Part shown: in pieces, positions 1 through 64,000 of the stretch
How the letters are laid out: the number at the start of each line of letters is the position of its first letter
Position numbering within the stretch: the first letter of the stretch is position 1
Assembly: GCA_016288155.1 (NCBI GenBank)
Contig: JAEEYP010000025.1
Span: 1 to 64,000 of the forward strand
Direction: 5' to 3'
DNA: 64,000 nt
Origin: Clostridiales bacterium
Lineage (GTDB): Bacteria; Bacillota; Clostridia; Oscillospirales; CAG-272
Notes under the pieces: generated by a model
The model's database searches: none
What the model was told of the DNA's origin: nothing
What the model saw: only the letters and a program-made list of their open reading frames with translations
Position numbers and translations under genes: made by a program

Positions 1-293
1 ACCGCTTCCACGTCCGCGCCCACCTCCGGCGCCTCCGCAGCGGCGCTGAGCACCGGGTACGGCGCCGCCTCCGCGACCCCCGGCACGCTGACGGCGCAGA
101 CCGCGCATCCCTCCGTGTGGGACAGCGAGAAACGGACCGGATTGCCGACGCAGTACGGCTTGCCGCCGGGCATCCGCCCGAATTCCGGCAGTATTCCGCC
201 GCACAGCGCGGCGATCATCTCGTCGCGCAGGCGGATCCCCGCCTCATGCTGCGAGGCGCCGGGCGAAAGATACGATATCCCCAGGCAGATCAC
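1..293 (-). CDS. 4'-phosphopantetheinyl transferase, Sfp type (3' end off the left edge)
   Basis: This is the N-terminal 97 residues of a gene that runs off the left edge. It would transfer the phosphopantetheine arm of CoA to a serine of carrier proteins. The translation shows the Sfp-like order GKPY, then FSLSHTEG, then CAVS, then VGADVE, where the last Asp is the first metal ligand of the family. The C-terminal half with the KEA motif is not in the window. The start is GTG at 293-291, preceded on the minus strand by GGAAGGGAGA at good spacing. An acyl carrier protein gene lies 1.8 kb away at 1858-2085 and is a plausible substrate (inference). Confidence 0.82.
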   Translation of the reverse strand, partial: MICLGISYLSPGASQHEAGIRLRDEMIAALCGGILPEFGRMPGGKPYCVGNPVRFSLSHTEGCAVCAVSVPGVAEAAPYPVLSAAAEAPEVGADVEA

Positions 294-344
294 GCGCGTC
301 TCCCTTCCGTCCCGCAAAAACCGTGGAACTGATGCATAAAGACC

Positions 345-373
345 TTTACAACTCGTACCGTTTCGTGTATAAT
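345..373 (+). promoter_or_regulatory. sigma-A-type promoter for the cytidylate kinase-like gene
   Basis: TTTACA (345-350), a 17-base spacer and TATAAT (368-373) lie 36 bases before the start codon at 409. Confidence 0.8.
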
Positions 374-408
374 AGAGAAAAACGATCTCCCAAAGCAGGA
401 GGCATCCC

Positions 409-1029
409 ATGTATTCGACCGTTACCATCGCCCGTCAGTACGGCTGCGGAGGCCGCGAGATCGGCCGTCTTCTCTCCGAGCGGCTCGGGATCCCGTGCTA
501 CGACCGCGATCTGATCGCGCTGGCAGCCGAACGGAGCGGACTGAGCGAGGAAGCGCTCGGTTCCGCCGACGAGAAGGCGTCGAGCAGCCTTCTCTACACG
601 CTCGTCATGGGTTCCAACACGGTCCACAGCGGCATCGATCCGTTCAACATGCCCATCAACGACAAGCTTTTCGGTCTCCAGTCGGAGATCATCCGCGAGA
701 TCGCCGACCGCGAGGACTGCATCTTCATTGGACGCTGTGCGGACTACGTCCTCTCCGGCCGCCCGCGCTGCGTCCGCGTCTTCCTGTACGCCGATTTCGA
801 CGCGCGCGTCCGCACGGTCTGCGCCCGGGAATCGCTCGGCGAGAGCGACGCGCGCGATCTCATCATCAAAAGCGACCGCCGCCGCGCCAACTATTACAAT
901 TACTACACCGGGAACCGGTGGGGAAAGCTCGAAAACTACGATCTGTCCGTCTCCACGGACAAGATCGGTCCGGAGGGCGCCGCCGCGCTGATCGCGGAAT
1001 ACGCCCGCCGCGCGTGGGAGAAGCAGTGA
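409..1029 (+). CDS. cytidylate kinase-like family protein
   Basis: The protein has 206 residues and resembles the cytidylate kinase-like family (Cytidylate_kin_2), P-loop proteins related to CMP kinase but without a proven substrate. The N-terminus ITIARQYG-type (here VTIARQYGCGGREIG) replaces the usual Walker A of Cmk. It is followed by LLSERLGIPCYDRDLI, and a GRCADYVL segment lies near residue 107. An AGGAGG site at 397-402 fixes the start. It is monocistronic, between its own promoter and a strong terminator at 1054-1080. It is not the housekeeping cmk, and the physiological role is unknown. Confidence 0.85.
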   Translation: MYSTVTIARQYGCGGREIGRLLSERLGIPCYDRDLIALAAERSGLSEEALGSADEKASSSLLYTLVMGSNTVHSGIDPFNMPINDKLFGLQSEIIREIADREDCIFIGRCADYVLSGRPRCVRVFLYADFDARVRTVCARESLGESDARDLIIKSDRRRANYYNYYTGNRWGKLENYDLSVSTDKIGPEGAAALIAEYARRAWEKQ

Positions 1030-1053
1030 TCCGCGAAGCATACGGACGAGCGG

Positions 1054-1080
1054 AGGGACGCCGGGAGGCGTCCCTTTTTT
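1054..1080 (+). terminator. rho-independent terminator
   Basis: The stem GGGACGCC / GGCGTCCC (1055-1062 with 1067-1074) has a GGGA loop and is followed by six T residues. It ends the cytidylate kinase-like transcript. Confidence 0.9.
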
Positions 1081-1088
1081 GCGGCATG

Positions 1089-1112
1089 AAAAACGGGTGC
1101 CGACGCACCCGT
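1089..1112 (-). terminator. rho-independent terminator of the ACP-glycosyltransferase operon
   Basis: On the minus strand the stem ACGGGTGC / GCACCCGT is followed by TTTTT. The hairpin begins at the last base of the glycosyltransferase stop codon. Confidence 0.85.
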
Positions 1113-1861
1113 TATTTTCCGAATATCCGCACGCGCCACGTCCCGAAATAAAACCGCGGGAGCTGCATCATGCGTCCGATCCGCTTCGGCTCGCGCAGAA
1201 GGCGGTACAGCCATTCGAGTCCGAGGCGGATGAAGATCCGCGGCGCGCGGCGCGCGGTGCCCGCGTAGATGTCGAGCGAACCGCCGAGCCCCAAAAACAG
1301 CCGCACGTCCGGCATGGCGTCCCAATTCCGGGCGATCCAGCGCTCCTGCGCCGGCGCGCCGAAGCAGACGTAAACGATCGCCGCGCCGCTCGCGTTCACC
1401 GCGTCGACGACCGCCGCGTTCGCCTCACCCGACTTCTCGAAATACCCGTCGTGCGTACCGCAGACGCGCAGTCCCGGATGCTGTTCTCTCACGCGCGCCG
1501 CCGCTTCTTCGGCGACGCCGGGCTTCCCGCCGAGAAGATATACCGGCAGCCCGTCTTCCGCCGCGAAAGTGAGCACGCGCTGACCGAGCTCCACCCCGGC
1601 GACCTTCTCCTTGAGCGGCGTACCGAGGATCCGCGCCGCCTTGACGACCCCGATCCCGTCCGGGACGGAAAGGAGCGCGCCGTTCAGGATCTCCCGCAGC
1701 GCGGGATCGGAAAGCGACTTCTGCACGATCTCGGCATTCGGCGTATACACCGCCCCGCCGCGCACGCCCTCCGCCGCTTTCGCGCGCAGAAAATCCGTCG
1801 CCTCGTCCATCGTCACGTTGTCAAACAGGACGCCGCGAACGTCGATCCGCTCGGGCGTCAT
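1112..1861 (-). CDS. tagA: WecG/TagA/CpsF family glycosyltransferase
   Basis: The 249-residue protein belongs to the WecG/TagA/CpsF family. These enzymes transfer N-acetylmannosamine or related sugars from a nucleotide donor to undecaprenyl-PP-GlcNAc in wall teichoic acid or exopolysaccharide synthesis. Family features are NVTMDEATDFL near the N-terminus, YTPNAEIVQKSL, PDGIGVV, LLGGKPGVAEEAA, and VCFGAPAQERWIARN with LGLGGSLD near residues 170-200. The length is normal. The start overlaps the stop of the upstream acyl carrier protein (ATGA), so the two are translationally coupled. No other teichoic acid genes are in the window, so the exact acceptor is unknown. Confidence 0.88.
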   Translation of the reverse strand: MTPERIDVRGVLFDNVTMDEATDFLRAKAAEGVRGGAVYTPNAEIVQKSLSDPALREILNGALLSVPDGIGVVKAARILGTPLKEKVAGVELGQRVLTFAAEDGLPVYLLGGKPGVAEEAAARVREQHPGLRVCGTHDGYFEKSGEANAAVVDAVNASGAAIVYVCFGAPAQERWIARNWDAMPDVRLFLGLGGSLDIYAGTARRAPRIFIRLGLEWLYRLLREPKRIGRMMQLPRFYFGTWRVRIFGK

Positions 1862-2085
1862 TGCGCCTTTTTGCTCAGATACTCGACGATATCGCCGACC
1901 GTGACGAACGTATGGATGTCGTCGTCGCTGATCTCCACGTCGAAATTCTGCTCGCAGAGCAGAACGAGATCCGCCAACTCCAGAGAATTGATCCCCAGAT
2001 CGTTCACCAGTTCCGCCGACGGCGTGACGTCGTCCGCCTTGACGGAAAGTTCCTCGACGAGCAGCTCCTTAACTTTCTCAAACAT
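1858..2085 (-). CDS. acyl carrier protein
   Basis: A 75-residue four-helix carrier protein. The phosphopantetheine attachment serine lies in LGINSLEL at about residue 34; the Asp that usually precedes this Ser is Asn here. The size and acidic composition fit ACP. It is the first gene of a two-gene operon with the TagA-type glycosyltransferase, not next to fatty-acid synthesis genes, so it may serve a specialised pathway such as lipid or glycan modification (inference). A phosphopantetheinyl transferase lies nearby at the left edge. Confidence 0.9.
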   Translation of the reverse strand: MFEKVKELLVEELSVKADDVTPSAELVNDLGINSLELADLVLLCEQNFDVEISDDDIHTFVTVGDIVEYLSKKAQ

Positions 2086-2166
2086 ATCTTCTTCTCATCC
2101 TTCCCGGCGCCCGGCACGCGGGCGCGTATGTCAAATTTGTTCTCGGGAACCCGATACAACAATATC

Positions 2167-2195
2167 ATTATAGAATGCCCCGCCGTATTTGTCAA
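2167..2195 (-). promoter_or_regulatory. promoter of the ACP-tagA operon
   Basis: On the minus strand TTGACA (2195-2190), a 17-base spacer and TATAAT (2172-2167) match the sigma-A consensus perfectly. Confidence 0.9.
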
Positions 2196-2247
2196 GGATT
2201 TTTTTCGCATCCGGCGCCGCGCGGGGAAAAAAAATCCGCGCGCGCCC

Positions 2248-2276
2248 TTGCATTCCGCCGGCGGATACGCTATAAT
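2248..2276 (+). promoter_or_regulatory. promoter of the isomerase/epimerase operon
   Basis: TTGCAT (2248-2253), a 17-base spacer and TATAAT (2271-2276), divergent from the ACP promoter. Confidence 0.8.
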
Positions 2277-2344
2277 GTACGTGAGCGGCGCGGAAAAATC
2301 CCCGTACCGCCGCAAATACAGGATCGGAAGGAGAACCTGACACC

Positions 2345-3202
2345 ATGAAACTCAGCGTATCTTCCTACAGTTTCGGCAGTTACACCTCGCCGGATAAGCT
2401 CGGCATCCTCGGCGTCATCGACAGCGCGGCGGAGATGGGCTTCGACGGGATCGAATTCAGCGAAGGAGGCTGGGCGCAGGAGCCCGACATCGCCAAGCGT
2501 ATCCGTGAGCGCGCGGCGGAGCGGGGACTGGAGATCCCCTCTTTCTGCGTCGGCGCGGATTTTCTGAACGGGAGCGGCGGCGATATCAAAGAGGAGATCC
2601 GCCGCGTCTGCAAGAAGGTGGACTTCGCCGCCGAGCTCGGCGCGAAGCACATGCGCCACGATATCACGGGCGGCTTCAAGGGCCGCAAAGTCTGCCGCGG
2701 CTATGACGACGCGATTGCCGTCATAGCGCCCGCCGTGCGCGAGGTCACGAAGTACGCCGAACAGAAGGGCGTCGTCACGATGACGGAAAACCACGGCTTC
2801 TTCTCGCAGGACGCGCGCCGCGTGGAAAAGCTCATCAACGCCGTAGGACATGAAAACTTCGGCGCGCTCGTCGATATCGGCAACTTCATGTGCGCGGATG
2901 AGGAACCGACGATCTCCGTCGGCATCATGGCGCCGTACGCGCGCCACGTCCACGCGAAGGACTTCCACTACAAGAGCGGTATGAGCGTCGATCCGGGTTC
3001 CGGCTGGTTCCGCACGCGCGCCGGGAATTATCTCCGCGGCGCCATCATCGGCCACGGCGAGGCGAACGTGGCACAGTCCGTCCGCATCCTGAAGGGCGTC
3101 GGCTACGACGGATACCTGTCCATCGAATTCGAGGGGATGGAGGACAATCTGCTCGGTATCCGGCTCGGACGCGAGAACCTCCTGCGCTTCCTCGAGGCAT
3201 GA
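2345..3202 (+). CDS. sugar phosphate isomerase/epimerase (xylose isomerase-like TIM barrel)
   Basis: A 285-residue protein of the AP-endonuclease-2/xylose isomerase-like TIM-barrel superfamily, which isomerises or epimerises sugars using a divalent metal. Metal-ligand positions visible are the Glu of FDGIEFSEGG, Glu and His of VTMTENHG, Asp of ALVDIGNFM with the later HVHAKDFHYK, and the final Glu of YLSIEFEGME. The length is typical. It has a good AAGGAG site and its own promoter. The next gene overlaps it by four bases. The substrate cannot be read from sequence. Confidence 0.85.
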   Translation: MKLSVSSYSFGSYTSPDKLGILGVIDSAAEMGFDGIEFSEGGWAQEPDIAKRIRERAAERGLEIPSFCVGADFLNGSGGDIKEEIRRVCKKVDFAAELGAKHMRHDITGGFKGRKVCRGYDDAIAVIAPAVREVTKYAEQKGVVTMTENHGFFSQDARRVEKLINAVGHENFGALVDIGNFMCADEEPTISVGIMAPYARHVHAKDFHYKSGMSVDPGSGWFRTRAGNYLRGAIIGHGEANVAQSVRILKGVGYDGYLSIEFEGMEDNLLGIRLGRENLLRFLEA

Positions 3203-3825
3203 GCGAAAAAAGATCGTCACCGCGGCGGCGCATGGCCGTCGCGGTGACCGTCGTCTGCCTGATCGGCGCCGCGAGCTGGTTTTTGCTCCAGCATCCCGAA
3301 TGGTTCGAGAGGCGTCCCGCCGCGCCGGCGGTGACCTCCCGGTATTCCGACACGCTCACGAGCTATATCTTCTACGAGCCGGACTATTCCCGGGACGTGA
3401 CGAAGGTCGAGGAATATATGGAACTCGACCGGTATATCCATATCCAGCGGGGCGCGGAGAATTTCGCCGTTACCGACGGCGACTGCGCTTCCTGGGGCGA
3501 GGATATCGAATTCTTCGGGCGGTATTTCGCGGCGGCGATCGCCGGGGACGCCGAAACGTATAATTCCCTGTTCACCGAGGCATACTACCGCACGAACGAA
3601 CCGTACGAGCGCTTCGCGCCGCAGATGATCTACGGGATCACGCTCGAAAAACAGAGCGAAACGGATTCCTCGTACGTGTACGACGTGACGTACGCGATCT
3701 ACCGCAACGACGGGACGCTGCGCAACGACGTCGGCTCCGATGCGTTCCGCACGCTGATCTTCACGCTCAAGCGGGAAAACGGCGCGCTCCGCATCGACAG
3801 CGTCGATTTTTACCGCGTCGGCTGA
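3199..3825 (+). CDS. membrane-anchored hypothetical protein
   Basis: The 208-residue protein is not recognised as a named family. A basic start (KRSSPRRR) leads into one transmembrane segment at about residues 10-30, followed by an acidic, tyrosine-rich extracytoplasmic domain with no cysteine motif. The likely topology is a single-pass anchor with the C-terminal domain outside. It starts inside the stop of the isomerase/epimerase gene (ATGA), so it is translated from the same operon. Confidence 0.6.
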   Translation: MSEKRSSPRRRMAVAVTVVCLIGAASWFLLQHPEWFERRPAAPAVTSRYSDTLTSYIFYEPDYSRDVTKVEEYMELDRYIHIQRGAENFAVTDGDCASWGEDIEFFGRYFAAAIAGDAETYNSLFTEAYYRTNEPYERFAPQMIYGITLEKQSETDSSYVYDVTYAIYRNDGTLRNDVGSDAFRTLIFTLKRENGALRIDSVDFYRVG

Positions 3826-3840
3826 CGGCGCGGGGCGGGG

Positions 3841-4110
3841 GTGCTTTGCCGCTTGACCTTTACGGACTGGCTGCCCGTTTTGTGGGGCGCCGTGATCCTG
3901 ATCGCGCTCTTCCTCGCCCGCCATGGGGAGAAAGGGACGCCCGCGCGCGTCCTCGGCGCCTCCTGCGCCGCCCTTCTCGCGGCGCTCGCCGGATTCCCCG
4001 CCCGGCGGCAGGCGCTCGTCTTTCTCGCGCTGTACGGGATCGCCGCCGCCGTCCGGATGGGCGTCCGTCGTATTGCCGGGCGGCGCTCTCGCAGAGCGCG
4101 TTCCGAATGA
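3841..4110 (+). CDS. small hydrophobic membrane protein
   Basis: An 89-residue protein with a GTG start at 3841, 15 bases after the previous stop. Two or three hydrophobic segments (about residues 10-25, 38-52 and 58-72) end in a very basic tail. No family is recognised. It is the last gene before a terminator and completes the three-gene operon that begins at 2345. The ribosome site is only G-rich, so the exact start is uncertain. Confidence 0.5.
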   Translation: MLCRLTFTDWLPVLWGAVILIALFLARHGEKGTPARVLGASCAALLAALAGFPARRQALVFLALYGIAAAVRMGVRRIAGRRSRRARSE

Positions 4111-4122
4111 CCGTTTTTCCCT

Positions 4123-4154
4123 CCCCCGGCGGACGACTCCCGCCGGGGCTTTTT
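4123..4154 (+). terminator. rho-independent terminator
   Basis: CCCCGGCGG (4124-4132) pairs with CCGCCGGGG (4140-4148), followed by CTTTTT. Confidence 0.9.
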
Positions 4155-4215
4155 CATGCGGAAAACGGCCGGCGCGCCGGAAACGGCGCGGGAAGCAAAA
4201 TTTACAGATTGTTTA

Positions 4216-4244
4216 TTGCAATTACGCAAAAAATCCTGTAGTAT
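4216..4244 (+). promoter_or_regulatory. promoter of the DUF5685-DnaJ operon
   Basis: TTGCAA (4216-4221), a 17-base spacer and TAGTAT (4239-4244). The predicted transcript start near 4251 lies after every upstream in-frame codon that could extend the next gene, which limits its possible starts to 4295 or 4328. Confidence 0.6.
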
Positions 4245-4294
4245 ATTGGAACGGACGCCGCGCGGGGCATCGCCCCGCGGAAAGGAGGCCGCCC

Positions 4295-5281
4295 ACGTTC
4301 GGATACGTACGCCCGCTCGTCGGGGAAATGAAGGTCAGTGAAAACGAGCTGTACCGCGCTCTCTACTGCGGACTGTGCCGTGCCATGGGACGGCAGACCG
4401 GCTGCCTCTCCCGCCTCTCGCTCAGTTATGATTTCGTCTTTCTCTGCGCGTTCCGCGCGGCGCTGACGAAAACGGAGCTGACGATCGGGCGGCACCGGTG
4501 CGCCGTGCATCCGCTCGTTCCCCGCGCCATGGCGGAGGAGGATCCCGTCCTGACGTACGCCGCCCGCGCGGCGGCATATCTTCAGGAAGCGAAGGTGGAG
4601 GACGACCTCGCCGACGAACGCGGCGCGCGCCGCGCCGCGGCACGGCTCCTCTCCCCCGCCGCCCGCTCCGTCCGCCGCCGCGCCGAGAAAGCGCAGAGAA
4701 AGGCGGGCGGCGCTCTCTGCGACTGGCGGGAAACGCTCGCCGGACCGCTCGGACGCCTGTCGGCGCTGGAGAAGACCGGATGCGATTCCATCGACGAAAC
4801 GGCCGCCTGCTTCGGCGAGCTGCTCGGCGCCGTATTCGCCGGGGAGCTCACGGGACGGGAGGAGAAGATCGCCCGCGCGGCGGGCGACGCCGTCGGGCGC
4901 TTCATCTACGTCGCGGACGCCGCCGACGACGCGGCGGACGACTGCGCCGCGGGACGGTACAATCCGATCGTGCGCCGCTACGGCGCGCAGTGCATCGGGT
5001 CCCGGGAGGCGACGGACGCGCGGGGACGCACGGCGGTACGCCCCCGGCTCGCCCTCCCCATCGCGGAGAGCCTGTACGCCGCGGCGCTGCACGAACTGAA
5101 CCGTCTCGCGCAGGCGGAAGCGCTCATCGATCCGACCGGGACGCAGCCGGAGGTACTCGGGATCGTGCGCAATATCGTCTATCTCGGGATCCCCGCGCAG
5201 CTCCGCCGTGTGCTCGCGCTGCCGGAGCATCCCTTCGCGGCAGAAGATCCGCCGCCCGCACGGGCGCGGGATCCGGAATAA
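4295..5281 (+). CDS. DUF5685 family protein, apparent ACG start
   Basis: The 328-residue protein matches the DUF5685 family of Clostridia, helical proteins of unknown function with a cysteine-containing N-terminus (FGYVRP, then [10 protein letters not shown]) and a later D-rich helix [11 protein letters not shown]. Family members begin with Met-Phe-Gly-Tyr-Val. Here the codon before FGYV is ACG at 4295, six bases after an ideal AGGAGG (4283-4288), and no ATG, GTG or TTG lies in frame in the leader. The first in-frame ATG (4328) would remove the conserved N-terminus. It is first in an operon with a DnaJ-like protein and a membrane protein. The family is reasonably sure; the start is an inference. 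Confidence 0.72.
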
Positions 5282-5294
5282 GCAAGGAGACGCA

Positions 5295-5903
5295 ATGAAA
5301 GATCCGTATACAGTCCTCGGCGTGCCGCGCGACGCGACGGATGAGGAGATCAAGAAGGCCTACCGCGCGCTGGCGCGCAAATACCATCCGGACAATTACG
5401 CGGGCAGCACGCTGGCGGACGTCGCCGAGGAAAAAATGAAAGAGGTCAACGAGGCGTACGACGCGATCCAGAAGTACCGCGCCTCCGGCGCCGGGGACAC
5501 GGCGTACGCGCAGGCGGAGGACGAAAGCGCCTTCTCGGACTTCGCCGAGGTACGGCGCCTCCTTCACGAAGGTATGTACTCCGATGCGGAGCTGATCCTC
5601 GACGCGGCGCCGCTCGGCGCGCGGAACGCCGAATGGAATTATCTCAAGGGCTGCGTGCTCATGCAGCGCGGCTTCGTTTTCGACGCGCAGAAGTACATCG
5701 AGACGGCGTGCTACATGGACCCGTCCAATCCGGAATACAACGCCGCGCGCAGCCGGATGCGCGCGGGGACCTCGCAGTACGAAAACGCCTACCGCACCTC
5801 CCCCTGCGCCGGGAACTGCTCCGTGTGCGATCTCTGTTCCTCCCTGCTCTGTGCAGACTGTCTGTGCGAATGCTGCGGCGGCGATCTGATCCGCTGCTGC
5901 TGA
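5295..5903 (+). CDS. DnaJ (J-domain) protein with a cysteine-rich tail
   Basis: A 202-residue protein. Residues 1-65 are a J domain ([25 protein letters not shown] motif in KYHPDN) that would stimulate an Hsp70/DnaK ATPase. A middle helical region of TPR-like character follows ([23 protein letters not shown]). The last 30 residues hold about ten cysteines in CxxC and CC pairs, possibly a metal site. The glycine-rich and zinc-finger domains of true DnaJ are absent, so this is a specialised co-chaperone. The start at 5295 follows AAGGAGA. It sits 13 bases after the DUF5685 gene. Confidence 0.88.
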
Positions 5904-5913
5904 AGGAGTATCT

Positions 5914-6465
5914 ATGGCTGTGAAACGTTCCGGGGCGGCCGCCGCCCTCCGTACAAGGCGCCTGACCGCCTGCGGCATCCTCTGCGCGCTCGGCGTCGTG
6001 ATGATGTATCTCGGCGCCGTGACCGACATACTCGATCTGACGATGATGATGCTCTCCTCGCTCTGCATCGCGTTCGCCGTGATCGAGATCGGCGTCCGCT
6101 GGGCGTGGCTCATCTGGGGCGTCACGGCGGCGCTCTGCCTGCTTTTGCTCCCCTCCAAAACGATCGCGCTCCTCTATCTCCTCGGCGGGATGTATCCGAT
6201 CGCCAAATCCGCCTTCGAGCGGCTGCATCCCGTTCTGTGCTGGGTGCTCAAATTCTCCATGTTCAACACCGTCCAGCTCTTCTTCATCCTTCTCGCCCAG
6301 AAGGTGCTCGGACTGAGCGGCGAGGGATACGAGTTCATCGCCGCGGACATGCTCGTCAACAACGTCGTCTTCCTGCTCTACGACTTCGCACTGACGGCGT
6401 GCATCACCCTGTATCTGCTCCGGCTGCGCAAGCGCATGAAGCTGCCGAAGCTGCGCGAGGAATGA
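5914..6465 (+). CDS. multi-spanning membrane protein, unknown function
   Basis: The 183-residue protein has about five hydrophobic helices from residue 18 to residue 170, with basic ends (KRSGAAAALRTRR at the start, RLRKRMKLPKLREE at the end). It resembles uncharacterised small Clostridia membrane proteins, but no function can be named. It lies ten bases after the DnaJ-like gene and is the last gene of that operon, directly before a terminator. Confidence 0.6.
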   Translation: MAVKRSGAAAALRTRRLTACGILCALGVVMMYLGAVTDILDLTMMMLSSLCIAFAVIEIGVRWAWLIWGVTAALCLLLLPSKTIALLYLLGGMYPIAKSAFERLHPVLCWVLKFSMFNTVQLFFILLAQKVLGLSGEGYEFIAADMLVNNVVFLLYDFALTACITLYLLRLRKRMKLPKLREE

Positions 6466-6471
6466 GAGAAC

Positions 6472-6500
6472 GGCGGGGATCCCCCGCCCTCTTCTTTTTT
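6472..6500 (+). terminator. rho-independent terminator
   Basis: GGCGGGG (6472-6478) pairs with CCCCGCC (6482-6488), followed by a T-rich run ending in six T residues. Confidence 0.88.
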
Positions 6501-6577
6501 CCCGCGTTTTTCCGCGCGCCGGATCGCCGGGGAGGACGGAAGCGACCGATTTTTTCACGGGAAGCGCAAAGAAAAAG

Positions 6578-6607
6578 TTGACAAAGCGCGGTAAACGGTA
6601 GTATAAT
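6578..6607 (+). promoter_or_regulatory. promoter of the yicC-gmk-priA housekeeping operon
   Basis: TTGACA (6578-6583), an 18-base spacer and TATAAT (6602-6607). Confidence 0.88.
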
Positions 6608-6664
6608 ATAGATAACTATGGATCGAAGGAGCGGACCTTCCCATCGGGAGCGTCCCAAAACACA

Positions 6665-7558
6665 ATGCTGAAAAGTATGACCGCCTTCGGCCGCGCCCGC
6701 GGCCTGTCCGCCTCCGGTACCAAGGACATCACGGCGGAGATCAAGAGCGTGAACAGCCGCTTTCTCGACTGTACCGTCCGGCTGCCCCGCATGTACTCCT
6801 TCCTTGAGGAAAAGATCAAGGCGTATCTGACGCAGCGCGGAATCGTCCGCGGGAAGATCGAGGTCTATATCGGCGTCGACGTCCTTCAGCAGGACGGCGC
6901 GGAGATCTCGCTCGACCGCGCGGTCGCACGCTCCTATCTCGCCGCGCTGTACGCGCTGCGCGACGAATTCCACCTCAAGGACGACATCTCCGTCATGTCC
7001 GTCGCCGCCAACCGCGATCTCTTCCAGACGCAGAAGGCGGAGGACGACATGGAACAGGACTGGAAAGACGTGCTCTCCGTCCTCTCCGCCGCCGTAGACG
7101 CATTCATCGCCCAAAGAGAACGCGAAGGGGAGAACCTGAGCGCCGACATCTCCCGCAAGACGGAGAATCTCCGCGCCTGCGCCCGGGAGATCGCCGCCAT
7201 CTCCGCCGCGGACGTGAACGCCTACCGGGACAAGCTGGAAGGGCGGATCCGCCAGATCCTCGACGACGCGTCGCTGCACATCGACGACAACCGTATCCTG
7301 ACCGAGGTCGCGCTCTTTGCCGACCGCGTCGCCATCGACGAGGAGCTCGTCCGGCTCGAATCCCATTTCCAGGCGATGGAGGAAATTTTGAGCAGTCCGG
7401 AGGCCGCCGGCCGCCGCCTCGATTTCCTGCTTCAGGAAATGAACCGCGAGACGAACACGATCGGCTCCAAGGTCAGCAACGCCGCCATCGCGCGGATCGT
7501 CGTCGATATGAAATGCGAGCTGGAAAAGATCCGCGAGCAGATCCAGAATATCGAATAA
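6665..7558 (+). CDS. yicC: YicC family endoribonuclease
   Basis: A 297-residue protein with the YicC N-terminus (MLKSMTAFGRARG) and the DUF1732 C-terminus (RRLDFLLQEMNRETNTIGSK, then IARIVVDMKCELEKIREQIQN). YicC of E. coli is an endoribonuclease that degrades some small RNAs; the activity is assumed by homology. The ATG at 6665 gives the family-standard N-terminus but lacks a strong ribosome site (GGGAG is 15 bases away). A short upstream frame, 6618-6671, overlaps this start. It is the first gene of the conserved yicC-remA-gmk-rpoZ block. Confidence 0.92.
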   Translation: MLKSMTAFGRARGLSASGTKDITAEIKSVNSRFLDCTVRLPRMYSFLEEKIKAYLTQRGIVRGKIEVYIGVDVLQQDGAEISLDRAVARSYLAALYALRDEFHLKDDISVMSVAANRDLFQTQKAEDDMEQDWKDVLSVLSAAVDAFIAQREREGENLSADISRKTENLRACAREIAAISAADVNAYRDKLEGRIRQILDDASLHIDDNRILTEVALFADRVAIDEELVRLESHFQAMEEILSSPEAAGRRLDFLLQEMNRETNTIGSKVSNAAIARIVVDMKCELEKIREQIQNIE

Positions 7559-7586
7559 CGCCACCGACGCGAGGTATACCGGGACC

Positions 7587-7841
7587 ATGAAATTCATCAA
7601 CATCGGCTACTCCAACCTGATCGCCGCGGAGAGGATCATCGCGCTGGCTTCCCCCGATTCCGCGCCGCTCCGCCGCCTGATCCAGGACAGCCGCGACAGT
7701 GGACGCGCCATCGACTGTACCTGCGGAAAGAAAACGAAATCCGTCCTCATCATGGACAGCGACCACGTGATCCTGTCCGCGCTGGCGCCGGACGTCCTCG
7801 CCGCCCGTATCGACGGCGCGCCGGAGGAGGATGCCGAATGA
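7587..7841 (+). CDS. remA: extracellular matrix regulatory protein RemA (DUF370)
   Basis: An 84-residue member of the RemA/DUF370 family, DNA-binding ring-forming regulators of matrix and osmoprotection genes in Bacillus. Diagnostic segments are INIGYSNLIAAERIIAL, PLRRLIQDSRDSG and IDCTCGKKTKSVLIMDSDHVILSAL. Length and position between yicC and gmk are as in other Firmicutes. Its stop overlaps the gmk start (ATGA). Confidence 0.92.
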   Translation: MKFINIGYSNLIAAERIIALASPDSAPLRRLIQDSRDSGRAIDCTCGKKTKSVLIMDSDHVILSALAPDVLAARIDGAPEEDAE

Positions 7842-8530
7842 ACCGAAAGAAACGCGGGATCCTTCTCGTGATCTCCGGTCCCGCCGGGAGCGGCAAGGGG
7901 ACCGTCGTCTCCCTGCTCCGCGGGATGCTGCCGGGGATCGGCTTCTCCGTCTCCGCCACGACGCGCGCGCCGCGTCCGGGCGAGCGGGACGGCGTCCACT
8001 ACTTCTACATCACGCGAGCGGAATTCGAGGAAAAGATCGCCCGCGGCGAGATCCTCGAGCACACGGAATACTGCGGGAACCTGTACGGGACGCTCCGCTC
8101 GGAAGCGGAGCGCGTGCTCGGCGCCGGTGAAGATCTGATCCTCGAGATCGAGACGGACGGCGCCATGCAGATCAAGCGGCTGTTCCCCGACGCGGTGGCG
8201 GTCATGCTGCTGCCGCCGGACGCCGCGACGCTGGAGGAGCGCCTCCGCGGACGCGGCACGGAGACGGAGGAAGTCATCCGCTCCCGTCTCGCGCGGGCGC
8301 GGGAAGAACTGCTCCTCGCCGACCGCTACGATTACATCGCCGTCAACGAGACCGGCGGCGCGGAGAAGTGCGCCGCGGACATCGCCGGGATCCTCGCCGC
8401 CGAGCGGCTGCGTCCCTGCCGCATGAAGGAGCTGACGGACCGCTTTTTCGAACCTGCCGGGGAGGACGGTTCCCCGGAGAATACCGAGAACAAGAATACG
8501 CCGCCGAGCGGCGATGAGGTGATATTATGA
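7838..8530 (+). CDS. gmk: guanylate kinase
   Basis: A 230-residue enzyme that phosphorylates GMP to GDP with ATP in the cytoplasm. It shows the P-loop GPAGSGKGT at about residues 13-21, the GMP-binding segment SVSATTRAPRPGERDGVHYFY, and EYCGNLYGT. About 30 residues after the normal end form an acidic, disordered tail (GSPENTENKNTPPSGDE). It overlaps remA upstream and rpoZ downstream by four bases each. Confidence 0.95.
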   Translation: MNRKKRGILLVISGPAGSGKGTVVSLLRGMLPGIGFSVSATTRAPRPGERDGVHYFYITRAEFEEKIARGEILEHTEYCGNLYGTLRSEAERVLGAGEDLILEIETDGAMQIKRLFPDAVAVMLLPPDAATLEERLRGRGTETEEVIRSRLARAREELLLADRYDYIAVNETGGAEKCAADIAGILAAERLRPCRMKELTDRFFEPAGEDGSPENTENKNTPPSGDEVIL

Positions 8531-8901
8531 TCTATCCTTCCGTAAACGACCTGTCCAAGGACGGCAAGTACAACCGCTACACGCTCGTGATCGCCGCCTC
8601 CAAGTGCGCGCGCATCCTGACGGACGAGTACGTCAAGCAGCGCGAATACGCCGAGAAGCTGATCGCCAACAAAGAGACGGACAAAAGCCTGATCTCCATG
8701 ATCAAGCGCGAATACCGCGACGAGAAGGCGGTCAAGAGCGCCATCAACAAGCTCTATGAAGGCGAGTTCATCATCGGGAGCGCGGAGGACGCCGCGGCGA
8801 TGGCGGCACAATCCGCCGCGGACGCGCCGCAGGAGGAGGAATCGAAGGAAGAGCCGTCCGAGACCGCGGACGACGGCGCACAGGAAGCCAAAGACGAATG
8901 A
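8527..8901 (+). CDS. rpoZ: DNA-directed RNA polymerase omega subunit
   Basis: A 124-residue omega-like protein. The N-terminal helices carry the family pattern LVIAASKCARILTDEY, and AINKLYEGEFII near residue 75 corresponds to the conserved omega end. An Ala/Glu-rich acidic tail of about 40 residues follows. Its role is assembly and stability of RNA polymerase. It overlaps the gmk stop. A hairpin with a T7 run follows at 8911-8947, so downstream genes may be partly insulated. Confidence 0.88.
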   Translation: MIYPSVNDLSKDGKYNRYTLVIAASKCARILTDEYVKQREYAEKLIANKETDKSLISMIKREYRDEKAVKSAINKLYEGEFIIGSAEDAAAMAAQSAADAPQEEESKEEPSETADDGAQEAKDE

Positions 8902-8910
8902 ATCCTTCAC

Positions 8911-8947
8911 CATGCCTGCCGTCCATACGGCAGGTATGACTTTTTTT
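8911..8947 (+). terminator. rho-independent terminator between rpoZ and priA
   Basis: A near-perfect 12-base-pair stem (CATGCCTGCCGT with ACGGCAGGTATG, one G-U pair) with a CCAT loop is followed by AC and seven T residues. No clear promoter separates it from priA, 30 bases away, so it may act as a partial terminator. Confidence 0.82.
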
Positions 8948-8976
8948 GAGAACGGAACGCCGAGGGGAGGAGAGCC

Positions 8977-11502
8977 GTGAGCGAACAGTTTGCCGCCGTC
9001 CATATTCTGGACGCGCCGTACCACGCCGACCGCGCCTACACGTACTACGTGCCCGCCGAGCTGCGCGGGCAGATCGCCGTCGGGATGCTCGTCACCGTTC
9101 CGTACGGCACCTCCAACCGCAAGGCGTCCGCCGTCGTGACCGGGCTGTGCGCCGAATGCGATCTCGAGCAGGTGAAGCCGATCGCCTCCGTTTCCTCCGC
9201 CGGCATCATATTGAACGAGGAGATGCGCGCGCTGTGCGAGTTCATGAAAGAGCATACGCTCTGCACGATCGGCGACGCCGTGCGCGCCGTCGTCCCCGCC
9301 GCCGCCTTCTCCCGCATGACGGAATACTACAGCATCACGCCGCGGGAGGACGCGGACGCAAAGCTCTCGCGCCTCGGCGACAAGGCGGCGTTCTTCTACG
9401 CCTTCATCGCGGCGCGGGAGCGTGTTTCCCTCTCCCGGCTGCGGACGGAGTTCGGCGGCGAATGCGCCTCTCTGACCGCGTCGCTGCTGCGCGCCGGACT
9501 CATCGTCCGGGACACGGAGGTTCGGGAATCGAAAAACGAGCGCTGTCTGCGGCTGTATTCACTCTCGGAGGAAATGACGGACGAGGAGGCGCGCGGCGCG
9601 GCGATGCGCCGCCTTCGTTCCCCCGTACAGTCCGGGATCCTTTCCGTCCTCGCCGGAAGCGGCGAGATGCGCGAGGAGGATCTGCGCGCGGCGGCGGGCG
9701 CCGGGAGCGCCCAGATCTCCGCGCTCGTCAAAAAAGGGCTGATCGTCGAGCGGCGTGAGGACGCGTTCCGCAATCCGTTCGCCGACCGTGCCGCCGCGTC
9801 GCTCGACGTCGGCGAAAGCCCGCTCTCCGAGGAGCAGGCCGCCGCGTACGACACCATCTGCCGTCTGTACGATTCCGGCGAGGCGAAAGCGGCGCTCCTC
9901 CACGGCGTGACCGGCAGCGGGAAGACCCGCGTCATCCTCGCCGCCATCGACCGCGCGCTCGCGGACCGGCGCGGCGCCATTTTGCTCGTGCCGGAGATCG
10001 CGCTGACGCCGCAGACGGTCGGCATTTTTCTCGCGCATTACGGTCAGCGGGTCGCCGTCATCCACTCCTCGCTCTCCGCGGGCGAACGCTACGACGCCTG
10101 GCGGCGCATCCGCGAAGGCGCCGCCGACGTCGTGATCGGAACGCGATCCGCCGTCTTCGCGCCGCTTGCGCGCCTCGGCGTCATCATCATCGACGAGGAA
10201 CAGGAGCACACCTACAAATCCGACGCCTCCCCGAAATATCTGGCGCACGACGTCGCGCGCTTCCGCTGTGCCCGGCACCGTGCGCTCATGCTTCTTTCCT
10301 CCGCCACGCCCTCCGTGACGAGCTATTACAAAGCGGCGAGCGGGATCTACACGCTGATCGAGATGCAGCGCCGCTACGGGCGCGCCGTGCTCCCTCACGT
10401 CGTCATCACCGATATGCGCGGCGAGCCGGGCGGCGGCGCGCTCTCCCCGCTCGGGGGCGTCCTGCGCGAGCACCTGACGGACAATCTCCGTCACGGCAAG
10501 CAATCGATCCTCTTTTTGAACCGGCGCGGATACCATAATTTCGTCACCTGCCGCACCTGCGGCGAGGTGCTCCAGTGCCCGAGCTGCTCCGTCTCCCTGA
10601 CGTATCACACGTTCCGTGCGCTCGGCGAGAGCGCGGACGGCGAAGAACAGCCGAACCGGAAGGCGGAAAACGGCATCCTCTGCTGTCACTACTGCGGCTA
10701 CCGCATCCGCGTGCCGGACGCATGTCCGCAGTGCGGCGGTACGCATCTGCTCTTCCACGGATACGGGACGCAGCGCGTCGAGGACGAGCTCGCGTCGCTC
10801 TCCCCGGCGCCGCGCGTGATCCGCATGGACATGGACACGACGCAGACGAAATTCGCGCACGAGGAGCTGCTCGGCCGCTTCCGCCGCGGCGAGGCGGACG
10901 TGCTGCTCGGCACGCAGATGGTCGCCAAGGGGCACGATTTTCCCGACGTGACGCTCGTCGGCGTCATCAACGCGGACAGTTCTCTGTATCTCGACGACTA
11001 CCGCGCCGCGGAACGTACCTTCGCCATGCTGACGCAGGTCATCGGCCGCGCGGGCCGGGCGGACGCGCCGGGGACCGCCGTCGTGCAGACGATGCATCCC
11101 ACGAGCGACGTGCTGACGCTCGCGGCGAATCAGGACTACAAATCGTTTTATCAGCGGGAGATCCGGCTGCGCGAGGCGCTCGTCTTCCCGCCCTTCTGCG
11201 ACATCGCCGTCGTCACGCTCGCCAGCCGCGACGAAGCGCTGCTCGCCTCCGCCGCCGTCCGGCTGCGGGAATGGGTGCGCGACGCCGTCTCCGGCGCGTA
11301 CAGCGACGTGAAAATGATCGTGTTCGGTCCGTTCGACGCGCCGATCTACCGCGTGCAGGGCGTCTGCCGCAGCCGCCTCGTCATCAAATGCCGCCTCAAC
11401 CGGCGGTCCCGCGCCTTTCTCGCCGCCCTGCTCACCGAATTCGGACGGGGAGCGGGCAGGCGGCTCACCGTATCCGCCGATCTGAATCCGAACACACTCT
11501 GA
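8977..11502 (+). CDS. priA: primosomal protein N' (PriA helicase)
   Basis: An 841-residue superfamily 2 helicase that reloads the replisome at stalled forks. It has the N-terminal DNA-binding domain, Walker A GVTGSGKTR at about residue 309, the motif II sequence DEEQEHTYK at about residue 404 (Gln in the DExH His position), helicase motifs GTQMVAKGHDFPDV and QVIGRAGRA, and eight zinc-binding cysteines in four CxxC pairs (CRTCGE, CPSCSV, CHYCGY, CPQCGG). A GTG start at 8977 follows GGGGAGGAG. About 25 extra residues sit between the first two and last two zinc pairs. Confidence 0.95.
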   Translation: MSEQFAAVHILDAPYHADRAYTYYVPAELRGQIAVGMLVTVPYGTSNRKASAVVTGLCAECDLEQVKPIASVSSAGIILNEEMRALCEFMKEHTLCTIGDAVRAVVPAAAFSRMTEYYSITPREDADAKLSRLGDKAAFFYAFIAARERVSLSRLRTEFGGECASLTASLLRAGLIVRDTEVRESKNERCLRLYSLSEEMTDEEARGAAMRRLRSPVQSGILSVLAGSGEMREEDLRAAAGAGSAQISALVKKGLIVERREDAFRNPFADRAAASLDVGESPLSEEQAAAYDTICRLYDSGEAKAALLHGVTGSGKTRVILAAIDRALADRRGAILLVPEIALTPQTVGIFLAHYGQRVAVIHSSLSAGERYDAWRRIREGAADVVIGTRSAVFAPLARLGVIIIDEEQEHTYKSDASPKYLAHDVARFRCARHRALMLLSSATPSVTSYYKAASGIYTLIEMQRRYGRAVLPHVVITDMRGEPGGGALSPLGGVLREHLTDNLRHGKQSILFLNRRGYHNFVTCRTCGEVLQCPSCSVSLTYHTFRALGESADGEEQPNRKAENGILCCHYCGYRIRVPDACPQCGGTHLLFHGYGTQRVEDELASLSPAPRVIRMDMDTTQTKFAHEELLGRFRRGEADVLLGTQMVAKGHDFPDVTLVGVINADSSLYLDDYRAAERTFAMLTQVIGRAGRADAPGTAVVQTMHPTSDVLTLAANQDYKSFYQREIRLREALVFPPFCDIAVVTLASRDEALLASAAVRLREWVRDAVSGAYSDVKMIVFGPFDAPIYRVQGVCRSRLVIKCRLNRRSRAFLAALLTEFGRGAGRRLTVSADLNPNTL

Positions 11503-11527
11503 GTTCTCCGAATACAGGAGGTTTTCC

Positions 11528-12019
11528 ATGGCTCTTTTGAATATCGTAAAAGAAGGCGACGGCGTGCTGCGCAAGGTCTGCCGTCCGGTAACGGAGATCA
11601 CGCCGCGCATCCTCCGGCTGCTCGACGATATGCTCGAAACGCTCCATCACGCCGACGGCGTCGGTCTCGCCGCGCCGCAGGTCGGGGTGCTGAGGCGCAT
11701 CTGCATCGTCGAGGTCGAAGAAGGCGTCGTCTACGAACTCATCAATCCGGAGATCATCGCCCGCGAAGGCGAGCAGAAGGAGATCGAGGGCTGTCTCTCC
11801 ATCCCCGAAAAATGGGGGATCACCGACCGTCCGGAGAAGGTCACGGTGCGTGCGATGAACCGCCGCGGCGAGATCTACGAGGCGACGGGCGAGGGACTCC
11901 TCGCGCGCGCCTTCTGCCACGAGCTCGATCACCTCGACGGCATTCTCTTCCGGGACCGCGCCGTCCACATGCTGACGGACGAGGAAGTCGAAGAACGCTT
12001 CGGGAAAAGGCAGGGGTGA
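11528..12019 (+). CDS. def: peptide deformylase
   Basis: A 163-residue metalloenzyme that removes the N-formyl group from new proteins. The three catalytic motifs are intact: GVGLAAPQVG, EGCLSIP and HELDHLDG. It lies 25 bases after priA and 4 bases before fmt, the usual pairing of the enzymes that add and remove the formyl group. Confidence 0.96.
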   Translation: MALLNIVKEGDGVLRKVCRPVTEITPRILRLLDDMLETLHHADGVGLAAPQVGVLRRICIVEVEEGVVYELINPEIIAREGEQKEIEGCLSIPEKWGITDRPEKVTVRAMNRRGEIYEATGEGLLARAFCHELDHLDGILFRDRAVHMLTDEEVEERFGKRQG

Positions 12020-12023
12020 GCGC

Positions 12024-12974
12024 ATGAAGATTCTCTTCATGGGGACGCCGGAGTTCGCCCGCGTCGTGCTCGACGCGCTCTTTTTGGCCGGACACACGCT
12101 CGTCGGCGCCGTCACGCAGCCGGACAAGCCGCAGGGACGCCGCCGGATCCTCACGCCGCCGCCCGTCAAGGAATACGCGCTCGCGCACGGGATCCCCGTC
12201 TTCCAGCCGACGACGCTGAAGGACGGGGCGTTCGCGGCGACGCTTGAGGCGACGGATCCGGAGCTGATCGCCGTCGCCGCCTACGGCAAGATCCTGCCGG
12301 GATACGTGCTCGATTATCCGCGCTTCGGGTGCCTGAACGCGCACGCTTCCCTGCTCCCCCGCTGGCGCGGCGCCGCGCCGATCCAGCGCGCGATCCTCGC
12401 CGGAGACACGGTGACCGGCGTGACCGCCATGCGCATGGCGGCGGGGCTGGACACCGGCGCCATGATACTGCAGATCCCCGTCCCCATCGGGCCGGACGAC
12501 ACGTACGCCGTGCTCCACGACGCGCTGGCACAGGCGGGCGGCCGCGCGCTCTGCGAAGCGATCGCGCGGCTCGAAGCCGGAACGGCGCAGGAAACGGAAC
12601 AAAACGAAGAAGACGCCACCTACGCGGCAAAGATCGAGAACGCGGACTGCGCCCTCGATTTCGCCCGCCCGGTCGGCGAGGTATACGACCGCGTGCGCGC
12701 TCTCTCGCCCTCTCCCGCCGCCGCCGCGCGGATGCCCGACGGACGGTTGCTCAAGATCATCGCCGCGCGGGCGGAGAAAACGGACGTCCGCGACGCCGCG
12801 CCGGGCACCGTCGTCGGGACGGGCGCGTCGCTCGACGTCGCCTGCGCCGGGGGGATCCTGCACGTCCTCACGCTCCAGCCGGAGGGGAAGGCGCGCATGG
12901 CCGCCGCCGATTTTCTGCGCGGACGCGGGCTCGCTCTCGGCGACCGGCTCTCGACGCCGGACTTCGGCGCATGA
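12024..12974 (+). CDS. fmt: methionyl-tRNA formyltransferase
   Basis: A 316-residue enzyme that formylates initiator Met-tRNA using 10-formyl-tetrahydrofolate. It shows the start MKILFMGTPEFA, the folate-site run NAHASLLPRWRGAAPIQRAI (about residue 108) and TGVTAMRMAAGLDTG. Length is normal. Its stop overlaps the rsmB start by ATGA. Confidence 0.96.
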   Translation: MKILFMGTPEFARVVLDALFLAGHTLVGAVTQPDKPQGRRRILTPPPVKEYALAHGIPVFQPTTLKDGAFAATLEATDPELIAVAAYGKILPGYVLDYPRFGCLNAHASLLPRWRGAAPIQRAILAGDTVTGVTAMRMAAGLDTGAMILQIPVPIGPDDTYAVLHDALAQAGGRALCEAIARLEAGTAQETEQNEEDATYAAKIENADCALDFARPVGEVYDRVRALSPSPAAAARMPDGRLLKIIAARAEKTDVRDAAPGTVVGTGASLDVACAGGILHVLTLQPEGKARMAAADFLRGRGLALGDRLSTPDFGA

Positions 12975-14287
12975 CGCGGATCGCCGACGCGCGGCGCGCC
13001 GCCGCCGCTTCCCTTGTATCCTGGGAGAAAAACGGACGCTACGCGAATCTGGAGGTGCAGACATCGCTCGCCCGTTCCCCGCTGACGGGAGCGGACCGGG
13101 CGCTGTACACGGCGCTCGTCTACGGCGTGATCGAGCGTCTCGTCACGCTCGACTACCTGATCGGGCTGTACGCGCACCGTCCGACGGAGGAGATCGACGC
13201 CGAAACGCGGTGCGCCTTGCGGCTGGGACTGTATCAGCTCACGTATATGGACCGCATCCCACCTCACGCGGCGATCTCCGAATCGGTCGATCTCGCCCCG
13301 GAACGCAGCCGGGGATTCGTGAACGCGATCCTCCGCGCGCACCAGCGCGCCGGATGCCGCGTCCCGCTCCCGACGGACGATCCGCTGCACGCGCTCTCCG
13401 TCGAGTACAGCGCGCCCGAGGAACTGTGCGCGTTCTGGATCCGGCACTACGGCGAGGCGGAAGCGCGGCAGCTTCTCGCCGCGTCGCTTGATACGCCGCC
13501 CGTCACGCTCCGCGTGAACACACGGCGGACGACGGCGGGAGAAGTCGCGCGGCTTCTCAGTGACGCGCACGCCGCCGTCTCAGCGCTCGATGGGGACATG
13601 GTCACCGTACAGGACGCCGCCGCGATCGCGGACGGACTGCGCGAAGGACTCTATTTCGTGCAGGATCCGGCCTCGCGGATGGCAGTTCGCGCGCTCGGCG
13701 CACGACCGGGTGAAACCGTGATCGACACCTGCGCCGCGCCGGGCGGCAAAAGTTTCTCTCTGGCGCTCGACATGGAAGACCGCGGGCACGTGTACGCCTA
13801 TGATCTCCATGAGAACAAGCTCTCGCTGATCCGCCGCACGGCGGCGGCGCTCGGACTGACGTCCGTCGAAACGGCGGCGCGCGACGCGCGCGAGCCGGAC
13901 CCCGCCCTCGTCGGTCGGGCAGACCGCGTGCTCTGCGACGCGCCCTGCTCCGGTCTCGGCGTCATCGCCAAGAAGCCGGACGTCAAATACAAGTCGCTCG
14001 ACGGCATCGCCGCCCTGCCGGAGATCCAGTACGCCGTGCTCTGCGGCGCCGCCCGGTACGTACGTCCCGGCGGCGTGCTCGTCTACTCGACCTGCACGCT
14101 GAACCCGGAGGAGAACGGCGGCGTCGTTGACCGCTTCCTCGCGGCACGCCCCGATTTCTCACCGGAGGATTTCTCTCTCGGCGCGCTCGGTCCGTCGTCG
14201 GACGGACGGCGCACGCTGACGCCGCACCGCGACAAAACGGACGGCTTCTTCATCGCCCGCATGCGCCGCCGGGACGGGAACGCATAA
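12971..14287 (+). CDS. rsmB: 16S rRNA (cytosine967-C5)-methyltransferase RsmB
   Basis: A 438-residue enzyme. Residues 1-130 form a NusB-like RNA-binding domain (ADRALYTALVYGVIERL, LRLGLYQLTYMDRIPPHAAISESV). The C-terminal part is a Rossmann methyltransferase with the SAM motif DTCAAPGGKS and two cysteines in DAPCSGLG and YSTCTLNPEEN, the second being the catalytic Cys of this family. The start at 12971 overlaps the fmt stop (ATGA); the reading frame stays open upstream but that part is antisense-like shadow inside fmt. Confidence 0.94.
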   Translation: MTRIADARRAAAASLVSWEKNGRYANLEVQTSLARSPLTGADRALYTALVYGVIERLVTLDYLIGLYAHRPTEEIDAETRCALRLGLYQLTYMDRIPPHAAISESVDLAPERSRGFVNAILRAHQRAGCRVPLPTDDPLHALSVEYSAPEELCAFWIRHYGEAEARQLLAASLDTPPVTLRVNTRRTTAGEVARLLSDAHAAVSALDGDMVTVQDAAAIADGLREGLYFVQDPASRMAVRALGARPGETVIDTCAAPGGKSFSLALDMEDRGHVYAYDLHENKLSLIRRTAAALGLTSVETAARDAREPDPALVGRADRVLCDAPCSGLGVIAKKPDVKYKSLDGIAALPEIQYAVLCGAARYVRPGGVLVYSTCTLNPEENGGVVDRFLAARPDFSPEDFSLGALGPSSDGRRTLTPHRDKTDGFFIARMRRRDGNA

Positions 14288-14326
14288 CCGGCGCGACGCG
14301 CGTCAAAAATACAGAGGATGATGCCC

Positions 14327-15376
14327 ATGGACCGACCGAATCTTTTATCCATGACGCCCGCCGAGCTGACGGAGCGGCTGTGCTCGCTCGGAGAGCCGGC
14401 GTACCGCGCGCGCCAGCTGTACGGCTGGATGCACAAGGGCGCCGCGTGGGAGGAGATGACGAATCTCCCCGCCGCGCTCCGCCAGCGGCTCGCCGAGACG
14501 GCGGAATACCGCATCCCGCACGTCGAGCAGAAGCTCGTCTCCGCCGTCGACGGGACGGTGAAATATCTCTTCTCCCTCGCCGACGGCGAGTGCATCGAAA
14601 GCGTCTTCATGCGTTACGAGCACGGGAACACGCTCTGCGTCTCCTCCCAGGCCGGGTGCCGGATGGGGTGCCGCTTCTGCGCGTCCACACTGCACGGGCG
14701 CGCGCGCGATCTGGACGCCGGGGAGATCCTCGGACAGGTGATCGCCGCGCAGCGGGACATGGGGGAGCGGATCGGCGGCATCGTCATGATGGGGATCGGC
14801 GAGCCGCTCGACAACTACGACAACACGGTGCGCTTTCTCCGTCTCGTCAGCTGCCCGGAAGGGCTGAACGTCGGACTGCGGCACATCTCCGTCTCCACCT
14901 GCGGTCTCGCCGACCGCATCCTGCGTCTGGCGGAGGAGGATTTGCCGGTCACGCTCTCCGTCTCCCTGCACGCCTCGGACGACGAAACGCGCAGCGCGCT
15001 GATGCCGGTCAACAACCGTTATCCGATCGATACGCTGCTCGCCGCCTGCCGCGGCTATTTCGAGCGGACGGGACGGCGCGTCTCCTTTGAGTACACGCTG
15101 ATCGCAGAAAAGAACGACTCTCCCCGCGACGCGGACGCGCTCGCGGCGCGGCTGCACCGCGGGATGCAGGCGGGCTGCCACGTAAACCTGATCTTGCTCA
15201 ACGAAGTGCATGAGACCGGGCTTCGTGGAACGGCGCGCCGCAGCGCGGAGGTTTTCCGGGACACGCTCATCCGCCGCGGCGTCAACGCGACGATCCGCCG
15301 CCGCCTCGGAAGCGACATCGACGCCTCCTGCGGGCAGCTGAGGCTCCGGCATCTCACAAATCCAGCGGCTTTTTGA
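14327..15376 (+). CDS. rlmN: dual-specificity rRNA/tRNA (adenine-C2)-methyltransferase RlmN
   Basis: A 349-residue radical SAM enzyme that methylates A2503 of 23S rRNA and A37 of some tRNAs. The Fe-S motif CRMGCRFC (CxxxCxxC) lies at about residues 111-118, and the two catalytic cysteines expected by homology are represented by HISVSTCG and the C-terminal DIDASCGQLR. Three in-frame ATGs cluster at 14318, 14321 and 14327; AGAGG at 14313-14317 gives proper spacing only to 14327. Confidence 0.94.
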   Translation: MDRPNLLSMTPAELTERLCSLGEPAYRARQLYGWMHKGAAWEEMTNLPAALRQRLAETAEYRIPHVEQKLVSAVDGTVKYLFSLADGECIESVFMRYEHGNTLCVSSQAGCRMGCRFCASTLHGRARDLDAGEILGQVIAAQRDMGERIGGIVMMGIGEPLDNYDNTVRFLRLVSCPEGLNVGLRHISVSTCGLADRILRLAEEDLPVTLSVSLHASDDETRSALMPVNNRYPIDTLLAACRGYFERTGRRVSFEYTLIAEKNDSPRDADALAARLHRGMQAGCHVNLILLNEVHETGLRGTARRSAEVFRDTLIRRGVNATIRRRLGSDIDASCGQLRLRHLTNPAAF

Positions 15377-15384
15377 GCAAACCG

Positions 15385-15413
15385 TTTACTTCCCATCGAA
15401 AATGTGATAGAAT
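15385..15413 (+). promoter_or_regulatory. promoter of the phosphatase-kinase-rsgA operon
   Basis: TTTACT (15385-15390), a 17-base spacer and TAGAAT (15408-15413). Confidence 0.65.
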
Positions 15414-15449
15414 GTATATAGATGCGCCATGCTACAGGAGGGCATAACT

Positions 15450-16214
15450 ATGCAGTACAGCGGTCTGTCCGACACCGGAATGAAGCGAAGCGTCAATCAG
15501 GACAACTACTCCGTCAAGGAGTACGCGCCCGGAATCCTGCTCGCCGTCGTCTGCGACGGGATGGGCGGAGCGCGCGGCGGCTGGGAAGCCAGCTCCACCG
15601 CGACCGACAGCTTCCTCGCCTGCATGGACTCCTTCGTCGCTTCCTATCTGACCGAACAGAACACCATCGAGTGCACGGACGCGCAGATCCACCGCGCGCT
15701 GCGCCGCTCCGCTTACACCTCGAACCGCGCCGTCTTCCACCGCTCGGAGGAGGACGCTTCTCTGCGCGGGATGGGGACGACGCTCGTCGCCGTCTTCATC
15801 GTCGGGACGACGGTGTACACCGTCAACGTCGGCGACAGCCGCATGTACATCGTCCGCGGCGAGGAGATCGAGCAGATCACGCACGATCACTCCTACGTGC
15901 AATACCTCGTCGACATCGGACGGCTGACCACGGAGGAGGCGCGCACCGCGCCGAACCGGAACATCATCACCCGCGCCGTCGGCACGGAATCGAACATCGA
16001 CGCGGACGTTTTCGTCACGGAGGTCGACACGACCGCCGCCCCCGTGTACGTGCTTCTCTGCACGGACGGGCTGACGAATTACCTCGAGGGGCCGGAGATC
16101 GCGCAGATCCTCGCCTCGGACGTCCCCATTGAAGAAAAGCCGCAGACGATGATCGCCCGCGCCAATGAGCGCGGCGGATCGGACAACATCACCGCGGTCG
16201 TGATCGCGCTGTGA
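15450..16214 (+). CDS. PP2C-type Ser/Thr protein phosphatase
   Basis: A 254-residue metal-dependent phosphatase of the PrpC/Stp type. It carries the PP2C metal-site motifs RSVNQDNY, VVCDGMGG, GTTLVAVF, VNVGDSRMY, LLCTDGLTNY and GGSDNITAV. It would reverse phosphorylation by the kinase encoded next to it. An AGGAGG site fixes the start at 15450 rather than the in-frame ATG at 15429. The stop overlaps a GTG that could also start the kinase gene. Confidence 0.94.
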   Translation: MQYSGLSDTGMKRSVNQDNYSVKEYAPGILLAVVCDGMGGARGGWEASSTATDSFLACMDSFVASYLTEQNTIECTDAQIHRALRRSAYTSNRAVFHRSEEDASLRGMGTTLVAVFIVGTTVYTVNVGDSRMYIVRGEEIEQITHDHSYVQYLVDIGRLTTEEARTAPNRNIITRAVGTESNIDADVFVTEVDTTAAPVYVLLCTDGLTNYLEGPEIAQILASDVPIEEKPQTMIARANERGGSDNITAVVIAL

Positions 16215-16237
16215 TTCAGAAAAGGAACCGAGTACAG

Positions 16238-18121
16238 ATGGACGGATTTGAAAGATATGTCGGAGTCGTCTTCGACAATCGCTACCGGATAGAACGGATC
16301 ATCGGCATCGGCGGCATGGCGGTCGTCTACAAGGCCGTCGATCTTCTGATGAAGCGCGTCGTCGCCGTCAAGATGCTCAAGGATGAGATCGCGTCGGACG
16401 GACAGAGCGTGAAGCGCTTCATCAACGAATCGAAAGCCGTCGCGATGCTCTCCCACCCGAATATCGTCAATATCTACGACGTGTCCGTGCGCGACAACGT
16501 CAAATATATCGTCATGGAGTACGTCGAAGGCATCACGCTGAAGAACTACATGACGCACAAGGGCGTGCTCTCCTTCAAGGAGATCGTCAGTTACTCCGAG
16601 CAGATCTTGAGCGCGCTCGAGCACGCACACTCGAAGGGGATCGTCCACCGCGACATCAAGCCGCAGAACATCATGCTCCTCAAGAACGGGCTCATCAAGG
16701 TCATGGACTTCGGCATCGCCAAGCTGCCCAACGCGGAAACGGTCACCATGACGGACAAGACGATCGGCACCGTGTACTATATCAGCCCGGAGCAGGCGAG
16801 CGGCATGCCGATCGACGCGCGCAGCGATCTGTACTCGCTCGGCGTCCTCATGTACGAAATGAGCTGCGGGCGCCTGCCTTTCAACGCGGACAGTCCCGTC
16901 TCCGTCGCACTGATGCAGGTCAACGACGCCGCCGTCCCGCCGCGCCGCCTCAATCCTTCCCTGCCCGTCGGGCTCGAACAGATCATCACGCACGCGATGG
17001 AAAAGGATCCGACGCTGCGATACCAGAACGCGGCCGCCATGCTCAAGCAGGTCTCGCGCCTGAAAGAGAACCCGAACATCGTCTTCCGTGAGGTCGCGGT
17101 CAAGACGAACACCAAGAAAAAGAAGAAAAAGCGCACGAGCCGCGCGATGCTCCCGATCATTCTCGGCGTCGTCTTCGCGTTCCTGCTCGTCGCCGGGGTC
17201 AGCGCGTACTTCGTGCTCGACCGTCTCTTCTTCAATCAGGTCGACCCCTCCGAGACGATCACGATCACGAACTTCGTCGGACACAAGTACGACGATCCGC
17301 TGAAAGAGTATTTCAGCACCTCCGAGTACTACAACGTCACCGTGAACGAGACGTACAGCACGACCCACGAGGCCGGCGTCATCATCGATCAGACGCCCGG
17401 CGCGAACGAACGGCGCAAGGTCATCGCCGGCCGTCAGAAATGCGAGCTGACGCTGACCGTCAGCCGCGGCGCCGAGACCGTCGTGCTCCCGGACGTCATG
17501 GTCGCGGACGTGCGCACCGCCGAAGCGTCGCTGCGCGCGCTCGGGCTTTCCGTTTCCGTGAAACGTGAAACGAATGAGACCTTTGATATAGGCACAGTCA
17601 TACGCACAGATCCGCCGGCCGGCACGATCATGAAGGTCGGAGATCTCGTAAAGGTCTACGCCTCCGACGGCCCGGCGCCCGGAACCATCTCCGTACCGAA
17701 CTGTGTCGGAAAGAATGAAGCAGCTACGCTGCGCCTTCTCGTCTCCGCCGGTCTGCGCGTTGGTTCTGTCACTTATGAGCGCTCTGACAGTCCGCCCGGT
17801 ATCGTTCTCTCACAGAATCCAAATTCCTCCAAAATGGCTTTTGCCAACACGACGGTCGATTTCACGGTGAGCGGCGGCCCGGATTACCGCGATCCGAACG
17901 AACCGGACGAACCGGATAATCCGGATGAGCCGGATAATCCCGATAATCCGGATAACCCGGACGATCCGGACAACCCGGATAATCCGGATAATCCGGACAA
18001 TCCCGATAACCCGGACAACCCCGATAACCCGGACAACCCCGACGTTCCCGATAACCCCGATAACCCGGTGGATCCGGACGATCCGTATGCCAACTGGGAA
18101 CCGGAGGACGGTTTCGAATGA
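16238..18121 (+). CDS. prkC: PASTA-domain Ser/Thr protein kinase (PrkC/PknB/Stk type) with a Pro-Asp-Asn repeat tail
   Basis: A 627-residue membrane kinase. The cytoplasmic kinase domain covers about residues 10-270 (glycine loop IGIGGMAVVYKA, catalytic HRDIKPQN near 137, DFGIAK near 157, GTVYYISPEQ). A Lys-rich stretch and one transmembrane helix (about 302-325) lead to three extracellular PASTA repeats (about 335-547), which bind muropeptides in this family. The end is a Pro-Asp-Asn repeat tail of about 75 residues. ATG 16238 is chosen because AAAGGAAC lies at the right distance; a GTG at 16211 overlapping the phosphatase stop is the alternative. It is paired with the phosphatase and with rsgA, as is usual. 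Confidence 0.94.
   Translation: MDGFERYVGVVFDNRYRIERIIGIGGMAVVYKAVDLLMKRVVAVKMLKDEIASDGQSVKRFINESKAVAMLSHPNIVNIYDVSVRDNVKYIVMEYVEGITLKNYMTHKGVLSFKEIVSYSEQILSALEHAHSKGIVHRDIKPQNIMLLKNGLIKVMDFGIAKLPNAETVTMTDKTIGTVYYISPEQASGMPIDARSDLYSLGVLMYEMSCGRLPFNADSPVSVALMQVNDAAVPPRRLNPSLPVGLEQIITHAMEKDPTLRYQNAAAMLKQVSRLKENPNIVFREVAVKTNTKKKKKKRTSRAMLPIILGVVFAFLLVAGVSAYFVLDRLFFNQVDPSETITITNFVGHKYDDPLKEYFSTSEYYNVTVNETYSTTHEAGVIIDQTPGANERRKVIAGRQKCELTLTVSRGAETVVLPDVMVADVRTAEASLRALGLSVSVKRETNETFDIGTVIRTDPPAGTIMKVGDLVKVYASDGPAPGTISVPNCVGKNEAATLRLLVSAGLRVGSVTYERSDSPPGIVLSQNPNSSKMAFANTTVDFTVSGGPDYRDPNEPDEPDNPDEPDNPDNPDNPDDPDNPDNPDNPDNPDNPDNPDNPDNPDVPDNPDNPVDPDDPYANWEPEDGFE
17883..18090 (+). repeat. coding tandem repeat (Pro-Asp-Asn units)
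   Basis: About twenty units of nine bases, mostly CCGGATAAT, CCGGACAAC or CCCGATAAC variants, encode the Asn-Pro-Asp tail of the kinase. Units change the length by whole codons, so gains or losses would stay in frame. Confidence 0.9.
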
Positions 18122-19116
18122 GTGATCCGGAACGCAGAAAAGGAATACTGATACGCGGGATAGGCGGACTGTACGGAGTCCGCCTTCTTCCTCTCGCGCC
18201 GGGCGGCGAGCTGCTGCTCTGCCGCGCGCGCGGCGTCTTCCGGCATGAGAAGATCTCCCCGCTGCCCGGCGACGTCGTGACCGTTGCGGAAAACGACGCC
18301 GTCCGCGCGGCGGAAGGTGCTCTGCGGGACGCGACGCACGTGATCGAGGAGATCCTGCCGCGGCGCTGCGCGCTGACGCGCCCGCCGCTCGCCAACCTGA
18401 CGCACCTGTTTCTTGCGATCCCGGCGGCGCGCCCGTCGCCGGATCTGCTCACGGCGGACAAACTGCTCGCCGCCGCCGAATCCCGCCGGATCGCGCCGAC
18501 CGTCGTCGTCACGAAGAAGGATCTCGACCCGGACGGCGCCGAGCGCCTGCGCCGCATCTACGAGGCGGCGGGCTTCTCCGCCTTCTCCGTCTCAGCTGAG
18601 GATGAGGCGTCGCTTGAGACGCTGCGACGGTTCCTCCTCTCTCTGTCCGATGGAGAAGAAACGCCGATCGCCGCCTTTACCGGCGCGTCAGGCGCCGGGA
18701 AATCCACGCTGATGAGCCGTCTCTTTCCAGCGCTTTCTCTCAAGACCGGCGAGGTCAGCCGCAAGATCGGGCGCGGGCGGCAGACGACGCGGCACGTCGA
18801 GCTGTACGCGGTTGAGGACGGCGGGAAGGTCTGTCTGATCGCCGACACGCCCGGCTTCTCCCTCTTCGATCTCGCGGACGACAGCGGATTCGATCCGGCA
18901 CGGCTCCCGGAGGCGTTCCGCGAATTCCGCCCGTATCTCGGGCGGTGCCGGTATACGAAATGCACGCACACGAAGGAAGAAGGCTGCGCCATCCTCGAAG
19001 CGGCACGCGCGGGGGAGATCCCCCTCAGCCGCTGCGAAAGCTACGCCTCGATCTTCGACGAATGCCGAAAGATCCCCGAATGGAAACGGAAGCAGGAGGA
19101 ACGAAATGGTACGTAA
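18118..19116 (+). CDS. rsgA: ribosome small subunit-dependent GTPase A (RsgA/YloQ)
   Basis: A 332-residue circularly permuted GTPase that checks late 30S ribosome assembly. An OB-fold N-terminus comes first, then the G4 motif VVTKKDL, the P-loop GASGAGKST (about residue 190), DTPGFS, and a C-terminal zinc site (CRYTKCTHTKEEGC). The start overlaps the kinase stop (ATGA). It belongs to the phosphatase-kinase-rsgA operon. Confidence 0.95.
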   Translation: MSDPERRKGILIRGIGGLYGVRLLPLAPGGELLLCRARGVFRHEKISPLPGDVVTVAENDAVRAAEGALRDATHVIEEILPRRCALTRPPLANLTHLFLAIPAARPSPDLLTADKLLAAAESRRIAPTVVVTKKDLDPDGAERLRRIYEAAGFSAFSVSAEDEASLETLRRFLLSLSDGEETPIAAFTGASGAGKSTLMSRLFPALSLKTGEVSRKIGRGRQTTRHVELYAVEDGGKVCLIADTPGFSLFDLADDSGFDPARLPEAFREFRPYLGRCRYTKCTHTKEEGCAILEAARAGEIPLSRCESYASIFDECRKIPEWKRKQEERNGT

Positions 19117-19798
19117 GCTCCCGCCGGCAATCGCCGGAAAGACCGTCCGTACCGCGTGGATCGTCACCGGCGGTCACTGCCGCGCGGACGCGTTCTCCCG
19201 CGGCGATCCCGCCCCCGATCTGCTTCTCGCGGCGGACGCCGGATGGAAGACGGCGCATGCCGCCGGGCTCGTTCCCGATCTGGTCTGCGGCGATTTCGAT
19301 TCGAGCGAAACGCCGGGGACCGTATGGCCGCACGTCCCGCTTTACCGCGTCCCGGCGGAGAAGGACGACACCGATACGATGCTCGCGTGCGATCTCGCCT
19401 GCCTCGCGGGCGCGAAAGAGCTCGTCGTCTTCGGCGGCACGGGCGGACGGATCGACCATTCCCTCTCCAATCTCTTTCTCCTCGAGCATCTGCGCCGGCG
19501 CGGCGCGGACGCCCGTCTCACGGACGGCGACAACCGCGTGCGGCTGCTCGAAAACGAAACGCTCCTCCTCCGCCCCGCCGGATACCGTTATTTTTCCCTC
19601 ATCGCGCTGGACCGCGCGCTCGTCACGCTGCGCGGATGCAAATATCCGCTTGAGGAAGGCGTTCTGACGCGCGCTCTTCCCTTTGCCGTGAGCAACGAGA
19701 TCACGTGCGGACAGGCGGAGATCACCGTGCGCGGCGGCGGCGTCTTTCTGATCGAAAGCGCGTACACCGCCGGGGACGTCGCGCATATACTGGAATGA
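19106..19798 (+). CDS. thiN: thiamine diphosphokinase
   Basis: A 230-residue enzyme that converts thiamine to thiamine diphosphate with ATP. Motifs are LLLAADAGWKTA, LVCGDFDSS, KDDTDTMLA and GGTGGRIDHSLSN. The start lies inside rsgA (11-base overlap) after GGAGGAACG. In many Clostridia a ribulose-phosphate epimerase gene separates rsgA and thiN; here it is absent. Confidence 0.93.
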   Translation: MVRKLPPAIAGKTVRTAWIVTGGHCRADAFSRGDPAPDLLLAADAGWKTAHAAGLVPDLVCGDFDSSETPGTVWPHVPLYRVPAEKDDTDTMLACDLACLAGAKELVVFGGTGGRIDHSLSNLFLLEHLRRRGADARLTDGDNRVRLLENETLLLRPAGYRYFSLIALDRALVTLRGCKYPLEEGVLTRALPFAVSNEITCGQAEITVRGGGVFLIESAYTAGDVAHILE

Positions 19799-19835
19799 CC
19801 CGATCATTTCAGCAAAGAAAGGAAGCCGCACGTCT

Positions 19836-19907
19836 ATGAAGATCGTAGTGGTCCGCGCGCCGAAGATCCTTACCCCCGTGTTGCGCCGTCTGTTCGGGAT
19901 CCGCTGA
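19836..19907 (+). CDS. spoVM: stage V sporulation protein M (SpoVM)
   Basis: A 23-residue amphipathic peptide, MKIVVVRAPKILTPVLRRLF followed by GIR. It matches the SpoVM pattern (MK, hydrophobic run, a Pro-Lys at positions 9-10, then an amphipathic helix with basic residues). SpoVM recognises positive membrane curvature of the forespore and anchors SpoIVA for spore coat assembly. AAAGGAAG lies before the ATG. Position after thiN and the PASTA kinase/rsgA group is the standard one in Clostridia. It lacks the last two or three charged residues of the Bacillus protein. Confidence 0.88.
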   Translation: MKIVVVRAPKILTPVLRRLFGIR

Positions 19908-19924
19908 ACGGCGCGGAAAACATA

Positions 19925-19960
19925 AAAAGCCGGGACGGCAATCCGTCCCGGTTTTCTTTT
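19925..19960. terminator. bidirectional terminator between spoVM and the GH31 gene
   Basis: CCGGGACGG (19930-19938) pairs with CCGTCCCGG (19943-19951). TTTTCTTTT follows on the plus strand; AAAAAG precedes it, giving a T-run on the minus strand. Confidence 0.92.
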
Positions 19961-19987
19961 GCGCGGTTTGTTTTCGGCAAACGCCGA

Positions 19988-21940
19988 TCACCCCTCCGAT
20001 ACGCGCAGGATCTCGTCCAGATGCGGCCGCGCGGCGCTCAGCGCACCGTCGATCGCCTGCGAATACGCGCCGATCAGTCGGTATACGGGGATGAGCTCCG
20101 GCGGCACGTCCGCGTCCGCGCGCAGCGTCGGTCCCTCGATCCGCTCGCCCGTCCAGATATCTTCCCAGACGCCCGCGGGAAGATACACGTCCCGCTTCAC
20201 CGCCGTATCAAGCACGGGAGCGACGAGGAGCGCCCCGCCGAGCATATACTCATCCTCGATGCCAAGAAGCCGCTCGTCCGTCGGATCGACCAGCCAGAGC
20301 GCGCGCATCAGCGGCAGCGCCGTGTGCGCAGCCACGCGCCCCTGTTCCTCCAGATACGGGCGCAGCGCGTCATGCAGCTTCACGTAGGCGCGAAAGACGT
20401 CTCCCGCACGTCCGGCGGGCGTCTCCCCCGCCCGTATCAGCATGGCGGCGCTGAACGCCGCACACTCCAGCCCGCGCAGAAAACCGTCCGTCTCCGCATC
20501 CGCCACGTCTAAGCACACGAGCGGGATCCCGCTGAGTCCGGCGGACAGCGCACCGCGCAGCAGCGCGCGGAGGCTGAGATCCCCCCGCGGCGAGTCGCCC
20601 ATCCAAAGGAACGGATACCGCTGCGCGCCTATACCGCCGCCGCACGACAGGCACATGCCGCCCTCCGGACGGCTGCAGAAATGCTGATACATCAGCGCGC
20701 TGTACAGCGTCGGGTACCAGTGATGCGCGCCGGGCGTCGGGCGTCCGTCCGCAAACCCGACGGGGATATGCTCCGGGAACCGCCCGCAGAGATCGATCTT
20801 CGCGCCGTCGATGCCGACCATCTCGACGAGCGTTCCCCAGACGGTGCCGCACCACCAGTCCATCGCGTCCGGGTCGGTGACGTCCACGTAGGCGGATCCC
20901 TCCCCTTCCGGACCGCCGGGGGCGCGGAGATCCGCGTCCGGCAGACTGCGCGCGCCGCTCTCGCCGTTTTCCAGCGCGAAGCGGGGATCCATGGCGAAAA
21001 GCGTCTCCGCGTCCGGCGGGATACGACCGCACGGGTGATGGAGCATGACCTTCTTTCCGACGTCGTGCAGCGTTTCCGTCATGGCGGCCAGTTCCGCAAA
21101 GCGCGCGGTATCGTAAGTCGGCCACCCCTCGAGGATCACCGCCTCCCACGGGAGACCGTTCTCCTCCATTCTCCGCGCCGTCTCCATAACGGACGGGACG
21201 GTACAGAACTCCGACGAGGGGCGGCGGATCTGCGTACCGTACAGCCACGGCGCCGGTTCCGGCGCGAAGCCCGTGACACGCGCGTAGGCGAACAGCAGCT
21301 TCTGCGGCTTGTCGCCGAGGAAAATATACAGATCGATCGGCGCTCCGTACTGCGTGATCGTGAAGCGGTCCGGCTCCGATGTGCCGAAGTCGAAGACGGA
21401 ATGCTCGTAGCGGTTCATAAACACGCCGACACAGCGCGACGTGATAAAAAACGGGATCGGCACAAAACTGCCTCCGACGGTCTGTCCCTGCCGGTCGTCC
21501 GCCGTCACGTCGACGCGCCGTCCGCGCTGATCGAGCGCATCGAAGCGCTCGCCCATGCCGAATATGCGCTCGTCTTCGTGCAGGATGCCCGTAACGGAGG
21601 CATCCTCCCCGTCGTCCGTGACGGCGGTCAGCGACGCCTTCGGCATGCCGTCCTCATCGCAGAAATCGATACGGCGGGAGAAAACGGTCACCGAGGTGCC
21701 GGACGGTTCGCGCAGGCAGAACGCCTCCCCCTCCGCCTCGCCGGTGATCTCCTCCCGGACGATCGGCGGCTCCTCTTTGAGATCCCGCGCGAGGATCTGC
21801 CCCGCGCCCATATCGTCGAAGGCTCCGTCCCGTCCGGACTGGAGCCGCCAGCCCTTATCTCCCGAGCAGGTGAGGCTGAGCGGCACGCCGCAGAACGTAA
21901 ACAGGGCACGGCGCCCGCTGATCTCTACCCTCTGATCCAT
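19988..21940 (-). CDS. glycoside hydrolase family 31 (alpha-glucosidase/alpha-xylosidase type)
   Basis: A 650-residue GH31 enzyme that cleaves alpha-linked glycosides with retention. An N-terminal beta-sandwich (about residues 1-220; IFGMGERFDALDQRG) leads to a TIM barrel with the nucleophile region GIDGAKIDLCGRFPE and the acid/base region FLWMGDSPRGD, then a C-terminal beta-domain (LLVAPVLD, VYLPAGVWEDIW). There is no signal peptide, so it acts in the cytoplasm on imported oligosaccharides (inference). It is monocistronic with its own promoter. The substrate cannot be fixed from sequence. Confidence 0.9.
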   Translation of the reverse strand: MDQRVEISGRRALFTFCGVPLSLTCSGDKGWRLQSGRDGAFDDMGAGQILARDLKEEPPIVREEITGEAEGEAFCLREPSGTSVTVFSRRIDFCDEDGMPKASLTAVTDDGEDASVTGILHEDERIFGMGERFDALDQRGRRVDVTADDRQGQTVGGSFVPIPFFITSRCVGVFMNRYEHSVFDFGTSEPDRFTITQYGAPIDLYIFLGDKPQKLLFAYARVTGFAPEPAPWLYGTQIRRPSSEFCTVPSVMETARRMEENGLPWEAVILEGWPTYDTARFAELAAMTETLHDVGKKVMLHHPCGRIPPDAETLFAMDPRFALENGESGARSLPDADLRAPGGPEGEGSAYVDVTDPDAMDWWCGTVWGTLVEMVGIDGAKIDLCGRFPEHIPVGFADGRPTPGAHHWYPTLYSALMYQHFCSRPEGGMCLSCGGGIGAQRYPFLWMGDSPRGDLSLRALLRGALSAGLSGIPLVCLDVADAETDGFLRGLECAAFSAAMLIRAGETPAGRAGDVFRAYVKLHDALRPYLEEQGRVAAHTALPLMRALWLVDPTDERLLGIEDEYMLGGALLVAPVLDTAVKRDVYLPAGVWEDIWTGERIEGPTLRADADVPPELIPVYRLIGAYSQAIDGALSAARPHLDEILRVSEG

Positions 21941-21987
21941 CCCGTTTCTCCCTGATTTAGTGTGATGTTTCTATATTTCTGCCGTAC

Positions 21988-22016
21988 ATTATAGCCGTTT
22001 CCGGCGCGCTTGTCAA
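21988..22016 (-). promoter_or_regulatory. promoter of the GH31 gene
   Basis: On the minus strand TTGACA (22016-22011), a 17-base spacer and TATAAT (21993-21988). Confidence 0.9.
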
Positions 22017-22055
22017 GGAGCGGCGCATTTTTTATGCCGATCTCCCGCTTCCCTC

Positions 22056-22084
22056 TTGCATTTTTCCATGGGATATGCTATCCT
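22056..22084 (+). promoter_or_regulatory. weak promoter of the N-acetyltransferase gene
   Basis: TTGCAT (22056-22061), a 17-base spacer and TATCCT (22079-22084). The -10 box is poor. Confidence 0.5.
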
Positions 22085-22137
22085 ATTCTCATCACCGCGA
22101 TATCGGACAATACCCTTCCCAAAAGAAAGGAACGCCC

Positions 22138-22914
22138 ATGTATTCAAAGGATCAGCTCTGCCGTGTCTTCTCCCGCATCGGACTGACGTTCGATCCCGAC
22201 GCCGCGCCGAGCGCGGAGCTCCTCGACGCCGTGCAGCTCGCGGCGGTCACCCATATCCCCTACGAAAACATCGATATCCTCCGCGGCATCCCGCTGTCGC
22301 TGGAGCCGCACGCGCTGTACGACAAGATCGTCGTCCGACACCGCGGCGGATACTGCTTTGAGCTGAACGGCTTCTTCGCCGAGGTGCTGCGCTCGCTCGG
22401 CTACGGCGTCACGGAGTACATGGCGCGCTATCTGCGCGGAGAGACGGAGATCCCCATGCGGCGCCACCGCGTCATTATCGCCGCGGACTGCGCCGGTCAG
22501 AAGCACGTCTGCGACATCGGGATCGGACAGAGCGCGTTCCGGCTGCCGCTCCCGTTCCGCGAAGGCGCGGTCTCCGAGCAGTTCGGCGAGACGTACCGCG
22601 TGACGAGAGCGCCGTTCTTCGGATGGGTCATCGAGGACCTGCACCACGGTGCGTGGCGCCGCTTCTACAGTTTCACGGAAGAAGAACAGCTCAATCTCGA
22701 CTACGTCATGCCCTCCTTCTGGTGTGAGCAGGCGCCCGAGTCGCCCTTCCGCACCGCGCCGATCCTGGCGATCAAAACGGAAGACGGACGCATCACGGTG
22801 GACGGCGACCTCTTCCGCGTCTTCCGCGGGGAGGACGTCGAGGAAAAACCGATCGGCTCCGACGCCCAGCGCGCCGCGATCTACCGCGAATACTTCGGGC
22901 TGGACGTGCTCTGA
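22138..22914 (+). CDS. arylamine N-acetyltransferase
   Basis: A 258-residue NAT-family enzyme that moves an acetyl (or other acyl) group from CoA to arylamines or related amines. The Cys-His-Asp triad is visible: Cys at about 73 in RGGYCFELN, His at about 110 in RRHRVII, and Asp at about 126 in CDIGIG. VTHIPYENID near residue 40 is also typical. AAAGAAAGGA places the start at 22138. It is a single gene on the plus strand between minus-strand carbohydrate genes, with no functional link visible. Confidence 0.93.
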   Translation: MYSKDQLCRVFSRIGLTFDPDAAPSAELLDAVQLAAVTHIPYENIDILRGIPLSLEPHALYDKIVVRHRGGYCFELNGFFAEVLRSLGYGVTEYMARYLRGETEIPMRRHRVIIAADCAGQKHVCDIGIGQSAFRLPLPFREGAVSEQFGETYRVTRAPFFGWVIEDLHHGAWRRFYSFTEEEQLNLDYVMPSFWCEQAPESPFRTAPILAIKTEDGRITVDGDLFRVFRGEDVEEKPIGSDAQRAAIYREYFGLDVL

Positions 22915-22935
22915 CCGATCCGCCGAAAGAACAAT

Positions 22936-22970
22936 ACACCGGCGCAGCTTCCGCTGCGCCGGTGTCGTTT
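22936..22970. terminator. strong terminator hairpin after the N-acetyltransferase gene
   Basis: A perfect 13-base-pair stem, ACACCGGCGCAGC with GCTGCGCCGGTGT, has a TTCC loop and is followed by CGTTTT. It probably also serves the convergent minus-strand gene ending at 22983. Confidence 0.88.
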
Positions 22971-22982
22971 TGCACGCGGGGA

Positions 22983-24635
22983 TCAGACGTACCGATACGC
23001 GCCCTGCGCTTCGTCTTCGGGATAGAGCGGACCCTCGTAATAGTAGAAGGTGCTGTGCGGCTCGACGCCCATCGCGGCGAGCGCGGAAAGCGTCTCCCGG
23101 TCGTAGCGGTACAGCCGCGGATCGCCCTGCTTCCCGATCGGATCCGAGCAGCCCTTCATGAGGAAGCGGTCGGTACCGAGCAGGTACGTGTTCTCGTCCG
23201 CGGCGATGCCGCACTCCATCCCGTCCATGAACAAGGAACGCGTATAGTGCGCGAAAGCGGAAACGTACAGAAAGAAATTCCCCTTCAGCGTCGTGTTCAC
23301 GAAGGTCTGACCGCGGGATCTTGCGCCGAGGCATCCGAAGCTCCCGTTCTTGCACGGGCGCTGCTGCCCGAAATGGTATCCGGAGTACATGCAGATGTTG
23401 CCGTGCATGCGGCAGTCCTCGATATGCCAGCCGTCGTCCGGGTGCCAGAGTTCGAGCGGAGAGTTGCTGCACGACATGACGTTGCGGCAGAAGGAGATGT
23501 TCCGCATCACGCCCTCCCCGCAGGAACCAGCGAACTGGCTCGTCAGCCCGGCGTCGTAGCACTGGCGCACGATGCAGTCGTGGATGGAAAAACCGTCGCA
23601 TACGCCCCAGTTCTCCACGGCGTTGCCGTAGCGGGTGCGGTTGCAGTCCGTCCGCTCCTGGAAAGAGCCGCCGATCCACGTGATCTCGCAGTTGCGGATC
23701 TCCACGTTTTGCGCGTTCGTCGTATTGATCCCGTGCGAGCCGCCGTAACAGACCGCAAGGCTGTCGACGAGGATGTCCCTCGATTCCCAGTCGGAGCGGA
23801 TGATGTTCCCCCGGCGTGCGAGCAGGATCGTCCCGAAGGAGTCGCCCGGATTTCCCGCCGACCAGCGCAGATACAGCCGCCGCGCGTCGTAATCGTGAAA
23901 GAATTCAAGATCGTGCGCCATATCGCCGGGGCACGTGAACGGCACGCCGCCCGCGTGGAAGACCTCGCGCTTCGTCGTAACGATGCCGTCGTCCTCCCGC
24001 ATCTTCCCCTCAAGATACGGATGGTTCGGGTCGTAGGGGACGACCTTGATCGGATACACCGCGCCGTCGTCGATGATGACGTTGCCGACGTCGTTTGAGC
24101 GGTCGCCCGCGTCGCCCCTGTACGCCCACACGCCGGGGTACTCCGTCTCCTCCCACAACGAAGGATCGGAGGCGTCGAGGCAGTTGCGGAACAGCGGCTT
24201 CGGCCCCTCGCCGTAGGCGGAATACGTCACGCCGCACTTGAGCCGCAGCGCGTATTCTCCGCCGAGCATGTCCCCGGCAAATCCGCCGGGAAACTGCGCG
24301 TCCCACGCGTCGCCGCGGCGGAAGAAGATACCGTCTCCCTCCCGCACGGTCCCGTCGTCCTGCGCCCGGTGGAGCCGTCCCGTCGTCCGCCACGCGGTCG
24401 CGGGGCTTCTGCCGTCCGCATCGTCGTCACCGCTTGCCGCAACGTAATAGCACGTCCCGGCGATCGACGCCGGATCGACGGACGGCGCCTGCCGGATCGT
24501 CCGGGCGCGGGCGTCCGCCGCCTCCTCGAAATGCCGCTTGACCTCCTCCGTTGCAGGGATATAGCGGATCGCCGCCGGTTCCCGGCCGTTCAGCATCGCG
24601 CGCAGCTCCTCTGCGCTCATGATCGGATCTGCCAT
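22983..24635 (-). CDS. right-handed parallel beta-helix protein, copy 2
   Basis: A 550-residue protein with about 60 % or more apparent identity to the gene at 25206-26864. Residues about 60-130 hold YYVAASGDDDADGRSPATAW, the typical start of pectate-lyase-like beta-helix proteins. Residues about 270-480 contain coil repeats such as SLAVCYGGSHGINTTNAQNVEIRNC. Such proteins act as polysaccharide lyases or hydrolases, but no catalytic set can be assigned. There is no signal peptide. It is the last gene of a three-gene minus-strand operon (18-base gaps) with a short sialidase-like gene and its own paralog. Confidence 0.75.
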   Translation of the reverse strand: MADPIMSAEELRAMLNGREPAAIRYIPATEEVKRHFEEAADARARTIRQAPSVDPASIAGTCYYVAASGDDDADGRSPATAWRTTGRLHRAQDDGTVREGDGIFFRRGDAWDAQFPGGFAGDMLGGEYALRLKCGVTYSAYGEGPKPLFRNCLDASDPSLWEETEYPGVWAYRGDAGDRSNDVGNVIIDDGAVYPIKVVPYDPNHPYLEGKMREDDGIVTTKREVFHAGGVPFTCPGDMAHDLEFFHDYDARRLYLRWSAGNPGDSFGTILLARRGNIIRSDWESRDILVDSLAVCYGGSHGINTTNAQNVEIRNCEITWIGGSFQERTDCNRTRYGNAVENWGVCDGFSIHDCIVRQCYDAGLTSQFAGSCGEGVMRNISFCRNVMSCSNSPLELWHPDDGWHIEDCRMHGNICMYSGYHFGQQRPCKNGSFGCLGARSRGQTFVNTTLKGNFFLYVSAFAHYTRSLFMDGMECGIAADENTYLLGTDRFLMKGCSDPIGKQGDPRLYRYDRETLSALAAMGVEPHSTFYYYEGPLYPEDEAQGAYRYV

Positions 24636-24653
24636 AGGGTTGCTCCTCTCCGC

Positions 24654-25187
24654 TCACTGCTCGACGCGCAGCCACATATGACGCACGTTGACGCAGGAGC
24701 CTTTGTATGTATCGGAATATTGGATCAGCAGACGGTTTTTCCCGTCCCTGTCCCGAAGTACGATATTGTCGGAATAATAGCAGAAGCCGGGCTTCTCAGC
24801 CATATAATATCCCTCGTCCCAGACGCCCGGATCCCTTGAGGTATACAGGACGAAGAATCCGCCGATACACCGGCCGTGAAGGACGTACACGCCGTCGATC
24901 AGGGCAAGCTGCGGATTGCGGATCCCCTTCTCCAGACAGCACGTCTCGGGCGCGCCCCACGTGAACCCGCCGTCGCGGGAGACGCGGTACTCGACCCATC
25001 CGTTCGTCGAATGGCCGTCGTACAGCTCAGCCGAAGAATTCGCGTTGAAGTCGATGAGGCAGCCCGGCGCATATTCCGCCAGCGCATGCGTCATGTGTCC
25101 GCTGCGGCGCCTTGCTTCGTTGTCCACGTACAATACGGGATCGCTCAGAACGACGGCGTATCCGCCGCGCTCGATCCGTCTTTCCAT
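24654..25187 (-). CDS. short sialidase-like (BNR/Asp-box) protein
   Basis: A 177-residue protein with sialidase-like features: an Asp-box SRDGGFTWG near residue 75, GCLIDFNANSS, IRNPQLALIDGVYVLHGR and a C-terminal strand GKNRLLIQYSDTYKGS. True sialidases need about 350 residues for six blades, so this is half length. The catalytic Arg triad cannot be assigned. It has a proper start and stop, a GAGGACAACC ribosome site and 18-base gaps to both neighbours, so it is either a real small lectin-like or partial beta-propeller protein or an in-frame deletion product. Confidence 0.55.
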   Translation of the reverse strand: MERRIERGGYAVVLSDPVLYVDNEARRRSGHMTHALAEYAPGCLIDFNANSSAELYDGHSTNGWVEYRVSRDGGFTWGAPETCCLEKGIRNPQLALIDGVYVLHGRCIGGFFVLYTSRDPGVWDEGYYMAEKPGFCYYSDNIVLRDRDGKNRLLIQYSDTYKGSCVNVRHMWLRVEQ

Positions 25188-25205
25188 TGGTTGTCCTCCC
25201 CGCCG

Positions 25206-26864
25206 TCAGCGGATCAGGTACACGCCCTGCTCCTCCTCCGGATACAGGCGCCCCGTGTGATAATAGAACGTGCTGTGCGCGTCGACGCCCATTGCCGCGA
25301 GCGCGGAGAGCGTCTCCCGGTCGTAGGGGTAGAGCCTTCCTTCGCCGCTGCGCTCCTTCAGGACGGCGCAGGAGCGCATATAGGCGCGGTCGGCGCCGAG
25401 CAGATACACGTTGCCGTCCGCGGCGATGCCCTCCTCCGTGTCCGCCGTCTTCAGCCCGCGCGTGTAGAGCGCGTAGCACGCTATGAAGAGCATGCGGTTG
25501 CCGCGCAGCACCGCGTTCCGGAAATCCTGCTTCTCGTGACGCCCGCCGAGGCAGCCGACGTCCCCGTTCTTGTCCGGGCGCTGATGCCCGAAATGATACC
25601 CCGCGTACAGGCAGTCGTTGCCGGTGAGGCGCAATCCGTCCACCTTCCAGCCGGTCGGGTAGAAGATCTCGAACACGTAATTGACGCGGCGTATGACGTT
25701 GTCGCAGAATTCCACGTTCCGCATGTCGCGCATCCGCACCGGATCGCCGTCATAGGTCTCATACTGCGTCGTGAACGCGGTATCGTAGCACTCCTCGGCG
25801 AGGCAGTCGTGGATGCGGTAGCCGTCGCAGGGTCCCCAGTTCTCCACCGCGTTGCCGTAGCGGATAGCGAAGTTGTCGATCCGTTCCTGGAACGATCCGC
25901 CTATCCAGCGGAATTCACAGTTACGGATCTCGACGTTCTGCGCGTTCGTGACGCTCAGCCCGTGCGAGCCGCCGTAGCAGGCGGCGAGGTTGTCGACGAG
26001 GATATCCTTCGATTCCCAGTCGGAACGGATGATGTTCCCTCGGCGCGCAAGCAGTATCGTCCCGAAGGAATCGCCCGGATTCCCCGCCGACCAGCGCAGA
26101 TAGAGCCGCCGCGCGTCGTAATCGTGAAGGAACTGCAGATCGTGCGCGATATCTCCCGGGCACGTGAGATGCACTTTGCCCGAGAAAAAAGTCTCGCGCT
26201 TCGTCGTGACCATACCGCAGTCGGGCGTCAGTCGGTCGGGGTCATACGGCCGGTTCGGCTCCCCGGGGATCACCTTGATCGGATACACCGCGCCTTCGTC
26301 GATGATGATATCGCCGATATCGTTCGTGCGGTCGCCCGCGTCGCCTTTGTACGCCCACACGCCGGGGTATTCCGTCTCTTCCCAGCAAGAAGGATCGGAG
26401 GCGTCGAGGCAGTTGCGAAACAACGGCTTCGGTCCCTCGCCGTAGGCGGAATACGTCACGCCGCACTTGAGGCGCAGCGCGTACTCCCCGCCGAACATAT
26501 CTCCGTTGAATCCGCCCGGGAACTGCGCGTCCCATACGTCGCCGCGGCGGAAGAAGACGCCGTCTCCCGCCTGCACGGTCCCGTCGTCCTGCGCCCGGTG
26601 GAGGCGTCCCGTCGTCCGCCACGCGGAGGCGGGGCTTCTTCCGTCCGCGTCGTCGTCGCCGTCCGCGGAAACGTAAAAGCACGTCCCGGAAATCGACGCC
26701 GGGTCGACGGACGGCGCCTGCCGGATCGCGCGGACGTGCGCGTCCACGGCGGCAAGCAGTTCTTTTTTCTTCTCCTCGGTGACGGGATGCCAGTCGATCG
26801 GCGCCGGCTCGCTGCCGTTCAGCATCGCGCGCAGCTCTTGTGCGGTTATGATCGGATCTTTCAT
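25206..26864 (-). CDS. right-handed parallel beta-helix protein, copy 1
   Basis: A 552-residue paralog of 22983-24635. The N-terminal half is nearly the same (APSVDPASI, GDDDADGRSPASAWRTTGRL, DAQFPGGFNGDM, CGVTYSAYGEGPKPLFRNCLD), while the coils after about residue 330 differ more, where substrate-binding surfaces of beta-helix enzymes usually lie. No signal peptide. It is the first gene of the operon 26864 to 22983, read from the promoter at 26936-26964. A carbohydrate lyase/hydrolase role is an inference. Confidence 0.75.
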   Translation of the reverse strand: MKDPIITAQELRAMLNGSEPAPIDWHPVTEEKKKELLAAVDAHVRAIRQAPSVDPASISGTCFYVSADGDDDADGRSPASAWRTTGRLHRAQDDGTVQAGDGVFFRRGDVWDAQFPGGFNGDMFGGEYALRLKCGVTYSAYGEGPKPLFRNCLDASDPSCWEETEYPGVWAYKGDAGDRTNDIGDIIIDEGAVYPIKVIPGEPNRPYDPDRLTPDCGMVTTKRETFFSGKVHLTCPGDIAHDLQFLHDYDARRLYLRWSAGNPGDSFGTILLARRGNIIRSDWESKDILVDNLAACYGGSHGLSVTNAQNVEIRNCEFRWIGGSFQERIDNFAIRYGNAVENWGPCDGYRIHDCLAEECYDTAFTTQYETYDGDPVRMRDMRNVEFCDNVIRRVNYVFEIFYPTGWKVDGLRLTGNDCLYAGYHFGHQRPDKNGDVGCLGGRHEKQDFRNAVLRGNRMLFIACYALYTRGLKTADTEEGIAADGNVYLLGADRAYMRSCAVLKERSGEGRLYPYDRETLSALAAMGVDAHSTFYYHTGRLYPEEEQGVYLIR

Positions 26865-26935
26865 TCTCTTCTCCTTTGCGGTCAGTCGTCGCCGTGCGGT
26901 CCTCGTGCCGCAGTCCCGGCGTTCGCCTGCCTATC

Positions 26936-26964
26936 ATTATAAATCAAATCCGCCGTTTTTGCAA
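26936..26964 (-). promoter_or_regulatory. promoter of the beta-helix/sialidase-like operon
   Basis: On the minus strand TTGCAA (26964-26959), a 17-base spacer and TATAAT (26941-26936). Confidence 0.78.
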
Positions 26965-27018
26965 GTAGGTGGGCGATATTTGCCCGTCTCCGTCCGCCGT
27001 TTGCCCGCCTTCACGCGC

Positions 27019-27047
27019 AAAAAAAGAACTCCCCGGATGGGGAGTTC
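27019..27047 (-). terminator. rho-independent terminator of the CBM9-like gene
   Basis: On the minus strand GAACTCCCC / GGGGAGTTC with a four-base loop is followed by seven T residues (27025-27019). Confidence 0.92.
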
Positions 27048-27091
27048 TCTTTTGCTTTGGATCAGTGTTCCTGACAAGTCAGGTCAGCTTC

Positions 27092-28549
27092 TCAGTGCTT
27101 CTTCTTCGCGACAACGATGCCGGCGAGAGAAACGAGAGCAACCGCAGCCACGATCACACCAGCGTCGAGAGTGACAGGCGGCTGAACAGCCGGCGTGTCA
27201 CCGCCCTGGGACGGAGCATCGGTCACAGGAGCCGGAGCGTCGGTCACAGGGGCCGGCTCAGCGAGCGTGTCGGAGCAGATGAAGATCTTCTCGAGGGCAT
27301 CGTAAGAACCTTTGCCGCCGGAAGCCCAACCAGCCGTACGAGCATCGTCGTACGTGTCGTTGATCTGCATCTCCATCGTGACAACACGGCCAGCGGCCAG
27401 GTTGTTCAGCGGAAGAGCGAACTCAAGGGTGAAGCCGTCGTTGTTCGGCTTGGCAGCAGACTTCAGGATCGCCTTGGAGAAGTCGAAGGAAGCCATGCCG
27501 TCCTCGTCGGTGCCTACGAAGAAGGCGCCGCCGACAGAACCGTGGATCTTGTAGATAAGACCCTCGTCGTTGAACCAGAGCTCAGCGGAGTCGTTTCTCC
27601 ACGGATTGGTATCGTCACCGCCCACAGCGGAACCGTCGTTCGTCGTGATGAGCGTGAGGTCCGTCGCGTCAATGGCGATATAGAAATAGTTGTCATCCCA
27701 GAGGACGTAAGCGGTAGCAGCAGCGTACGTGGAAGGATCGCCGGCCCAGCCCCAGAAGTTGAGGTTCTTCAGGGTCTGAGAAGCGGACTTCAGGTACGCC
27801 TCGTCGATCTGACCGTCGAGGACAGGGGTATGCTTGAGAGCGAGCGGCGGGTTCGGAGCATCGGCGGAGAACTTGTAGGTGTGGTTCTGGATGCCCTTAC
27901 GAGCCTCGAACACACGGAAGCCACCGAAAGCGGAACCGGTGGAGCCGTCAGCAGCGACGACGTCGTTGATCTGAAGGGTAGCAGCAACTTCCTGACCAGC
28001 CTCAGCCTTCAGGCCGATGGAAGCGAGCGGGAGAGCAACCTCGATAACATAGCCGTCGGCCTTGATGGTCGTAGCGACCTTCATGTTGGAGATGTCGATC
28101 TTGTCGCCTTCCTCGTCCTTACCGTCGGTGATGATATAACCATCAACGGGATGACCTTCGGTAGCGCCGGTGATGACCTTGAAGTACACCTCACCGACTT
28201 TGAATCTCATCTCGGCGCCATCCATCATCCAGGTGTCGCCCTTCCAGTCGGCGCCCTTAGAAGCGAGGACAGTGCTGTCGTAAGCGTCGATAACGTAATA
28301 CAGATTGGTATCATCATACAGATAGTAGACGGTAGCATCCGTATCGGTGTCATCGATGTCGCCCCATTTCCAGAAGTTCTTCTCTTCGAGAGCGGCCTGC
28401 GCGGAAACGAGGTAGAGATCGTCGACTTTGCCGTCAACGACGGGGGTCGCCTTCATCACTGTCTTGATGTCAACAGCGGCTGAAGAGAACGGAACCGTCA
28501 GGGAGACGAGCAGCATGGCGATCAGCGTGAAAATAGCGAGCTTTTTCAT
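27092..28549 (-). CDS. secreted CBM9/DOMON-like sugar-binding surface protein with C-terminal anchor
   Basis: A 485-residue exported protein. The signal peptide is residues 1-25 (cut near FSSAA). Two homologous domains (about 30-225 and 233-420) have the CBM9-like pattern: TPVVDGKVDDLYL / TPVLDGQIDEAYL, WKGDTWMMDGAEMRF / PWRNDSAELWF, and VALPLASIG / FALPLNNL. A Pro/Thr linker (APVTDAPAPVTDA) leads to a C-terminal helix and a KKKH tail that would hold it in the membrane. The GC content is clearly lower than in neighbours and codon choice is uniform, as in strongly expressed surface proteins. It likely captures glycans at the cell surface (inference). The 5' leader is about 115 bases. Confidence 0.85.
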   Translation of the reverse strand: MKKLAIFTLIAMLLVSLTVPFSSAAVDIKTVMKATPVVDGKVDDLYLVSAQAALEEKNFWKWGDIDDTDTDATVYYLYDDTNLYYVIDAYDSTVLASKGADWKGDTWMMDGAEMRFKVGEVYFKVITGATEGHPVDGYIITDGKDEEGDKIDISNMKVATTIKADGYVIEVALPLASIGLKAEAGQEVAATLQINDVVAADGSTGSAFGGFRVFEARKGIQNHTYKFSADAPNPPLALKHTPVLDGQIDEAYLKSASQTLKNLNFWGWAGDPSTYAAATAYVLWDDNYFYIAIDATDLTLITTNDGSAVGGDDTNPWRNDSAELWFNDEGLIYKIHGSVGGAFFVGTDEDGMASFDFSKAILKSAAKPNNDGFTLEFALPLNNLAAGRVVTMEMQINDTYDDARTAGWASGGKGSYDALEKIFICSDTLAEPAPVTDAPAPVTDAPSQGGDTPAVQPPVTLDAGVIVAAVALVSLAGIVVAKKKH

Positions 28550-28915
28550 GGTTGACCTTCCTTTTCTTCATAAAAATTTTTGGGTCTGCGCGGGGAATGT
28601 GCAGTGGTGTGCTGAATGACAGAGGAACCTGTCTTCTCGCTCACGACAGATATCCTCTTATTCGAGTGTTATTATATCATATCGGCGCTGTTTCTTGCGT
28701 AAAAGAATATGACACAAATCACAGATAATGTAAAGGATGCTTTCTTATGTCTCTTAACTGTTCACAATTACGGATCGGGCGCGCGCACCGCCGTCCGCAG
28801 ACCGACGGAAACGTCCGGCGCTCCCGGCGCGGCACGCAGGTTTTTTCATTATATTATATGTATATAATACTTGACCGCGGCGGCGCGTCGCCGTTCCGCG
28901 CGTCGGGCGCGGGGA
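28550..28915. other. 366-base gene-free region
   Basis: It holds the leader and extended -10 promoter of the CBM9-like gene (28671-28679) and an AT-rich island with the palindrome TATTATATGTATATAATA (28852-28869), which contains a TATAAT on each strand. No terminator with a clear T-run for the AraC gene and no further ORF were found. Confidence 0.6.
28671..28679 (-). promoter_or_regulatory. extended -10 promoter of the CBM9-like gene
   Basis: On the minus strand TGATATAAT is an extended -10 box (TG, one base, TATAAT). No good -35 box lies 17 bases upstream, so an activator could be needed. Confidence 0.55.
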
Positions 28916-29866
28916 TCAGAACTTCTCCGGCGATTCCTTCGCGGGCCATTCGTCCGCCCCTCCGGCGCGGTGATTGCGGCACTGCCGACGGTATTCGCCG
29001 GGCGATACGCTCTCGTACTCCGTGAACAGCTGCGTCAGCCGCTGGCGGCTGTTGACGCCGACGCTCACCGCGATGTCGATAGTCGAGAGATCCGTCGTGC
29101 GGAGCAGATGCTGCGCCTTTTTCAGCCGCTGCTGATTGATGTAGGAAATGAGCGTCATCCCGGTCTCCAGCTTGAACAGCCGCTGGAGATAGGAGGGAGA
29201 GATGTTGACCTCCCGCGCGAGCGTCGGGACGTTCATCTTCTCCGGATCGTCGAAATTCTCCTCGATATAACGCTTGACCTGCTGGATGTACAGCTCGTAC
29301 GGTTCCTCCTCGACGGCGCTCGTGATGACCTTCACCGCCACGCGGTGGAAGAGCAGCAGCGCCGCGAGCGACGCCTCCGCCGTGACCGGCGGGACGACCT
29401 TCTTGTTTTCGGAGGAGGTGAAAAGGAGCTCCTGCAGCGCGAGCAGCGCCATGAACACCGTATCGTCCCCGCGGACGACGGCGTACGGCGGCGATTTCTT
29501 CCAGAATTCGACGACCTCGCGGCAGTCCGAGAGGAGCCCGAGATGGATCGGAGAGACGCCGGCCTGACAGTTGAATTCCACGTTCAGGATCCGGCACGGC
29601 GTGCGGCTCTCGATCTCCAGGGAATGCGGCGTGCCGCCGCGCAGGTAGATATAGTCGCCCTCGCCGAGAACGAATTCCTTTTTCTCGCTCGTATACGGAT
29701 CCATGCAGATGACGCGGCACTTCCCGTCCTTGACGTACATGATCTCGTTCTCGTCGTGCTTGTGTCCGTACATGCGGTGGTTCTGGCGGCTTTCGTTATA
29801 ATAGCGCACGACGACCGGCGTGAGCTCGGGAAGCATCGGCGTCGGATGATTCGGTGTCGTTTCCAC
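28916..29866 (-). CDS. AraC-family transcriptional regulator with cupin sensor domain
   Basis: A 316-residue regulator. Residues about 15-110 are an AraC-type cupin (HKHDENEIMYVKDGKCRV, GDYIYLRGGTPHSLEI). Residues about 195-295 hold two helix-turn-helix units (VPTLAREVNISPSYLQRLFK and STIDIAVSVGVNSRQRLTQLF with SPGEYRRQ). It lies between the CBM9-like gene and a GH29 fucosidase and is the only recognisable transcription factor of the carbohydrate region, so it is the best candidate to sense an imported sugar and control several promoters here (inference). Confidence 0.92.
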   Translation of the reverse strand: METTPNHPTPMLPELTPVVVRYYNESRQNHRMYGHKHDENEIMYVKDGKCRVICMDPYTSEKKEFVLGEGDYIYLRGGTPHSLEIESRTPCRILNVEFNCQAGVSPIHLGLLSDCREVVEFWKKSPPYAVVRGDDTVFMALLALQELLFTSSENKKVVPPVTAEASLAALLLFHRVAVKVITSAVEEEPYELYIQQVKRYIEENFDDPEKMNVPTLAREVNISPSYLQRLFKLETGMTLISYINQQRLKKAQHLLRTTDLSTIDIAVSVGVNSRQRLTQLFTEYESVSPGEYRRQCRNHRAGGADEWPAKESPEKF

Positions 29867-29964
29867 TTCTGTCGTTTTCCTTCCTCATTTGTTTCTTCAT
29901 CTGTTTCTTCTGTTTTTCCGCGCGGCGGACGGTGCCGCGCACATCGATACGTCACACTATATTC

Positions 29965-29993
29965 ATTATATCACAATTCATGACATATTTCAA
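29965..29993 (-). promoter_or_regulatory. promoter of the AraC regulator gene
   Basis: On the minus strand TTGAAA (29993-29988), a 17-base spacer and an extended TGATATAAT -10 box (29970-29965). The leader to the start codon is about 95 bases. Confidence 0.85.
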
Positions 29994-30026
29994 CAACTGC
30001 TTTCTTGTTTTTTTACTTTCATGCGT

Positions 30027-30057
30027 AAAAAAAAGGCGCGGCGGGCTCGCCGTGCCT
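30027..30057 (-). terminator. terminator of the GH29 gene
   Basis: On the minus strand AAAGGC, one mismatch, CGGCG, a short loop, CGCCG, one mismatch and GCC are followed by eight T residues (30034-30027). Confidence 0.82.
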
Positions 30058-30082
30058 TTCGTGACGCATAGATTGCAGGGGA

Positions 30083-31348
30083 TCACCACTCCGCCGCGGG
30101 TACGTCGCCGGATCCGACGTGGAACGCCTTGACGGAGAGGAGCTTCGCGTCGCCCTCCGCCTCCACGATCTCCACCTCGATATGGCGCGTGCGGATGACG
30201 GGGAAACGGCAGATCGCCTTGCGGCCGATCGCCTGTCCGCAGTAGACGCAGACGCCGTGCGGGCGCTTTTTGCTCACGCCGGGGCTGATCGGCGGGCGGC
30301 ACCAGATCCTGAACTGCCGGACGGCGTCGCCCTCGGCGATATCCTCTTCGATCATCACCGTGTCGACGAGCTCCGTCCCGACGAGATCCTCAATGAAGCC
30401 GTCTTCCGTCTCGATCTGCCACCAGCCGCTCTCCGCCATCGGCTCCGCCGCCCCGAAGGGGAGCGGATGTCCGTACCGCGCGCGCAGCGCCCGCCCGAAT
30501 TCGAGCAGCCGCGCCGCGTCCGCGTCGGGCAGAAGCCCGCGGCGGTCCGGTCCGACGTTGAGCAGGAGATTGCCGCCGCGCCCGACGCTGTATTCCCAGT
30601 TGCCGAGCAGCTCCTCCACCGATTTGATCCGGTCCGCGTTCGCCTCGCAGTCGAACCATCTCGTGCGCATCATCATGTCGCACTCGACGGGGAGGAATTT
30701 CCCATTCCGGCTCGTGAACCCCGTCGGCATGGAGGTATAGCCGTCCTCGTTGCCGACCCACGCGACGTCCGCGTCCCAGCCGAAGAGACGGATCCCCGGC
30801 TGCAGGGTTCGGATCGTGTTCACGATCCGGGCGACGTCGTACTGATGGCCGCCCGAGCCGTTGGTATCGAACCACAGATAGTCGATCTCGCCGTAATCCG
30901 TGAGCAGCTCGGTGATCTGACCGAGGAAATACTCGTCGTACTCCTCCGGGCGGTCGAACGGCACCGCGCCGCCCCACTGCGCCGGAGAATAGTACAGGCC
31001 GACCTTCATGCCGTAGCGGCGGCAGGCGTCGACGAACTCCCGCACGACGTCGCCCTTGCCGTCCCGCCACGGCGACTGCGCGACGGAGTAATCGGAATAC
31101 TTGCTCGGCCAGTTGGCGAAGCCGTCGTGATGCTTCGCCGTCAGGATCGCGTAGCGCGCGCCTGCCTCGCGCGCGATGCGGACCCACTGATTGCAGTCGA
31201 GCGTTTCCGGATGAAAGCCGGATACGGGCATGGGACGGCGGTCCCAGTCCGAATGCCCGATATAGAAGCTGCGGATCCCGAAATGGAAGAATACGCCGAA
31301 CTCCCACGAAAGGAAGGAAAGCTGCTTTTCGGTCGGTGCGGATCTCAT
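30083..31348 (-). CDS. alpha-L-fucosidase, glycoside hydrolase family 29
   Basis: A 421-residue GH29 enzyme that releases alpha-L-fucose with retention. The diagnostic runs are WEFGVFFHFGI, LTAKHHDGFANWPSKYSDYSV and YLWFDTNGSGG, whose Asp is the expected nucleophile. A C-terminal beta-sandwich follows after about residue 310. There is no signal peptide, so it is cytoplasmic. GGAGG lies nine bases before the ATG. A TATAAT on the minus strand at 31408-31403 may give it its own promoter; otherwise it is the last gene of the kinase-SIS-SIS-hydrolase operon. Confidence 0.9.
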   Translation of the reverse strand: MRSAPTEKQLSFLSWEFGVFFHFGIRSFYIGHSDWDRRPMPVSGFHPETLDCNQWVRIAREAGARYAILTAKHHDGFANWPSKYSDYSVAQSPWRDGKGDVVREFVDACRRYGMKVGLYYSPAQWGGAVPFDRPEEYDEYFLGQITELLTDYGEIDYLWFDTNGSGGHQYDVARIVNTIRTLQPGIRLFGWDADVAWVGNEDGYTSMPTGFTSRNGKFLPVECDMMMRTRWFDCEANADRIKSVEELLGNWEYSVGRGGNLLLNVGPDRRGLLPDADAARLLEFGRALRARYGHPLPFGAAEPMAESGWWQIETEDGFIEDLVGTELVDTVMIEEDIAEGDAVRQFRIWCRPPISPGVSKKRPHGVCVYCGQAIGRKAICRFPVIRTRHIEVEIVEAEGDAKLLSVKAFHVGSGDVPAAEW

Positions 31349-31402
31349 GAGATATGCCTCCGATACGTTCAGATTGGACGTCCCCGTCCTGTATTCCTTT
31401 TC

Positions 31403-31408
31403 ATTATA
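31403..31408 (-). promoter_or_regulatory. possible -10 box for the GH29 gene
   Basis: TATAAT on the minus strand, 55 bases before the start codon. The -35 region (CATGAA at 17 bases) is poor, so this is tentative. Confidence 0.35.
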
Positions 31409-31464
31409 CGGATTTTCGCGCGGATTTCATGAAAAGGATGTAAATTTTTGAGCGAAAGGCGAAA

Positions 31465-31495
31465 ACCGTCCCGCCGCGGTCTGCGGCGGGACGGT
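31465..31495 (-). terminator. strong hairpin between the clan GH-D-like gene and GH29
   Basis: A perfect 13-base-pair stem (ACCGTCCCGCCGC with GCGGCGGGACGGT) with a five-base loop. Only TTTT follows on the minus strand, so termination may be partial. Confidence 0.65.
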
Positions 31496-31510
31496 CGCCA
31501 AAAGCTGGGA

Positions 31511-33844
31511 TCAGTGCCGCGGGCAGAGATAGACGTCGCAGCGGACGTCCGTCTTCTTCGGATCGCACAACAGCGTGTACAGGGTGATCTCCTTGCTGGA
31601 CAGGGACGGATCGAGCGGCAGATAGAAGGTGTTGTTGCGGTCGGTCGAATGGACGCAGTGCTCCCAGAGGTTCACGCAGTAGGACGGCGCGCGGTCCGGG
31701 AAGCCGAGGAGCTTTCCCTCGCACTCCGCCGCGCAGTACGCGCGCTCCTTGCCGTGCACGCCCTCGACGGCGACGGCGAGATACCGTCCCTCGGGGATCT
31801 CCGGCAGCGTCAGCGTGACGCTCTTCACGGCGGCGACCGTCAGTCTGCCGTAAGCGGCCTGAAGGTTGCTCACCGTCGGGTGATCGAGCGGGAGCACCAT
31901 ACCGTTTTTCGTGAGGCGGATCTCATAGATGCGGTCCATCGGCTCGGGCAGCCTAAAGTACCGGAGCGCGCCGACCGGATAGCGCACCGTGACGCGCTGA
32001 CCGGTCACCGTATAGAGCAGATGCGCGCCGTCGCTGACGAGCGGCGCCGTCTCGTGACGGACGACGACCTTCTTCTCCCCGGCGCCGGACGGCTGCCAGG
32101 AGGAAAGCTCGCACGCGTAGCTCCCCGTTTCCGGGAAGATCTGCGTCAGGATCTCATGCCTCGGCTCGTCGATCGCGAAGCAGGTGATCTCCACGGCGTC
32201 CGCGTCGTACACGCGGCCGAAATCGACGCGGAGGCAGCCGCCCTCGATGCGGATCCCGCCGCAGTACATGCGGGAATACCCGTCGAAGTACGTGTCGTAC
32301 CGGTCGTCGAAGGCGTACCGTCCCTCGCAGCCGCGCGCGAGATACGTTTTCTGAGAGAAGAACGCGTCGCGCGCCGCCTGTACCTCGGGTACGGCGGTCC
32401 TGCCGGAACGGCGCAGGGACCGCGCCTCCAGCGAATCGTTATCGATGCCGAACTGCGCCGCCTCGTACAGCTCCTCGCCGCGGGAGAGGCATTCCGGCGC
32501 GTCGTGCATCGTGCCGAGATAGACCGGGACCGGCGGACGGCGATCCGTCTTTTCATACGTGCCGAAGGCAGAGCGCTCTCCGCCGCAGTTGAGCGTGATC
32601 TCCCCGTCCCCGCAGCGGAGCATCTTCACCTCGACCGGCTCGCCGCTCTCGTTTTCGCGGATCATTTCGTATTCGCAGTCCTCGAGCACCGGGTACGCCT
32701 CGCTGACGGCGGCTGCCTCGAACAGATACGCGCGGAACGGATCGAGCGTGACCTCGACCGCCGTGCCCGCGTCGCAGACGCCGAGCAGTTCCTCGCTCGG
32801 GTGGCGGCGGATCAGGGCGATCTTCTCGCCGTTCGCCTGCATCCCGATCTCCGTGCCGAGGCGTAAAGTGACGGTGCGCGGCTTCCAGGAATTGTTCCCC
32901 GTCACGATGAAGCGGTGCGACGGCGTTCCGCGCGAGATCGGCGAATCGCCGTAGGAGGCGGGCAGAAGGAGCCCGTCCACAAGGATCGGCGCGCAGCGGC
33001 GGTGGAGATTGTAGATGCGGGCGAGTTTCGGGAACTCGTCGTCCCGCATGAACCACGGATTCCCGTAGATCTCCGGCGCCAGAATGAGGCAGCGCCCGAA
33101 CGCCTGATAGATAAGGTCGTCCTCGAAATAATCGATGGCGGAGGAGATGCACACGCCGTGATCCTCGAGCAGCCGGTCCAGACCCTCCGGATAGCCGCGG
33201 CTGAAAATGAAGCCGCGGTGGTGCATACAGGTGTCGCTGTTGCGGCTGTGGACGTCCACGTACGTCTCCACGCCCTGCCAGAGCTGGGTCGTCGTGTATT
33301 TCTCGGCGCCGTGCAGATCGAGGCGGTGGTTGAGCACGATCAGATCCGGGCTGTATTTCCGGCAGTCCTGCAGCATGCGCGCGTATACCTCCGCCTTCTC
33401 CGGGCGGAGCTGACCGCAGACGGCGTCGATCTTGAAGAGCGCGAAATGGTACTTCCTGCAGAGATCGACCATGAAGTCGTAGCGCTTCTTCTCCTCTTCC
33501 GGCGTGTCGCCGAAGCCGTCCGGGCTGCCCCAGAGGCCGAGGCGGATCCCCGCCGCGGCGGCGCGCTCGACGACGGGACCGTACCCGCGCGGATACTGGC
33601 TGCGGAATTTCTCTCCGTCCGGATCTCCGTAACCGTGTCCGGCGCCGTCAAAATTGCCGGCGTCCCACGCGTAGATGCGGATCTGCATCCCGTAGGCACG
33701 CTTCAGCCATGCGAAGAAATCGAGGTTGATGCAGGTCTGCTGTTCCGTCGAGCCCTCGTTCGTGCTGTTGACCCAGGAGAAATACTGCGGCACCGACGGC
33801 GTGCGCTGATCGGCGCCCGCCTGCCGCTTCGTCTTTTGTTCCAT
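31511..33844 (-). CDS. putative clan GH-D-like TIM-barrel glycoside hydrolase
   Basis: A 777-residue protein. Residues about 45-330 look like a TIM barrel of the GH27/GH31/GH36 type: IYAWDAGNFDG, AGIRLGLWGSPDG, and ALFKIDAVCGQ, where Asp in KID corresponds to the catalytic nucleophile of this clan. The remaining 450 residues are beta-rich and probably form accessory sandwiches. It does not match GH36 closely enough for a family assignment. There is no signal peptide. It is downstream of two SIS proteins and a sugar kinase (20-base gap), so it likely releases an amino sugar or galactoside for them (inference). Confidence 0.6.
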   Translation of the reverse strand: MEQKTKRQAGADQRTPSVPQYFSWVNSTNEGSTEQQTCINLDFFAWLKRAYGMQIRIYAWDAGNFDGAGHGYGDPDGEKFRSQYPRGYGPVVERAAAAGIRLGLWGSPDGFGDTPEEEKKRYDFMVDLCRKYHFALFKIDAVCGQLRPEKAEVYARMLQDCRKYSPDLIVLNHRLDLHGAEKYTTTQLWQGVETYVDVHSRNSDTCMHHRGFIFSRGYPEGLDRLLEDHGVCISSAIDYFEDDLIYQAFGRCLILAPEIYGNPWFMRDDEFPKLARIYNLHRRCAPILVDGLLLPASYGDSPISRGTPSHRFIVTGNNSWKPRTVTLRLGTEIGMQANGEKIALIRRHPSEELLGVCDAGTAVEVTLDPFRAYLFEAAAVSEAYPVLEDCEYEMIRENESGEPVEVKMLRCGDGEITLNCGGERSAFGTYEKTDRRPPVPVYLGTMHDAPECLSRGEELYEAAQFGIDNDSLEARSLRRSGRTAVPEVQAARDAFFSQKTYLARGCEGRYAFDDRYDTYFDGYSRMYCGGIRIEGGCLRVDFGRVYDADAVEITCFAIDEPRHEILTQIFPETGSYACELSSWQPSGAGEKKVVVRHETAPLVSDGAHLLYTVTGQRVTVRYPVGALRYFRLPEPMDRIYEIRLTKNGMVLPLDHPTVSNLQAAYGRLTVAAVKSVTLTLPEIPEGRYLAVAVEGVHGKERAYCAAECEGKLLGFPDRAPSYCVNLWEHCVHSTDRNNTFYLPLDPSLSSKEITLYTLLCDPKKTDVRCDVYLCPRH

Positions 33845-33864
33845 GCCGTCCTCCTTCGGGCGGA

Positions 33865-34512
33865 TCAGTATCCGATTTCCTTGTAGCGATCCATGACGTT
33901 GGCAACGTTATACTCGTGACCGCCGGGGAAATTCGCGCTCTTGTAGATGCTGGGGACGAATCCGTCCGCGATCATCTTCTCCACGCACACGGAGGTGATG
34001 CTCCACATGAGGAAGTCGGAGGCGATGCCGGACGCCGCGGCGAAGCGGGGCTCCAGTCCCTCGACCTCCAGCATGGCTTCCGCCGCGGGGGCGCAGTTGT
34101 CGACGTAGAAGGTCACGAACTCATAGAGCTTCTTGCCGGATTCGTGGACGGGATCGACTGCCTGCGCGTAGCTCATCGACGTAAAGGCGATGACGTGGAT
34201 GCCCTTCTGCATCGAATCCCACGCGAGATCGACGACGGACTTCGTGCGGCCGGAAACGGAGGAAAGGACGAGGATGTCGCCCGGCTTCAGCTCGGACTTT
34301 CCCTGTTCGTATTTCAGATAGAAGGCGGGACCGCCGCCGCGGTTGAGCAGATCGGACTCGATGCTGTGGCAGATGCCGCCCAGATAGACCTTCGCGCCCT
34401 TTTCGATGGCGTCCGCCATGAAGGTGCCGACGGCGATGACCTTCTCGCGCTGCGTCGTGCGCGCCTTGTAGAGAAGATCGAATGCGGCCTGCTGATAGGT
34501 GTCGAGAAGCAT
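33865..34512 (-). CDS. SIS-domain sugar isomerase-like protein
   Basis: A 215-residue single SIS domain protein. The phosphosugar-binding region includes KVYLGGICHS, DILVLSSVSGRTKSVVDLA and a Ser/Thr-rich second loop (HVIAFTSMSYA). SIS proteins of this size isomerise or deaminate amino-sugar phosphates, or act as sensor modules. It lies 25 bases after a paralog and directly behind a GlcNAc-kinase-type gene, consistent with handling the phosphorylated sugar. Sequence identity to the neighbour is limited, so the two may form a heteromer (inference). Confidence 0.78.
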   Translation of the reverse strand: MLLDTYQQAAFDLLYKARTTQREKVIAVGTFMADAIEKGAKVYLGGICHSIESDLLNRGGGPAFYLKYEQGKSELKPGDILVLSSVSGRTKSVVDLAWDSMQKGIHVIAFTSMSYAQAVDPVHESGKKLYEFVTFYVDNCAPAAEAMLEVEGLEPRFAAASGIASDFLMWSITSVCVEKMIADGFVPSIYKSANFPGGHEYNVANVMDRYKEIGY

Positions 34513-34537
34513 GATGATGTTCCTTCTTTCTTGAAAA

Positions 34538-35278
34538 TCAAAGATAGAATATATTGTCCGCGCGTTCGCGCATGACAGCCTTATTGTGTGCGTCGCCTCC
34601 GTCGAGGTTCCCGCTCATGAAGACGGGAGGCGTCTGTCCGGCCTCGAGGATGATCTCGCAGGCGCGGGCGACGACGGCGTTCAGAAGCGCCGCGCCGACG
34701 ACGGTGGAGGTGGAGGCGACCTTCTGCGGGAAACCCTCCAGCTCCACGGATGCGTCGCCCATGTCCCCGTGATTATCGAGGAGGATGGAGGCGAACTCAT
34801 ACAGCTTCTTGCCGGAGGGATGGCGGGAGGTCACCGCCGTCGTCGTGTTCATGTTCGTCACGACGATGACGCAGAGCCCCTTCTCCCGGGCGGCCTCCGC
34901 CATGTCGACCGTCACGCTGTTGCGGCCGGAGACGGAGTGGATGATGAGCACGTCGCCCGGCTTCGCCTTCATGTTGTCGAAGATGATCTTCCCGTAGCCG
35001 GGCATCCGCTCCATCTCGCTCGTCATCGTCGGCGGCGAGAGCTCGAGCATCATGCCGGGCGCGCGGACGGGATTGACGGTCACCATGCCGCCGGTGCGAT
35101 AGAACAGCTCCAGTGTGATGAGCCCCGCGTGATTGCAGCCGAACGCGAAGACGGAGCGCTTCTCCAGATTCGCCTGCGCCACCGCCTGCGCCGCCGCTTC
35201 GACGGCGTCCGCTTCCTTCTCGAACGCTTCCGCCATGATCTCGCTCACGCGGGCGTAATACCGTTCCGATGCTTTCAT
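34538..35278 (-). CDS. SIS-domain sugar isomerase-like protein
   Basis: A 246-residue SIS domain protein. It shows RSVFAFGCNHAG, LIIHSVSGRNSVTVDMAEAA (phosphate-binding loop) and CVIVVTNMNTTTAV. The end FMSGNLDGGDAHN resembles that of its neighbour (YKSANFPGGHEYN), which marks a shared subfamily. The start is taken at 35278 because GGAGGAAGC precedes it; the frame stays open further upstream without a ribosome site. It is second in the operon, 13 bases after the kinase. Confidence 0.8.
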   Translation of the reverse strand: MKASERYYARVSEIMAEAFEKEADAVEAAAQAVAQANLEKRSVFAFGCNHAGLITLELFYRTGGMVTVNPVRAPGMMLELSPPTMTSEMERMPGYGKIIFDNMKAKPGDVLIIHSVSGRNSVTVDMAEAAREKGLCVIVVTNMNTTTAVTSRHPSGKKLYEFASILLDNHGDMGDASVELEGFPQKVASTSTVVGAALLNAVVARACEIILEAGQTPPVFMSGNLDGGDAHNKAVMRERADNIFYL

Positions 35279-35291
35279 GGACGCTTCCTCC

Positions 35292-36278
35292 TTACGCCTG
35301 CGGGAAATCCGGCGGCAGCTGATAGCGGTACGCCGCGAACTTCTCATGCAGGATCTTCATCTGTTCCCGTCCGATCTCCTCCCGGCCGGTCTCGCGCAGC
35401 GTCTGAAGGATCACGGAGCCGATGAGCGGCTCGAAATCCGGGAAGCGGATCTCCGCGTCCGGATACACGGCGGCAACCTCGCGCCGCATTGCCTCGAACA
35501 TGCAGTACGACGCCTTCCACGCGCCGCCCGAAGCGATGATCGGTCCTTCAAAGCGGCCGTCCACCTGCCGGAGGACCGTCAGCACCTGTACGGCGAGCTG
35601 ATGTCCCGCCTCCTCGAGGATGGAGACGGCGAGCGCGTCGCCCATGACGGCGGCCTTCGAGGTGATGCGCGTCACGCCGGCGACGACGGTGCGCATGTCG
35701 GGATTCCCCGCGACGCGCGTGATGATCTCCCGCAGTTCCTTGAGTCCCCACGCCTCCTTGATGAGCTGCGGCAAAACGGACGGCTGCCCGCGCCCGTCCT
35801 CCGCCCAGATGGAATAGCGGAGCGTATTCAGTCCGATGTAGTAGCCGCTGCCCTCGTCGCCGAGCGTCATGCCCCAGCCGCCGACGACGCTGCGCTTCTC
35901 GCGCTGGACGAGAAAGGCGTCGGAGCCGGTGCCCGCCTGCGCGACGACGCCGCGGAGCACGCCGCCGGCGGCGAGCGCGACGTCGCCCTCGCTGTGACTC
36001 TTCATGGGACCGACGGCGCAGCGTTCGCCGAGCGCCGCAAGGAACGGCCTCACGTCGCCGACGACGGAGCAGTCGAACATCTCGATCTTCCGCACCTCGG
36101 ACGGGATCAGCTTCTCCGTGAGCTCGTTCATCTCGGCGCGGATCATTTCCGCTGGGCGGAACATGTCGTTCGTCCCCTTCATCTCCCCGGAGGAGACGAT
36201 ATTGAAATCCTCATCGTACAGAACGGCGAGCAGCTTGGAGCCGCCGCCGTCGGCGGCAAGATAGTATCGCTTGTCCAT
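35292..36278 (-). CDS. BadF/BadG/BcrA/BcrD-type kinase (N-acetylglucosamine kinase-like)
   Basis: A 328-residue ASKHA-fold kinase. It has the phosphate-1 motif AADGGGSKLLAV at the N-terminus, a second nucleotide motif AQAGTGSDAF, and GGWGMTLGDEGSGYYIG, the typical adenosine-loop region of GlcNAc kinases and related BadF proteins. It would phosphorylate an amino sugar for the two SIS proteins that follow. CGGAGGC sets the start at 36278. It is the first gene of the operon read from 36314-36342. Confidence 0.85.
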   Translation of the reverse strand: MDKRYYLAADGGGSKLLAVLYDEDFNIVSSGEMKGTNDMFRPAEMIRAEMNELTEKLIPSEVRKIEMFDCSVVGDVRPFLAALGERCAVGPMKSHSEGDVALAAGGVLRGVVAQAGTGSDAFLVQREKRSVVGGWGMTLGDEGSGYYIGLNTLRYSIWAEDGRGQPSVLPQLIKEAWGLKELREIITRVAGNPDMRTVVAGVTRITSKAAVMGDALAVSILEEAGHQLAVQVLTVLRQVDGRFEGPIIASGGAWKASYCMFEAMRREVAAVYPDAEIRFPDFEPLIGSVILQTLRETGREEIGREQMKILHEKFAAYRYQLPPDFPQA

Positions 36279-36313
36279 AAAGCCTCCGTAATTCGAGCGT
36301 TGTTTGCCTCCCC

Positions 36314-36342
36314 ATTGTAACACAAATCCGGGACGGATGCAA
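36314..36342 (-). promoter_or_regulatory. promoter of the kinase-SIS-SIS-hydrolase operon
   Basis: On the minus strand TTGCAT (36342-36337), a 17-base spacer and TACAAT (36319-36314). Confidence 0.8.
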
Positions 36343-36345
36343 CCG

Positions 36346-36384
36346 TTTTTCGCATTCTCCCTCCTTCTTTTTGCATTTTCTCCC
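36346..36384. promoter_or_regulatory. candidate direct-repeat operator
   Basis: TTTTTCGCATTCTCCC (36346) and TTTTTGCATTTTCTCCC (36368) form an imperfect direct repeat 22 bases apart, about two helical turns, between two divergent promoters. That spacing suits an AraC-type regulator. The site is inferred by eye. Confidence 0.35.
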
Positions 36385-36430
36385 GCCCGGCGCGGAGCGC
36401 ATTTATTTTTTCAATGAGGATCGCAGAGTG

Positions 36431-36459
36431 TTGACAATCGGAGAGCATTATATTATAAT
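36431..36459 (+). promoter_or_regulatory. promoter of the solute-binding protein gene
   Basis: TTGACA (36431-36436), a 17-base spacer and TATAAT (36454-36459), a perfect match. Confidence 0.93.
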
Positions 36460-36506
36460 AGTAAAGCGCAATGAAAACTCTTACATATTCATATTCGGAG
36501 GCGCAT

Positions 36507-38030
36507 ATGAAACCCATGAAGTCCGCACTGTCCCTTCTTCTCTCGGCGGTCCTTCTTCTGCCGCTCCTCGCCGGATGCGGCGGCGGGAAGGATCCCGTCC
36601 CGGACGGTGATCCGAGCGGCACCGCACAGGCGCCCGATTCCACTGATACGGAAACGGAGGCTCCCGCCGGGATCCTCGACGCCGTACCGGAGCTCGATTT
36701 CGACGGCGCGCCCTTCCGCGTGCTGGAGCAGAGCCTCATGCAGGGGTACCGCAGCGGCGAGAAGGAAAAAGTCCTCTCCTTCTGGACGGAAGAGGAGAGC
36801 GGCGAGCAGGTCAACGACGCGATCTTCAGCCGCAACCGCGCGGCGGAGGAACGCTTCAACGTCGTCATCCCCGAGCCGCGGCAGGGCAGCGCGAACGAGG
36901 TGTTCAGTCTTGCGTCCAACTCCGTGCTCAGCGGAATGGACGAGTTCGATCTCGTCTTCGCGGAGCTGCGCAAATCCTATGACGCCATGCTCGGCGACAT
37001 CTTCTCCAACTGGAACAACGTCCCGTACATCGATATCGACAATCCGTGGTACACGTCGTCCATCAAGGATTCGGCGGTGAACGGCGTGCTGCTCATGATC
37101 GAAAGCGATCTCTGCCTCTCCTGGAGCGAGCAGACGTGGATGATCGTTTTCAACAAGACCAAGGCGGAGGACTACAATCTCGGCGTGGACCTTTACCAGT
37201 GCGTGCGCGACGGGAAATGGACGCTCGACCTTCTCATGCAGCTCACGGAGCACGTCTACACGGACGTGAACGGCGACGGCAAGAAGAGCGAGGAGGATTT
37301 CTACGGCATGCTCGGCCTCAACGACGGGCCGGCGCTCGCGGTGTTCTACTACGGATGCGAAACGCCGACGGTCATCCTGAACGACGACTTCACGATCGAT
37401 CAGCCGATCAAGGGTGAAAAATTCATCGATCTGATGGACAAGCTCGTCAATCTCTTCAACCTCAACCCGGGCTCGTACTACGCTTCCTCGCAGGCGCGGG
37501 ACAACCGCGTCCTCAAGTTCGCCGCCGGAAATATCCTCTTCGCGGAAATGCTGGCGATGGATCTGACGGACGGCGCCATGCGCGACTTCAAGGACGACTT
37601 CGGCGTTCTGCCGATCCCGAAGTGGAATGAAGGCCAAGAGGAATACCACACGATGGTCAATCCGAGCGTCCTCGTCATGGAGATCCTGAAGACGGCGCGG
37701 AACCGGGAGATGATCGGAGCGCTCGTCGAGGCGATGAGCGCGCTCAGCTACCAGACCGTTCTCCCGACGTATATCGACACGTCGCTCGAGCACCGCGGCG
37801 TACGCGATCCGGAATCCGCGGAAATGCTTGAGCTCGTCTTCGCCTCCCGTGAGGCGGACTTCGCCTACGTCTACGACGGCGGCGGCGGCTGGATCGACCG
37901 GATGCCGAACATCACCGCCCAGACGGGATACGCGGACGTCGCCATCACGTACATCGAAGAGCGTCTCATCAAGATGGAGGATACCGTCTACTACCCGATC
38001 ATCGATTACCTTCTGGACTACAGAGAGTGA
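36507..38030 (+). CDS. extracellular solute-binding lipoprotein (sugar ABC transporter type)
   Basis: A 507-residue lipoprotein. The signal peptide ends in the lipobox LLAGC with the lipidated Cys at residue 24, followed by a GGGKDPVPDGD linker. The body resembles large family 1 sugar-binding proteins of Clostridia (FSRNRAAEERFNV, FDLVFAELRKSYDAMLGDI, FPGNILFAEML-like FAAGNILFAEML, LPIPKWNEGQEEYHTMVNPSV). CGGAGG at 36495-36500 favours ATG 36507 over the in-frame ATG 36471. The next gene is convergent, and no permease or ATPase gene for sugar import lies in the window, so it must work with a transporter encoded elsewhere. Confidence 0.88.
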   Translation: MKPMKSALSLLLSAVLLLPLLAGCGGGKDPVPDGDPSGTAQAPDSTDTETEAPAGILDAVPELDFDGAPFRVLEQSLMQGYRSGEKEKVLSFWTEEESGEQVNDAIFSRNRAAEERFNVVIPEPRQGSANEVFSLASNSVLSGMDEFDLVFAELRKSYDAMLGDIFSNWNNVPYIDIDNPWYTSSIKDSAVNGVLLMIESDLCLSWSEQTWMIVFNKTKAEDYNLGVDLYQCVRDGKWTLDLLMQLTEHVYTDVNGDGKKSEEDFYGMLGLNDGPALAVFYYGCETPTVILNDDFTIDQPIKGEKFIDLMDKLVNLFNLNPGSYYASSQARDNRVLKFAAGNILFAEMLAMDLTDGAMRDFKDDFGVLPIPKWNEGQEEYHTMVNPSVLVMEILKTARNREMIGALVEAMSALSYQTVLPTYIDTSLEHRGVRDPESAEMLELVFASREADFAYVYDGGGGWIDRMPNITAQTGYADVAITYIEERLIKMEDTVYYPIIDYLLDYRE

Positions 38031-38071
38031 CGGCGGCGCTCCCGTGCAGCCGCTTCTCTCCCCTGCCGATC

Positions 38072-38117
38072 ATGCAAAAATATCCGGACGCAGTACGGCG
38101 TCCGGATATTTTTGCAT
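38072..38117. terminator. bidirectional terminator
   Basis: A perfect 20-base-pair stem (38072-38091 with 38098-38117) has A5 on one side and T5 on the other inside the stem and a six-base loop. It serves the solute-binding gene and the DUF4838 operon, which converge here. Confidence 0.92.
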
Positions 38118-38135
38118 TTATCGGAATATCGGCGG

Positions 38136-39719
38136 TCAGTCGATCGTTTCCCCGGGAGCGGAGGCTTTCAGGTCGTGGAACAGCTTGCTCCAGTCTCTCA
38201 CGCCCTCGCCCCACTGGATCTTCTCTCTCTCCACGTACTGGCGGAGCTTTTCCGCCTTCTCCGGATCCGGATGGAGCATGAGCTTGATGTACTCCCACTG
38301 CGTGCGGGAACGGCGCACATACCCCTGACGGTCGTCCGCCAGCTCCTCCGCCTTATCCCACCAGGCGTCGAGCGTCTGTTCCATGGCGAGATATTTGTCC
38401 TGCGGGATGATGCCGAACGGCTCCGCGTAGCATCTCATGTGGCTGCCCGCCGCCTCGGCGCACGTCCAGTCGATGAACGCGCGGATATACCGCCAGCCCG
38501 CGCCGTAGTACGTTTCGAGAAATTCGTCCATGAGTTTGTAATACGCGTCCGCGCCCATGTACGGATCCAGCATGAGCTGCGCGAGCAGATAACAGCGGAG
38601 CTCGCCGAATTCGCCGGTCTTGGCGGAGCCGTAGTTGCCTTCCGGATACATGCCGCGGACGCCGTGCTCCGCGAAGAAGCGCATATTGTCCCGGAGAACG
38701 CGGAAGTTCGGGAACGGCGGGATGTAGTGCGCGAAGTCCGTCACGTAGTCCCAGACGTAGATGCGGTCACAGATCTTGTTCCATTCGAGCAGGTCGTGCA
38801 GAAACGCCGCGTTCTGCCGGCAGGTGCGGTCGCTCAGCGGGTGCGCAAAGCAGCATTCGATGGAGCAGATGCGGATGCATACGTTCGGGCGGGGCTTCGT
38901 GATCTTCGGCGCCTTGCGCGTATACTGATACGCGAAGGTGTCGATGACGACGTTCGGATAATCCTTCGCCACGTCGTCCGCGACGGCGTTGACGAAGCGG
39001 AGCAGCGTGCCGGAGGGGCTTCCCTCCTCCGCATCCGTGGCGGCGCACTTCGGGCACTTGCAGTAGTTGTAGTTGTCGTTCTGCGTCACGGAGATGAGCG
39101 AGGCGTCCGGATGCCGCTCAAGCGTCGCCCGCACGCCGGCGATGACCTTCTTCAGCACCTCCGGATCGGAAAGGCAGGGCTGCGAGGACTGCGGGACGCC
39201 GGTCAGGCGCTCCATCGTATGGCACATCCCCTCGCAGTAATCGAAGGGACCGCCCCACTCCTCGGGGACCTTCGTGCTCGGATAGTTGACGCCGTTCTTC
39301 ATGCACCAGTCGAGGTCGCGCGAGCCGCACGGCCAGTCGACGCGGCGCTGCTCGAAAGCGGGCGTCAGCGAATAGCCTTCGTCCACGACGATGTCGCCGT
39401 CGCCGAGCTTCTCGACGCCCGGCATGAAGAACCGCGTCCCCGCGTAATGCGTCAGAAAGCCGTACGCGCCGTAGATCACGCCGCGCTTCCCGCCGCCGAG
39501 GATCGTGAGCGGTCCGTTCTCCTCCACGCGGATCTCGTAGCCGTCGCGCGGGACGGAGCCGTCGATTTTGAGTTCGATCGTCAGATCGTCTCCGGCGCCG
39601 ATGCCGAACAGTCTCAGATACTTCATCAGTTCCGTGCCGGCGTACTTTTCCGCCGCGCTCTCCCCGGTCAGGATCTTCACCGAGGCGATCTTTTTGTCCT
39701 TTACGATCAGTGTCCTCAT
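38136..39719 (-). CDS. DUF4838 protein, paralog 6 of the tandem array
   Basis: A 527-residue protein and the last gene of a six-gene operon. Residues 1-120 resemble the N-terminal domain of alpha-glucuronidases (MRTLIVKDKK, AEKYAGTELMKYL, GAYGFLTHYAGTRFFMPG). Residues about 130-430 are the DUF4838 domain with NDNYNYCKCPKCAATD (CxCxxC near residue 221), RKAPKITKPRPNVCIRIC and SIECCFAHPLSDRTC. DUF4838 proteins occur with glycan-degrading enzymes, but no activity is established. No signal peptide. The C-terminus (QWGEGVRDWSK) groups with paralogs 4 and 5. Confidence 0.85.
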   Translation of the reverse strand: MRTLIVKDKKIASVKILTGESAAEKYAGTELMKYLRLFGIGAGDDLTIELKIDGSVPRDGYEIRVEENGPLTILGGGKRGVIYGAYGFLTHYAGTRFFMPGVEKLGDGDIVVDEGYSLTPAFEQRRVDWPCGSRDLDWCMKNGVNYPSTKVPEEWGGPFDYCEGMCHTMERLTGVPQSSQPCLSDPEVLKKVIAGVRATLERHPDASLISVTQNDNYNYCKCPKCAATDAEEGSPSGTLLRFVNAVADDVAKDYPNVVIDTFAYQYTRKAPKITKPRPNVCIRICSIECCFAHPLSDRTCRQNAAFLHDLLEWNKICDRIYVWDYVTDFAHYIPPFPNFRVLRDNMRFFAEHGVRGMYPEGNYGSAKTGEFGELRCYLLAQLMLDPYMGADAYYKLMDEFLETYYGAGWRYIRAFIDWTCAEAAGSHMRCYAEPFGIIPQDKYLAMEQTLDAWWDKAEELADDRQGYVRRSRTQWEYIKLMLHPDPEKAEKLRQYVEREKIQWGEGVRDWSKLFHDLKASAPGETID

Positions 39720-39776
39720 TGCAGTCTCTCCTTTTCGTTTCTTTTATCTGTTCGCGCGGTCCTCCGCGCGGGCGGA

Positions 39777-41390
39777 TCATTCATCGGCAGGGAACGGGCT
39801 GTTCGGGAATTCCCGTTCGGGGAACGAATGCTGCAGATCGTAGTGGATATCGTCGTAGTTCCTGCATCCCTCGCGCCACTGGATCTGTTCTTTTTCGATC
39901 GTTTCCTTCAGCTGCCGGGCGCCCGCCGGATCCGGATGGAGCATCAGGCGGATATACCGCCACTGGATGCGGGAGCGGCGCACGGCCTCGACGCGGTCGC
40001 CCGCCATTTCTTCCGCCTTCTCCCACCAGGATTCGATGGCGTCCTCCACGGCGAGATATTTCTTTCTCGGGATCATCTGGAACGGACGGGGATAGCACCC
40101 CATGTGAGAATTGGAGACCGCGGAGCAGGACCAGTCGATGAACGCGCGGATATACCGCCAGCCCGCGCCGTAATACGCCTCAAGGAACTCGTCCATCAGC
40201 CCGTAGTATTCTCCGGCGGACATGTACGGATTCATCATCAGTTTGGCGAGCAGGTAACACCGCAGCTCGCCGAATTCGCCGGACTGCACGGAAGAATAGT
40301 TGCCCTCCGGGTACATGCCGCGCACGCCGTGCTCCGCGAAGAAGCGCATGTTCTCCCGCATCGTGCGGAAATTCGGGAACGGAGGGATATAGTGGCAGAA
40401 ATTGGTCACGTAATCCCAGACGTAGATCCGGTCGCAGATCTTGTTCCACTCGAGAAGATCGCGGAAAAACGGCGCGTTCATGGGGCAGGTCGTGTCGCTC
40501 AGCGGATGGGAGAAGCAGCACTCGATGGAGCATAGGCGTATGCAGACGTTCGGGCGGGGTCTCGTGATCCTCGGCGCCTTGCGCGTATACGTATAGGCGA
40601 ACGTATCGATGACGACGTTCGGATAATCCTTTGCCACGTCGTCCGCGACGGCGTTGATGAAGCGAAGCAGCGTTCCTGAAGGACTTCCCTCCTCCTCGTC
40701 CGTCGCCGTGCACTTCGGGCACTTGCAGGAATTGACGTTGTCGTTCTGCGTCACGGAGATGATCGCGGCGTCCGGATGCTGCGCGAGGATCTCCCGTACG
40801 CCGGAGATGACCTTCTTCAAGGTCTCCGGATCGGAGAGGCACGGCTGCGCGCTCTGCGGGACGCCGGTCAGCCGCTGCATCGTGTGGCAGAACATATTGT
40901 CCACGTACTCGAAGGCGCCGCCCATCTCCTCTGGCAGTTTCGCATACGCCGGATTGTTGACGCCGTTCTTGACGCACCAGTCCGCATCGCGCGCGCCGCA
41001 CTGCCAGTCGGAGCGGCGCTGCTCGAAGACGGGCGTGAACACGTACTCCTCGTCCACGGTGATATCGCCCTCGCCGAGCTTCTCGAGCCCCGGCATGAAG
41101 AAGCGCGTCCCCGCGTAATGCTCAAGGAAGCCGTATACGCCGTAGATCGCGCCGCGGCCGCCGCCGCCGCGGATCGAAAGCGTCCCGTCCTCCTCCGGGC
41201 GGACGACATACCCGTCCCGCGGGACGGCGGCGTCACACCGGATGTCGATCAGCAGATCCTCCCCGGAGGGGATGCCGAATTTTCCCAGATACTTCGCCAT
41301 CTCCGCGCCCGCGTATTTCTCCGGCGCGCTCTCCCCGGTCCGGATCTTCACGGAAGATACTTTTCTGTCCTTTACGATCAGTGTCCGCAT
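39777..41390 (-). CDS. DUF4838 protein, paralog 5 of the tandem array
   Basis: A 537-residue paralog with the same two-domain layout. The metal-type motif is NSCKCPKC (CxCxxC). It is the only copy with SCK instead of YCK before the motif and with KCTATD after it. IECCFSHPLSDTTC is as in paralog 2. The C-terminus is extended by about ten residues (NSPFPADE) compared with the other copies. The start at 41390 follows AAGGAGA; the gap to paralog 6 is 57 bases. Function is unknown, probably glycan processing in the cytoplasm. Confidence 0.85.
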   Translation of the reverse strand: MRTLIVKDRKVSSVKIRTGESAPEKYAGAEMAKYLGKFGIPSGEDLLIDIRCDAAVPRDGYVVRPEEDGTLSIRGGGGRGAIYGVYGFLEHYAGTRFFMPGLEKLGEGDITVDEEYVFTPVFEQRRSDWQCGARDADWCVKNGVNNPAYAKLPEEMGGAFEYVDNMFCHTMQRLTGVPQSAQPCLSDPETLKKVISGVREILAQHPDAAIISVTQNDNVNSCKCPKCTATDEEEGSPSGTLLRFINAVADDVAKDYPNVVIDTFAYTYTRKAPRITRPRPNVCIRLCSIECCFSHPLSDTTCPMNAPFFRDLLEWNKICDRIYVWDYVTNFCHYIPPFPNFRTMRENMRFFAEHGVRGMYPEGNYSSVQSGEFGELRCYLLAKLMMNPYMSAGEYYGLMDEFLEAYYGAGWRYIRAFIDWSCSAVSNSHMGCYPRPFQMIPRKKYLAVEDAIESWWEKAEEMAGDRVEAVRRSRIQWRYIRLMLHPDPAGARQLKETIEKEQIQWREGCRNYDDIHYDLQHSFPEREFPNSPFPADE

Positions 41391-41438
41391 GGTCCATCTC
41401 CTTGTCTTTCTTTCTGTATTCGATACGGCCTCCCGCCG

Positions 41439-43019
41439 TTATTTCCCGTCGGGGAAGGAGCCCTCCAGATCGGTGTGGATGACGGTCCAGTCCGCCCCCT
41501 CCCGCACGCGGATCTGCCATTTCGCAAGATCCTCGTACAGCCGCACCGCCGCTTCGTGATCGGGGCGGATCATCAGCTTCATGTACGTCCACTGGAGGCG
41601 GGAACGCCGCACGTATTCGACGCGGTCACCCGCCATCTCCTCCGCCTTGTCCCACCAGCCGTCGAGCGTCTCCGTCATCGGGAGCCAGCGGTCCCCGGGA
41701 ATGTTGTCCAGCGGCATCGAGCCGATCATCAGGTGCGCGTTGACGACCTCGGCGCACGTCCAGTCGAGGAACGCACGGACGTACCGCCAGCCCGCGCCGT
41801 AATACGCCTCGAGGAATTCGTCCATGAGCGCATAGTATTCCACCTCGCTCATGAACGGATCCATCATGAGCTTCGCCAACAGATAACAGCGGAGCTCGCC
41901 GAATTCACCGTTCGACGGCGAGTTGTAGTTGCCCTCCGGGTACATGCCGCGGACGCTGTTCTCCGCGTAGAAGCGCATATTGTCCCGCAGGACGTGGAAA
42001 TTCGGATACGGCGCGACGTAGTGACCGAAGCCGATCACGTAATCCCAGATATAGATGCGATCACAGATCGCGCTCCACGCCTTCAGGTCGCGCGCGAAAT
42101 CCCGGTTCGCCCAGCAGGTGTAGTCGTACAGCGTATGGCTGCGGCAGCACTCGATGGAGCAGATGCGGACGCAGACGTTCGGGCGCGCCTTCGTGATCTT
42201 CGGCGCCTTGCGCGAGTACATATAGGCAAAGGTATCGATGACGAGGTCCGGGTAATCGGCGGCGACGTCGTCCGCGACGGCGTTGACGAAGCGGAGCAGC
42301 GTGCCCGCGTGGCTCCCCTCCTCCTCGTCGACCGCCGCGCACTTCGGGCACTTGCAGTAGTTGCCGTTGTCGTTCTGCGTCACGGAAAGGATCGAGGCGT
42401 CCGGCTGCTCTTTCAGAATCTCGCGCACGTTCGAGATGACCCGCTTCAATACCTCCGGATCGGACAGGCACGGCTGCTCTCCGGCCGAGACGCCGGCGAG
42501 CTGCGCCATCGAATGGCAGAACGCTCCCTTCACGTACCGGAAATTCCCGCCCATCTCGTCGGGGATCGTCGAATGGAGCGGATCGTTCACACCGTTCTTG
42601 ACGCACCAATCCGGGCTGACGCTGCCGCACGGCCAGTCGCAGCGGCGCTGCTCGAAGACGGGCGCAAAAGAATACGCTTCGTCGACGACGACGTCGCCCT
42701 CCCCGAGTTTTTCGAGTCCCGGCATGAAGAAGCGCGTCCCGGCGTAATGCTCAAGAAATCCGTACACGCCGTAGATCACGCCGCGGGGTCCTCCGCCGCG
42801 GATCGACAGCGTCCCGTCCTCCTCCGGGCGGACCGCATAGCCCTCCTTCGGCAAAGCAGGGTCGACGTGCACGTCGATACGCAGATCGTCCCCTTCGGGG
42901 ATACCGAATTTTCCCAGATACTTTGCCAGTTCTTCTCCCGCGTACTTTTCCTGCGCGCTCCCTCCGGTGCGGACCCGCGCCGACGCGATCTCCCTGCCCT
43001 TTACGATCAGCTTCCGCAT
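41439..43019 (-). CDS. DUF4838 protein, paralog 4 of the tandem array
   Basis: A 526-residue paralog, one of the two copies that begin MRKL. CxCxxC is present (NYCKCPKCAAVD). It is the most divergent copy after that motif: IECCRSHTLYDYTC replaces the HPL[AS]D form, ADYPDLVIDTF replaces KDYPNV, and NAHLMIGSMPLDN replaces the otherwise Cys-containing stretch near residue 440. This may mark a different substrate (inference). It has a GGGGAGG ribosome site and lies 15 bases after paralog 3, the tightest gap in the array. Confidence 0.85.
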   Translation of the reverse strand: MRKLIVKGREIASARVRTGGSAQEKYAGEELAKYLGKFGIPEGDDLRIDVHVDPALPKEGYAVRPEEDGTLSIRGGGPRGVIYGVYGFLEHYAGTRFFMPGLEKLGEGDVVVDEAYSFAPVFEQRRCDWPCGSVSPDWCVKNGVNDPLHSTIPDEMGGNFRYVKGAFCHSMAQLAGVSAGEQPCLSDPEVLKRVISNVREILKEQPDASILSVTQNDNGNYCKCPKCAAVDEEEGSHAGTLLRFVNAVADDVAADYPDLVIDTFAYMYSRKAPKITKARPNVCVRICSIECCRSHTLYDYTCWANRDFARDLKAWSAICDRIYIWDYVIGFGHYVAPYPNFHVLRDNMRFYAENSVRGMYPEGNYNSPSNGEFGELRCYLLAKLMMDPFMSEVEYYALMDEFLEAYYGAGWRYVRAFLDWTCAEVVNAHLMIGSMPLDNIPGDRWLPMTETLDGWWDKAEEMAGDRVEYVRRSRLQWTYMKLMIRPDHEAAVRLYEDLAKWQIRVREGADWTVIHTDLEGSFPDGK

Positions 43020-43034
43020 GGCTCTTCCTCCCCG

Positions 43035-44624
43035 TCAGGCGTCTTCCTTCTGCGGGAACGATTCTTTCAGATCGTCGTGGATCCTCGTCCAATCGTTGCC
43101 CCACCACTCCGTCATCTGTACCTTCTCTTTTTCAAGCGTCTCCATGAACCGCTTCCCTTCCTCGGGATCCGGGTGGAGCATCAGCTTGATATACCGCCAC
43201 TGGAGACGGGAACGGCGGACGAATTCCGCGCGGTCGCCCGCCAGCTCCTCCGCCTTGTCCCACCAACCGTCGATCGTATCCTCCATGGCAAGATACGCCG
43301 CGGCGGGGATGATGCTGAACGGCTCCTCCCAGCAGCTCATGCGCTCGCAGCCGGCCGCCTCGCCGCACGTCCAGTCGATGAACGCACGCAGATACCGCCA
43401 GCCCGCCCCGTAGTATGCCGCAAGGAATTCGTCCATGAGGGCGTAATAGTCGGTCGCGGACATGTACGGATCCATCATGAGCTGGGCGAGCAGATAACAG
43501 CGCAGCTCGCCGAACTCGCCGGATTTCGGCGATGTGTAATTGCCCTCCGGATACATGCCGTACGCGCCGTGATCGGCAAAGAAGCGCATGTTCTCACGCA
43601 GAACGTGGAAATTCGGGTACGGCGGGATATAGCGGCAGAAGTCCGTCACGTAATCCCAAACGCGGATGCGGCGGCACACTTTGCTCCAGTCCGTGATGTC
43701 CCGCACGAATTCCGCGTTCAGCGCACAGGTGTCGTCTGCAAGCGGGTGCGCGAAGGAGCATTCGATGGAACAGATGCGGACGCTGACGTTCGGGGAAGCC
43801 TTCGTGATCTTCGGCGCCTTCCGCGTATACTGATAGGCGAAGGTATCGACGACGACGTTCGGGTAGTCCTTCGCGATATCGTCCGCCACGGCATTGACGA
43901 AGCGGAGCATCGTGCCTGCGTGGCTCTCCTCCTCGGCGTCGACCGCCGCGCACTTCGGACACTTGCAGTAGTTCCCGTTGTCGTTCTGCGAAACGGAGAC
44001 CATGCCGGCCTTCGGATCCTTCTCCAGCGCGGCGCGCACGTTCTTTATGACGCGCGCCAGCACCTCCGGATCGCTCAGGCAGGGCTGCTCTTCGTACTGC
44101 TTCGCGCCGGCCAGACGCTCCATGGTGTGGCCGCCGAGACCGTCCGCGCACCAGAAGTATCCGCCCATCTCCTCCGGGATCGGGCGGGCGTTGATCCCGT
44201 TCTTGACGCACCAGTCGACGTCGCTGTTTCCGCACTGCCAGTCGGACTGCCGGCACTCGATCACGGGCGTAAATGCGTACTCCTCCCCGACCGTGATATC
44301 TCCCTCGCCGAGCTTTTCAAGTCCGGGCATGAAGAAACGCATCCCGGCATAATGGGTAAGGAAGCCGTACGCGCCGTAGATCACGCCGCGGCCGCCGCCG
44401 CCGCGGATCGTCAGCGTCCCGTCCTCCTCCGGGCGGATCACGTAGCCGTCGCGCGGGACGGCGGCGTCACACCGGACGTCGAACGTCAGCCCGTCCCCCG
44501 CGGGGATACCGACTTTCGAGAGATATTTCGCCAGCTCCGCCGCGGCGTATCTCTCCTGCGCGCTCTCCCCGGTCCGGATCGTCGCCGCGGTGAATTTCTT
44601 TCCTTTTACGATCAGTGTTCTCAT
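43035..44624 (-). CDS. DUF4838 protein, paralog 3 of the tandem array
   Basis: A 529-residue paralog that is closest to paralog 1: both have ARPIPEEMG in a shortened loop near residue 140, SVSQNDN before the motif, IECSFAHPLAD and the end TEWWGNDWTRIHDDLKESFP. CxCxxC is intact. The start is placed at 44624 (MRTLIVKGKK, after GAAGGAG); the open frame continues about 120 codons upstream but that part is a shadow of paralog 2. It has no signal peptide. Confidence 0.85.
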   Translation of the reverse strand: MRTLIVKGKKFTAATIRTGESAQERYAAAELAKYLSKVGIPAGDGLTFDVRCDAAVPRDGYVIRPEEDGTLTIRGGGGRGVIYGAYGFLTHYAGMRFFMPGLEKLGEGDITVGEEYAFTPVIECRQSDWQCGNSDVDWCVKNGINARPIPEEMGGYFWCADGLGGHTMERLAGAKQYEEQPCLSDPEVLARVIKNVRAALEKDPKAGMVSVSQNDNGNYCKCPKCAAVDAEEESHAGTMLRFVNAVADDIAKDYPNVVVDTFAYQYTRKAPKITKASPNVSVRICSIECSFAHPLADDTCALNAEFVRDITDWSKVCRRIRVWDYVTDFCRYIPPYPNFHVLRENMRFFADHGAYGMYPEGNYTSPKSGEFGELRCYLLAQLMMDPYMSATDYYALMDEFLAAYYGAGWRYLRAFIDWTCGEAAGCERMSCWEEPFSIIPAAAYLAMEDTIDGWWDKAEELAGDRAEFVRRSRLQWRYIKLMLHPDPEEGKRFMETLEKEKVQMTEWWGNDWTRIHDDLKESFPQKEDA

Positions 44625-44671
44625 GTCGTTCTCCTTCGATATGATTTTGTATCCGATACGGCTCCCCGCCG

Positions 44672-46255
44672 TTACTTCTCCTCGGGGCGGGACGCCGCAA
44701 GATCGTCGGCCAGGTAGTTCCAGTCCCCCCACCATTCGTCCCAGCGGGCCTTCGCATCCGCGGCGCGCAGCCGGAACGCTTCTCCTTTTTCGAGATCCGG
44801 ATGGAGCATGAGTCTGATATAATCCCACTGGAGGCGGGAACGGCGCACGTATTCGAGGCGGTCTCCCGCCATCGCCTCCGCCTTGTCCCACCAGCCGTCG
44901 AACGTATCCTCCATGGCGAGATACGCGTCGGCGGGAATGACGTCGAAGGGCGCCGTATAGCATCCCATGTGGCTGCCGGCGGCTTCGGCGCACGTCCAGT
45001 CGATGAACGCGCGGACGTACCGCCAGCCCGCGCCGTAATACGCCTCGAGGAACTCATCCGTGAGCGCGTCGTACTCCGTCTCGCTCATATACGGATCCCG
45101 CATGAGCTGCGCGAGCAGCCAGCAGCGGAGCTCGCCGAATTCGCCGGATCCGGCGGAATTGTGGGCGCCCTCCGGATACATGCCGCGCACGCCGTGTTCC
45201 GCGAAAAAGCGCATGTTCTCCCGCAGGACGCGGAAATTCGGGAACGGCGGGACGTAGTGGGAAAAATCCGTCACGTAGTCCCAGATGTAGATGCGGTCGC
45301 AGATCCCGTTCCACGCGAGCAGGTCGCGCAGAAACGCCCCGTTCTGTCGGCAGGTACGATCGCTCAGCGGATGCGAGAAGCAGCATTCGATGGAGCACAG
45401 CCGCACGCAGACGTTCGGGCGGGGTCTTGTGATCTGAGGCGCCTTGCGCGTATACCGGTACGCGAACGTGTCGATGACGACGTTCGGGTAATCCTTTGCG
45501 ATATCGTCCGCGACGGCGTTGACGAAGCGGATCATCGATCCGGAGGGACTTCCCTCCTCCGCGTCGATGGCCGCGCACTTCGGGCATTTGCAGTAGTTGC
45601 CGTTGTCGTTCTGCGTCACGGAGAGGATCGAGGCGTCCGGATGCTGCGCGAGGATCTCCCGCACGCCGGAAATCACTTTTCTCAGCACCTCCGGGTCGGA
45701 AAGACAGGGTTGTCCTTCGTTCTGCGGGACGCCGGTCAGACGCGCCATCGTATGGCAGAACATGCCTGCCACGTAATCGAAGGCGCCGCCCATCTCCTCC
45801 GGGAGCGACGTATGCGCCGGGTTGTTGACGCCGTTCTTGACGCACCAGTCCGGATCGCACGAGCCGCACTGCCAGTCGATGCGGCGCTGCTCGAAGACGG
45901 GCGTATAGACGTATTCCTCATCGACGAGGATATCCCCCTCGCCGAGCTTTTCGAGCCCCGGCATGAAAAAGCGCATTCCGGCATAATGCGTCAGGAGCCC
46001 GTACGCGCCGTAGATCGCGCCGCGGCCGCTTCCGCCGCGGATCACGATCTCCCCGTCGCCCGGACGGATCGCGTACCCTTCCTTCGGAAGCGCCGGATCG
46101 ATCCGGATATCGACCGCGACGCCGTCCCCCGCGGGGATGCCGATCTTCGAGAAATACTTCACCAGCTCCGCGCCGGCGTATCTCTCCGGCGCGCTGTCCC
46201 CGGCCCGGATGCATACCGAGGCGGCTTCCTTTTCTTTGACGATCAGTTTCCGCAT
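44672..46255 (-). CDS. DUF4838 protein, paralog 2 of the tandem array
   Basis: A 527-residue paralog. It is a mosaic: the start MRKLIVKEKE and the run DPALPKEGYA match paralog 4, GSMIRFVNAVADDIAKDYP matches paralog 1, IECCFSHPLSD matches paralog 5, and the end DEWWGDWNYL recalls paralogs 1 and 3. CxCxxC is intact (NYCKCPKCAAID). AAAGGGA lies before the ATG at 46255. Gaps of 43 and 47 bases separate it from its neighbours. Function is not known. Confidence 0.85.
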   Translation of the reverse strand: MRKLIVKEKEAASVCIRAGDSAPERYAGAELVKYFSKIGIPAGDGVAVDIRIDPALPKEGYAIRPGDGEIVIRGGSGRGAIYGAYGLLTHYAGMRFFMPGLEKLGEGDILVDEEYVYTPVFEQRRIDWQCGSCDPDWCVKNGVNNPAHTSLPEEMGGAFDYVAGMFCHTMARLTGVPQNEGQPCLSDPEVLRKVISGVREILAQHPDASILSVTQNDNGNYCKCPKCAAIDAEEGSPSGSMIRFVNAVADDIAKDYPNVVIDTFAYRYTRKAPQITRPRPNVCVRLCSIECCFSHPLSDRTCRQNGAFLRDLLAWNGICDRIYIWDYVTDFSHYVPPFPNFRVLRENMRFFAEHGVRGMYPEGAHNSAGSGEFGELRCWLLAQLMRDPYMSETEYDALTDEFLEAYYGAGWRYVRAFIDWTCAEAAGSHMGCYTAPFDVIPADAYLAMEDTFDGWWDKAEAMAGDRLEYVRRSRLQWDYIRLMLHPDLEKGEAFRLRAADAKARWDEWWGDWNYLADDLAASRPEEK

Positions 46256-46298
46256 GGCATAATCCCTTTCGCTGTCTCCGGCAGCGCGCAGCGCCGGG

Positions 46299-47891
46299 TC
46301 ACTCCTTTTCGGAAGAGTTTTCGGGGAACGACTCTTTCAGGTCGTCGTGAATCCTTGTCCAGTCGTTGCCCCACCATTCCGTCATCTGGATCTGCTCCCT
46401 CTCAAGCGTCTCCATCAGACGCTTCCCCTCCTCGGGATCCGGATGGAGCATCAGACGGATATAACGCCACTGGATGCGGGAGCGGCGGACAGCCTCGACG
46501 CGGTCCCCGGCCATCGCCTCCGCCTTGTCCCACCAGGCGTTGATCGTTTCTTCCATCGCCAGATACGCTTCGGCGGGAATAATGGAGAACGGCTCCTCCC
46601 AACAGCTCATCTGCCTGCATCCGGCGGCCTCCGCACACGTCCAGTCGATGAACGCGCGGATATACCGCCAGCCGGCGCCGTAATACGCCTCAAGGAACTC
46701 GTCCATCAGACCGAAGTATTCGTTTGCCGACATATACGGGTCCATCATCAGCTGGGCCAGCAAATAGCAGCGGAGTTCTCCGAATTCTCCGGATTTCGGC
46801 GAGGTATAGTTTCCCTCCGGATACATGCCGCGCGCGCCGTGTTCCGCAAAGAAGCGCATATTGTCCCGCAGGACATGGAAATTCGGGAACGGAGGAATGT
46901 AACGGCAGAAATCGGTCACATAGTCCCAGATATAGATCCGGCTGCAGATCCTGCTCCATCCGAGCAGATCCTCATAAAACGAGGCGTTCTGCGTACAGGT
47001 GCGGTCGGCAAGCGGATGCGCGAAGGAACACTCGATCGAGCAAAGGCGCACGCTGACGTTCGGGCGGGGCTTCGTGATCTTCGGCGGCTTGCGAGTATAC
47101 CAGTATGCGAACGTGTCGACAACGACGTCCGGATAATCTTTTGCGATATCGTCCGCCACCGCGTTGACAAAGCGGATCATCGAGCCCGCCGGGCTTCCCT
47201 CTTCCGCGTCGACCGCCGCGCACTTCGGGCATTTGCAGTAGTTGGCGTTGTCGTTCTGGGAAACGGATACGATCCGGGCGTCGGGATCCTTCCGCAAAGC
47301 GGCGCGAACGCCGGCGATGACCTTCTTCAGCACCTCCGGATCGCTCAGGCACGGCTGTTCTTTCCCCTGATCCGTACCGGTCAGACGCGCCATCGAATGA
47401 CCGCCGAGTCCGTCGGCATACCACCGGTAGCTACCCATTTCCTCGGGAATCGGGCGGGCGTTGATCCCGTTCTTGACGCACCAGTCCACGTCGGAATTGC
47501 CGCACTTCCAGTCGGACTGCCGACATTCCAGTACGGGCGAAAAACTGTATTCGTGATCCACCGTGACATCGCCCTCTCCGAGCTTCTCGAGCCCCGGCAT
47601 AAAGAAGCGCGTCCCGGCATAATGCGTGAGAAAACCGTACGCACCGTAAATCACGCCGCGGCCGCCGCCGCCGTGGATCGTGATCTTCCGGTCGTCCGGG
47701 CGGATGACGTATCCCTCCTGCGGCAGGGCCGGATCGATCCGGATATCGAACGTCAGTCCGTCTCCGGCACCGATGCCGAATTTGCTCAGATACTTCGCCA
47801 GTTCCGCGCCGGCATGCTTCTCCGGCGCGCTCTCTCCGGTCCGAATGTTGGCAGAGGTGATTTTCTCCCCTTTTACGATCAGTGTACGCAT
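46299..47891 (-). CDS. DUF4838 protein, paralog 1 (first gene) of the tandem array
   Basis: A 530-residue protein and the promoter-proximal copy. The N-terminal domain (residues 1-120) starts MRTLIVKGEKITSANIRTGE. The DUF4838 domain holds ANYCKCPKCAAVD (CxCxxC near residue 219), RKPPKITKPRPNVSVRLC and IECSFAHPLADRTC. Base composition is slightly more AT-rich than in copies 2-6. GAAGGAG lies six bases before the ATG. No signal peptide or membrane segment is present, so it acts in the cytoplasm unless exported by an unusual route. Confidence 0.86.
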   Translation of the reverse strand: MRTLIVKGEKITSANIRTGESAPEKHAGAELAKYLSKFGIGAGDGLTFDIRIDPALPQEGYVIRPDDRKITIHGGGGRGVIYGAYGFLTHYAGTRFFMPGLEKLGEGDVTVDHEYSFSPVLECRQSDWKCGNSDVDWCVKNGINARPIPEEMGSYRWYADGLGGHSMARLTGTDQGKEQPCLSDPEVLKKVIAGVRAALRKDPDARIVSVSQNDNANYCKCPKCAAVDAEEGSPAGSMIRFVNAVADDIAKDYPDVVVDTFAYWYTRKPPKITKPRPNVSVRLCSIECSFAHPLADRTCTQNASFYEDLLGWSRICSRIYIWDYVTDFCRYIPPFPNFHVLRDNMRFFAEHGARGMYPEGNYTSPKSGEFGELRCYLLAQLMMDPYMSANEYFGLMDEFLEAYYGAGWRYIRAFIDWTCAEAAGCRQMSCWEEPFSIIPAEAYLAMEETINAWWDKAEAMAGDRVEAVRRSRIQWRYIRLMLHPDPEEGKRLMETLEREQIQMTEWWGNDWTRIHDDLKESFPENSSEKE

Positions 47892-47941
47892 GTTGTTTTC
47901 TCCTTCTCCGGCCGCCGAGGCCGAACCGATCTCTCATGCGC

Positions 47942-47970
47942 AGTATATCATACCCGTCCCCGCTTGTCAA
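47942..47970 (-). promoter_or_regulatory. promoter of the six-gene DUF4838 operon
   Basis: On the minus strand TTGACA (47970-47965), a 17-base spacer ending in TGA and TATACT (47947-47942), an extended -10 arrangement. Confidence 0.88.
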
Positions 47971-47988
47971 TGTCTTACCGTTATTTTC

Positions 47989-48019
47989 CGAAAACTATTT
48001 TCGTCCCCCTCGGAGGGGG
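47989..48019. promoter_or_regulatory. two adjacent palindromes, candidate operators
   Basis: CGAAAA-CTA-TTTTCG (47989-48003) and CCCCCT-CGG-AGGGGG (48005-48019) are both perfect inverted repeats of 15 bases in the space between divergent promoters. The first has the size and centre of a LacI-type or similar dimer site. Confidence 0.45.
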
Positions 48020-48065
48020 CGGCGGCATCCGTTTCGACAGGATCCGATTTTTTCACCCCTGCCTA

Positions 48066-48094
48066 TTGCAATGCCGACGAAAAATCGGTATAAT
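48066..48094 (+). promoter_or_regulatory. promoter of the polysaccharide deacetylase gene
   Basis: TTGCAA (48066-48071), a 17-base spacer and TATAAT (48089-48094). Confidence 0.82.
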
Positions 48095-48135
48095 ATAGTA
48101 TTGCAAAGACAAGCGGCGAACGGCGGAGGCGGACA

Positions 48136-49779
48136 ATGGCGACGAAAAAGGCGACGAAAAAAAAGAAAAAACGGCGCGGCGGCATTCTCGCGGCGCTTCT
48201 TCTGACCCTCGCCGCGTCGGCCGTTTTTCTTTTCGTTTTTCACGGCGGATATTCGGTCCGTCTGAGCGGCGAGGCGGACGTGACGGCGGAACTCGGCAGA
48301 CCCTTTGAGGATCCGGGCGCCGCGGGACGCTGGCTTCTGTCCGCGGCGGACGTCGCCGTGTCCGGCGAGGTCGACACGGACCGTCCCGGCACGTACACGC
48401 TCACCTACCGCGTCGGGAATTCCCTTCTCGGGACGGAGGTCAGCCGCACGGTACGGGTCGCCGATACGGAACCGCCCGTCCTGACGCTGTACGAAACGCC
48501 CGGCGCCTACACGCTGCCCGGCACGTCCTACGAGGAAGAAGGCTTCTCCGCCGTGGATCGGATCGACGGCGATCTGACGGACCGCGTCGAGCGGCTGGAG
48601 GCGGACGATTCCGTTATCTACCGGGTCACGGACAACAGCGGCAACACGGCGACCGCCGTGCGCCGGATCAATTACTGCGACCCGATCCCGCCGACCCTGA
48701 CGCTGCTCTACGGCAGCACCGTTCCCGTCGTGATCGGAGAGGAATTCGTGGAACCGGGCTACGTCGCCGCGGACAACGTCGACGGGGACATCACGGACCG
48801 CGTGGTCCGGGAGGTCGGCAGCGACGCCGTCCTCTACTCCGTCACGGACAGCTCCGGCAACCGCACCGAGGCGGTGCGGCATCTGTATTATTACGATCCG
48901 CTCCCGCCGACGCTGACGCTGCACGGCGACGCCGAGATCACGATCACGGCGGGCGAGCCGTTCGAGGAGCCGGGATGGACGGCGGAAGACAACGCCGACG
49001 GGGATCTCACCGACGCGGTCACGGTCATCGGCACAGTCGATCCGTACGCCAGCGGGGAATACGTGCTCACGTACACGGTGGAAGACACGAGCCGCAACTT
49101 CACCTCCGCCGTGCGGCGGATCATCGTCGAGCCGAAGCCGCAGCAGGATCCCGCCGTACCGACCGGCCGCGTCGTTTATCTGACGTTCGACGACGGTCCG
49201 AGCCGGTATACGGAAAAACTTCTCGACATCCTCGACAAATACAACGTGAAGGCGACCTTTTTCGTCGTCGATTACGGGTACCGCGATATGATCGGGCGGG
49301 CCGCCGCCGCCGGGCACAGCATCGGCGTCCACAGCGCCACGCACGATTTCAAGCAGATCTACGCGAGCGTCGAGGCGTACTTCGACGATCTGAACAAAAT
49401 GAACGAGATCGTCCGGCAGCAGACCGGCAGCTACACGACGATGATCCGCTTCCCCGGCGGCAGCTCCAACACGTCGAGCCGCTTCAATCCGGGGATCATG
49501 ACCCGCCTCGTGCAGGCAGTCACCGACGCGGGATATCAGTACTTCGACTGGAACGTACAGAGCGGCGACGCCGGTCTGACGCGCGATCCGGACGAGCTGT
49601 TCTCGAACGTTGTCGAGGGCATCAAGGCGCACAGCGTCTCCGTCGTGCTCATGCACGACAGCAAGGGGTATATGGTCGATACCGTCGAGCGCATCCTCAT
49701 CTGGGGGATCGAGAACGGCTGTACCTTTTTGCCTCTGACGCCGGACAGTCCCGGCGCGCATCACCCCGTCAACAACTGA
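48136..49779 (+). CDS. membrane-anchored polysaccharide deacetylase with Ig-like repeats
   Basis: A 547-residue protein. A Lys-rich start and one transmembrane segment (about residues 16-36) anchor it. About four Ig-like repeats of the DUF5011 kind follow (residues 45-340), each with a DxVDGDLTDxV and ADTSGN-like pattern (for example DRIDGDLTDRV, VTDNSGNTATAV). The C-terminal NodB domain has TFDDGPS, the metal pair in HSATHD, RFPGGSSN and VLMHDS, so the catalytic residues look complete. It probably de-N-acetylates cell-wall peptidoglycan or a surface polymer outside the cell. An MBL-fold gene follows after 49 bases. Confidence 0.92.
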   Translation: MATKKATKKKKKRRGGILAALLLTLAASAVFLFVFHGGYSVRLSGEADVTAELGRPFEDPGAAGRWLLSAADVAVSGEVDTDRPGTYTLTYRVGNSLLGTEVSRTVRVADTEPPVLTLYETPGAYTLPGTSYEEEGFSAVDRIDGDLTDRVERLEADDSVIYRVTDNSGNTATAVRRINYCDPIPPTLTLLYGSTVPVVIGEEFVEPGYVAADNVDGDITDRVVREVGSDAVLYSVTDSSGNRTEAVRHLYYYDPLPPTLTLHGDAEITITAGEPFEEPGWTAEDNADGDLTDAVTVIGTVDPYASGEYVLTYTVEDTSRNFTSAVRRIIVEPKPQQDPAVPTGRVVYLTFDDGPSRYTEKLLDILDKYNVKATFFVVDYGYRDMIGRAAAAGHSIGVHSATHDFKQIYASVEAYFDDLNKMNEIVRQQTGSYTTMIRFPGGSSNTSSRFNPGIMTRLVQAVTDAGYQYFDWNVQSGDAGLTRDPDELFSNVVEGIKAHSVSVVLMHDSKGYMVDTVERILIWGIENGCTFLPLTPDSPGAHHPVNN

Positions 49780-49828
49780 CCGGCGCCGCGGACGCGGCTG
49801 CCGGACGGAATACCGAAAGGAGAACGAC

Positions 49829-50515
49829 ATGACCGTTACGTGGCTCGGACAGGCGGGATTCCTTCTGCGGACGGGAAAAGCGACCATCCTGATCGATCCC
49901 TATCTCTCGGACAGCGCGGCGGCGGACAACTTCGCGCTGCACCGCCGCGTGCCGGCGGACGAGCGCTTTCTGCGCGTCCGCCCGGACGTGCTCGTCATCA
50001 CGCACGACCACGCGGATCACTATGATCCGTCCACACTCCGCCATTACCTGCAGTGGGACAGCGCCGTGACCGTCCTCGCCCCCGCCTCCGTATGGAAGAA
50101 AGTCCAGGCTCTCGGAGGACGCTGCGTCCTCATGCGTCCGGGCACCGAATGGACGGAGTACGGCGTCCGCGTGCGCGCCGTGCGCGCGGATCACACCGAC
50201 CCCTGCGCCATCGGCGCGATCGTAACGGAGCTGGAGACGGAGAAGGCGTACTATTTCACCGGCGACACGCTGTACAACGGAGAGATCCTCGCCTCTCTGC
50301 CGGGCGATCTGTTCGCGGTCTTCGTGCCGATCAACGGCGTCGGCGGCAACATGAACCGCGAGGACGCCGCCCGCTTCGCGCGGCAGACCGGCGCGCGGTA
50401 CGCCGTTCCGATGCATTTCGGGCTGATGGACGATCTCCGGGGCGAGGATTTCCCCTCTGAAAACAAGGTCGTTCCGCGTATTTATGAAGAGATCCCCCTG
50501 CCGGACGGGGACTGA
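49829..50515 (+). CDS. MBL-fold metal-dependent hydrolase (UlaG/UPF0173-like)
   Basis: A 228-residue metallo-beta-lactamase-fold enzyme. It has TWLGQAGFLL, DPYLSD, the metal motif THDHADHYD (HxHxDH), an Asp in YFTGDTLYN and the last His in MHFGLMDD. Members near UlaG hydrolyse sugar-acid lactones, but others act on different esters, so the substrate is open. AAAGGAG lies before the ATG. It is co-transcribed with the deacetylase gene and followed by a terminator. Confidence 0.85.
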   Translation: MTVTWLGQAGFLLRTGKATILIDPYLSDSAAADNFALHRRVPADERFLRVRPDVLVITHDHADHYDPSTLRHYLQWDSAVTVLAPASVWKKVQALGGRCVLMRPGTEWTEYGVRVRAVRADHTDPCAIGAIVTELETEKAYYFTGDTLYNGEILASLPGDLFAVFVPINGVGGNMNREDAARFARQTGARYAVPMHFGLMDDLRGEDFPSENKVVPRIYEEIPLPDGD

Positions 50516-50526
50516 CGGACGGCAGG

Positions 50527-50563
50527 AAAAAACCGGGAGGACCGACGGTCCTCCCGGTTTTTT
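50527..50563. terminator. bidirectional terminator
   Basis: CCGGGAGGACC (50533-50543) pairs with GGTCCTCCCGG (50547-50557), with A6 on one side and T6 on the other. Confidence 0.93.
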
Positions 50564-50579
50564 CTTTTTTGCCGGAGCT

Positions 50580-53063
50580 TCAGAAATTCCGCTCCCGTCC
50601 CATCTGCGCCCTTCCCTGCCTCTTGACGTCGTTGTTGACGAGGTCGTCCTCGAAATGCGAGGAATACATGACCTCCAACCGCCGCGTGCGCGGACAGAGC
50701 ACGCAGCGCTCTCCCTTCTTCAGCGATACGGTCATCTCCTCGGCGGCGTCCGCCGTCGTAACGGTCCCGTCTTTGTAGATGCAGGTCTGGGACTTCGTCC
50801 AGGGGATCACGACGGTGAAGTCACCGTCGTTCTTCGCCTCGAGCGCGATGTAGCGGACGTCGTCGTTTCGTTCGGAGGTCACGACGCAGCCGCCCCGCGC
50901 GAGCAGTTTGAAGACGGTCAGCCCGCTCGGCTGCTCCGCCGGGAAGACGCGGATCTTCCCCTCCGTGCTGTCGAGCAGCGAATCGTTGACCGCCGCGAGC
51001 ACGTGCCCCATCGTTTCGAGATACGCGTGCAAAAACTGCGTGCGCGGCACCTTCACCCGCTCGTACTCCGTCTTTTCATGGAGGCGCGACCACGCGGTGA
51101 CGGACTCGTCGCCCCGGAGGACGCGCGGCTCGTAATAACTCTTCGGATCCATGTCCGCCCGGAAATCGACGAAATGCGACAGACCGGAGGTGAAGATCTG
51201 CGAGGACTCGATCACGCCGAGCAGAAGATCGGTGACCGGCAGTCCGAGATGCGCCGCGGAGATGCCGAAGGGCGTATGCCCGCAGTCGAAGCCGCGGAAC
51301 TTCCGGGACGCCTCGTAGGTGTTCAGCATGAGCTCCTTCTGCTCATAGCGCGCGCGGCAGTACTCGGCGCCCGGGAAGAGCGCGGAGCACTCGCCGATCA
51401 TGCCGGCGCCCTCCGGGTACGAGCACTGGCGGAACGCGAGCGGCTCGCCCGTGCCGAGATAGCCGCAGGTGACGACGGGCTTCCCCTCGAACTCCACGCA
51501 TACGAAGTCGTACAGGTGATCGAGGACGTCCCGCATCCGCTCCGTCAGATCGGACCGGATGCCGAGCACCTCCTCCGCCTTCAGCGTCGCGCGGAAGAGC
51601 GACTCGATGTACACGCGGTCCGTCGTCGTGTCGCGGAACGCGAGATAATTCTCGTAGATCGTCGCGCACTCGATGTGATACTTCCCGTCCTTTTCGTCAA
51701 AGGTCAGCCGCGACAGATAGAAGCGCGCGCACTCCTGCATCACGGGCAGCGCCGTCCGACGCAGGTAGTCGTCGTCCATCGTGTATTCCCACTGGCGGAA
51801 GAGGTGCATGGCGATCTGCGGTCCGCAGGTCAGGTTGTTCGCGATGTCCGGATCGAAGGTCTGCCCGCCGGTGCGCCCCGCGACGTCCGCGTAAAAGGCG
51901 CCCTCGCCGCCGAGCCGCCGCGCGCCGCGCTTCGCGTCCTCCAGCATCCCGCGGCGGTAATCCGCGTACGGCACGAACAGCTCCGGATGATTGGCGGACT
52001 GCACGCCCCAATACGGGATCTGCCCGTTCCAGTGATAGATATATCCCCAATCGCGGACGTCGTGGTTCCACAAGAACGCGGCGCCGTTGAAGGGCGCGGG
52101 GTACCGCCCGCGGAAGCAGACGAACATCTGCCACAGCGTCATGTACCAGTAATTCTCCAGATAGTCGCTCGTGAGATGCACGAAGCTCTTCTCGGAAAAC
52201 GCCTTCCAGTCCTCCGCCGCGCGCGCCTCGACGGACGCGGGATCGGCGGCGGCGGCACTCAGGCGCGAAAGCACCTCCGCCTCCGGATCCGCCGACTCCT
52301 CGCTGCCGACGACGGCGAGCAGCGCGGTGAAGGCGCAGTCCCCGCTCTTCTCCAGCGTACAGAGCGCGCCGTGCGGACTCTTTACATCCCACGCGCTCGG
52401 CGTGTCGGAAACGACGCGCGCGCCGATGATATAGTACATCGTCGAGAGTTCGACCCGAATCAGCGCGCAGCCGTCCCGGAGATACGTCTCCGTCCCGCCG
52501 AGGCGTACGGACGGATCGTCCAGCCGGAGCTCGTAATAATGGGCGAAGGCGCGGCTCCCCCACTTCTCGAGCGACACCGTCCGCTCGACGGGAAATTCGG
52601 AGCGCGCGCGGAAGGAATACAGCATCACGTGATCGGGATGGCTCCCGCAGATCCTGCCCTCCCACGAGGAGAACGGCGTCCCGGAGGAGAATTCGATCCG
52701 TCCGGCGCCGAGGTTCAGCCGCTTTTCAAAGGATCTCAGATAGATGGTGTCGAAGGACGGCAGTCCGTCGGAGAAGGAGATCTCCCCCGCCGTGACCTGC
52801 ACGGGCGTCTTCTCCTCCCATTCGACGCCCCAGCAGCCGAAATCGCCGGTGCAGCGGTCGTCGAACAGATCGGACTTGTTCGCAAGGAAGGAGAGCTTGT
52901 CGTTCCCGACGCAGAACAGACCGGCGATATCGCCCTCTCCGACGGGCATTCCGTCGTACTTTTCATAGGCGGGCGCGTGATAGACCACGTCGTGGCGGCG
53001 AAGATACTTCGGCATATCGACGAGCAGACCGCCCGCGCGGTCGATGTGAACGTCATAGAACAT
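50580..53063 (-). CDS. GH95-like (alpha/alpha)6-barrel glycoside hydrolase
   Basis: An 827-residue protein. The N-terminal 280 residues are beta-rich (VERTVSLEKWGSRAFAHYYEL). The middle part is a helical barrel with FNGAAFLWNHDVRDW, HWNGQIPYWGVQSANHPEL and a long region of acid residues (IECATIYENYLAFRD), which resembles GH95 alpha-fucosidase/alpha-galactosidase proteins. The C-terminus is a small beta-domain. No signal peptide. It lies 15 bases after a sugar kinase gene. Family placement is from pattern only; the catalytic set was not verified. Confidence 0.65.
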   Translation of the reverse strand: MFYDVHIDRAGGLLVDMPKYLRRHDVVYHAPAYEKYDGMPVGEGDIAGLFCVGNDKLSFLANKSDLFDDRCTGDFGCWGVEWEEKTPVQVTAGEISFSDGLPSFDTIYLRSFEKRLNLGAGRIEFSSGTPFSSWEGRICGSHPDHVMLYSFRARSEFPVERTVSLEKWGSRAFAHYYELRLDDPSVRLGGTETYLRDGCALIRVELSTMYYIIGARVVSDTPSAWDVKSPHGALCTLEKSGDCAFTALLAVVGSEESADPEAEVLSRLSAAAADPASVEARAAEDWKAFSEKSFVHLTSDYLENYWYMTLWQMFVCFRGRYPAPFNGAAFLWNHDVRDWGYIYHWNGQIPYWGVQSANHPELFVPYADYRRGMLEDAKRGARRLGGEGAFYADVAGRTGGQTFDPDIANNLTCGPQIAMHLFRQWEYTMDDDYLRRTALPVMQECARFYLSRLTFDEKDGKYHIECATIYENYLAFRDTTTDRVYIESLFRATLKAEEVLGIRSDLTERMRDVLDHLYDFVCVEFEGKPVVTCGYLGTGEPLAFRQCSYPEGAGMIGECSALFPGAEYCRARYEQKELMLNTYEASRKFRGFDCGHTPFGISAAHLGLPVTDLLLGVIESSQIFTSGLSHFVDFRADMDPKSYYEPRVLRGDESVTAWSRLHEKTEYERVKVPRTQFLHAYLETMGHVLAAVNDSLLDSTEGKIRVFPAEQPSGLTVFKLLARGGCVVTSERNDDVRYIALEAKNDGDFTVVIPWTKSQTCIYKDGTVTTADAAEEMTVSLKKGERCVLCPRTRRLEVMYSSHFEDDLVNNDVKRQGRAQMGRERNF

Positions 53064-53078
53064 ACAGGACCCATCCTT

Positions 53079-54071
53079 TCATGATCGGATATCTCGTAAC
53101 TGGATATCGGGCAGGCGCAGCGCCGCGTACTCGCGGCGGAAAAACGACAGGGTCTCCGCGTCCGGCGCGCCGACGGAGCGGGTCCGGCGCCAGAGCACGG
53201 CGCCGACGATCGGCTCGTACACCGGCGGTCGGAAGGGACGCGCCGGGTTTTCGGCGCGGACGGTGGAAACGAAAGTCTCGAGCAGGCTCGGATGGCCGCG
53301 GAAGCAGCCGCCGGCAACGGTGAACGGCACGTTCTCCGTGACGCCGCAGCGGCGGATGAGGCAGTTCATCTGCATCCCGAGCAGCCGCCCGACGTCGCGC
53401 AGGATGCCGAGCGCGACCGCGTCCCCCTCCGCCGCCGCGGCGCTGACCAGCCGGGCGAGCGACGCGACCGCGGTGATCGTCCCCATGCTGCCGCGCGGCG
53501 AATTGAGCGCGAACACCGCCTCGCGCACCGTGGCCTTCCCCGTGGCTTCCATGATCCGCTCGCAGAGCGAGGTCGCGGGGCCGTGCCCTTCGTCGCAGTG
53601 GACGGCGGCGGAAACGGCGAGGCGCCCGATGTGATAGCCGGATCCCTCGTCGTACACGACGGCGCCATACGCTCCCATCGTCCCCGCGCGCTCGCCGTTT
53701 TCCGCGATGCAGGCGCAGAACTGCCCCGTTCCGGAGAGCGAGACGAGTCCGGGCGCGCCGATCTCCGCGGCGCTGAGGCTGAGGCGCGTCTCCGATTCGT
53801 ACTCCCGCCGCGCGATGGGAACGAAGGCGGCGATCCGGTCGGCGATCTCGTCGCTGAGCGCGCCGTGGATCACCTCGATCCCGCGCACCTCCGGATGCGG
53901 CGCGAGCACGTCTTCGGCGATGCGGCGGATATGCTCGTCGATCTGCTCCGGCGGCGTGGTGGAGCTCCGCACGCTCCCCGCGACGGTATGGGCGAGCACG
54001 TGCCATTCTTCGTCGTACAGAAGCGCGCTGCACTTCGTCCCGCCGCTGTCCACGGCAAGATAGTATTTCAC
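53079..54071 (-). CDS. BadF/BadG/BcrA/BcrD-type kinase (N-acetylglucosamine kinase-like)
   Basis: A 330-residue ASKHA kinase and a second family member beside 35292-36278. It has LAVDSGGTKCSALL (phosphate-1 loop), SLSGTGQFCACI (phosphate-2 loop), VVYDEGSGYHIG and TVAGGCFRGHPSL. A GTG start at 54071 follows AAAGGAGG. Pairing with a GH95-like hydrolase suggests that it phosphorylates the sugar that enzyme releases (inference). The promoter overlaps the terminator of the upstream gene. Confidence 0.85.
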   Translation of the reverse strand: MKYYLAVDSGGTKCSALLYDEEWHVLAHTVAGSVRSSTTPPEQIDEHIRRIAEDVLAPHPEVRGIEVIHGALSDEIADRIAAFVPIARREYESETRLSLSAAEIGAPGLVSLSGTGQFCACIAENGERAGTMGAYGAVVYDEGSGYHIGRLAVSAAVHCDEGHGPATSLCERIMEATGKATVREAVFALNSPRGSMGTITAVASLARLVSAAAAEGDAVALGILRDVGRLLGMQMNCLIRRCGVTENVPFTVAGGCFRGHPSLLETFVSTVRAENPARPFRPPVYEPIVGAVLWRRTRSVGAPDAETLSFFRREYAALRLPDIQLRDIRS

Positions 54072-54098
54072 CGCGGCACCTCCTTTCTGCCTTCCGGC

Positions 54099-54137
54099 AA
54101 AAAACTGCCGTCTGCATTATCATAACACAGACGGCAG
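54099..54137 (-). terminator. terminator of the DUF4838 lipoprotein gene, with a promoter -10 box in its loop
   Basis: On the minus strand CTGCCGTCTG, a 13-base loop, CAGACGGCAG and TTTTTT form a rho-independent terminator. The loop contains TATGAT, the -10 box of the next promoter. Confidence 0.82.
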
Positions 54138-54147
54138 CGCTTGTCAA
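54119..54147 (-). promoter_or_regulatory. promoter of the kinase-GH95-like operon
   Basis: On the minus strand TTGACA (54147-54142), a 17-base spacer and TATGAT (54124-54119). The spacer includes the first arm of the terminator. Confidence 0.85.
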
Positions 54148-54189
54148 GGATTCACGGAAAAGCCGAGGGGGAAATAGGCAGAACGGACG

Positions 54190-56250
54190 TCATCTCCCCA
54201 TGCCGGAATCCCAGTAGCAGGGCGCCGTATCGAAAAACCACGCGCCGCTGTCGATCGGCGTAATGGAGAAATCGCCGGGCGTGTACTCCGCGATTTCATA
54301 GATCTCGTGCTCCACGCACCGCTGCGCCAGCGCGAGGTTGTACGCCGTGTAGGTCTCCTCGAGGTTGGTCTTGAAGAATTTCTTGAAGTTGAACAGCAGC
54401 GTGCCGCGCTCCGACTCCGCGATCTCCCCGGCGGCGACCGCCGCGTCGAGCGCCGCGGTATACACGTCGGGCAGCGTCCTCTTGGCGATGTTCCTGCGGT
54501 AATACATCCAGATGGATTTGAGCACGTCGATCTGGATGGCGGAGCGCTTGATGCGCCAGCGCTGTTCGTCCGTTTCGGCTTCGGCGAGCGCCGCCTCAAA
54601 ATAGGCGGGACCCTCGACGATGATCCTGTGCGGCGTCACAGGCGACATGCAGTCCCAGTACGGCTCCCAGTCCACCTTCTTGAAGTTCCGGATCTGATCC
54701 GCCGTCAAGGTCGGCGCCGCCCCCTCGGTGACCTCCATTGCGTAATTTTCGAGCGTGTTTGTGAGGATGTGCGTGTCCGAGACGGCCTCCTCGGAGAAGG
54801 TGATGAAGTCGCGGATGTGCCGCCAGCCGGGGCCGTACCAGTCCTCAAGGTATTCATCCATGTAGCCGTAATACTCTTCTTCCGTCATGAGCGGGTCCCA
54901 CGCGAGCCGCCGGATCAGATACGTGCGCAGATAGTCGAACTCCCCGTACTTGCCGGAGCGGCTGTTCGGGCCGAGCTCGAAGATCTTCGTCACGCCGCTG
55001 TTCCCGAAGAGATTGTAGTCTCCCAGATAGGCGGAAAAGCCGGGGTACGGCACCAGGTAGCAGTTGTAGCAGATGCAGTAATCCCAGATATATAGGTTCT
55101 GCGAGACCTTGCTCCAGCCGTCGAACACCTCCCCGAAGTCGACGCCGCCCGCCGTGCATTCGCCCAGCGCATGGACGCCGCACGCCCCGGTGCAGATCTG
55201 AATAAGCACGTTGTCCGCCGCGCGCATCTCCTTCTTCGGCGGCGGCAGCGTCGCCGTGTCGCCGTACGCGAAGGTGTGCACCGTCACGCCCGGATACTCC
55301 GCGGCGAGCGCCTCGGCGACGCGGTTGACAAAGAGCAGGTAATGCCCGGACCAGCCGTACTCCTCCACGCGCGCCATGCAGGCGTCGCAGTGACAGAATG
55401 TCTCAATGCCGCCGTCGCACTGCGAGACGGAGACGTAGTTCGAGCCGGGCTTGGCGTCGAGCGCCGCGCGCAGCGACGCCATCACCGTGTTGAACGTCTC
55501 CTCCGACGTCAGGCACGGGTCCGGTCCCTTGTCGCCGTCGCCCGTCCCCGCCAGCCCCGGCAGGGAGTGGATGCCGACCGCCTGGACGTAGCCGTCGCCG
55601 TCGTTCACCTTCCGCTTCAGGCGGAATTCCGGATCGTACCCGGCAGGCTCGTAGTACATGGTGCGGGAATTGAAGACGGGGATCTGCTTGTCCTCCGCGA
55701 TCTCGAGAGAAATCGTCGGGGTGCTCGGGACCTTCTCGAATTCCTGCGTATAGAAGCGGCAGCCGAGATGGTCTTCAAGGAAACCGTACACGGCGTACTC
55801 CGTCGAGAGGCCGCTGCCGCCGATCAGCCACAGCTTCCCCGCCTCCGTCTTCACGATGAAGCCGTCCTCGCCGAGCTCATCCCGGTCAAAGGCGCCTTCC
55901 GTCTCGCGGTTCGTTCGGCCGATCACGATCTCGTGCAGAACGGCGGGCGTGTCGTCCGTCACGATGGGCAGCTTCGCCCCCGTGATCTGCTTGAAGTAGC
56001 TGTGGAACACTTCCGCCGCGTGGATCTCCTCGCCGGAGGCGGAAGCGGAGCGGACGATCACGTAATCCGACGTACCGTTCTCCGCGAGCGGCAGCGCCGC
56101 CGGGATCGGAGCCGCGGTATCCGCGGGCTCGACAGTCCCGGCGGAGTCCGTCACGGGATCCGTCGCGGCGGGCGGCGCCGTCTGTTCGCCGCAGGCGGCG
56201 AGCGTCAGAAGAAGCGTCGACGCGAGGAGAAGAAGCATTGTCTTTTTCAT
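54190..56250 (-). CDS. DUF4838 lipoprotein (seventh, divergent member)
   Basis: A 686-residue lipoprotein with lipobox LAAC (Cys at residue 20) and a Pro/Thr/Asp-rich linker. The N-terminal alpha-glucuronidase-like domain (about residues 60-180; YAVYGFLEDHLGCRFYT) and the DUF4838 domain with ETFCHCDACMARV keep the CxCxxC spacing of the six tandem proteins. It shares the later pattern LFVNRVAEALAAEYPGVTVHTFAYG. It is the only member in the window with an export signal, so it would act outside the membrane. It follows pepT by 45 bases and has an AACGGAGG site. Confidence 0.88.
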   Translation of the reverse strand: MKKTMLLLLASTLLLTLAACGEQTAPPAATDPVTDSAGTVEPADTAAPIPAALPLAENGTSDYVIVRSASASGEEIHAAEVFHSYFKQITGAKLPIVTDDTPAVLHEIVIGRTNRETEGAFDRDELGEDGFIVKTEAGKLWLIGGSGLSTEYAVYGFLEDHLGCRFYTQEFEKVPSTPTISLEIAEDKQIPVFNSRTMYYEPAGYDPEFRLKRKVNDGDGYVQAVGIHSLPGLAGTGDGDKGPDPCLTSEETFNTVMASLRAALDAKPGSNYVSVSQCDGGIETFCHCDACMARVEEYGWSGHYLLFVNRVAEALAAEYPGVTVHTFAYGDTATLPPPKKEMRAADNVLIQICTGACGVHALGECTAGGVDFGEVFDGWSKVSQNLYIWDYCICYNCYLVPYPGFSAYLGDYNLFGNSGVTKIFELGPNSRSGKYGEFDYLRTYLIRRLAWDPLMTEEEYYGYMDEYLEDWYGPGWRHIRDFITFSEEAVSDTHILTNTLENYAMEVTEGAAPTLTADQIRNFKKVDWEPYWDCMSPVTPHRIIVEGPAYFEAALAEAETDEQRWRIKRSAIQIDVLKSIWMYYRRNIAKRTLPDVYTAALDAAVAAGEIAESERGTLLFNFKKFFKTNLEETYTAYNLALAQRCVEHEIYEIAEYTPGDFSITPIDSGAWFFDTAPCYWDSGMGR

Positions 56251-56295
56251 GAAAAACCTCCGTTGACGTATATAGAAGATTTCGTTTTCAGCGGA

Positions 56296-57510
<1,215 letters not shown>

Positions 57511-57572
57511 GGATATCCTCCTCAGCCGATCCCCGCGCGGCGGCGGAGACCGGAAATATACGGTATGATAAG

Positions 57573-57601
57573 ATTATAACATAAAATAAGCCGCTCCGCA
57601 A
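57573..57601 (-). promoter_or_regulatory. promoter of pepT
   Basis: On the minus strand TTGCGG (57601-57596), a 17-base spacer ending in TGT and TATAAT (57578-57573), an extended -10 promoter. Confidence 0.78.
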
Positions 57602-57641
57602 CCGGAATCGTCCTATTTTTCCCCCGATTGGGGCGCGGGGA

Positions 57642-57670
57642 TTGACAAGGGACGGGGAATCGGGTATAAT
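57642..57670 (+). promoter_or_regulatory. promoter of the GH27 gene pair
   Basis: TTGACA (57642-57647), a 17-base spacer and TATAAT (57665-57670), divergent from pepT. Confidence 0.92.
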
Positions 57671-57701
57671 GTACGCAGAATGAGCGAAGGAGATGAACGC
57701 C

Positions 57702-58831
57702 ATGCTCGCCGCGACGCCCCCCATGGGATGGAATACGTGGAACACCTTCGGCCATGAGATAGACGAACGGATCGTGCTCGAAAACGCGGACGCGATGGCG
57801 GCCTCCGGGCTGCGCGCCGCCGGATACCGGTATATCGTCATCGACGACTGCTGGGCGTGCCGCGAGCGCGACCCGGAGACGGGCAAGATCGTCCCCGATC
57901 CCGAAAAATTCCCGCGCGGCATGAAGTACGTGAGCGACTACGTGCATTCCAAAGGGCTCAAGTTCGGCATGTACTCCTGCGCCGGGATGCGTACCTGCGG
58001 GGATTATCCCGGCAGCTTCGATCACGAATTCCTCGACGCCGCGACCTTCGCGGAATACGGCTGCGATTTTCTGAAATACGACTGCTGCAATATCCCGGCG
58101 GGCGTGAGCGAGAGTCTTTTGTACCGCCGCATGGGGCTGGCGCTCCGCGCCTCCGGGCGCGGGATCGTCTTCTCGACCGCCAACTGCGGTCACGAAAACG
58201 TACAGGCGTGGGCGCGCGCCGCCGGCGCGCACATGTACCGCTGCACCGGCGACATCGTGGACAGCTTCTGGTCGATGAAGAACATCGCGCTCAGCCAGAA
58301 GGACCGGCTCGCCGGCACCGCGCCCGGCTGCTTCAACGACACGGACATGCTGACCGTCGGCATGTACGGCCGCGGTCTCGTCGGAACGACCGGATGCACG
58401 ACGCCGGAATACCGCACGCAGTTCAGCCTGTGGTGCCTGTACTCCGCTCCCTTGATGCTCGGCTGCGATCTCCGCGCGCTCAGCCCGGAGATGCTCGGTC
58501 TCGTCACGAACAAGAATCTCCTCCGCATCAACCAAGACGAGGAGGTCCGCCCGCCGATGGTGTGCCGCGAGCGCCCGACGGGGACAAATACGTATTCTTC
58601 AAGCATCTGTCCGGCGGCGAGTTCGCCCTCGGATTCTTCAATATGGACGACGGAGACGCGGTGACAGAGGCGCGCCTTGCCGATTTCGGTCTGAGCGAGA
58701 ACGCCGGCGCGGCGCTCTCTCTTACGGACGCCATGACGGACGAGCCCGCCGGAACGGCAGAGGAAACGATCATGTTCCGCGTCCCCGCGCACGACTGCCG
58801 CGTCTTCCTCGCCCGGCTGATCGAGCGCTGA
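57702..58831 (+). pseudogene. GH27 alpha-galactosidase-like gene, copy 1, broken by a one-base frameshift
   Basis: The first 290 residues form a normal GH27 TIM barrel (TPPMGWNTWNTFG, VIDDCWACRERDPETG, DFLKYDCCN with the nucleophile Asp, CFNDTDMLTVG with the acid/base Asp). At the run GGGG (58580-58583) the frame shifts. The first frame then ends at 58664 with unrelated residues, while the other frame continues with KYVFFKHLSGGEFALGFFN to a normal GH27 end at 58831, parallel to the intact copy at 58943. One extra G in the run restores the protein. It is either a recent mutation, a sequencing error in the G-run or, less likely, programmed -1 slippage. Start 57702 is set by AAGGAG. Confidence 0.85.
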
Positions 58832-58942
58832 ACCGTATCCCATGACCTTTGCCGCCGGATCCGCGGTACGCGCGGTCGGCGGACGGTATACATTCCGGAG
58901 CCGCGCTCCCGGCGCGCTCCCATGCAGAAAGGAAACAACGCT

Positions 58943-60073
58943 ATGCTTGCCAAAACGCCTCCTATGGGATGGAACACCTGGAATACCTTCGGCGGAGACA
59001 TCAACGAACAGGTCATCCTCGAGAACACGGACGCCTTCGTGAAACTGGGTCTGCCCGCCGCCGGATACCAGTACATCGTCATCGACGACTGCTGGTCCTG
59101 CCGCGAGAGAGACCCGGAGACGGGAAAAATCATCCCCGATCCCGTCAAATTCCCGCACGGCATGAAGTACGTGAGCGACTACGTGCATTCCAAAGGGCTG
59201 AAGTTCGGCATGTATTCCTGCGCCGGGACGCTCACCTGCGCGGGCTATCCCTCCAGCTTCGACCATGAATTCCTCGACGCGAAGACCTTCGCGGAATACG
59301 GCTGCGATTTCCTGAAATACGACTTCTGCAACATGCCCCGTACCGCGAATGGCCCGCTGATGTACCGCCGCATGGGGCTGGCGCTCAAGGCGTCCGGCCG
59401 CGAGATCCTCTTCTCCGCCTGCAACTGGGGCAGCGACAACGTGCATCAGTGGATCCGTTCCACCGGCGCGCACATGTACCGCTCCACCGGCGATATCCAG
59501 GACAACTTCCAGTCGATGAAGAACATCGCGCTCAGCCAGGAGAACAATCTCTGCTACAGCGCGCCCGGCTGCTTCAACGACACGGACATGCTGACCGTCG
59601 GTATGTACGGCAAGGGTCTCGTCGGCACCTCCGGCTCAACGACTGCGGAATACAGGACCGAGTTCAGCCTCTGGTGCCTCTTCTCCGCCCCGCTGATGCT
59701 CGGCTGCGACATCCGCACGCTTACCCCTGAGATGCTCGCGCTCATCACGAACAAGAATCTCCTCCGCATCAATCAGGACGAGGAAGCCCGCCCGCCGATC
59801 GCGTTCCAGAACGATTCCGGCAATACCCGCGTATACTTCAAGCACCTCTCGAACGGCGAGTACGCCTTCGGGCTCTTCAACCTCGGCGACAACGACGACC
59901 GCTACGTCCGCGCCAACCTCACCGATTTCGGTCTGAGCGGATCCTCCGGTCTGGCGTTCGCTCTGACGGACGCGTTCACGGACGAGCCCGCCGGGACCGT
60001 CAAGGAAACGATCTGCTTCCGCGTCCCCGCGCACGACTGCCGCGTCTTCCTCGCCCGTCTCGTCGAGGCGTAA
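58943..60073 (+). CDS. glycoside hydrolase family 27 (alpha-galactosidase/alpha-N-acetylgalactosaminidase type), copy 2
   Basis: A 376-residue GH27 enzyme, complete. The TIM barrel has TPPMGWNTWNTFGG, VIDDCWSCRERDPETG, FLKYDFCN (nucleophile) and GCFNDTDMLTVG (acid/base); a C-terminal beta-domain covers about residues 285-376. It is a near copy of the preceding frameshifted gene. AAAGGA sets the start at 58943 (MLAKTPP), the same N-terminus as copy 1. No signal peptide. Galactose or N-acetylgalactosamine are both possible at this subsite. Confidence 0.9.
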   Translation: MLAKTPPMGWNTWNTFGGDINEQVILENTDAFVKLGLPAAGYQYIVIDDCWSCRERDPETGKIIPDPVKFPHGMKYVSDYVHSKGLKFGMYSCAGTLTCAGYPSSFDHEFLDAKTFAEYGCDFLKYDFCNMPRTANGPLMYRRMGLALKASGREILFSACNWGSDNVHQWIRSTGAHMYRSTGDIQDNFQSMKNIALSQENNLCYSAPGCFNDTDMLTVGMYGKGLVGTSGSTTAEYRTEFSLWCLFSAPLMLGCDIRTLTPEMLALITNKNLLRINQDEEARPPIAFQNDSGNTRVYFKHLSNGEYAFGLFNLGDNDDRYVRANLTDFGLSGSSGLAFALTDAFTDEPAGTVKETICFRVPAHDCRVFLARLVEA

Positions 60074-60075
60074 GC

Positions 60076-60267
60076 GTGGAAAAATGCATCCGGTGCGGCG
60101 CCTCCCTCACCCGCGATGAGATCGGTCTGCACAAAAAGCTGGTGAACCGGGGCAGCACCTCGTTCTGCTGCATCCAATGCCTGTCCGAAGAGTTCAAGAT
60201 CCCCGTGGACGAGCTGCGCCGGCTGATCGAGCGGTACCGCGCGGCAGGATGCATGCTCTTCCAATGA
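60076..60267 (+). CDS. small CxxC protein (zinc-ribbon-like), unknown function
   Basis: A 63-residue protein with CIRCG near the N-terminus and CCIQC near residue 32, a likely four-cysteine zinc site, plus GLHKKLVNRGSTS and the end RYRAAGCMLF. Similar short proteins are conserved in Clostridia without a known role (from memory). GTG start at 60076, two bases after the GH27 stop, so it is translated by coupling. It may be a co-transcribed passenger. Confidence 0.7.
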   Translation: MEKCIRCGASLTRDEIGLHKKLVNRGSTSFCCIQCLSEEFKIPVDELRRLIERYRAAGCMLFQ

Positions 60268-60328
60268 TCCTCCGCGCAGGGCGCCCGACGTAAGCGCGGC
60301 GGACGAATATCTTCACCGTATCGAAACG

Positions 60329-60358
60329 TGCGCCGCAGGGTCTTTGCCCTGCGGCGCA
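60329..60358 (+). other. strong hairpin without a T-run
   Basis: TGCGCCGCAGGG (60329-60340) pairs perfectly with CCCTGCGGCGCA (60347-60358) around TCTTTG. No T-run follows, so it may be a weak terminator or a leader structure of the ABC transporter gene at 60415. Confidence 0.6.
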
Positions 60359-60414
60359 TGTGATACGGGGACGCGCCGCGCGTCCGTTCATCGTCACAAA
60401 CGGAAAGGAACGTT

Positions 60415-62148
60415 ATGCTGAAACGATTCATCGCCTACTACCGTCCCCACCGGGGCATGCTCGCGCTCGACATGCTCGCCGCGCTGCTCATTTCCGTGAT
60501 CGGCATGGTCTATCCCGTCGTCACGAACAAGATGCTGAACGTCTACATCCCCGAGAAAATGTATAAAACGATCGTGATCGCGGGCGTGATCGTGCTCGTT
60601 TTGTACGTGATCCGCATGCTGCTGCGCTTTTTCGTGCAGTATTACGGGCACGTGATCGGCGTGAAGATGCAGTCGCAGATGCGGCAGGATCTCTTCGGGC
60701 ATCTGCAGAAGCTGCCGTTCAGTTTCTTCGACGAGAACGAGACGGGGCGCATCATGTCCCGCATCACGAGCGACCTCTTCGAGGTATGCGAACTGGCGCA
60801 TCACGGCCCGGAGAACCTCCTCATCTGCACCGTCATGATCGTGCTGTCGTTCATATATCTGTGCCGCATCGACGCGATCCTGACGCTCATCATCTTCACC
60901 TGCGTGCCGATCCTCGCCGCCGTGTCGATCCATTTCCGCCGGGAAATGCGGCGCGCCTTCGACGACCGGCGCAAGAGCAACGCCACGATCAACGCCTCCG
61001 TCGAGAGCAGCATCACCGGCATCCGCGTCACGAAGGCGTACACGAACGCCGCCGTCGAGATGGAAAAATTCCGGCGGGGCGACGACGAATTCGTCAGCGC
61101 CTCGCGCCGCGCCTACCGGGCGATGGGTTTGTTCTTCTCCTCCACCTCCTTCATCACGGACGTTTTCAACGTGCTGATTCTGATCGCGGGCGGCCTGTTT
61201 CTGTACGGCGGGCGGATCTCCTTCGGGGATTACTCCACCTTCATCGTTTCCGTCAACCTTTTCATCAACCCCGTGACGACGCTCATCAACTTCATGGAGC
61301 AGTACCAGAACGGCGTCAGCGGCTTCAAGCGGTTCATCGAGATCATGGACGTGCCGCCGGAGGAGGACGCGCCGGGCGCCGAAGCCCTGACGGACGTGCA
61401 GGGCGACATCGAGTTCCGGGACGTCAGCTATTCCTACAACGCCTCCGGCGAAGTGCTCCATCATATCGATCTGCACGTCGAAAAAGGACGGAAGGTCGCG
61501 CTGGTCGGACCGTCCGGCGGCGGCAAGACGACGCTGTGCCATCTCCTGCCGCACTTCTACGAGATCAAGGAGGGCGAGGGCGCCATCCTCATCGACGGGC
61601 ACGATCTCCGCACGCTGACGCTCGATTCCGTGCGGCGGAACATCGGCATCGTGCAGCAGGACGTCTTCCTCTTCTCCGGCACCGTCCGCGACAACATCCT
61701 CTACGGCCGCCCGGACGCGACGGAGGAGGAGATGCGCGAGGCGGCGCGCCGCGCGCACATCGACGAATACGTCATGAGCCTCGAGAACGGCTACGACTCG
61801 GAGATCGGCGAACGCGGCGTGAAGCTCTCCGGCGGACAGAAGCAGCGGCTCTCCATCGCGCGCGTCTTTCTGAAGGATCCTGCGATCCTCATCCTCGACG
61901 AGGCGACGAGCGCGCTCGACAACACGACGGAGGTGCTGATCCAGCAGGCGCTCGACGAGCTGTGCCGCGGACGCACGACGCTCGTCGTCGCGCATCGGCT
62001 CTCCACGATCCGGAACGCGGACGAGATCGCCGTCGTGATCGGAGGGCGCATCACCGAGCGCGGCACGCACGAGGAGCTGATCGCCGCGGACGGCGTATAC
62101 AAGAAACTCTATTCCCTGCAGTTCCGCGAAAACGATCTGCTCGCGTAA
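60415..62148 (+). CDS. ABC transporter, fused permease and ATPase (exporter half-transporter)
   Basis: A 577-residue type IV ABC half-transporter. Residues about 1-310 form six membrane helices (ABC_membrane). Residues about 340-577 form the ATPase with Walker A GPSGGGKTT (near 364), Q-loop IGIVQQDVF, signature LSGGQKQR (near 471), Walker B ILILDEATSALD and H-loop VAHRLST. It would work as a dimer, exporting lipids, drugs or peptides; the cargo is unknown. AAAGGAACGTT lies before the ATG. No second half-transporter is adjacent. Confidence 0.94.
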   Translation: MLKRFIAYYRPHRGMLALDMLAALLISVIGMVYPVVTNKMLNVYIPEKMYKTIVIAGVIVLVLYVIRMLLRFFVQYYGHVIGVKMQSQMRQDLFGHLQKLPFSFFDENETGRIMSRITSDLFEVCELAHHGPENLLICTVMIVLSFIYLCRIDAILTLIIFTCVPILAAVSIHFRREMRRAFDDRRKSNATINASVESSITGIRVTKAYTNAAVEMEKFRRGDDEFVSASRRAYRAMGLFFSSTSFITDVFNVLILIAGGLFLYGGRISFGDYSTFIVSVNLFINPVTTLINFMEQYQNGVSGFKRFIEIMDVPPEEDAPGAEALTDVQGDIEFRDVSYSYNASGEVLHHIDLHVEKGRKVALVGPSGGGKTTLCHLLPHFYEIKEGEGAILIDGHDLRTLTLDSVRRNIGIVQQDVFLFSGTVRDNILYGRPDATEEEMREAARRAHIDEYVMSLENGYDSEIGERGVKLSGGQKQRLSIARVFLKDPAILILDEATSALDNTTEVLIQQALDELCRGRTTLVVAHRLSTIRNADEIAVVIGGRITERGTHEELIAADGVYKKLYSLQFRENDLLA

Positions 62149-62155
62149 GCGCACC

Positions 62156-62185
62156 CGCGGCGGAGGCTTGACAGCCTCCGCCGCG
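62156..62185 (+). other. perfect hairpin with the promoter -35 box as its loop
   Basis: CGCGGCGGAGGC (62156-62167) and GCCTCCGCCGCG (62174-62185) enclose exactly TTGACA. It follows the ABC transporter stop by seven bases and has no T-run. Confidence 0.85.
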
Positions 62186-62196
62186 CGTTGTATAAT
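62168..62196 (+). promoter_or_regulatory. promoter of the short gene at 62232
   Basis: TTGACA (62168-62173), a 17-base spacer and TATAAT (62191-62196). Confidence 0.88.
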
Positions 62197-62231
62197 AGGG
62201 GGATCATCCGTATAGCAAAGGAGACCGCGCC

Positions 62232-62468
62232 ATGGACCGCCCGATCCCTTCCGTACTTTTGGAAAACAAAAACCTGTCTCTCCTCCTCTCCGGGGAAGGA
62301 ACCGTTCTGCGCTGCACGGACCGCCTGCGCGGCGCGGAGATCGCGGCGGCGGACACGCCCGCTTTTCTTTCCCTGACGGAGGAGGACGGGAGCGTATCCG
62401 CTCCGCGCCGCCTCTCCCTCAACGGAGACGTCCTGTGCGCGGAATTCGACGGCAAAACGATCCGCTGA
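62232..62468 (+). CDS. short hypothetical protein, possibly a remnant of a hydrolase N-terminal domain
   Basis: A 78-residue protein with a consensus promoter and an AAAGGAG site before ATG 62232. The strand-rich sequence (SVLLENKNLSLLLSGEG, then RLSLNGDVLCAEFDG) resembles the beginning of the beta-sandwich that opens several glycoside hydrolase families, and it stops where such a domain would continue. A terminator follows directly. It is either a truncated gene that kept its expression signals or a true small protein. No function is assigned. Confidence 0.5.
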   Translation: MDRPIPSVLLENKNLSLLLSGEGTVLRCTDRLRGAEIAAADTPAFLSLTEEDGSVSAPRRLSLNGDVLCAEFDGKTIR

Positions 62469-62486
62469 TCCCGAAAAACGAAAGAG

Positions 62487-62529
62487 CGCCGCCCGCGGCG
62501 GGAGAGTTCCCGTCGGCGGGCGGCGTTTT
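62487..62529 (+). terminator. terminator after the short gene
   Basis: CGCCGCCCGC (62487-62496) pairs with GCGGGCGGCG (62516-62525), followed by TTTT. An inner stem (GGGA with TCCC) extends it. It may also serve the convergent permease gene. Confidence 0.75.
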
Positions 62530-62547
62530 CGCGCCCGGAGCGCGAAA

Positions 62548-64000
62548 TCAGAAATCGTATTTCGCGGCGAGCTGCGCGGGCGGCAGGCGGAGCAGCCGCA
62601 GAACCGGCAGAACGGCGACGAGGACACGCACCGCGGCGATCACGCCCAGCGTCAGTGCCGCCGTCCACAGCGGGAAGATCAGAACGGTACCGATCCCGAA
62701 CAGATCCAGGCACCGGATGACGAGCCACGTCAGCCCGACGACCGGCAGCGCGTAACGAAGCGTTAGGAGCAAACTCTCCGCGGTAAAGATCGTGACGAGA
62801 TCCCGCTTCGGGATCCCGAGCAGGCGGTACACGGCGATCAGATCCATCCTCTCCCGGATCCGCGCGCGCTGCATCAGATACAGCATGACGAGACAGAGCA
62901 GGATCACCGCCGCCGTCACGATCGTGCGGGCGTCGACCTTCAGCGCGACCTGTTCCGTGTATTTGTCGTACGCTTCCTGATAGACGTCTCTCACGTTCAC
63001 CGTGACCTGCTTCGTCAGCTCCTCCGGCGCCGCGGCGATCGCCTCCAGCACGGCGGGCTTGTCCGCGCACCAGAGATCGAACGATTTGAGCGAGGTGATC
63101 ATCGCGCGGTACAGCCCGTCCCGCGTTTCGTCGGAGACGACGTACTGTGCATAGATCCCCTGCGGCCAGTACAGCTCCCACTGTCCCTCGATCGCCTCGC
63201 GGATGAACAGATCGTATCCGCTCTTCGTCAGAACGGAGGTGCCGACTTTCGACAGATAGTTGCTTCCGATATTCGGGATGATGACGATGCATTCTCCTTC
63301 GGCAAGCGGCGCGAGCTCCATGCCGGTCAGCGCGCAGAATTCCGAGAGCGTGATCGTCTCCATGCCGTAGCTGCCGAGGGAAAGAAGAGCCTCGGTGCTC
63401 ATATAGACGGAGGGCTCGCCGGAATCGCAGATCCCGACGACGGTGAGTCTCAGATTCCGCCGATCGCACCACAGCGTCTCGCCGAGCATGTTCTCCGGAG
63501 AGACCATGAAATTCTGCAGAACGCCCTCCTGACCGAAACAGACGTCGAGCACCCACCGGTCGACGACGATCTCGTTGTACGCCTGCGGCATCCTGCCGCT
63601 CACGAGCGTCGTCTCGTCAAAGCGGGAAATATTGACGGTGCTGTACGTGGTCAGCGGCATCGTCAGCGCCCCGATCTGCGGAAAGACGCGCGTGTGGTAA
63701 AAGATCTCGTTGGCGGTCTTCGGGATGCAGTCGAACGACAGCCCCTCCCCTTCCAGATATTCCAGATACGAACGGATCCCGTCGTTCAGAAACCACGTGT
63801 ATTTGTCCGTTTCCAGAGAGGGACCGCGCTCGAAGCGCAGCGTCGTCGTGTGGGAATCGACCGTACCGAACTGCCGCGGATCGATGGTGGAAAGCGTGAC
63901 GAAATCGGCGGCGGCCAGCGACAGAAGGAGCGAAAGAAGCACGAGGAACACCCCCGTCCCGAACTTCCGCAGTTTCTTGCCGGAACTCTGCGAGAACGCC
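62548..64000 (-). CDS. FtsX-like ABC transporter permease (5' end off the right edge)
   Basis: The visible 484 residues are the C-terminal part of a MacB/FtsX-type permease. The frame is open to the right edge (FSQSSGKKLRKFG just inside). A hydrophobic segment near the edge (VFLVLLSLLLSLAAA), a large extracellular domain of about 310 residues, and three final membrane helices follow, with the family motifs VYRLLGIPKRDLV and the end LPPAQLAAKYDF. Such permeases pair with a separate ATPase for antibiotic resistance or lipoprotein/peptide handling. The partner is not in the window. Confidence 0.85.
   Translation of the reverse strand, partial: AFSQSSGKKLRKFGTGVFLVLLSLLLSLAAADFVTLSTIDPRQFGTVDSHTTTLRFERGPSLETDKYTWFLNDGIRSYLEYLEGEGLSFDCIPKTANEIFYHTRVFPQIGALTMPLTTYSTVNISRFDETTLVSGRMPQAYNEIVVDRWVLDVCFGQEGVLQNFMVSPENMLGETLWCDRRNLRLTVVGICDSGEPSVYMSTEALLSLGSYGMETITLSEFCALTGMELAPLAEGECIVIIPNIGSNYLSKVGTSVLTKSGYDLFIREAIEGQWELYWPQGIYAQYVVSDETRDGLYRAMITSLKSFDLWCADKPAVLEAIAAAPEELTKQVTVNVRDVYQEAYDKYTEQVALKVDARTIVTAAVILLCLVMLYLMQRARIRERMDLIAVYRLLGIPKRDLVTIFTAESLLLTLRYALPVVGLTWLVIRCLDLFGIGTVLIFPLWTAALTLGVIAAVRVLVAVLPVLRLLRLPPAQLAAKYDF

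Follow-up and report, generated by a model that had tools for sequence, protein, structure and literature searches.

Organization of the array

The window, i.e. the whole 64,000-nucleotide stretch of DNA that was analysed, carries six full-length DUF4838 genes on its minus strand between positions 38136 and 47891, arranged head to tail and encoding proteins of 526 to 537 amino acids. In the order of transcription these are copy 1 (c1, 46299-47891, 530 amino acids), copy 2 (c2, 44672-46255, 527 amino acids), copy 3 (c3, 43035-44624, 529 amino acids), copy 4 (c4, 41439-43019, 526 amino acids), copy 5 (c5, 39777-41390, 537 amino acids) and copy 6 (c6, 38136-39719, 527 amino acids), separated by gaps of 43, 47, 15, 48 and 57 bases. 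All six match the Pfam family PF16126 (DUF4838) with 262-278 bits, the curated cut-off being 26.6 bits; the E values lie between 1e-77 and 1e-82 (1.4e-81, 3.8e-79, 1e-77, 5.5e-80, 6.5e-80 and 1.2e-82 for c1 to c6). The mechanically derived open reading frame of c3 extends up to a GTG at 44993, within c2, and the start of this gene is likely to be the ATG at 44624, which is preceded by AAGGAG. Apart from this start, the layout given in the initial annotation was confirmed by the reading frames and the Pfam matches, as was its statement that the proteins lack signal peptides: neither a signal peptide nor a lipobox was found in any of the six by hydropathy and motif analysis.

A likely promoter, strong and sigma-70-like, precedes c1 on the minus strand (47970-47942, TTGACA-17-TATACT with an extended TG), matching the consensus at 11 of 12 positions and scoring highest on its strand in the consensus scan. 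At the other end lies a long hairpin (38072-38117), a 23-nt inverted repeat with 96% complementarity and with A/T runs flanking it on both sides. It was absent from the list of a simple terminator scan, and is likely a bidirectional terminator between the array and a convergent gene (36471-38030, plus strand) for a lipoprotein with a lipobox, probably a sugar-binding protein (SBP; SBP_bac_1, Pfam E value 9e-4, below the curated cut-off). The single promoter and single terminator proposed earlier were thus both found again. The ribosome-binding sites are similar across the copies, and the six genes are likely to form one transcription unit, a predicted operon.

Protein family and predicted structure

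Glycoside hydrolase family GH163 is, as far as we are aware, little characterised, and we know of no activity for any cytoplasmic DUF4838/GH163 member. The six copies are putative GH163 members through the annotation of DUF4838 as this family (PMC9870897), whose founder is an endo-beta-N-acetylglucosaminidase. An endo-acting GH163 enzyme of B. thetaiotaomicron, located on the cell surface, cleaves the GlcNAc-beta1,2-Man linkage in complex N-glycans (PMC10154615), so the earlier remark that no activity is established for the domain is outdated. The six copies differ from this enzyme in being cytoplasmic and six in a row.

No PDB homologue of the array proteins was found by sequence with phmmer and profile searches. 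An AlphaFold2 model of c1, built from 18 sequences, had a pLDDT of 91.9 and a pTM of 0.92. In this model a (beta/alpha)8 barrel is preceded by an alpha/beta domain at the N terminus and followed by a helical domain at the C terminus. The best PDB matches of the model were GH138, GH115, GH67 and GH84 enzymes, over most of the length and with VIA Z scores of 15-16.5 (Foldseek, VIA-align); the scores for GH115, GH84 and GH138 differ by about one Z unit at most. The comparison with GH67 and GH115 suggested in the initial annotation therefore came out positive, and equally so for GH84. In the model, the fold fixes the class as glycoside hydrolase and does not specify the substrate. With a three-domain glycosidase fold predicted and Pfam matches far above the cut-off, the array proteins are very probably glycosidases.

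The likeness to GH84 (CpOGA and BtGH84, beta-N-acetylglucosaminidases of the O-GlcNAcase type) comprises the same order of N-terminal domain, barrel and helical C-terminal domain; more than 400 residues align with a VIA Z score of about 16, at about 12% identity and with no sequence match. Strand beta4 of GH84 and GH20 enzymes carries a D-D or D-E pair; the catalytic D-D pair of GH84 lies at the end of beta4, whereas the six copies have Q212-N213-D214 there. Because of this Q-N-D arrangement, substrate-assisted cleavage of HexNAc does not follow from the residues. With GH115, GH67 and GH138, i.e. alpha-glucuronidases and an enzyme acting on pectin RG-II, the c1 model shares its fold over most of the length, and acidic residues are found on beta4, beta6 and beta7 as in the array copies. 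These enzymes differ in having only about 10-14% identity to c1 and in being mostly longer proteins. The six copies gave no Pfam match to the catalytic domains of GH67, GH115 or GH138, and their matches to the GH67 N-terminal domain were weak and below the Pfam threshold. A GH115/GH138 fold by itself does not establish family membership.

Divergence among the six copies

Pairwise identity among the copies is 64-80%, the highest value being that of c1 and c3. An assembly artefact was ruled out, as 20-36% of the residues differ between copies. In the tree the six form one clade (SH-aLRT 98), and this phylogeny derives them from a single ancestral gene by local tandem expansion. Nonsynonymous divergence is well below synonymous divergence (NG86 dN 0.13-0.27 versus dS 0.55-0.97), which points to purifying selection acting on all six copies. 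The possibility that some of them are pseudogenes was rejected on the same grounds, and because the genes have no internal stops and the pocket is kept.

Eight pocket residues are invariant among the six copies (H165, Q212, D214, Y263, E287, D323, E359 and E369 in c1 numbering), and distant DUF4838 members mostly have them as well. In the model D214 follows beta4 and E287 follows beta6, beta7 carries D323, and E359 is found where beta8 ends; catalytic roles of these four residues are putative. As the pocket residues are identical, one chemistry is likely common to the six copies. The surrounding loops fall into three subtypes. Subtype A, found in c1 and c3, has ECRQ, GGH and a 3-residue deletion; the alignment places c2, c5 and c6 in subtype B, with EQRR and FCH or CH; and c4 has the most diverged loops (subtype C), with CCRSHTLYD and GFGHYVAP found in this copy alone. 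One of the pocket loops reads DFCRY, DFSHY or GFGHY, depending on the copy. Such differences are the pattern expected of changed subsites and are suggestive only; since the loops around the pocket are about as variable as the protein overall, they do not alone prove changed specificity.

A CxCxxC motif (c1 residues 219-224) lies directly behind the beta4 aspartate. It is invariant in all copies and conserved in distant DUF4838 proteins, and may be a metal site or a structural element.

DUF4838 genes in the source genome and in relatives

The source genome, that of an uncultured Clostridia bacterium from a herbivore gut, is a draft of 2.84 Mb in 116 contigs and contains 19 DUF4838 genes. In addition to the array these include a distant gene of lipoprotein type, the seventh of the window (54190-56250, minus strand, Pfam E value 4.5e-55), and a second tandem array on contig C78 (L048:8695-17353), in which four lipoprotein-type DUF4838 genes lie downstream of an SBP gene; the rest are scattered. 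By the array protein, the nearest named relatives are metagenome-assembled Clostridia and Oscillospiraceae genomes from the guts of goats, sheep, water buffalo and other animals.

DUF4838 was present in 184 of 395 genomes of the same family, and in five of 80 other genomes in a phylum-wide sample, none of these five carriers having a tandem array. Within the family consecutive DUF4838 genes recur: nine in G383, five in G371, four each in G288, G319 and G321, and three in G167. The statement in the initial annotation that such genes normally occur singly or in pairs hence does not apply to this family of bacteria. Seven of the nine genes of G383 (G383:C12:15031-31748; L070:15031 to L069:11748) encode lipoprotein signals and two do not, i.e. 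lipoprotein and cytoplasmic forms coexist within one genome and even within one array. The nine copies group apart from the six of the window (support 79), and because of these different tree groups the two arrays look like separate expansions. Between G288 and G167 the array copies correspond one-to-one as orthologues, a pattern expected if copies keep distinct roles.

Tandem DUF4838 arrays are thus not unusual in the lineage. The present array is an expanded glycoside hydrolase family of which variants are repeated in relatives, ordinary in kind and unusual in its extent and cytoplasmic location. The survey describes DUF4838 copy number as a lineage trait, with up to about 35 genes per 2 Mb genome. 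The extremes of this single-domain expansion were seen in G371 and G087, two incomplete genomes of about 2.1-2.2 Mb with 35 and 31 DUF4838 matches, respectively.

Possible function of the array

We propose that an ancestral cytoplasmic glycoside hydrolase of the DUF4838/GH163 type expanded locally to six genes, and that one promoter would ensure that all six enzymes are made together, each with its active site in the barrel of a three-domain protein. Glycans would be trimmed outside the cell by lipoprotein DUF4838 enzymes, captured by lipoprotein binding proteins and imported, after which the six cytoplasmic enzymes would complete the breakdown of the oligosaccharides. The targets may be glycans that contain HexNAc, are partly fucosylated and come from host or plant glycoproteins. 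Since the conserved pocket is kept while the surrounding loops differ, the copies would be expected to differ in the accepted linkage or neighbouring sugar rather than in chemistry. Taken as a whole, this reading of six GH163-like enzymes with diverged specificities acting on imported HexNAc-containing oligosaccharides seems to us on balance probable. Distinct specificities of the copies are fairly probable in themselves, and the HexNAc substrate is put forward tentatively. The initial annotation had suggested related enzymes for different linkages of one glycan family; the cytoplasmic expansion of glycan-active proteins is real, and the diverged pocket loops fit the different linkages, if only suggestively.

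As an alternative, the enzymes could act on non-HexNAc sugars of the plant cell wall, uronic or other, in the manner of GH67, GH115 or GH138. The presence of these three families among the best Foldseek and VIA matches, the acidic candidates on beta4, beta6 and beta7, the weak matches to the GH67 N-terminal domain and the origin of relatives from herbivore guts would all agree with such a substrate. However, the GH84 matches are equally good, the GH67 catalytic domain is not matched in Pfam, and in the CAZy family to which DUF4838 belongs the enzyme that has been characterised cleaves a GlcNAc linkage (PMC10154615), so that we consider non-HexNAc substrates unlikely.

The number of genes could also have an explanation other than specificity. 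All copies might do the same job and have been kept since more enzyme pays under a rich supply of one glycan. The single promoter, the likeness of the ribosome-binding sites and the identity of the conserved pocket residues agree with this. Identities of 64-80% are, however, far beyond a recent dosage amplification, the loop changes are common to subsets of copies, and orthologous copies have been retained as separate genes in the arrays of G288 and G167, which makes gene dosage an improbable explanation. Assembly of the six proteins into a hetero-oligomeric complex, also raised in the initial annotation, would suit six equal-sized and probably co-transcribed paralogues, but the number of copies in relatives is one, two, three, four, five or nine and the c1 model has no extra assembly domain. 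Nothing points to such a complex, and we regard it as highly improbable.

Six cytoplasmic paralogues with a common pocket and different loops in a probable operon, together with the arrays of up to nine copies in relatives, provide a ready-made set for studying both the specificity determinants in GH163 and the glycan that feeds these uncultured bacteria of the rumen and hindgut. A wider and rather doubtful proposal is that this family of gut Clostridia has time and again assembled tandem libraries of lipoprotein and cytoplasmic DUF4838/GH163 enzymes, each copy with a distinct linkage specificity. Such a library would take a single class of complex glycans apart in modular fashion, a disassembly line that would be undescribed in Gram-positive gut bacteria.

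Neighbouring genes

Beyond the convergent SBP gene lies a separate unit on the minus strand, consisting of a BadF-type kinase (35292-36323), two SIS proteins (34538-35347 and the shorter 33865-34512), a 777-amino-acid protein (31511-33844) and a GH29-type alpha-L-fucosidase without a signal peptide (30083-31348, Pfam E value 1.5e-47). The nearest solved relative of the kinase is a MurNAc/GlcNAc kinase (8zo3, E value 1e-20; NagK_SO3507 was below cut-off). Both SIS proteins belong to the PRK02947/UPF0309 family (NCBIfam, over cut-off), that of the GlcNAc-6P dehydratase NagS, the longer one matching 9eol with an E value of 4e-45. Among NagS homologues, those tested from outside Streptomycetaceae (26-36% identity) showed little or no GlcNAc-6P dehydratase activity (PMC12680351), and the identification of the SIS genes as NagS was dropped because of the inactivity of distant homologues.

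The kinase and SIS genes had been linked to the array in the initial annotation, and this link is weak. The kinase-SIS-SIS trio is conserved in relatives as a block of its own, with DUF4838 not nearby in any of the eight loci checked; given this and the separate unit, we rejected membership of these genes in the array operon. On the other hand, the trio adjoins DUF4838 in a termite-gut-type relative (L018) and lies within 6 kb of it in G088 (L057), and the genome-level co-occurrence of DUF4838 with the kinase/SIS genes is strong (61/129 versus 20/267, Fisher 4e-19, ignoring shared ancestry). Close DUF4838 relatives repeatedly have GH29 fucosidase and SBP-like genes next to them (L045, L046, L055). 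It is possible that the array and the kinase/SIS genes form one cytoplasmic glycan-processing system; whether the kinase, both SIS genes and the fucosidase belong to the system of the array is uncertain.

The 777-amino-acid protein had no Pfam match and gave nothing or chance matches in the PDB searches, and its model (pLDDT 37) was unusable because relatives are lacking. In L017 and L076 a homologue with about 60% identity neighbours a DUF4838 gene of lipoprotein type. On the other flank of the array the genes encode a GH95-like protein, a further BadF kinase, the DUF4838 lipoprotein, PepT and two enzymes of family GH27. No Pfam match was obtained for two related proteins of about 550 amino acids (22983-24635 and 25206-26864, minus strand), which show weak matches to beta-helix proteins and to lacto-N-biosidase (LnbX). 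The plus strand at 48136-49779 encodes a polysaccharide deacetylase that carries four surface Ig-like repeats and has a hydrophobic segment at its N terminus.
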